IMG/VR virus record: IMGVR_UViG_3300021957_000303
Location: 1 to 23,936 of that record
Reading direction: 5' to 3' (one strand)
From: a virus
Length of the DNA stretch: 23,936 nucleotides
Below the pieces are notes generated by a model, which saw only the letters and a program-made list of their open reading frames with translations, made no database searches and was not told where the DNA came from. The translations under genes were made by a program, and so were the position numbers. The stretch's first letter is position 1. Each line of letters opens with the position of its first letter. This document shows positions 1 through 23,936 of this stretch, piece after piece.

Positions 1-65
1 TTTAATGATATTGAATTTAGGTCTCTTCGTATTTTTCTTGATAATGGTTTACTTCTTTTTGCCAT
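1..65 (-). CDS. 5' end of a gene cut by the window edge
   Basis: An ATG at 63-65 overlaps the TAA stop of the preceding neck gene in a TAATG arrangement. The frame stays open to the window edge, giving 22 residues that begin MAKRSKPLSRKIRRDL. The start is very basic. The one-base overlap is the same coupling used elsewhere in this window, which is why I accept so short a fragment. No family can be recognised; from position it is probably another connector or tail-completion gene. Confidence 0.55.
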   Translation of the reverse strand, partial: MAKRSKPLSRKIRRDLNSISL

Positions 66-553
66 TAAAATGCCCTTGTTCTCTCAATGTTTAATGATGT
101 AATTCTTGTTAATCTACCTGTACAAGTTATAGTCCAATTTTTATTATAATCACCTGCAACTAATTGGTTTTCATTTGTTCCAACGATTTCAAAATAACCA
201 TAATTCCAACTCACAATATCACCGATATCAGGTCTAAAATTTACATCAATCAACATATCCCTTTGAAATGAGAATGAAACTTCTTGATTTGAATCTGGTC
301 CAAATTCAGTTGTTTCCCAATCAAAATCTCCTGCATCAAGAATACAACTTAACTTTACTCCAGCTTCATAAACTTTACCACTCTCTCCAGCTTCACCATA
401 CATATTTGGTTTAGTATCATATGTTGAAACTCTGTAAAGAATTACTTCTTGCCCAATGATACCACAGGTACCATCCTTAAGATTACCAACGAGTTCATCG
501 TTAAATCTTTTGGCTAAGTTTGTATCTCTTGTTGGCCAATATCTACTTGCCAT
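65..553 (-). CDS. Putative neck protein, gp14-like
   Basis: This 162-residue protein probably belongs to the neck that closes the filled head and joins it to the tail. T4 gp14 has a block in which an early hydrophobic strand with YY.PR is followed by a GED-type turn, a Phe/Gly-rich stretch and a late GDLIYFP...FEI segment. Here I see VILYRVS near residue 38, MYGEAGE near 51, EFGPDSNQEVSFSFQRD near 83-99, and RPDIGDIVSWNYGYFEIVG near 107-125, in the same order. The start has an AGGATAA ribosome binding site six bases upstream and lies four bases after the preceding stop. It is shorter than T4 gp14 (256 aa). The assignment rests on pattern and position only; a tail-completion or adaptor protein is the main alternative. 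Confidence 0.45.
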   Translation of the reverse strand: MASRYWPTRDTNLAKRFNDELVGNLKDGTCGIIGQEVILYRVSTYDTKPNMYGEAGESGKVYEAGVKLSCILDAGDFDWETTEFGPDSNQEVSFSFQRDMLIDVNFRPDIGDIVSWNYGYFEIVGTNENQLVAGDYNKNWTITCTGRLTRITSLNIERTRAF

Positions 554-557
554 AATT

Positions 558-1724
558 TTATCCTATATACATTGGATACGGCACCTTCTTTAACTTCTCT
601 TGTAAGTTATCCGCAGATTCCCTATCTGCTTCCATAAGTGCCCTATTACTTGTTTGGTCTAACATTTCTCTTAATTGTTCTATTAACTGGTCTTTTTCAG
701 CAGTTGCTTCTGCTCTTAAAGTATCACCATCAAGTGAAACTTCAGAGTTAGGAATAGGAATAGTTCCGTATTTACTACGAACCATACCTAATAACTCTTT
801 TGATAATGATAATCCATACTTACGAATCCATTGTTTACCCACATCATTGATACTTTGGTATTTCATATTATCATATGGAGCATTACTGATATCTGATATT
901 GTATCTGCAGAACCACTATAACGAGTTCTTAACGCATTATCTCTATCACTTACTTTTACCCACTCAATCCATAGTTTACCAGGCTCATCTTTAGTATATG
1001 TTGGAAATATTCTTAATTTGTTATTTCTAAGTTCAAAAGTATATGCAGATTTCCTAACTTGGTCATTAAATTCAATTGCTTGAACCCTTAATAAATCAGC
1101 GTAAACAGGTTGTAATACAAATGTAATTGCTGGTGATGAACCACCGAATCCAAATGCATCTAACATATTGTTAGTTTGTTGTCCTGTACCTGCATATGGG
1201 TCAAAGTATCTTGAAATTGCAGGATTACTTTCATAAAATACTCGTTTTACTTCAATTGCACCACTCCCACTAACATCTGCAATCAATGTATTTAAATCAT
1301 AATCTTGTGAACCACTTACAAGTGTAATATGGTCTTTATGAACTTCAACTTGTCCACCTACACCACCAGCACCTGCTTCACTTCCATATGTTTCTGATAT
1401 GAAAATTTGTTCACCCATTGTGTGTGATAATCTTTTATGTGTTAAGTTAGAACTTGTTGATTGTCCTTTTAAACTTAACAAGTTATCTTTGATGTTAAAT
1501 TGATTAACTTGAGCAGAGTATTCTGTAATACTTTCTTCAAAACATGCATAAAATTGAATATCTTGTAATTCAACTGCAGTTATTGGATACCCCAATCTTC
1601 TTGCACACCATGTTGCAAATTTAGGAGCATCGTTTTGAAAATCTGAATCTGTATCATAAAAACCAAATGGTGTTGAACCACTTGCATCTGAACCACTACC
1701 TGGCCATATCGGTTCTTGAGCCAT
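558..1724 (-). CDS. Putative neck/connector structural protein (gp13 position)
   Basis: This 388-residue protein follows the major capsid gene and immediately precedes the gp14-like gene, the place expected for a T4 gp13-type neck protein. The N-terminal third has WCARRLGYPITAVELQD and FEESITEYSAQVNQFN (about residues 39-78), a helical block I recognise as recurrent in marine T4-like phage structural proteins. A Gly/Ser-rich middle (about 115-200) and a beta-rich segment (FELRNNKLRIFPTY, about 226-239) follow, and a charged helical tail near 335-380 closes it. The ATG has a clear AGGAG six bases upstream. It lies beyond the terminator behind the capsid gene, so it probably depends on readthrough or a promoter in 1725-1783. 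Structural role is likely; the gp13 equivalence is tentative. Confidence 0.5.
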   Translation of the reverse strand: MAQEPIWPGSGSDASGSTPFGFYDTDSDFQNDAPKFATWCARRLGYPITAVELQDIQFYACFEESITEYSAQVNQFNIKDNLLSLKGQSTSSNLTHKRLSHTMGEQIFISETYGSEAGAGGVGGQVEVHKDHITLVSGSQDYDLNTLIADVSGSGAIEVKRVFYESNPAISRYFDPYAGTGQQTNNMLDAFGFGGSSPAITFVLQPVYADLLRVQAIEFNDQVRKSAYTFELRNNKLRIFPTYTKDEPGKLWIEWVKVSDRDNALRTRYSGSADTISDISNAPYDNMKYQSINDVGKQWIRKYGLSLSKELLGMVRSKYGTIPIPNSEVSLDGDTLRAEATAEKDQLIEQLREMLDQTSNRALMEADRESADNLQEKLKKVPYPMYIG

Positions 1725-1783
1725 AAATTTCTCCTATTAATAGTCTATTTTAGATATATCTTATAAATAAATATCAAGAAAAC

Positions 1784-1815
1784 AAAAAAGGGGAACCAAA
1801 TAAATGATTCCCCTT
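1784..1815 (-). terminator. Rho-independent terminator after the major capsid gene
   Basis: Read on the minus strand, AAGGGGAA (1808-1815) pairs perfectly with TTCCCCTT (1788-1795) across a 12-base loop, and the 3' arm runs into TTTTTTG followed by more T. It lies about 45 bases after the capsid stop codon. A G4-C4 core is conspicuous in such A+T-rich DNA. It should limit transcription from the very highly expressed capsid gene into the neck genes. Confidence 0.85.
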
Positions 1816-1819
1816 CTTT

Positions 1820-1858
1820 AAGTACCTATCGTACTTTTAAGTTAAAAAATTAACTTAA
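1820..1858 (-). other. Two further hairpins in the capsid-gene 3' UTR
   Basis: Between the capsid stop codon and the terminator lie two perfect inverted repeats: TTAAGTTAA (1837-1845) with TTAACTTAA (1850-1858) around an A4 loop, and AAGTAC (1820-1825) with GTACTT (1831-1836) around five bases. With the terminator they make three stem-loops in a row. They may shield the capsid mRNA from 3' exonucleases; this is inference from structure. Confidence 0.6.
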
Positions 1859-1860
1859 AC

Positions 1861-3510
1861 TTACACATAGTTTACATCAGCTACGATAACTTTACCATAG
1901 AATTCACTTCTAACCATTTTCTTAGCGTAACGTGTCATTACACCTTTTCTTGGAGTGAAGTTCTTAGGGTCGTATACTAATGGTGTCATGATTAACGGTA
2001 CATATGGAGCATAAACCGCACCTGTTTCAAGGAAGTTACTTCCTCTGAAACCTGCTAAGATTACGTTATCCAATGCGTAAGGGTTCTTGTAAACAGTAAA
2101 TCTGTTGTTAAGAGCACCTACTTTTTGTACACCCATTGCGAATGAGTTGTTAGTTGAATCACCATCTGTGTCTGCTGCATATCCAGGAATACTCTCGATG
2201 ATAGTTGCTGTTTCTGGACTTACGACCAAGAAGTTAGCTCCACCTCTTAAAGTTTTCTGGTGTATTGCGTTAGATACTGATTGTATCTTGTTTCCAAGAG
2301 TTTGGAACCAAGTACCTTTTGTGTATGCATTTGATTCACCACTTGACTGTGCGAACAAGTTAGTTGCTGAATCATATTCATATCCAACTCTTGCTGACCA
2401 TTTTTCTGTTTTAGCAGTAGCACCTGCGTACAACATATCAAGGATTTCTAAATCGATTTCCATTGAGATGTACTCAGATAGTAATGCAGTTAATTCAGCT
2501 TCAGCGTCAACTGAGTGGTATGCGTTTAAGTCTTGAGCAAGTTCTGGAGTCCAGACTGCTTTTAACTTACGAGTTTTCGCGATTATCGGAATACTCTTTA
2601 GTGCGATATCTAATTCTGGGATATCGATATCAGTTTCAGGGTTTGCATCAACTTGTGCTGCAGTTGCTTCAAAATCACCACGAGTGTAATTGTTAGCTGC
2701 AGTTTTGTGATATTGTACTTTAACTCCACTTGGTACACCTGCTGTATTCTTCAATACGAAGAATGTTACTGCAGTTTTAGCTGCATTTATAGATGTATGT
2801 GCTGGATAGAAAGCATCAAATCCACTACCTGATACTGTGAATGCTCTAACACCATCTGTATCAAAGTTAGCTATTGCTGCGTTTGAAACAGTGATTTTCA
2901 TAAGACCATTGTCTGCTTCTGAACCTAATGCTGCTGATGCAGATAGGTCTGGTTCGAAATTAACATCTTCCCAAGATACAGAACCTGTTGTGAATTCTGT
3001 AGCACTTGTAGCAGATGCTAATGTCATACTTGAAACAGAAACGTCATTGATAGAGTATCCAAATTTACCTGCTCCGTATAAACCACCACTTGCGTCACCA
3101 GAACCTGATGTATTACCATATACATCTGAATCTTCGGTTTGAAGTGAAGTTTGAGCAGTTCCGTATTTGAAGTCAAGATAGAAAATAAGACCTGAAGGTA
3201 AGTTCATTGGTTGAACAGAAACAAATTCCTGTGCAGCCAACTCACCAAAGATTCTACGAACTAATGGAAGTGCAACACCTGACCACTCTTCTGAGTTTGC
3301 AGATGTACCTGTTCTTGAAGCCTCATCAATTAATTGACGAGCCTGATTTTCAAGAAGTACAGCCATTCCGTTTACTTCATGTTCTTTGTCCATTCCTTCT
3401 AAAAGGCCTGTTGGTTCCCATTTCTTGACTAACTTACGAGTTTGTTCTAATAGTTGTCTTTGTGGATTATATCCATCCATCAAAGATTCTACTGATTTAA
3501 ATTTACTCAT
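1861..3510 (-). CDS. 23: Major capsid protein, T4 gp23-like
   Basis: This 549-residue protein (T4 gp23: 521) builds the hexamers of the phage head. Similarity to gp23 is direct: SVQPMNLPSG near residue 98-107, RKLKAVWTPELAQDLNAYH near 314-332 followed by DAEAEL and an EIDLEILDML helix, and near the C-terminus APYVPL followed by DPKNFTPRKGVMTRYA. Residues about 113-290 form a Ser/Gly/Thr-rich segment that differs from T4 and probably includes surface loops. The N-terminal region has ARQLIDE|ASR with the [L/I]-x-E site at E63|A64; T4 gp23 is cut by gp21 at E65|A66 in an LTE|A context, so a processed capsid protein starting at A64 is expected. The ATG has AGGAG upstream and follows the scaffold gene by 14 bases. 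Lack of cysteine and G/A-ending codons fit high expression. Confidence 0.95.
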   Translation of the reverse strand: MSKFKSVESLMDGYNPQRQLLEQTRKLVKKWEPTGLLEGMDKEHEVNGMAVLLENQARQLIDEASRTGTSANSEEWSGVALPLVRRIFGELAAQEFVSVQPMNLPSGLIFYLDFKYGTAQTSLQTEDSDVYGNTSGSGDASGGLYGAGKFGYSINDVSVSSMTLASATSATEFTTGSVSWEDVNFEPDLSASAALGSEADNGLMKITVSNAAIANFDTDGVRAFTVSGSGFDAFYPAHTSINAAKTAVTFFVLKNTAGVPSGVKVQYHKTAANNYTRGDFEATAAQVDANPETDIDIPELDIALKSIPIIAKTRKLKAVWTPELAQDLNAYHSVDAEAELTALLSEYISMEIDLEILDMLYAGATAKTEKWSARVGYEYDSATNLFAQSSGESNAYTKGTWFQTLGNKIQSVSNAIHQKTLRGGANFLVVSPETATIIESIPGYAADTDGDSTNNSFAMGVQKVGALNNRFTVYKNPYALDNVILAGFRGSNFLETGAVYAPYVPLIMTPLVYDPKNFTPRKGVMTRYAKKMVRSEFYGKVIVADVNYV

Positions 3511-3524
3511 TTTTAGTCTCCTAA

Positions 3525-4706
3525 TTATAGTATGTTAGCTAATTTCTTGAATCTAGCTTGTAATTCATTACCCTCAGTCAAAACTTTTTCATTAGCAGGT
3601 TTTGTACTAGCAACTGGTTTTGAACTTGAACCTTTAGATTCTTTAATTGGTTTTACATTAACACCCTGAAAAGATTCAGCAAGTGTAGAGTAAACTAATT
3701 TAATTTCTCTTAGGTTTTTAGTTCTATCAAAAGTTTCAACAACTTTTAATTTTTGTTCGTTACTTAGTCCAAACGCTCTAAATAGTTTGTTTGAGAATAA
3801 GAGTTTAGCATTCAATAAATTAACTTCGTTTAATTTTTCACGAAGATATTTTACAACATCTCTGTGCTCTTTAATTTCACCTTGAAGTTTAATCATTTCA
3901 TCTTTAGTATCTTTTTCATCATCATCTTCTTCTTCAGATAATGCTTTTAATACTTCTTCTAAATCGATATCTTCATCAACGTCATCTTTATCATCATCAG
4001 ATTCTTCACCCTCTTTAACCACTGTGTGGTCATCAAGTTCATTTCCAGCTGGTTCGTCTTTACCTTCACCTTCTGGTCCTTGTGCTCCTGTTTCTGATGA
4101 ATCATTAGCTTTGTCGTTTACTTTGTTATCAGCTTTTCCAACTTCTGATGATACATCGTTTTCATCAACTTTCTTATCATCTTCGTCTTCATCGCCATAT
4201 GTTTCTTCAACTTCATCGCCTTCGACTTCATCTTCTAATTCAGCTAAAATAGATTCAAGGTCAAGGTCTTCCATTGGTTCATCATCTTCATCTTCATGTG
4301 ATGTTTCACCAATTTTGTCCTCATCCTCATCTTCAATTTCGTATGCAATTTCGTCTTCGTGTGAATCTTCGTCTTCCATATCTTCATCTTCGATTTCAGA
4401 TACTTTATCTTCTTCTTCATCCTCGATTTCTTTATGCATGTCATCTTCGTGAGAATCTACAGCAGAATCGATAGCATCTTCTTCTGAATCAGACACTCCG
4501 TCTTCTTCATCTTCCATATTTTCATCTTCGATTTCGTCAACTTTATCTTCGTCGCCTTCATCTTCAATTTCTTGTTGGATTTTTTGTGCTAACATTGATT
4601 TCAATTTAGGTGTAAATGCTTCTTCAAGTGCCATTTTTGCATTAGCTAAAGCTGTTTCACGAACTGCTTTGGCATCTGCAATGGCTTCTTTTAGTAAATC
4701 ATCCAT
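3525..4706 (-). CDS. 22: Prohead core scaffolding protein, gp22-like
   Basis: This 393-residue, extremely acidic protein lies directly before the capsid gene, as gene 22 does in T4, and should form the temporary prohead core that the protease degrades. The N-terminus (1-50) is helical, with ALANAKMALEEAF and KLKSMLAQKI. Residues about 50-270 are mostly Asp/Glu, with a reiterated EIEDE..EDKV.EIEDE.MEDE unit. The C-terminal part (about 280-360) returns to helical, ordinary composition. Possible prohead protease sites are LKE7|A8 at the very start and LTE378|G379 near the end. T4 gp22 is 269 residues; the excess is the acidic repeat block, which may vary by slippage. The identification is by position, composition and N-terminal helix; an internal head protein is a less likely alternative. 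Confidence 0.8.
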   Translation of the reverse strand: MDDLLKEAIADAKAVRETALANAKMALEEAFTPKLKSMLAQKIQQEIEDEGDEDKVDEIEDENMEDEEDGVSDSEEDAIDSAVDSHEDDMHKEIEDEEEDKVSEIEDEDMEDEDSHEDEIAYEIEDEDEDKIGETSHEDEDDEPMEDLDLESILAELEDEVEGDEVEETYGDEDEDDKKVDENDVSSEVGKADNKVNDKANDSSETGAQGPEGEGKDEPAGNELDDHTVVKEGEESDDDKDDVDEDIDLEEVLKALSEEEDDDEKDTKDEMIKLQGEIKEHRDVVKYLREKLNEVNLLNAKLLFSNKLFRAFGLSNEQKLKVVETFDRTKNLREIKLVYSTLAESFQGVNVKPIKESKGSSSKPVASTKPANEKVLTEGNELQARFKKLANIL

Positions 4707-4866
4707 TTTAATCTCCTAATTGGATTCAGTATAGTTATTAGGAACTATAATATAGTTTTATTCATTGATTACACTTTATGATGTACGGATTGTACGAAAG
4801 TGTATTTAGTTTTGTATATATAAGTATAACAAAACCAAAAAATATACACACTAAGTGAGTATTTTT
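4707..4866 (-). promoter_or_regulatory. Structured leader between bS21 and scaffold genes
   Basis: This is the longest non-coding gap of the window. It holds four consecutive inverted repeats: 4844-4862 (terminator-like, listed separately), GTTTTGT/ACAAAAC (4809-4815 with 4829-4835), TACACTTT/AAAGTGTA (4770-4777 with 4797-4804, enclosing GTAC twice), and the near-palindrome AACTATA-A-TATAGTT (4743-4757). The scaffold start is preceded by AGGAG. A+T-rich stretches such as TATACTTATATATA on the minus strand could hold a promoter, but I see no clear T4-type TATAAATA late promoter in this orientation. It is the likely site where scaffold/capsid expression is set apart from the upstream genes. Confidence 0.45.
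4837..4862 (-). terminator. Possible weak terminator after bS21
   Basis: On the minus strand, ATACTCACT and AGTGTGTAT form an imperfect stem with one mismatch and a very small loop, followed by ATTTTTTGG. It begins four bases after the bS21 stop codon. The stem is A+T-rich and weak, and the opposite strand also has a T run, so it may act in both directions or only attenuate. Confidence 0.4.
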
Positions 4867-5073
4867 TTAATTATCTTGTTCTTTTTCTTTTAGAACTTTA
4901 TATTTGTTTCGTAAAATGGCTTTATTTTTCTTTTCTCGTTTGATTGCTGATGGTTTTTCGTAAAATTGTCTATCACGATACTCCATTAATATACCACTAT
5001 CTTTTACTTTTCGTTTAAAGATTGATATAGCCTTTTCTACAGATTGTCCTTTTCGGACTTCTACTTTAATCAA
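4867..5073 (-). CDS. rpsU: Ribosomal protein bS21 (phage-encoded)
   Basis: This 68-residue basic protein is a full-length bS21 homologue (E. coli: 71 aa). It has the family's order of features: IKVEVRKGQSVEKAISIFKR at the N-terminus, GILMEYRDRQFYEKPS in the middle (E. coli has an REFYEKP block here), then a Lys/Arg-rich helix. bS21 binds the small ribosomal subunit near the 3' end of 16S rRNA, where Shine-Dalgarno pairing occurs; phage copies are known from marine and large phages. The start codon is TTG (5071-5073), with GAGG five bases upstream and no alternative ATG before residue 30, so the TTG start looks genuine and may lower yield. It sits between head genes, immediately before the scaffold and capsid genes. 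It probably adjusts host ribosomes to favour late phage mRNAs; that role is inferred. Confidence 0.9.
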   Translation of the reverse strand: MIKVEVRKGQSVEKAISIFKRKVKDSGILMEYRDRQFYEKPSAIKREKKNKAILRNKYKVLKEKEQDN

Positions 5074-5090
5074 TTGAACCTCTACTTGTT

Positions 5091-5762
5091 TTAAATTTTA
5101 GCTTCTGCTTTTGCTTTGTAGTTTTTATCTACATAATTGAAGAACTTCTTTTTCTTTTCATCATCACCTAATTCATCTGGTGATTTAACTCCAAACTTCT
5201 TTAATGCGGATTGGAAGAATTCTTCGTAATCACCTTCTTCAAGTTCACTACCTTTTGGTAAATCATCTTCATCAGGATTTTCTAAACCGATTTTAACTAA
5301 ATCAGATTTATCTGCATCACCTTCAATTTCAAAATATCTACCAAGAACATGACCCATATCTTCATATAAACCACCTAATCTTTGTTGTAATTGTTGTGAT
5401 TCTTGTGCAATTTTACCAAATGATTTTGATAAGTTTGTTAATTCTTTCATATTACGATTTACAGTAACTTTATCAAACCAATCTTCTGTTTCACTTAAAG
5501 TGTAAGATTTTGCGTTATTTGCAATTACTGATAATTTTTCTGCAATCTGTTTAAGATTTTCTTCTTTCTGTAATACTTTACTGAAACTTGTAAATTCTCT
5601 TATTGATTGTTGAATTTGTTGTGCACTAACTTTTTCTTCTTTTTTTCCGTACATATCTTCAACAATACTTGTTAATGAAGTACCACGATTCAATGATGGT
5701 GTAGATACAACTCCACCCACTACTGAAAAGTTTTCTTTTATTAAATCTTTTAATTTTGCCAT
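5091..5762 (-). CDS. Putative internal head protein with capsid-targeting leader
   Basis: This 223-residue protein has no function I recognise. It starts MAKLKDLIKE|NFSVVGG, a leader of the type shared by its neighbours and ending in an [L/I]-x-E site at E10. Residues about 48-150 are helical with coiled-coil character (AQQIQQSIREF, QQLQQRLGGLYEDMG), and the C-terminal third is acidic and then basic (DELGDDEKKKKFFNYV). The ATG has AAGGAG seven bases upstream. It lies between the uncharacterised head-region genes and bS21. By analogy with T4 gp67, gp68 and the internal proteins, it may be a prohead core component; the leader is the only specific evidence. Confidence 0.7.
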   Translation of the reverse strand: MAKLKDLIKENFSVVGGVVSTPSLNRGTSLTSIVEDMYGKKEEKVSAQQIQQSIREFTSFSKVLQKEENLKQIAEKLSVIANNAKSYTLSETEDWFDKVTVNRNMKELTNLSKSFGKIAQESQQLQQRLGGLYEDMGHVLGRYFEIEGDADKSDLVKIGLENPDEDDLPKGSELEEGDYEEFFQSALKKFGVKSPDELGDDEKKKKFFNYVDKNYKAKAEAKI

Positions 5763-5793
5763 TTTGTATCTCCTTATACTCTAATAAATATCA

Positions 5794-6393
5794 TTATCTT
5801 CGTTTTTTACCACGCAAATAACTACGAAATCTTTTATCTACTTTTGTCCATAACACACCAATCATATCTCTAACACCTACACTTGTGTCTCCTGTTGGAC
5901 CTGTTTTAATACCACGAATTAAATCCATAGCATCATACTTATTATTTTTTACACCATCCATCATTACTTTGATAGTTTGTGCTGATGCTTTATTAAAAAA
6001 CTTACCCATTTGTTTTATATCTTGTTCAACAAATTGTTTGGCCTCTGGTGATGAATATTTCAACATTGGAAAACTATTCACTCCTTTACCCTTTAATGAA
6101 CCTGGTACATATGTTCCACCACTATCTACTTCTTTTAAACCATCTTTACCATCAAGATAAGTGTGAACACCTTGTAAACTTTCTAATGCAATAGTCAATT
6201 CTGATTGTAACCAAGCTGGTAATTGAACTTTACCATCTCCATCAGAATCACCATTTTCAATTTTTTGGTAAATCATTTTAGAAAGTTTCATACATCTTTC
6301 TAATTGTGATTTGGCCATATCACCTTCATGGTCTCCCTCATTTAATCTAAAATCTTTCCATTGATTCCACATTTTATGTGTCATACTACTCAT
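5794..6393 (-). CDS. Putative prohead core or internal head protein
   Basis: A 199-residue protein that starts by a TAATG overlap with the gene before it. Residues 1-19 end in FRLNE|GDHEGD, an L-N-E|G site of the prohead protease type, so a mature form from G20 is plausible. The next segment, DMAKSQLERCMKLSKMIY (about 25-42) with AWLQSELTIALESLQGVHTYL (two blocks, about 60-80), is a helical motif that I recognise in head-region proteins of marine T4-like phages. The rest contains KQFVEQDIKQMGKFFNKAS and a very basic tail (RFRSYLRGKKRR), which could touch DNA. ATGs at codons 1 and 4 are both possible starts; I chose the first for its overlap with the upstream stop. No enzymatic motif is visible. 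Confidence 0.7.
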   Translation of the reverse strand: MSSMTHKMWNQWKDFRLNEGDHEGDMAKSQLERCMKLSKMIYQKIENGDSDGDGKVQLPAWLQSELTIALESLQGVHTYLDGKDGLKEVDSGGTYVPGSLKGKGVNSFPMLKYSSPEAKQFVEQDIKQMGKFFNKASAQTIKVMMDGVKNNKYDAMDLIRGIKTGPTGDTSVGVRDMIGVLWTKVDKRFRSYLRGKKRR

Positions 6394-6686
6394 TAGAACC
6401 CCCTATTATATACATCTTTAAAATTACCAAACTTTCTATCAGCTAATCTAAATAATTCTTTATCTAATCTTTCACGAGCTGATTTTAAATCATTAATATC
6501 TCTGAAGTATAAGTGTAATTCAAAAATATGTTCATACATCTGTACTAACTTTTTATTACCAATTAACTTAGCAAGATGTTTTCTAGCTAAAGTATGTTCA
6601 TTTCTATCAGTTAATTTTTCAAGATAATCAATTTGTTTATTATCTAAATCTTTTTTCTCTTGAAGTATATTTTTTAATTTAATCAT
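6393..6686 (-). CDS. Small head-region protein with MIKLK leader
   Basis: A 97-residue protein of unknown function. It begins MIKLKNILQE|KKD, the shared leader with an L-Q-E site at E10. The remainder is helical and highly charged: LARKHLAKLIGNKKLVQMYEH would form one amphipathic helix and DLKSARERLDKELFRLADR another. It overlaps the upstream gene by four bases (ATGA) and the downstream start by one base (TAATG), so translation is probably coupled. Size and composition resemble small prohead core proteins such as T4 gp67/gp68, but no homology can be claimed. Confidence 0.7.
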   Translation of the reverse strand: MIKLKNILQEKKDLDNKQIDYLEKLTDRNEHTLARKHLAKLIGNKKLVQMYEHIFELHLYFRDINDLKSARERLDKELFRLADRKFGNFKDVYNRGF

Positions 6687-7030
6687 TTTTGCATATCCTC
6701 CAATGCTTCATGTGCTTTTAATACTAAGTATACGATATCATCTTTTAGTTCTACATCGTTTTGTTTTCTTACAGCATTCTCTAATTGTTTTACTGCCATT
6801 TTCAAAACTTTTACATCCTTACTCAACATATTATATGCCTTTGGTGTAACTGGAGTTTTACTTGTTGTACTCCTTGGCCCATCACCACCATACATTTTAT
6901 CAATTTTACCTAAATCAGCAGATACTCTCATTTCTTGTATCACCTCTTCATTTACTGATTCTTTAGTGGAACAACATGAATCCCCACAATGACACTCTTC
7001 TTCTTTTAGTAAATCTTTTAACTTAATCAT
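6683..7030 (-). CDS. Small head-region protein with leader and Cys cluster
   Basis: A 115-residue protein of unknown function. It begins MIKLKDLLKE|EE, the shared leader with L-K-E at E10. Directly after it comes a compact cysteine cluster, ECHCGDSCCSTKE (residues 12-24), with four cysteines and a histidine in eight residues, which could hold a metal ion. A flexible Gly/Thr/Pro-rich stretch follows (about 48-65), then a C-terminal helix pair (VLKMAVKQLENAVRKQND, LVLKAHEALEDM) with coiled-coil character. The start overlaps the preceding stop as TAATG. The leader again suggests packaging into the prohead; the Cys cluster is unusual among the neighbours. Confidence 0.7.
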   Translation of the reverse strand: MIKLKDLLKEEECHCGDSCCSTKESVNEEVIQEMRVSADLGKIDKMYGGDGPRSTTSKTPVTPKAYNMLSKDVKVLKMAVKQLENAVRKQNDVELKDDIVYLVLKAHEALEDMQK

Positions 7031-8769
7031 TAATAATATCCTCTGAATTTGTTTTTAAGTATTAAATTGACTATTTCAGCAACTTCTTTACCATATTTTG
7101 GTGAATTTCTATAGGATTTAGGATGTTCAGGATTTCTCTTTTCATAATCAATATCATCTTGAACTGCATTATTATAATAAGTAACCTTATCATATAATCT
7201 ATCCATTGCATCAGTTATATTTCTCATCAATTCCATTGCTTGCATTTCAGGTGCTCGAGTATTACCTAAACCTTTTAGTAATTTTTTAGCATCTGCATTT
7301 GGTTTACCACCAATCAAACCTGTAATTAATTTATCAGTATAATCTTTTGCTTTTTTAATTTTTGCTTTAACTTTTTCTGGGTCATCATACATTGACCTAA
7401 TAGAGTCTTCGTATTTATCTTTATTTTGTCTTTTGAAAGATTCATCATCTCTCCATTTCCAAGAACCAACTTGTATATCTGACCTTAATTTTCTAACTTC
7501 TTTACCACCCATATATGGCATGTTTTCCTCAAGTGATATTTTGTAAAATTCAACTCCGTTAATTTTCTTTACTGATGCTGCGTTTTGATATCCAAATTGA
7601 TTTAAACCAAAGGTACGATTTTCAGATGTTGAGAACCCATATCCTTTTGTATCTGCAACATTTATATCTTTTTTTCTATTCTTTTCAGATTCTCTCCAAG
7701 ATTTTGTCCACCAAACTGCCTTACCATCTTTGAAAACACTCAAGACAACACCTTTATCAACTTCTAAATCACTTCTCCAATAAGATTTTCCTTTAGCTGG
7801 TAAACTTACTTTTTTACCAGTTACTGCAATCACAATACCTTTACCAGATAGTTTTGCAGTTTTTTCAATCATATCATCCGTTACTTTATTTGCTCTTACA
7901 CCTAATTTAGCCAACCACCCATAGAAATCACTATCTAATTTGAAATTTTGTCTATTGGTGAATTTTCTTAATAATTTACTTTGTAATGCCTCTACTAAAT
8001 AAGATACTTTTGATTCTCTTAGTACATCTTTTAATTTTATCATACCTTCTCTTGTCTCCTTTTTAGATTCTGATACATCAGAAAAATATTCTTTCTTAAA
8101 TTTGTCTAATTTCTCTAAATAAGGTAACATTTTTTTATAAGGTAGTTTACCAACTCCATCAACTGCGGCTTCATAATCCTCACCGAGTTCTTCTTCCATA
8201 TCATTGGAAATTTGATAGAGTTCATTTTCTAATTGTTTCTTAAGTTTTTTATCTTCAATATATTCAAGTGATTCTATCGCACTATCAACACCACTACTTA
8301 TACCTTCGTAAAACTCATCTCCACCACCAGGAAACTTTTGCTTTAATGCTGGAAGAGTGATATTATTATAAAATGTTCCACTATCCCCCTTAGATTTATC
8401 TAATTGTCTAGCATTAATCGTATCTAATCCTGAATTAGAATCTATGTTAGAAACAACATCCATAAATTCATCTTTATTTTCATCAGAAACTTGTGATGAA
8501 AGTGATTTAGGTTTATCTTCCATACCATCATTATCTCTATCGAAATCTTTTGAAGTAAATCCTGTACCTTTAGGTTTTTCTTTTTCACCATCTTTATCAA
8601 CCTTTACAAGTTTACCACTTTTATCGGCTTTAAAAGAAATATGGTCATCATCTTTTTTACCATATCCTTTACCTTTCCAAACCAAACCAAGTTTTCTGGC
8701 TTTTTCTTTTTCAGAATCTTTTAACTTTGGAGCATCAGCTTCCATCAATAATGTTTTTAATTTTATCAT
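7030..8769 (-). CDS. Two-part internal head protein with tandem MIKLK leaders
   Basis: A 579-residue protein that looks like two internal head proteins fused. Part one starts MIKLKTLLME|ADAP. It has a module EKARKLGLVWKGKGYGKKD (about 22-40) followed by GKLVKVD and DFDRD, also present in the 476-aa protein at 10784-12214, and then an acidic helical region. At residue 243 a complete second leader appears, MIKLKDVLRE|SK, closely followed by YLVE|A at 260. Part two (about 260-579) contains a beta-rich stretch (GIVIAVTGKKVSLPAKGKSYW) and a C-terminal helical region (ITDAMDRLYDKVTYYNNAV). The internal ATG (8041-8043) has GGAG 11 bases and GAAGG about one base upstream, so a separate 337-aa product is possible but its ribosome binding site is badly spaced. 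No catalytic motif was identified. Confidence 0.75.
   Translation of the reverse strand: MIKLKTLLMEADAPKLKDSEKEKARKLGLVWKGKGYGKKDDDHISFKADKSGKLVKVDKDGEKEKPKGTGFTSKDFDRDNDGMEDKPKSLSSQVSDENKDEFMDVVSNIDSNSGLDTINARQLDKSKGDSGTFYNNITLPALKQKFPGGGDEFYEGISSGVDSAIESLEYIEDKKLKKQLENELYQISNDMEEELGEDYEAAVDGVGKLPYKKMLPYLEKLDKFKKEYFSDVSESKKETREGMIKLKDVLRESKVSYLVEALQSKLLRKFTNRQNFKLDSDFYGWLAKLGVRANKVTDDMIEKTAKLSGKGIVIAVTGKKVSLPAKGKSYWRSDLEVDKGVVLSVFKDGKAVWWTKSWRESEKNRKKDINVADTKGYGFSTSENRTFGLNQFGYQNAASVKKINGVEFYKISLEENMPYMGGKEVRKLRSDIQVGSWKWRDDESFKRQNKDKYEDSIRSMYDDPEKVKAKIKKAKDYTDKLITGLIGGKPNADAKKLLKGLGNTRAPEMQAMELMRNITDAMDRLYDKVTYYNNAVQDDIDYEKRNPEHPKSYRNSPKYGKEVAEIVNLILKNKFRGYY
8640..8712 (-). repeat. Direct repeat copy A (GKGYGKK module)
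   Basis: A 73-base stretch matching 12001-12073 with three differences by eye. It codes for the module KARKLGLVWKGKGYGKKDDD and flanking residues of the 579-aa protein. Such nucleotide identity at a distance of 3.36 kb points to recent duplication or gene conversion. Confidence 0.9.
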
Positions 8770-9884
8770 GTTAATTTCACCTGTCTACCGAACTTACTCC
8801 ACAATTTAGTCATAAATACATATAATTGTTTTTCGTTCATTTTGTTAATTTTTTCTTTATTTTTATCACTTGCTTTATCATACACTCCTTTAAATAAACC
8901 TGCACTTAAAGCGTCTACGGTTCTACCACCGAGTTTTCCAAATGAATGGTCATTTGCCATTTTTAAAACTTTTTCTACACCCTTACCTTCATTTATTGAT
9001 TCGTTTATTGTGAATTTCAAAATAACATCTGATGGAACTTTTAAACTTCTTACTTTGTTTTTTTGTAAATCATAGTTTGGATTGGCGACGGTATATTTTG
9101 CAACTTTACCATTTTTTACATAATATGGACCAAAATTAGTATAGTTATCATCACTAACCAAAAATACATTTGAAGGATTCTTTTTAGATAAATCTAAAAT
9201 CTTTTTTAATCCTTTTTGTGCAGTTAATCTCATTCCTTGTTTAGCACCAGTTCCACCATATACTTTTCTCGGGTCAACTGAAAGTTTTTCATTTACTTTT
9301 TTAGATTCATCTATTGATTCTTTCTGTGAATAATCAGGGTCAAGTTTTCTTAACTTGATTAAAATATCTCTTAACATCTCTCTATCAGTAGAATCATATC
9401 CGATTTCAAAATCTGGTTTCTTCTTTAATAATACTGAATATGCCATCCCAATATCTTTCATCTTCAAAGTTCTTTTCTTTTTATCAGGATAAACTCCTTT
9501 AGGCCCATAGAAATCATTCATGTATTTAACGAATCCTCTGTAATCCATTTCGTTAAGTACATTTTCCTTTTTTAATCTTCTATCTTCTTCACCAGTTCCA
9601 CCAGGTGATTTTAATTTATAATTAGGGTTTTTAGCAGACATAACATATCCACAACCCTCAAGTTCCATACGAATCATTTCTTTTAGTTTATCTATAGCTT
9701 CTTTTTTCACTTTTTCTGGTTTCCCTTTATGTGTTGTAGATGCAAAATCTTTTACATCTTTCTTTTTCATATCCTTAGCAACATCCTTTACTGTCTTAGA
9801 TACTTCGGAACCTTTTACATCACCCTTATTATAAGCGTGAACCAATCCCATAAATCTTTGTTGTGCTTTAGATTTGGATGGCAT
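8766..9884 (-). CDS. Mosaic head-region protein with DUF3008-like N-terminus
   Basis: A 372-residue, very basic protein. Residues 1-60 match the DUF3008-type pattern: SKAQQRFMGLVHAYNKGD, then DVKDFASTTHKGKPEKV; this small domain of unknown function occurs in bacteria and phages. The rest looks like separate pieces divided by candidate prohead protease sites: LNE112|M, IDE193|S, INE295|S and INE299|G. Between them lie an RGFVKYMNDFYGPKGVYP segment (about 116-133), a segment with VFLVSDDNYTNFGPYYVKNG (about 240-259) and a C-terminal helical piece (300-372) containing GGRTVDALSAGLFKGVYD. It is translationally coupled to both neighbours (TAATG and ATGA overlaps). The leader type differs from its neighbours, since no [L/I]-x-E lies in its first 20 residues. 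Function unknown; packaging is inferred. Confidence 0.7.
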   Translation of the reverse strand: MPSKSKAQQRFMGLVHAYNKGDVKGSEVSKTVKDVAKDMKKKDVKDFASTTHKGKPEKVKKEAIDKLKEMIRMELEGCGYVMSAKNPNYKLKSPGGTGEEDRRLKKENVLNEMDYRGFVKYMNDFYGPKGVYPDKKKRTLKMKDIGMAYSVLLKKKPDFEIGYDSTDREMLRDILIKLRKLDPDYSQKESIDESKKVNEKLSVDPRKVYGGTGAKQGMRLTAQKGLKKILDLSKKNPSNVFLVSDDNYTNFGPYYVKNGKVAKYTVANPNYDLQKNKVRSLKVPSDVILKFTINESINEGKGVEKVLKMANDHSFGKLGGRTVDALSAGLFKGVYDKASDKNKEKINKMNEKQLYVFMTKLWSKFGRQVKLT

Positions 9885-10162
9885 TAATCTGCAAGTCCAT
9901 CACCATTCCAACCTTTATTTATTCTACCTGCTGCTGGAATTTTAAAATTTTCTATACCACTATTACCACCTAAAGAATCATTACCACTTTTAACAAATGG
10001 TGATTTGTAGTTTTCTAAACCACTATCACTAGCCAATTCATCATTACCACTTTTAACAAATGGATTTTTTGGTTTTAAATTTTCTAAACCTGTTTCTCCA
10101 CCTAACTCATCATTACCACTTTTTTGAAATGGTGTGTTTGGTTTTCTATCAGCTAAAGCCAT
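9884..10162 (-). CDS. Small protein of three tandem repeats
   Basis: A 92-residue protein made largely of three copies of a 21-23 residue unit with consensus PF.KSGNDEL....GLEN.K, followed by a short tail (GRINKGWNGDGLAD). It is polar and rich in Asn, Gly and Asp, with no membrane segment or cysteine, so it is probably extended or flexible. It follows the prohead protease gene by one base and overlaps the next gene as TAATG. A role in the prohead core or as a linear peptide binding a repeating surface such as the inner capsid lattice is possible but is a guess from repetition and position. I do not recognise a named family. Confidence 0.7.
   Translation of the reverse strand: MALADRKPNTPFQKSGNDELGGETGLENLKPKNPFVKSGNDELASDSGLENYKSPFVKSGNDSLGGNSGIENFKIPAAGRINKGWNGDGLAD
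9948..10139 (-). repeat. Three tandem coding repeats
   Basis: Units start at about 9948, 10011 and 10080 in plus-strand coordinates (spacing 63 and 69 bases). Each holds a TTTTCTA-like start and a near-identical CATTACCACTTTT core. The spacing stays in multiples of three, so copies could be gained or lost without breaking the frame. Confidence 0.9.
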
Positions 10163-10163
10163 A

Positions 10164-10784
10164 TTATTCTCCTCTTATGATTTTATTAATCAAATCTTCT
10201 GCTTTACAATAAACACCACAAGTTCTACCTTGTGTTTGTGTTTTATTTACTCCCTCTTGTAAAGGATGCATAAACGCTCCATGTGTAGAAGGATTACTTA
10301 CAAAATCAAAAGCGATTAATTCAAAGTCATCTCCTACTTTTAATGCTTGTTGGCCATCTGATTCAGTAACTTGTTCTACTGAACCCATACCACGAGAACT
10401 GATACCTAACTTGATACCATTTTTAAATAGTTCTCTTAAAATATTACCACTTGGTGTGGTTAGGATTTCAACTGTTCCTAATAAATTATCACCTTCAAAG
10501 TGCATTTCTGTAATATTGTGAGATACATTTTGTAAATTAACAACTGAACTATCTGGGTGGTCTAATTCACCAAGTGCTCTTTTTTGAGAAATAAAATTTT
10601 GTGAATAATTTTTTGCTTCTCTGGTTAGAATATCCATTGGATATACTCTTCCATTTTGGTTTTTTGCATCTGCTCTTTGTAATACACCTTTAACAACTAA
10701 CTTTCCGTTGTTTTCTTTCATCGCCTCATTTATTTGAGTCGGTGTTATTTCAAATGGTATATAATCTACAATTAAGTTTTTCAT
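10164..10784 (-). CDS. 21: Prohead core protease, T4 gp21-like
   Basis: This 206-residue protein (T4 gp21: 212) is the serine protease that digests the scaffold and trims capsid and internal proteins during head maturation. The family signatures are visible: GVLQRADAKNQNGRVYP (34-50), LGELDHPDSS with probable catalytic H76, LGISSRGMGS with the nucleophilic serine at 129 or 130, and FDFVSNPST (159-167). An INE20|A21 site near the N-terminus fits self-activation, as T4 gp21 trims itself, and LQE177|G178 could be a C-terminal cut. The start overlaps the stop of the 476-aa gene (TAATG). Its place among many proteins with [L/I]-x-E leaders fits its role as their processing enzyme. Two cysteines near the C-terminus (CGVYC) are of unknown meaning. 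Confidence 0.93.
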   Translation of the reverse strand: MKNLIVDYIPFEITPTQINEAMKENNGKLVVKGVLQRADAKNQNGRVYPMDILTREAKNYSQNFISQKRALGELDHPDSSVVNLQNVSHNITEMHFEGDNLLGTVEILTTPSGNILRELFKNGIKLGISSRGMGSVEQVTESDGQQALKVGDDFELIAFDFVSNPSTHGAFMHPLQEGVNKTQTQGRTCGVYCKAEDLINKIIRGE

Positions 10785-12214
10785 TATTTCATCCTTTTCA
10801 CCAATCCTACAGCTTCTCTCATGAATTTAGTTACATTATCTTTGTAGGATTTTTTAATTTGTTTTGCTAAATCTTTGTTTTCAGAGTCATTTTTCATCAT
10901 ACCTTCTAATTTTAATACTCTTTTTCTTAATATACCCTCTTCTTTTGCAAACATTCTTAATTCTTTTTTAGCCTTTTCAACATCTTCACGAGATTCTTGA
11001 ATATTACCTTGATGTGCTTTCATCACATCATTTAATGTTGGTAGTGGTTGTCCAAATTCTCTGTTAAATATATTAACACTTTCAACTAAATACTTATTAC
11101 TTGGATTAACATTATCATACATACCACCACTTCTATTTCTACCAGTTCTATATCCAACCATACTTACTGGCCCTCTAATCTTTTGACCTTTTTTTGGTTT
11201 TGCAATTCCTGTTAGTGTACTATAATTAACATTCATAAATTTTTCTACATCAGATGTTAAATCTTTTAAACCTTTTATAGCATCTTCTTTTTCTTCATCA
11301 TCTCCAAATTCTATATCATCGTGAAGTCGACTTAATTCTAAGCCAAACTCATCATTAACGATAGCATATTGGTCATCGGCTTGTTCGATATCTTCTAATT
11401 CATTTGAAACATCTCGAAGTAAGTCATCCAGTTTTTCGGCTGTTCCCATTGGGTCTTTTTTTATTTGTTCTGAATCATTCAACTCTTTAGCTGTTCGAAC
11501 TTTATCTATACTTGCTGATTTTTTGTTTCCAGATGTTGAGTATTTTATATGAAAATCCTTAAGTATTTTTGATTTTTCTTTCATTTCTTCTTCAGGAACT
11601 TCTGATAAATCATAATCATACTCATCCTCATCTCTTATAAGGGCATCTTCAAGTTTATCTAAATCTTCTTGTGGAATTTGTCCATACATTTCATCATACA
11701 CACGATTTACTTGAGAGTTCCATTCCTCTGTATTATTACTAAATTTGCTGGTAAAATAACTTACTGGAATATTTTCACTATACTTATCCCAATCCATACC
11801 ATCGATTGTGTCTTGAGCATCATCATTAAGTTTTACTGGTTCACCTTTTTTAACTAAAGGTTTATCTTTACTTGTTGGATTTGGACCATCTGATGGTAGT
11901 TCTCTATCGAAATCACTACCACTCAATCCTTTAGATTTAGGGTCTTGTTTTTCACCATCATCAACTTTTGTTAATTTACCATCAACATTTTTATGTGAGA
12001 TATGGTCAGCATCTTTTTTACCATATCCTTTACCTTTCCAAACCAAACCAAGTTTTTTAGCTTTTTCTTTTTCTTTATCATCAAGATGTTGTTCTTTACC
12101 ATCTTCTTCTTTTCTTAACTTGTATGCTTTGGTAGTGTCGGCTAGTGTTGGTAATGGTTCACCAAACTTTCTTTCATTCCATAAATTTTCGTTTATTAAA
12201 TTTTTTAATTTCAT
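10784..12214 (-). CDS. Acidic head-region protein with leader and duplicated modules
   Basis: A 476-residue acidic protein of unknown function. It starts MKLKNLINE|N, a shorter form of the shared leader with an I-N-E site at E9. Directly after it comes NERKFGEPLPTLADTTKAY, and a related copy, FNREFGQPLPTLNDVMKAH, occurs at 383-401, again directly after a candidate site (YLVE378|S). Residues about 48-105 carry the KKLGLVWKGKGYGKKD module shared with the 579-aa protein. The middle (about 180-330) is very acidic and helical; the end (about 410-476) is basic with coiled-coil potential. A further IQE407|S site lies after the second PLPTL copy. It sits directly before the protease gene and overlaps it by one base. 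Packaging in the prohead is inferred from the leader. Confidence 0.72.
   Translation of the reverse strand: MKLKNLINENLWNERKFGEPLPTLADTTKAYKLRKEEDGKEQHLDDKEKEKAKKLGLVWKGKGYGKKDADHISHKNVDGKLTKVDDGEKQDPKSKGLSGSDFDRELPSDGPNPTSKDKPLVKKGEPVKLNDDAQDTIDGMDWDKYSENIPVSYFTSKFSNNTEEWNSQVNRVYDEMYGQIPQEDLDKLEDALIRDEDEYDYDLSEVPEEEMKEKSKILKDFHIKYSTSGNKKSASIDKVRTAKELNDSEQIKKDPMGTAEKLDDLLRDVSNELEDIEQADDQYAIVNDEFGLELSRLHDDIEFGDDEEKEDAIKGLKDLTSDVEKFMNVNYSTLTGIAKPKKGQKIRGPVSMVGYRTGRNRSGGMYDNVNPSNKYLVESVNIFNREFGQPLPTLNDVMKAHQGNIQESREDVEKAKKELRMFAKEEGILRKRVLKLEGMMKNDSENKDLAKQIKKSYKDNVTKFMREAVGLVKRMK
12001..12073 (-). repeat. Direct repeat copy B (GKGYGKK module)
   Basis: This copy matches 8640-8712 over 73 bases with three differences. 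It codes for KAKKLGLVWKGKGYGKKDAD in the 476-aa protein. Both copies are in the same reading frame and orientation. Confidence 0.9.
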
Positions 12215-13050
12215 TTTAAGTTCCCTACTTTATTAGCCATCTTAACTAATCTTTCTGAAATCTTAGTTAGGGCTTTATGAGTGTTCTTCCAATAACTTCT
12301 TGAATCCATATTTAATTCTGTTTTTAATTTAACGGCCATCTTTACCACACTATCTAACTCACTTAAAGAATGACGAACTTCACGAATACTATGACCAATC
12401 TTTTGTCTTGGTGTTAGTGATTCGTCATTTCTCCACTCGTGATAACGACCTTCACCTAACATTTGTTTGTTTTTAAAAATTTGCATAAGTTCTACCATTG
12501 CTTTTTCAGCTTTCAGAAGTGTTTCATAATGTTTATTGTAATCTTTTTTTCTAAGTTCTTTATCACCAATATAAGCTGCTTTTGAAAAGTCTTTTTTTAG
12601 ATTACCAATACCCTTTACAAGATTTCTTAATGCATTGACTTCTTGTTTAGTAACTTCGTTTACATTCTCAATCTTTCTATCTACTTGTTTACCAAGTGAT
12701 GGTTGTACACGAGATACACTTATAACTCCCTTTAAACCTTGTTTTAATTTTTTAGCAACCATTGTTTTTGCCATACCCTTTGAACCTGCATCTACAAGAA
12801 CTTTACCTTGACCTAATTTACCCATATCAATAGTTACGGCAAATTTCACCTCATTAACTTTTTTATATCCACCCACTTCTGGATTTTTACTTCCAACTGA
12901 ACCACTTGAGAATGCGTGTGGTGTATAGTAATGTCCTGGTCCACCTGGATAAGTTCCAGCTGTTCCTGTCGTGGATACTTCAGCGATTTCTTGTCGAATT
13001 AACTTCTTTAGTATTTCTATAAATCGTTTTTTACTTATCTTCGTGGACAT
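12211..13050 (-). CDS. Head-region protein with IAE|V site and YTPHAF motif
   Basis: A 279-residue basic protein of unknown function. Residues 1-24 form a Lys-rich amphipathic helix ending RQEIAE|VSTTG, a possible prohead protease site at E24 in a context like the T4 internal-protein leader (FIAE|A). A Gly/Thr/Pro-rich stretch follows, GTYPGGPGHYYTPHAFSSG (about 32-50), a motif I have seen in marine phage head-region proteins. Next come a compact alpha/beta piece (VKFAVTIDMGKLGQGKVLVD, about 68-87) and a long helical C-terminal half (about 130-279) with many Lys and Glu. The start has GGAG seven bases upstream and lies inside the end of the preceding gene, overlapping it by 20 bases. The product is probably an internal or core head protein. 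Confidence 0.7.
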   Translation of the reverse strand: MSTKISKKRFIEILKKLIRQEIAEVSTTGTAGTYPGGPGHYYTPHAFSSGSVGSKNPEVGGYKKVNEVKFAVTIDMGKLGQGKVLVDAGSKGMAKTMVAKKLKQGLKGVISVSRVQPSLGKQVDRKIENVNEVTKQEVNALRNLVKGIGNLKKDFSKAAYIGDKELRKKDYNKHYETLLKAEKAMVELMQIFKNKQMLGEGRYHEWRNDESLTPRQKIGHSIREVRHSLSELDSVVKMAVKLKTELNMDSRSYWKNTHKALTKISERLVKMANKVGNLK

Positions 13051-13906
13051 TTTCTAACTCCTTAACTAATTCATAGTATCTCATCAATGATATGACATGT
13101 TGGTCTTTCACAACTTTTCCGCTTGTTGCAGTATCAGTATGATTGATAGCTTCTGTTAATTTTATCTTTGTAATCTTATCATCAACTTTATTTAAGTGAT
13201 TTTTAAGTACTTTTTTGATTTTTATAACTTCAGCATCTATGAATTCTCTCAAAGAGTTAGTGTTTGATATGTTGTTGATATATTCTCTCAACAAATTTCT
13301 TTGATTTTCGTTCAATGTGCTATATTTTTCATTGAATTTATCTACTAATAATTGATATGTAAGTAATCTTAAATCTTTATCTTCATTTTGTAAAGATTCA
13401 CTAACATTATTACCAGATTTTTTCTTGGAGTGTTTAGATTTGGTAATATTTTCTACAATAGTTACTTTACTATCAGTTTCTTCAACTGGTCCAATGTTTT
13501 CTTTAGTAGATTCACCCTCAAAAACATTATAAATTGAAGCTAGTAGTTTATATTCAGGAATTCTTGTATTAAAGAAATCATTTGTATCATAATTTTCTTT
13601 AATTGTTTTAATTAAATTAAATTTTTCATTTTTTAACTTACGATTTGATAGTTTTCTACGATTTTTAATTACTGCTTCAAGTAAAATATTTGCTTGTTCA
13701 GTATTTTTGTATTTTTTTTCAGTTAAAATTTTATATAGTTCGTACTCTCTTCCCAATTGTGTAGTAGAACTAAAATTTTCTTTTAATATGTTCACAGCTT
13801 TACTATTATCAACACCATTCATTACATCAACTGTAATTTGTCGAGTTAGTAATTCAAAAAGAATACCTGTATTCTTAATCTTACTGTGTTTTTTGTTGTA
13901 TTTCAT
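13031..13906 (-). CDS. Conserved-looking protein after the portal gene, unknown
   Basis: A 291-residue protein of unknown function. I chose the ATG at 13904-13906 over one four codons upstream because GGAG lies seven bases before it. The N-terminal block KNTGILFELLTRQITVDVM (about 12-30), followed by SKAVNILKENF and YELYKILTEK, is a pattern I recognise in proteins next to the portal of marine T4-like phages. The middle is Lys/Ser-rich (SKHSKKKSG) and probably disordered. The C-terminal half is helical (LLTYQLLVDKFNEKYSTL; REYINNISN), ending in VISLMRYYELVKELENV. Unlike its neighbours it has no N-terminal [L/I]-x-E leader. T4 has gp67/gp68 at this place; no homology to them is claimed. Confidence 0.7.
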   Translation of the reverse strand: MKYNKKHSKIKNTGILFELLTRQITVDVMNGVDNSKAVNILKENFSSTTQLGREYELYKILTEKKYKNTEQANILLEAVIKNRRKLSNRKLKNEKFNLIKTIKENYDTNDFFNTRIPEYKLLASIYNVFEGESTKENIGPVEETDSKVTIVENITKSKHSKKKSGNNVSESLQNEDKDLRLLTYQLLVDKFNEKYSTLNENQRNLLREYINNISNTNSLREFIDAEVIKIKKVLKNHLNKVDDKITKIKLTEAINHTDTATSGKVVKDQHVISLMRYYELVKELENVHEDK

Positions 13907-13971
13907 CAAACACTCCATTTATTTTGATAGTTTTTTTGTACATAAATAAATATAAAACTTTCAAGAAATCG

Positions 13972-15798
13972 TTATTTATCTTCCTTAAAATCTTTATATT
14001 CTTCATTTATTTCTTCACTATCGATTGTCTCTTTTAAAATCTCTTTTGCCTTTTTACCAAATGATTTCTTTAATGCATCATAATGTGCTAAAGCTAAAGG
14101 AACACCTGTTCTACCCAATGGGTCTCTACCACGAGCACTTCCATCTTTACCATGATGAGGTACTTCTTTAGGTCTTCCTGCACCATCAAATCCACCCTCT
14201 GGAGCTCCACCTTTATCTCGGAATATAGAGCCTGATTTAGATTCTTGGTCAAATCCGTAATCATCATTTGATGATTGCATATCACTTGGTGTTCCAACTG
14301 ATTCACCTGTATCTGCTGGGTCATTACCCTCTACAGATATTTGTTCAAATCTAAATTTGGTTTTTTGGTCATGTACAATTTGTGTATCCATTTCTTTGAT
14401 TTGGTCATCAGAGAAATTAAATAAATTTTTATAAATCCATTCACTACTCATCATTTGATTTTCTTTCATATCACGAGCAAGATTTATTTTGTTACTCCAC
14501 AATTCTATCTTTTCTTGTTCATAGATTGTAGATGGATTAGTTAACTCTAATTCAAAATTTGTTAATTCTGCGTCTGTATATCCTTGTGAGTATAAATGTA
14601 CAACAGCAATCTTAGTTAACTCACTAACAAGAATTCGTTGAACTCTTTCAATAGTACGAGCAAATCTAACATCCTCTGCTGCTAATGTTGCTTTTGAACC
14701 TAATCCCTCTTCATATCCTAAGAACGCTTTTGGTACATGAAGTGCTGCCAACATTCTATTTTTTAGATATTCAATATCTTCTGTAGTTTCATAAGTCATA
14801 CCAGGTAGTGATTCGATTTGTGTTCCACTATCTCCACCACGAACTGGTAAGAAGAAATCTTCTGTTAAGTTCTGTATGTTAAACTTCAAGTTATAATCAC
14901 CAGTATCATTATCTATGAATGGTGTTTTCTTCATTTTGTTGATAATTCTTTGCATATAGTTATCAACCTCGTTTGGTGGTATATTACCAATATCAATCTT
15001 GAAGATTCTCTTTTCTGGTGCTCTCATGATTCTATGGATTAACATAGCATCTTCCATCAATGTAACTTGTTTCCATACTTTACGAGCACTTTCTAAAATA
15101 GATTTACCATAAGGTAATAAATTACTATCACTTGCTAATCTAAAGTGTGCAATTTGAAAGTTCTCAAATTCTATCTTTTTACCTGTTGTTGAGCGAGCAA
15201 AATAAGGATGTGTTGTTTGTGTAGCTTCCATTCTGAATTTAGTATAATAAGGATTTTCAGGGTCTTCTCCCTCTATACGAAGTAATTCATAAGATGAAAC
15301 TGGTACAACATTAGTAATACCATACTTATCCTCTACATCTAAGTATAAAAAGAAATCACCATATTTAACAAGGTTTCTTGTCCAAGGCCATAAATTAAAT
15401 TCAATATTCAATATATCATAAAATAAATTATGTAGAATTTCTTTGATGTTATTATTATCCGTTACGATGTTTAATACTTCACCATATGGATTTTTCATCG
15501 TACATTCATCAGCATATATATCAAGTGCAGATGCAATAATACTATCACTATCCATACTTTCATAGTCTTTGAACAATCCTAATCTTGCTGCTTGCAATTG
15601 TGCATATGTGGAATATCCACTATTAACCAAATCCAATCCACTATGTAGTTTAGAATATCTATCTACTAAGTGTGATTTAGTCATTGCCTGTATTTGTTCA
15701 GTATCTGCAACTTTTAATTTCTTACCACCAACATTACGAACGATTACATTTGTACTAAATAATCTCCTCAGTCTAGCGTATAATGATGTATCTGCCAT
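13972..15798 (-). CDS. 20: Portal vertex protein, T4 gp20-like
   Basis: This 608-residue protein forms the dodecameric ring through which DNA enters and leaves the head and on which prohead assembly starts. It has the T4-type portal layout: an N-terminal segment, then DSIIASALDIYADECT (about 80-95), LWPWTRNLVKYGDFFLYLD (about 136-154), the stem/crown region with TLMEDAMLIHRIMRAPEKR (about 245-263), and GLGSKATLAAEDVRFARTI (about 365-383). It is longer than T4 gp20 (524 aa) because of a Gly/Asp-rich C-terminal extension (about 495-608), which includes FRDKGGAPEGGFDGAGRP and a final charged tail containing INEEYKDFKEDK. The start has GAGG upstream and lies 14 bases after the terminase stop. The sheath and tube genes found between 17 and 20 in T4 are missing here. 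Confidence 0.93.
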   Translation of the reverse strand: MADTSLYARLRRLFSTNVIVRNVGGKKLKVADTEQIQAMTKSHLVDRYSKLHSGLDLVNSGYSTYAQLQAARLGLFKDYESMDSDSIIASALDIYADECTMKNPYGEVLNIVTDNNNIKEILHNLFYDILNIEFNLWPWTRNLVKYGDFFLYLDVEDKYGITNVVPVSSYELLRIEGEDPENPYYTKFRMEATQTTHPYFARSTTGKKIEFENFQIAHFRLASDSNLLPYGKSILESARKVWKQVTLMEDAMLIHRIMRAPEKRIFKIDIGNIPPNEVDNYMQRIINKMKKTPFIDNDTGDYNLKFNIQNLTEDFFLPVRGGDSGTQIESLPGMTYETTEDIEYLKNRMLAALHVPKAFLGYEEGLGSKATLAAEDVRFARTIERVQRILVSELTKIAVVHLYSQGYTDAELTNFELELTNPSTIYEQEKIELWSNKINLARDMKENQMMSSEWIYKNLFNFSDDQIKEMDTQIVHDQKTKFRFEQISVEGNDPADTGESVGTPSDMQSSNDDYGFDQESKSGSIFRDKGGAPEGGFDGAGRPKEVPHHGKDGSARGRDPLGRTGVPLALAHYDALKKSFGKKAKEILKETIDSEEINEEYKDFKEDK

Positions 15799-15812
15799 TT
15801 TTTACCTCTTTG

Positions 15813-17381
15813 TTATAAGAGCCATTCTAAAGACTCTTTTTTCTTGTTTACTTCCCACTCCCAATTTTCATTTGTACTTTCTTCTGGAGTGTAAAGACCG
15901 TCAATATCTTGCATTCTATTTAAAGTCTTTTTTGTTAATTCAATTCCCTCAGTTCGTAATCTTAATGCAGTATCACGAACCCATAAACCGATAGCAAATG
16001 ACATAACCAAATCATCATTGTATCCTACCATTGCTTCAGCTCTATTGTTATTGTAGATAAAAGTAAATAATTCATCAATCAAACGATTACTACGAATCAC
16101 TACACTTTCATCCCTAAAATATTCCTCAAGTTTTGCAATAATTAATGGTCTGGTTTTCATTGATGTGGTAAATCCAGCCACCATATTTTTTTCTTGAGCT
16201 CTATATCGATTTGACATTTGGTGTGCAATATCAATATATTGTAAATCTTTACTTGTATAAAATAGATTAGGATAATCCCTATCTATCACTTGTTGGATTG
16301 TTGCCCAACCAATATTATTGTTTTCTATAATTAGTAAAGCATCATTATATTCTGTTGAAATACTCACTAACATATTACCAAAATCTTTAGTAGGTACTCT
16401 ACCCTTGTACTCTGCAACTTGTTCTACCTTTTCAATATCAATTACATGAAAAGCAGAATAATCTGCTGAATCTCCTCTACCTACATCCGCACATACTACA
16501 TAATTCTTTGTATAATCTGGTGGTTCCCAAATCCAACAATTATTATCAATTCCTCTTTTTTCAATTGGGTCTTGTACATATTTTTCTCTACATTCTTCTA
16601 ATATAGTACCATCAATAACAGAAGTACCAGAAGTAACAAAATCACAATCACATTCTTGTGCAGCACCTTGTACACCTAACAATTTATCTTGGTCTTCTCT
16701 CCAAGTCTCATCTCTATCAGGATGTACAGTCCAATGAAGTTTGATAAAGTTAAACATACCACGACCTTCTTCAGCCTCTACCCAAGTTTTGTGAAACCAA
16801 TTACCCACACCATTAGGTGTTGATAGTGCAATACATTGTCCACCAGTGGTTAAAGTACTTTGTGCCGCAGTCCATATTTGGTCAATCTTATCAATAAATG
16901 CTGCCTCATCTAATATCAATAATGATAGAGCTTCTGAACGAGCTGCTTCAGGTCCACTTGATACTGCTTTAATCTGTGAACCATTGACATATCGAAGATT
17001 TAATTTATTATCCTCAACACATCTTTGTTTTAACCAACTTGGTAAGTTTGCGTGCATAACACGAACTTTTGTTACCAAGTTTTTTGCCACATCTTGTTTT
17101 GTTGCAATTACCAAAATATTTTTATCTTGATGAAAGGTCATCATCCACAATGAATAACCCGCAGTTAAAGTACTGATACCTAACTGACGAGCTTTCAATA
17201 TGATGTTCATACGACTAGATTCAAATTCCTTTACGGTATTCCTTTGAAATTCGTACAAATCAAATGGTATTTTTCCCTGTATTGGATGTTGAATCACACA
17301 ATACTTTGATAAAAAGTATGCAGGGTCTTTAGCACATTTGATATACTCTTGTTTTATTGCATCTTTAAATTGTTCTGCCAT
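15813..17381 (-). CDS. 17: Terminase large subunit, T4 gp17-like
   Basis: This 522-residue ATPase-nuclease pumps DNA into the prohead and cuts the concatemer. The ATPase half shows a T4-type Walker A, ARQLGIST (64-71), a Walker B LSLLILDEAAFID (152-164) with catalytic E159, and a coupling motif LSTPNG (186-191). The RNase H-like nuclease half shows CADVGRGDSADYSAF with D299, LLIIENNN with E353, and GYNDDLVMSF with D456/D457, in the order known for gp17. It is shorter than T4 gp17 (610 aa), mainly at the N-terminus. The start overlaps the stop of the 124-aa gene (TAATG). No gp16-type small subunit is evident beside it. Confidence 0.95.
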   Translation of the reverse strand: MAEQFKDAIKQEYIKCAKDPAYFLSKYCVIQHPIQGKIPFDLYEFQRNTVKEFESSRMNIILKARQLGISTLTAGYSLWMMTFHQDKNILVIATKQDVAKNLVTKVRVMHANLPSWLKQRCVEDNKLNLRYVNGSQIKAVSSGPEAARSEALSLLILDEAAFIDKIDQIWTAAQSTLTTGGQCIALSTPNGVGNWFHKTWVEAEEGRGMFNFIKLHWTVHPDRDETWREDQDKLLGVQGAAQECDCDFVTSGTSVIDGTILEECREKYVQDPIEKRGIDNNCWIWEPPDYTKNYVVCADVGRGDSADYSAFHVIDIEKVEQVAEYKGRVPTKDFGNMLVSISTEYNDALLIIENNNIGWATIQQVIDRDYPNLFYTSKDLQYIDIAHQMSNRYRAQEKNMVAGFTTSMKTRPLIIAKLEEYFRDESVVIRSNRLIDELFTFIYNNNRAEAMVGYNDDLVMSFAIGLWVRDTALRLRTEGIELTKKTLNRMQDIDGLYTPEESTNENWEWEVNKKKESLEWLL

Positions 17382-17755
17382 TAGTTTATTTGTCCTGCAA
17401 GATTAACTGAAATAGCTGTAGCCCCAACACCATAAACAAACCATAACCACTTGTTTTCATGCCATTTTGGTTTTACTACCTTCACTTTCTCCTTATACAG
17501 ATTAATAGTTTCTTTTTGTAATTGAAGTTGTTGTGTTCTAAAATCAATAATCAATGAATCAGATTTTGAATTATCTTCTAATAATTGGATTTGTTTTTCT
17601 AAATCCACCACTAAAGATACATTCAAACTATCTTTTAACTCTAATTCTTTGATTTTGTTAGTGAACCCAAGAACTTCTTCCTCTGTAAAGGTGAAAGTTT
17701 TTGAATCTTGTCCAAACAACAAACCAAGAAATAATATGTAAATAAAATATCTCAT
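17381..17755 (-). CDS. Signal peptide, coiled coil, TM protein (spanin-like?)
   Basis: A 124-residue envelope protein. The N-terminus MRYFIYILFLGLLFGQDS reads as a signal peptide. Residues about 22-95 are a polar coiled coil (KIKELELKDSL, DLEKQIQLLED, QQLQLQKETINLYKEK), and residues about 103-121 form a hydrophobic helix (KWLWFVYGVGATAISV). The layout, two membrane-directed ends around a periplasmic coiled coil, resembles a unimolecular spanin, but there is no lipobox cysteine, so lysis function is uncertain. The LLFGQ cleavage context is typical of signal peptides in Bacteroidetes and related marine lineages, a weak host hint. It is followed directly by terminase (TAATG). Alternatives are a membrane-bound tail or assembly factor. 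Confidence 0.65.
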   Translation of the reverse strand: MRYFIYILFLGLLFGQDSKTFTFTEEEVLGFTNKIKELELKDSLNVSLVVDLEKQIQLLEDNSKSDSLIIDFRTQQLQLQKETINLYKEKVKVVKPKWHENKWLWFVYGVGATAISVNLAGQIN

Positions 17756-17770
17756 ATATATAAATATACT

Positions 17771-18055
17771 CTACTTGCTAAATTTCTTCAAAAATTTTAC
17801 TGCTTCATCAACATCATCTGTTTTAACTGCTTCTTCGGCCTTTAAAATTTGTTTTTTGGTAGTAGTTACCTTTCTCTTAAGAGAAGCAACTTCTTTTTTG
17901 TTTACTCTTTTTTTAGATTCAAGTTTTTCAACTTTCTTCTCAAGGTCTTTAACCTCTTCGTTTTTTGATTTAATTGCTGTATCTAATTTTTTGATTTCTT
18001 CTTTTTTCTTTCCACCAAAAAATAGATTCATTATAAATTGAATAATTCCACCCAT
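17771..18055 (-). CDS. Small coiled-coil protein with hydrophobic N-terminus
   Basis: A 94-residue protein; I chose the ATG at 18053-18055 because AAGGAG lies eight bases upstream, although the frame extends 11 codons further. Residues 1-13 (MGGIIQFIMNLFF) are hydrophobic, too short for a standard TM helix but able to anchor in a membrane. They are followed by GGKKKEE and a long Lys/Glu coiled coil (EVKDLEKKVEKLESKK; KKEVASLKRKV). It begins two bases before the end of the upstream stop and precedes the signal-peptide coiled-coil gene. The two adjacent coiled-coil membrane proteins could be partners in lysis, but nothing in the sequence proves that. Function unknown. Confidence 0.6.
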   Translation of the reverse strand: MGGIIQFIMNLFFGGKKKEEIKKLDTAIKSKNEEVKDLEKKVEKLESKKRVNKKEVASLKRKVTTTKKQILKAEEAVKTDDVDEAVKFLKKFSK

Positions 18056-18056
18056 T

Positions 18057-18317
18057 TTATTTTCTCCTTGTTGGTTTTCTAATTCCACATTGTTTTAACA
18101 ATTCTTCAAACGATATACCTACTTCATAATCTATATCGTGTTCTTCTAAATCCATCAATTTTTCCATAATCCTCGTGTACACCATTATATTACTTTTAGT
18201 TTCTGATGTTCCTTGTCGATTATGATAATCTATTGCTGTTTCACCTAATCGTGAAACTAAATTCATTATATCAAGTACTACCGATTCAGGCAGTATCAAG
18301 TAGTTTCTCTTCCTCAT
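18057..18317 (-). CDS. Small hypothetical protein
   Basis: An 86-residue, mostly helical protein of unknown function, with no cysteine pair, TM segment or leader. Notable stretches are PESVVLDIMNLVSRLGETA and the acidic EEHDIDYEVGISFEELL, with a basic end (IRKPTRRK). It overlaps the upstream zinc-ribbon gene by 32 bases, longer than the usual overlaps here, but has GAGG six bases before its ATG and the next gene starts immediately after it, which supports it being real. Its size and place two genes before terminase leave a small-terminase role possible; no DNA-binding motif is visible. Confidence 0.55.
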   Translation of the reverse strand: MRKRNYLILPESVVLDIMNLVSRLGETAIDYHNRQGTSETKSNIMVYTRIMEKLMDLEEHDIDYEVGISFEELLKQCGIRKPTRRK

Positions 18318-18849
18318 TTATAGCCTCTTCAAGTTTATTTAAGTGTTCTTTTGCTTCATCCACAATTTGTTTGAATTGTTCCTCACCCATTTCCCACTTT
18401 TCCTTTTCAAGTTCTGGTGTGTTTACACCTACTTGATTTAGCCATTCTGCTTTACCACCTGTTTCTTCAAATTCAACAATACTTTGCTTCATATCTTTAA
18501 GATATGATTTTCTATTCTCTAACATCTTTCTTTGTGCATATTCTTCAAATTTACCCTCATACCTTAACTTTGTTTCAAAGTCAATTTGACAATCCATACA
18601 ATGTCCAAACATTCTCCAAAACTTATCATCGAGTGTTTTCTTCATTGCTTTTTTACAAGTTGGACAGAACCAAGGCATTCTTACTGATGCCATAATATCA
18701 GTTAAATCTGATTTACGGGTTTCTCCACCTTTATTTTCTTGTTTACCCTCGTATCCTACTTGTACATAATCTTTGACATGCTCTTTACCAGACATTAAAT
18801 CTTTTAATGCCTTGTTTTGTCTTTCCATATCTTTACTATAATTTGCCAT
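18286..18849 (-). CDS. Zinc-ribbon protein
   Basis: A 187-residue protein. Residues about 58-93 hold a CxxC...CxxC zinc ribbon: PWFCPTCKKAMKK, then FGHCMDCQIDFE, spaced by about 17 residues. The following part (LRYEGKFEEYAQRKMLENR) and the C-terminus (QFKQIVDEAKEHLNKLEEA) are helical. I recognise this arrangement as recurrent in marine T4-like phages close to the terminase, where it has no settled function. The start has AGGAG six bases upstream and follows the 1283-aa gene by eight bases. The ribbon may bind nucleic acid or protein. Given its place in the packaging region it might help terminase; that is speculation. Confidence 0.75.
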   Translation of the reverse strand: MANYSKDMERQNKALKDLMSGKEHVKDYVQVGYEGKQENKGGETRKSDLTDIMASVRMPWFCPTCKKAMKKTLDDKFWRMFGHCMDCQIDFETKLRYEGKFEEYAQRKMLENRKSYLKDMKQSIVEFEETGGKAEWLNQVGVNTPELEKEKWEMGEEQFKQIVDEAKEHLNKLEEAINEEEKLLDTA

Positions 18850-18857
18850 TGTAACTC

Positions 18858-21800
18858 CTATCCAAATTTTATACTACCAAGTATTTGATTGATTGGAGCA
18901 AATGCACCAGTAAACTTATATACTTTACCTTTGTATTTAAATACTATACCTTCACTTGGTACTATTGCATCTAAACCACCAATCTTCTGTAGTTTTTCAA
19001 TTTGTGTTTTTAGTTTTTTTAATTTTTCTATATTATCAGGTTTTTGTAAATCTTTCATTGCACTAATCATTTCTTTTCTCATTTTTTGAATAGTCTTATC
19101 GGGATTAACTGCCATATACCCACTTATATTTTTAAGTATTTCTGTACCCACTTGAAAGAATAAAATCTCAAATGGTTTAATGTTCTGTTTGAACATTTTA
19201 TTATGGTCAAGTTTATCTGTTTTTAATATCCATTCTAAGAACTTTGGATTTTCTTTATAATCTTTTTTAATATTTGCTATCTTGTATCCTTTATCAAAGT
19301 ATGCCCATCTCTTTACTAACTTAGCAAATTGTGCAGGTTTTAATTTTACTTCAAATTGTTTACTAGCATTAAAAATATACTCTCTCCAATATGATTCGTG
19401 GTACATACCTAAAGTATCTTTATCACTTAATGCATATTGTGATTGTAGTTTCTTTATTTTTCCTAAATACATACTTTTCTTTTTACCAAAATCTTGTACC
19501 TTTGGAACCTTTAAGAAGTTTGGTTTACCAATCTTAAACATTTTTTGTATATGGTTATTTGTTTGTTTAATCATACCTGCCAACATACGAGCACTATCTT
19601 TAGGTTGACCAACTGGTCTACCACTTTCATCATACTCTAATGTTCCGTGAAACACTATTTCTGCCACATCATAATCTACTACATTTGAAGTTGCTGGATA
19701 CATAACCTCTAAATTCATCCATTTCTTACCATTATCAAATATTTTTTCTTTTTGTTTATCTGATAATGAACCAATTGATTTTTCTAAATCTTTCATAGCA
19801 CCTACAAATGCCTTTTTAATCTCACCTCTACCGGAAAACATACTTGCTATACCAGCAGTGGTTGGTGATGTTTTACCAAAATTCTTTAGGTGTCCTTTAT
19901 TACGAGCTGCTCTTAATTTCCCATCAATCCAACTTACCATTAGATTTTGTCCATCAAGTTTCTCTGTAACACCATCTTCTCTATCTAACTTTCCTCCCAA
20001 TCCATTAATAACTATCATCTTTAAGTCTGAAAATGTAAGATTATTATCATCAAATGGATGACTCATATGTCCATAAGCTCCACCCTCTATTAATAAGTCT
20101 ACATCTTTCATAAAACTTTCTTTCATCTGTTTGATTTTATCACCCATCTCTTCTTCTGCAGGTGTTAAATCAAGTTCAACAGCTCTTTGTGTGTTTTGGT
20201 CTTGTGTTTGTACACCTGGTAATGCAGGTGCTTCAACAGGTACACCAGTAACATTTTTTTCATCTGGTGTTAATCCCATCCATTTTAATATTTCAAAATC
20301 TAAACCACTAACAACTTTTTCTATCCACTTTTTATATGCTTTTACCGGGTCTTCACTTGGGAATCTTTCACCATATGGTCCTGCACCTCTTCTACCATAT
20401 GCAACCGTAGGTACTTTATCCAATCTTGTGGTGTAATCTAAACCAGGGTCAATTGCACTATCTCTTAAAATGTAATTAACTAACTCCCAACCCAATCCTT
20501 GTTCTCTATCTCTTTTGTATATTCTATCAATCCATTTTTTTGTTTCTCGTTGATAATCCTCAAATCCATCGTAATATGTAGGTGGCCCATCATCAATAGG
20601 AATACTACCCATTGAAGAACCCTCTATAAGAAACTTATCAAATAGTTCAAATAACTTTTTAAATTTGTTATTCATCATTTTAAACACACCCTTATCGTAG
20701 TATCCAAAGGCCTTTTTAAATAATGTTTCTCTATTTTTTTCAAAATCAGGTGAACCAAGTAATTGTCTCATTACGGTTCCACTCACTTCTTTACCACCAA
20801 CTTTAATAGATTGGTGTGGTGCTGTAAGAATATATCCGTGTTCTGAATAACCTTGAAGATTGTTTTTATTTCTTTTAAAATCTTGATAGTAAGTTTTACC
20901 ACCACCCTTTTTTGTTCCACCTTTTAATCTACCTGCATCTTTCTTACCAAAAATATACACTACTGCTGTAGTTTCAGAATCATACTTTTTCAAAGTATTA
21001 TTTGCAACATAAGGTGTTTTTTCCTTAACAATTCGATTAGATGGAATACCCATTTTTGCCATATGACGAACTTTTTCTTTAAAGTTCATTGGGTGTCTTG
21101 GTGGTTTCTTGATATCACTTGTTGTGATATAAGCTTCATCCACTTGAGATTTTAACCACTCATAAGTTTTTTTATGGTGAGGCCCAAACGGTTGAAATCG
21201 TCCACCATAAATACCTATAACTTTTTTAATCTTTTGTTCGGAAATGGTTGTATTTTCCCCAATTTCCATACTTAAATTTACAAAATTTTCCATATGAATG
21301 TCAAGCTCTTTTTGTAATTTTTTATATCCACTACCATAAGGAACTGAAGTATTTCCTTTCTTCTTCATCTTTTCAACACCTTTTCTACTTGGTGATGGAA
21401 TGATTCCTGCAGGTGCTCCAAACTCTTCACCTAAAAACTTTTTCTTTTCTAATTCTTTTATTTTAGCACCTATTCCTTTACCTGTTAATCCTACAAATTC
21501 CTTACCACCTGCTTTTATACTTAATTCAAAAGTTGCAATTTTACGAAAATCTTTTCCAACTAACTTTCCATAAGATATAATATCTCCTTTAGATAATGTA
21601 GTTTTTTCTTGTATTTTTTTAAAATCATAAATTTTTTCTGGTTTAAATTTATTTAAATAAACTAAAAATGAAATATTTCTTACTTCTTCATTACTATATT
21701 TTAATTGATTTAAAACTTTTGGTAATTTGCTTATGTCCGTTTTTCTTAAAACAGTTGATAAAAATAAAACATAAGACTTGACATTTGGATACGGTTTTTG

Positions 21801-22709
21801 TAATTTTAATTGTGGGAACATTTGTTCTGTAAATTTAAACTTATCAAGTGCTTTCATAAACAATGTAGAGTTTTTTCCTTTCTCTATACCTTTAATAAAT
21901 TCTTCTCTGATTCTCTCTCTACTCACACCTTTTAAACTTGGATTTTTCATTAGAGCAATCTCTGTATCTTTATCCATCTTACCACCGATAACTGCCTGAA
22001 ATCTTAATGCTCTTAACTTTCTCAATGGGTCTTCATCAAATCTTTGTATTGGAACACCAACCGTCTTTACGATTTTATTTTTTAAATCTTCCAATCCACC
22101 TGTTAAATCTACTACTTCATTTTTTTCTATATCATAGAACAATGAATTAATAGTTAAATCTCTACGATTCACATCACCTTGTATATCAGAGAAATCAACT
22201 GCCTTAGGTCTTCTACCTTTACCGATATCTTTTCTGAATGTAGCAATTTCATGTCCACCCACAACCACAACACCAAATTGTTTACCAACTTCATAGGTTT
22301 TCATTCCACCCTTTTTAGCAATCTTCAATACCTCATCTGGTTTTGCATCTGTTGCTAAGTCAAAGTCTTTTGGTGATTTACCAAGTATTGCATCACGAAC
22401 TGCTCCACCTACTATGTATAATTGTTTTTTATTTTTCTTGAATAGTTTATGGATTTTTTTGATATCACTTGGGACTCGTAAAGATATTTTGCCCTCTTGG
22501 ATATTTTCTTTAGGTTCTGTTTTGATTCTAAAGGTTACTACCTTTCTACCATTGATAGTTGGCATTCCATGCTCATCTTTCCCAATGGACTTAACTACAG
22601 TCTTTTTATTTTTAAATCGACCTGTTAAGATAGTATCCCCAACATTTACAGGAATATTTATATCTTCTGTAAGTGGTTTAACTAACCATTCTGTTAGTTT
22701 ATTTGCCAT
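18858..22709 (-). CDS. Three-enzyme fusion: CCA-enzyme-like, NMNAT-like, ligase-like
   Basis: A 1283-residue protein. I chose the ATG at 22707-22709 since AGGAG lies four bases upstream and overlaps the preceding stop. Residues ~85-300 are a class II tRNA nucleotidyltransferase/PcnB head: GGAVRD (101-106), DFDLATDA with D115/D117, NRRDLTINSLFYD (181-193), DEDPLRKLRALRF (225-237). Residues ~495-690 are an NMNAT/cytidylyltransferase fold: YGGRFQPFGPHH (501-512) and VSGTVMR (642-648). Residues ~876-1283 resemble a polynucleotide ligase: TEKLDGQN with nucleophile K917, WMNLEVMYP (997-1005, motif III place), EGIVFK (1253-1258) and KVYKFTG (1262-1268) as motifs IV/V. A 180-residue segment (697-875) is unassigned. 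Candidate prohead protease sites lie at or near domain borders: LTE15|D, IQE72|G, ISE491|Q, LIE696|G, LIE875|G. tRNA/RNA repair or NAD-linked chemistry is inferred; exact substrates are not visible. Confidence 0.85.
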   Translation of the reverse strand: MANKLTEWLVKPLTEDINIPVNVGDTILTGRFKNKKTVVKSIGKDEHGMPTINGRKVVTFRIKTEPKENIQEGKISLRVPSDIKKIHKLFKKNKKQLYIVGGAVRDAILGKSPKDFDLATDAKPDEVLKIAKKGGMKTYEVGKQFGVVVVGGHEIATFRKDIGKGRRPKAVDFSDIQGDVNRRDLTINSLFYDIEKNEVVDLTGGLEDLKNKIVKTVGVPIQRFDEDPLRKLRALRFQAVIGGKMDKDTEIALMKNPSLKGVSRERIREEFIKGIEKGKNSTLFMKALDKFKFTEQMFPQLKLQKPYPNVKSYVLFLSTVLRKTDISKLPKVLNQLKYSNEEVRNISFLVYLNKFKPEKIYDFKKIQEKTTLSKGDIISYGKLVGKDFRKIATFELSIKAGGKEFVGLTGKGIGAKIKELEKKKFLGEEFGAPAGIIPSPSRKGVEKMKKKGNTSVPYGSGYKKLQKELDIHMENFVNLSMEIGENTTISEQKIKKVIGIYGGRFQPFGPHHKKTYEWLKSQVDEAYITTSDIKKPPRHPMNFKEKVRHMAKMGIPSNRIVKEKTPYVANNTLKKYDSETTAVVYIFGKKDAGRLKGGTKKGGGKTYYQDFKRNKNNLQGYSEHGYILTAPHQSIKVGGKEVSGTVMRQLLGSPDFEKNRETLFKKAFGYYDKGVFKMMNNKFKKLFELFDKFLIEGSSMGSIPIDDGPPTYYDGFEDYQRETKKWIDRIYKRDREQGLGWELVNYILRDSAIDPGLDYTTRLDKVPTVAYGRRGAGPYGERFPSEDPVKAYKKWIEKVVSGLDFEILKWMGLTPDEKNVTGVPVEAPALPGVQTQDQNTQRAVELDLTPAEEEMGDKIKQMKESFMKDVDLLIEGGAYGHMSHPFDDNNLTFSDLKMIVINGLGGKLDREDGVTEKLDGQNLMVSWIDGKLRAARNKGHLKNFGKTSPTTAGIASMFSGRGEIKKAFVGAMKDLEKSIGSLSDKQKEKIFDNGKKWMNLEVMYPATSNVVDYDVAEIVFHGTLEYDESGRPVGQPKDSARMLAGMIKQTNNHIQKMFKIGKPNFLKVPKVQDFGKKKSMYLGKIKKLQSQYALSDKDTLGMYHESYWREYIFNASKQFEVKLKPAQFAKLVKRWAYFDKGYKIANIKKDYKENPKFLEWILKTDKLDHNKMFKQNIKPFEILFFQVGTEILKNISGYMAVNPDKTIQKMRKEMISAMKDLQKPDNIEKLKKLKTQIEKLQKIGGLDAIVPSEGIVFKYKGKVYKFTGAFAPINQILGSIKFG

Positions 22710-22716
22710 AACTCTC

Positions 22717-23148
22717 CTACCATTTACGACAAGACCAGTATCTTGCTTTATGACGTGGTCCTGGTGAATCACAATTGTGTCTAGCTCTAAAGTTCTTTCT
22801 AGCCTGTGGATTTGATTTTCTAATTCTCATTGTCCCACCTTTAGCATCTCCACCTTGACCAAAGTTTACCTTAACAACATTTCCTTTTGGATTCTTTACA
22901 TATACTTTAAACTTTTTAGCATCACCTTGCATAGGTTTACCAAGTTTTACTTTTCTTCCTTGATATTCTGCTTCATTAATATCTTCTGGTAATCTCAGAT
23001 ATTCAAAAGTGTATCCGTGTCCCTTTCCATCTACTTCATAGTAGATTTCCATTTCTTCTTTTACACAATTAGGAACTTTTTTTCCATTTTTGTCTTTCAT
23101 ACCGACTTGTTTGTATCCTACCCAACAAGTTCCTCTTGTTTCGTTCAT
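22717..23148 (-). CDS. Two-module protein with internal INE|A site
   Basis: A 143-residue basic protein. I chose the ATG at 23146-23148 because AAGGA lies about eight bases upstream; the longer open frame to 23292 overlaps the preceding gene in another frame and looks like a shadow. Module one, TRGTCWVGYKQVGMKDKNGK followed by VPNCV (4-29), has two cysteines. After LPEDINE|AE, an exact I-N-E|A site at E59, module two starts: YQGRKVKLGKP (62-72), KKFKVYVKNPKGNVVKVNFG (76-95), and a Cys/Arg-rich end FRARHNCDSPGP...ARYWSC. Both modules recur, in my memory, in marine T4-like phage proteins of unknown function. The protease site exactly between them suggests a cleavable fusion. The end could bind metal or nucleic acid. 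Confidence 0.72.
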   Translation of the reverse strand: MNETRGTCWVGYKQVGMKDKNGKKVPNCVKEEMEIYYEVDGKGHGYTFEYLRLPEDINEAEYQGRKVKLGKPMQGDAKKFKVYVKNPKGNVVKVNFGQGGDAKGGTMRIRKSNPQARKNFRARHNCDSPGPRHKARYWSCRKW

Positions 23149-23152
23149 AGTC

Positions 23153-23936
23153 TTATCCTTTCTTCCAACCACCACCTGCGGCTTTGTATTGTTTTGCTGC
23201 CCAACCATTTGCATAAGCTGATGGATATACATCAAACTTCTTTTTTGCTTGAGATTTATAATACGACCACTTAGATTTATCTGTTGGAACATTCTTTTCC
23301 AAGAACATATTTAGTTTATCTTCAGCTACTACTTCTTTCACTGCTGTCTTAACAAGTTCTTTAATGTTCATTGTTGTCTCCTCGTTTGTTTTTACTTCAT
23401 TAATAATTCCACCTCGTTCATTATACCATTTTCTAAATTGTGCTGGTGAACCTACGGTAACTTGACCTGTTGCAATTTTTTCTGCTGCTTTTTCAATGTT
23501 TGGTAAAGCACTTCTCTTTAATAAAAATATATCTTTAACTTTAATTTGATTAACGAGTATTTCGTTCCACCCGTGTTCTGATTTTTCATCTTTTTGACTT
23601 AATATGTGTTTTTTAATTTGTTTTTTGTATTTATCGATAATTTTATAACACATATCAATATACTTTTTAATCCATTTTCTTTTGTATGGCCCTAATGCTT
23701 TTTTAACATTTTTTTTGTGTGCTTGGTGGTCATATTGAGTATCACCATAACCTGTTTCTTTCCTCACTTCAGCATCAACTTTATCTTGTATCTTGTCCCA
23801 AGAATTTTCGTCTATTTTAAGTTTTTCAGTTCCACTTTGTATTTCTTTCCTCATTTTTCTACCGATAGTATCACCTGCTAACCAATACGGGTCAATCCAT
23901 CTACGACCTGTTTTGTCTGGGTGGGTTTGCATATCT
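23153..23936 (-). CDS. 3' part of a gene cut by the window edge, YPSAYANGWAAK module
   Basis: The frame is open to the right edge (a GAT codon precedes the first ATG at 23930-23932), so the true start is probably outside. The visible 260 residues have a basic helical N-terminal part (ALGPYKRKWIKKYIDMCYK; KAAEKIATGQVTVGSPAQF) that I do not recognise. The C-terminal ~45 residues are a compact module, WSYYKSQAKKKFDVYPSAY then ANGWAAKQYKAAGGGWKKG, of the DUF5872 type (name from memory), common in phage and mobile DNA. The two parts are separated by RGGIINE|V and an internal ATG with a strong ribosome binding site, so a 72-aa protein starting MNIKELVKTAVKEV may be made separately. Confidence 0.7.
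   Translation of the reverse strand, partial: DMQTHPDKTGRRWIDPYWLAGDTIGRKMRKEIQSGTEKLKIDENSWDKIQDKVDAEVRKETGYGDTQYDHQAHKKNVKKALGPYKRKWIKKYIDMCYKIIDKYKKQIKKHILSQKDEKSEHGWNEILVNQIKVKDIFLLKRSALPNIEKAAEKIATGQVTVGSPAQFRKWYNERGGIINEVKTNEETTMNIKELVKTAVKEVVAEDKLNMFLEKNVPTDKSKWSYYKSQAKKKFDVYPSAYANGWAAKQYKAAGGGWKKG
23369..23383 (-). promoter_or_regulatory. Strong internal ribosome binding site and start
   Basis: On the minus strand GAGGAGA (23377-23383) is followed after five bases by an in-frame ATG (23369-23371). It is among the best Shine-Dalgarno sites of the window, yet lies inside an open frame that continues upstream. It would yield a 72-aa protein, MNIKELVKTA..., holding the YPSAYANGWAAK module. 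Confidence 0.65.

Follow-up and report, generated by a model that had tools for sequence, protein, structure and literature searches.

The window analysed here, a stretch of 23,936 nucleotides from the viral record IMGVR_UViG_3300021957_000303, encodes a 1283-residue protein that most likely (probability roughly 0.8) is a polyprotein packaged as cargo in the head of a T4-like myovirus, where the prohead protease would cut the joints so that the enzymes of the chain can be delivered. In the proposed mechanism, an N-terminal leader would take the chain into the prohead core, and the S77 prohead protease would cut after the Glu of hydrophobic-x-Glu joints at residues ~15, 72, 428, 491, 696, 864 and 875. 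Cleavage would yield three enzyme-like products, namely a CCA-type nucleotidyltransferase, an NMNAT-like protein and a ligase-like covalent nucleotidyltransferase, together with the small N-terminal domain and the middle domain. Once released, the enzymes would remain in the head, be carried with the DNA into the next cell and act there, probably before phage gene expression. The initial annotation of this DNA had already suggested a protease-released head polyprotein, and its core claim is supported by homology breakpoints, leaders of single-gene forms, the joint preceding the ligase-like module and an AlphaFold model. Cleavage, packaging and injection of the chain are inferred by analogy with T4, without experiment.

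The gene lies on the minus strand (18858-22709) and reads as one uninterrupted frame from an ATG at 22709, which confirms the single frame reported earlier and adds its strand. All motifs cited in the initial annotation were found (GGAVRD, KDFD, NRRD, EDPLRKLRALRF, GGRFQPFGPHH, SGTVMR, EKLDGQN and EGIVFK). Its description as a fusion of three enzymes holds for these motifs and for the Pfam matches of domains 1 and 2, but the chain comprises further parts besides these, and domain 3 lacks a Pfam match. The modular architecture, with all parts on the minus strand and a slash marking the putative cut, is as follows. The leader (residues 1-15, MANKLTEWLVKPLTE/, 22665-22709), recognized from its sequence, presumably targets the whole chain to the capsid, and its pattern KLTEW[LI][VT]KP[FLY][LI]xE/ is kept by homologues. 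The small N-terminal domain (residues 16-72, ending IQE72/, 22494-22664) is delimited by homologue conservation and kept in nearly all complete homologues; in one relative (L018) it is displaced and sits after a kinase module, following FFE/SIKIPVKVGD. The CCA/poly(A) nucleotidyltransferase module (residues 73-428, ending LGE428/, 21426-22493) was assigned by Pfam and PHROG profiles and is followed by a basic linker module (IPSPSRKGVEKMKKKGNTSVPYGSGYKK, residues 429-491, ending ISE491/, 21237-21425), a short module shared with homologues. Next come the NMNAT-like nucleotidyltransferase module (residues 492-696, ending LIE696/, 20622-21236) and a middle domain of unknown fold (residues 697-864, ending MKE864/, 20118-20621), defined by homologue conservation and found in all complete homologues. 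A spacer identified by alignment, SFMKDVDLLIE (residues 865-875, 20085-20117), separates sites E864 and E875, and the ligase-like covalent nucleotidyltransferase module, recognized by its KxDG motif, occupies residues 876-1283 plus the stop (18858-20084).

The CCA module matches PolyA_pol (PF01743, residues 97-214, 6.5e-31), PolyA_pol_RNAbd (PF12627, residues 245-302, 5.9e-6) and phrog_2244 (2.6e-57), and the Pol-beta head motif GGAVRD...D[FY]DLAT is present in all ten CCA variants collected. Judged by these profiles and motifs, it meets the criteria of the CCA-adding/poly(A) polymerase family, namely a Pol-beta head with GG...DxD and an RNA-binding region. By profile and predicted structure, the NMNAT-like domain has a nucleotidylyltransferase fold: it matches CTP_transf_like (PF01467, residues 500-584, 2.2e-5) and aligns with the NMNAT 2r5w_B over 166 residues (VIA Z 10.6, rmsd 3.8). 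NAD synthesis, which the initial annotation had considered possible, is doubtful because 63 of the 65 distinct sequences depart from the canonical HxGH motif (GPHH, GLHH or GIHH; HSGH or HRGH in the other two), and the domain is not claimed to be an active NMNAT. The ligase-like module bears motif I (KxDG, as EK[LT]DG) of the RNA/DNA ligase superfamily of covalent nucleotidyltransferases in 104 of 104 sequences. It has no Pfam match, a PDB sequence search gave nothing useful, and in BFVD the module resembled RNA ligases only weakly in fold (E about 0.01). The listing from a structural re-alignment was filled by the NMNAT domain, so the absence of ligase chains there is uninformative.

The four sites previously noted near the junctions (IQE72, ISE491, LIE696 and LIE875) are all present, and E15, E428 and E864 are additional joints. 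The pattern [L/I]-x-E occurs 12 times in the chain (residues 7, 15, 72, 269, 368, 419, 428, 485, 491, 688, 696 and 875), about once per 107 residues against a background of one per 124 in 56 non-redundant homologues; three of these are internal to the CCA domain, and the other nine belong to the leader or to module joints and their immediate vicinity. It had been proposed that joint sites should be conserved and within-domain sites not. This does not discriminate: some internal sites, at 563 and 916, are just as conserved (23/23 aligned sequences), and plain conservation of the four sites was abandoned as a decisive test. In alignment A4, E864 is kept in 20/23 sequences and E875 in 16/23. A second proposed check, that the sites should not be buried in folded domains, is met at residues 491, 696 and 875, which AlphaFold places at the edge of or outside confidently folded parts. 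Overall, the model reaches no more than moderate confidence (mean pLDDT 58), with a confident NMNAT core from ~491 to ~691, pLDDT below 50 immediately before residue 491 and low confidence over 692-887.

Sites recur at the joints of homologues. Before the ligase-like domain, [L/I]-x-E is kept in 73 of 90 distinct homologues despite differing upstream sequence, in each case as [L/I]-x-E/GG; one clade (16/90) has LLLM/GG instead and retains a site ~14 residues upstream, and phage LR756508.1 lacks a site before this domain. A hydrophobic-x-Glu is found just upstream of the NMNAT-like module in 56 of 59 distinct homologues (chance 0.13), at all 69 distinct upstream joints of the middle domain and within two residues of the N-boundary of the CCA module in 18/18 distinct cases, single-gene forms included. 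Counted over distinct flanks, the joints carry it in 27/27 kinase, 18/18 CCA and 13/13 C45 modules, most of them exactly at the joint, where the chance is 0.016 per position. These counts are not independent, as the homologues share kinship.

At least 586 related stretches were found in viral metagenomes, and 30 complete homologues display 23 module orders around a constant core of NMNAT-like, middle and ligase-like modules. Homology breakpoints fall at [L/I]-x-E in 134 of 426 cases, compared with 38.9 +/- 6.0 at random (3.4-fold, z 15.9, uncorrected for kinship), while the controls are not enriched (non-hydrophobic-x-E 1.1-fold, hydrophobic-x-D 0.55-fold). It is unlikely that the protein is instead an ordinary multidomain enzyme, active uncut in the infected cell, with [L/I]-x-E merely representing common linker residues. 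Glu and Leu/Ile are indeed frequent in this AT-rich phage, and the co-occurrence of the three core modules in every complete homologue could mean a joint function, but the breakpoint enrichment is specific to hydrophobic-x-Glu rather than to Glu or hydrophobic residues generally. The same explanation does not account for single-gene forms of the modules (e.g. P-loop kinase and CCA enzyme), which carry a leader of 9-16 residues ending at the very same joint. Such leaders are MIKLKDLLFE/ (then GVDDP...), MIRLSDLLQE/ and MIKLMDLLNE/ in kinases and MIKSYTQFNLLLE/AQ in a CCA enzyme, and a single-gene ligase-like form in the jumbo phage LR756500.1 starts MKFLKSYEEFLNENLILE/GGSYGHLNHPF. Sister phages also split modules across separate genes, which again argues against an uncut enzyme. 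In the window itself, the 3' part of the upstream gene (23153-23932, minus strand) encodes a module that relatives carry inside the polyprotein (57% identity to the module of the L005 polyprotein); the full-length gene, of 468 residues, is found at L001:3345-4748 on a contig that matches the window exactly across the polyprotein. Two of the swapped modules were considered as Alt-like ADP-ribosyltransferases, which neither Pfam nor PDB sequence searches supported, and are left as unknown modules. Among isolated phages, BLAST with the NMNAT-like domain retrieved just two sequences, one from an uncultured phage and one from Microcystis phage Mel-JY01 (PP395634.1). The latter, a cultured relative, has a chain of NMNAT-like and ligase-like parts that contains ..HIFSE/DDSF and ..NIIAE/GGLGGH. 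In bacterial and archaeal genomes the search gave a single phage contig, which had been binned with a Flavobacteriales MAG; this is only a weak host hint.

A further module, present in sister polyproteins and absent from the window, is a probable C45 hydrolase. Its AlphaFold model was poor (pLDDT 45) and was not used; the family was assigned by profiles instead, NF040521 matching 11 of 12 members (best 1.3e-11; member 1 below the curated cutoff) and PF03417 matching one (3.5e-6). C45 enzymes are Ntn-hydrolases and need a free N-terminal Cys, a requirement that is difficult to reconcile with an uncut chain. The catalytic Cys directly follows the site (E/C) in 18 of 18 sequences, so that a cut at the joint would free this nucleophile, with both cut and activity inferred. 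C45 proenzymes, as their family name indicates, cut themselves before the Cys, and polyvalent proteins often contain a peptidase domain (PMC5512222); processing by self-cleavage of either kind, or by a host protease, is nevertheless very improbable for the present chain, as Pfam detects no embedded peptidase in the window protein or in five homologues scanned whole, and the joints carry the motif of T4 gp21, which also marks the capsid site IDE63/A of the same genome. One swapped module in relatives gave a weak, sub-threshold M28 match.

The window encodes an S77-type prohead protease (10164-10784, minus strand; phrog_207, 7.9e-54; motifs GELDHP and GISSRG), which has a C-terminal LQE/GV site of its own and is presumed to cut the chain, its specificity being inferred. 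The major capsid protein (1861-3510, minus strand) has a propeptide site LIDE63/A at residue 63, comparable to residue 65 in T4 gp23 (NC_000866). Sequence inspection and a site census revealed leaders in five other minus-strand ORFs: MIKLKDLLKE/ (6683-7030), MIKLKNILQE/ (6393-6686), MAKLKDLIKE/ (5091-5762), MKLKNLINE/ (10784-12214) and MIKLKTLLME/ (7030-8769). The last of these contains an internal second leader (MIKLKDVLRE/); its product is probably packaged and may be another small polyprotein. The polyprotein gene adjoins head genes, and terminase lies less than 4 kb downstream of it in 38 of 44 loci. This location would also suit a chain that the prohead protease cuts mainly for head assembly, like gp22/gp67, with enzymes that work in the cell where they are made or are lost from the head without delivery, and T4 core proteins are indeed cut into several pieces that are mostly removed (PMC9026906). 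We regard this as quite unlikely, given that the modules are catalytic-type domains, freely swapped, unlike scaffold proteins, and that T4 Alt and the internal proteins, which bear such leaders, are retained and ejected.

The closest known kinds of chain are the T4 internal proteins and Alt, on the one hand, and polyvalent proteins, on the other. T4 IPI-IPIII and Alt likewise start with a short leader whose last residues are [L/I]-x-E (a capsid targeting sequence, CTS, cut by gp21, whose rule is L/I-x-E; PMC9026906), depend on an S77 prohead protease and vary widely among relatives behind the conserved leader; Alt, like the proposed cargo, is an injected enzyme. The T4 leaders MKTYQEFIAE and MAKINELLRE (NC_000866) are comparable to those of the chain and of the single-gene forms. 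T4 cargo, however, has one gene and one leader each (Alt also a C-terminal cut), whereas chains of the present type have up to ~10 modules and every joint between them bears a site. Polyvalent proteins combine unrelated activities in multidomain mosaics that have been suggested to accompany the phage DNA into the cell (Iyer et al. 2017, PMC5512222), and their authors draw the polyprotein analogy (PMC5512222). The present chain fits their criterion of uniting at least two unrelated catalytic domains in a mosaic that differs between relatives, but the processing suggested for polyvalent proteins relies chiefly on embedded peptidases rather than on sites of a separate prohead protease. DarA and DdrB of P1 are cleaved, head-incorporated and implicated against host restriction (PMC5512222), a parallel in which cleavage and packaging of our chain are inferred; they are not interchangeable enzyme strings joined by [L/I]-x-E, and no homology between them and the chain was found here. 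In the giant phages SPN3US/phiKZ, the prohead protease similarly acts on several packaged proteins and cleaves some of them more than once (PMC10052503), but propeptides are removed there (motif A-x-E) and multi-enzyme release from one chain is not described. NMNAT- or cytidylyltransferase-like proteins also occur in the T4-like cyanophages S-SCSM1, S-CBWM1, S-SZBM1 and S-CREM2 and were detected in virions by mass spectrometry, with the authors' reservation that the protein could be co-purifying (PMC9602691, PMC10665884). The S-SCSM1 protein starts with a CTS-like leader (MKSFLQFLKE/A); unlike the chain it is a separate gene product of 409 residues without an annotated fused CCA or ligase-like domain, and its relationship to the chain is distant at best (BLAST E 0.3). 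A literature search on prohead protease and polyprotein returned polyvalent proteins and an Aquificae virus replication polyprotein, neither of them the same thing; it found no description of the present combination or of a prohead protease releasing interchangeable enzymes from one chain.

More broadly, we consider it likely, with less assurance than for the chain itself, that the prohead protease of marine T4-like phages is a general polyprotein processor: any enzyme placed between two hydrophobic-x-Glu joints of a single chain with a leader would be packaged, freed (even activated, as would apply to the Cys-nucleophile hydrolase) and injected, and this plug-in arsenal would evolve by module shuffling, gene fusion and fission. 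Repair of tRNA or RNA damaged by host defences would best fit the enzyme set; this role is plausible and is the weakest of the inferences. If the proposal is true, a very abundant marine phage group carries an interchangeable enzyme set into cells as one cleavable chain, capsid maturation is tied directly to effector release, and the large mosaic 'cytidyltransferase-like' phage proteins are explained. Leader plus joint would then provide a sequence rule to find packaged effectors among unannotated marine phage genes, and the swapped modules would directly supply candidates for counter-defence enzymes.

The ORF at complement(18858..22709), encoding 1283 aa, contains every motif and [L/I]-x-E site cited by the initial annotation, and Pfam matches in it comprise a CCA/poly(A) polymerase head, an RNA-binding region and a cytidylyltransferase-like domain. 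Structural alignment supports an NMNAT fold for the last (Z 10.6). However, its HxGH motif is altered to GxHH in 63 of 65 NMNAT-like sequences, and the proposed supply of NAD should therefore not be assumed. The third domain had no match in Pfam; its KxDG motif is invariant in 104/104 homologues, while fold support for a ligase is weak, so that "ligase-like" denotes a reading at the motif level. An AlphaFold run on residues 430–1283 with 23 homologues (mean pLDDT 58) was confident for the NMNAT-like core (~491 to 691) and mostly for the ligase-like part (~888 to 1195), low at 692–887, and left the middle domain unresolved. Accordingly, sites 491, 696 and 875, singled out previously as candidate cleavage sites, are not buried inside confidently folded domains.

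Homologue scans retrieved 45 locus entries with the whole protein and 80 with the third-domain alignment (a few entries overlap), with at least 586 matching stretches. Modules mapped on 56 non-redundant ORFs revealed a constant core (NMNAT-like, middle and ligase-like), with slots before and within it occupied by varying modules: a CCA enzyme, a Zeta/AAA_33-type P-loop kinase, an HD domain (PF01966, 4e-9), a C45-type hydrolase, segments of ParB-like appearance, and several without classification. The 30 complete ORFs display 23 module orders. The phage of the window encodes the kinase and one other module in separate upstream genes, as seen on L001, a contig identical to the window over the polyprotein gene; the same two lie within the chain in relatives. 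Upstream of the window, that contig also has two genes, one lysozyme-like and the other small, ferredoxin-like and with 4Fe-4S motifs (L001:1489-2680). Two swapped modules (~290 and ~330 aa; L005, L001:3345-4748, L034) have strongly conserved motifs, STFT..GWNEI and GHGSSGFS..EKEITRSSKSKAKV, and gave no match in Pfam or PDB sequence searches. On L050 (NZWA01000031.1), a contig assigned to a Flavobacteriales MAG, the chain is 1907 aa long and includes ParB-like, CCA and one further module; the assignment is either a weak hint of the host or mis-binning.

Conservation of the sites, proposed earlier as a test of the joints, was uninformative when taken alone. A test that assumes no module ends used the BLAST homology breakpoints among the 56 ORFs, collapsed to 426: [L/I]-x-E fell in a 13-residue window at 134 of them versus 38.9 ± 6.0 at random positions (z 15.9). 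Any hydrophobic-x-E was likewise enriched (196 versus 78.8), in contrast to non-hydrophobic-x-E (1.10-fold), hydrophobic-x-D (0.55-fold) and hydrophobic-x-K (0.91-fold). The z value overstates independence because the homologues are related, but the contrast between motifs is unaffected by kinship. By module, hydrophobic-x-E marks the N-terminal boundary in 27/27 distinct flanks for the kinase, 18/18 for CCA, 13/13 for C45, and 11/12, 16/22 and 21/22 for three further modules, as well as in 56/59 NMNAT-like and 69/69 middle boundaries (chance, 0.016 at one exact position and 0.13 in a 9-residue window), and the ligase-like joint reads [L/I]-x-E↓GG in 73/90 (arrow, presumed cut). Residues farther upstream are unrelated between homologues. 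Exceptions at the ligase-like joint are LR756508.1, without the site before this domain, and a clade of 16/90 (L006, L088, L062, L067, L071 and others) with ELLLM↓GGAYGH (LLLM↓GG) there and a site kept ~14 aa upstream, in which this domain is possibly matured differently. If the cleavage model is right, three [L/I]-x-E sites within the CCA domain (269, 368 and 419) must be shielded by folding.

Among the members of one swapped module, 11/12 match the C45 autoproteolytic acyltransferase/hydrolase family (best 1.3e-11; under the curated cutoff wherever this was shown), whose nucleophile is a Cys that has to become N-terminal. In 18/18 homologues of this module, a Cys directly follows hydrophobic-x-E at the expected nucleophile place (..VDE↓CIAIAKKFGDDIVIGKNRD). 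A cut at the joint would yield the active form, cleavage and activity both being inferred; C45 self-cleavage at that same bond cannot be excluded.

Modules of the chain also occur as single genes, with an N-terminal leader ending exactly at the joint: kinases on L069 (MIKLKDLLFE↓GVDDPGIFK), L067 (MIRLSDLLQE↓GIADAGIFK) and L106 (MIKLMDLLNE↓GVQDKGIFK), a CCA enzyme on L177 (MIKSYTQFNLLLE↓AQ) and a ligase-like enzyme in jumbo phage LR756500.1 (MKFLKSYEEFLNENLILE↓GGSYGH). Since [L/I]-x-E ends at residues 8–12 in 170/1068 ORFs of the homologue loci, a leader on one gene is little evidence, and its match with an internal joint is what counts. The window is part of a T4-like myovirus head-gene region, all on the minus strand, with terminase (15813-17381) and prohead protease (10164-10784) matched in PHROGs, and portal (13972-15798), capsid protein (1861-3510) and neck genes assigned by position and sequence. 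The same kind of leader, similar to the T4 capsid targeting sequence (CTS), is present on five other window ORFs. These leaders and the IDE63↓A site of the capsid protein resemble those in the T4 record: MKTYQEFIAE↓A in IPII and IPIII, MAKINELLRE↓S in gp24, and E65 in gp23. In T4, gp21 cleaves behind L/I-x-E, and the ten N-terminal residues of IPIII are enough for packaging (PMC9026906).

Several neighbouring minus-strand ORFs have unusual architectures. ORF 7030-8769 starts with MIKLKTLLME↓ and has a second complete leader, MIKLKDVLRE↓, at ~aa 243–252, as would result from the fusion of two packaged-protein genes that each kept its leader. ORF 10784-12214 contains an internal repeat, with NLWNERKFGEPLPTLADTTKAY behind the N-terminal leader and again as NIFNREFGQPLPTLNDVMKAH near aa 380. 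Upstream of the polyprotein, ORFs 22717-23292 and 23153-23932 share 140 bases, read in different frames; of the two, the downstream ORF probably has a later start (MNETRGTCW..) and carries an INE↓AEYQGRKVKLGKPM joint ahead of a module found again in L050:457-825.

NMNAT-like proteins have been detected in T4-like cyanophage virions, although the authors leave room for carry-over (PMC9602691, PMC10665884). The one in cyanophage S-SCSM1 (L189:26820-28049) is merely a distant relative; its start, MKSFLQFLKE↓AAESG, resembles the T4 CTS, and we met no earlier mention of such a leader on this protein. The N-terminus of window ORF 8766-9884 (minus strand; MPSKSKAQQRFMGLVHAYNKGD) matches that of S-SCSM1 virion protein SSCSM1_93 (L189:29627-29836; MPAVSKAQQRFMGMVHAVKKGD), detected by mass spectrometry, with the common start MPxxSKAQQRFMGxVHA.

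Most likely, a leader would bring the chain into the prohead core, by analogy with T4; the S77 protease would cut it at the joints, a step resting on the comparative evidence; and the freed modules would, by inference, stay in the head and be injected with the DNA. Both elements are already known: T4 has CTS-bearing packaged proteins, and polyvalent proteins have been likened to polyproteins (PMC5512222). What appears new is their combination, swappable enzymes chained by sites of a separate prohead protease, which was not found in the literature searched (subscription papers and preprints were outside the search). Taken together, the CCA enzyme, kinase, HD domain and ligase-like enzyme suggest, as inferred from these parts only, that RNA cleaved by anticodon nucleases of the host is repaired.
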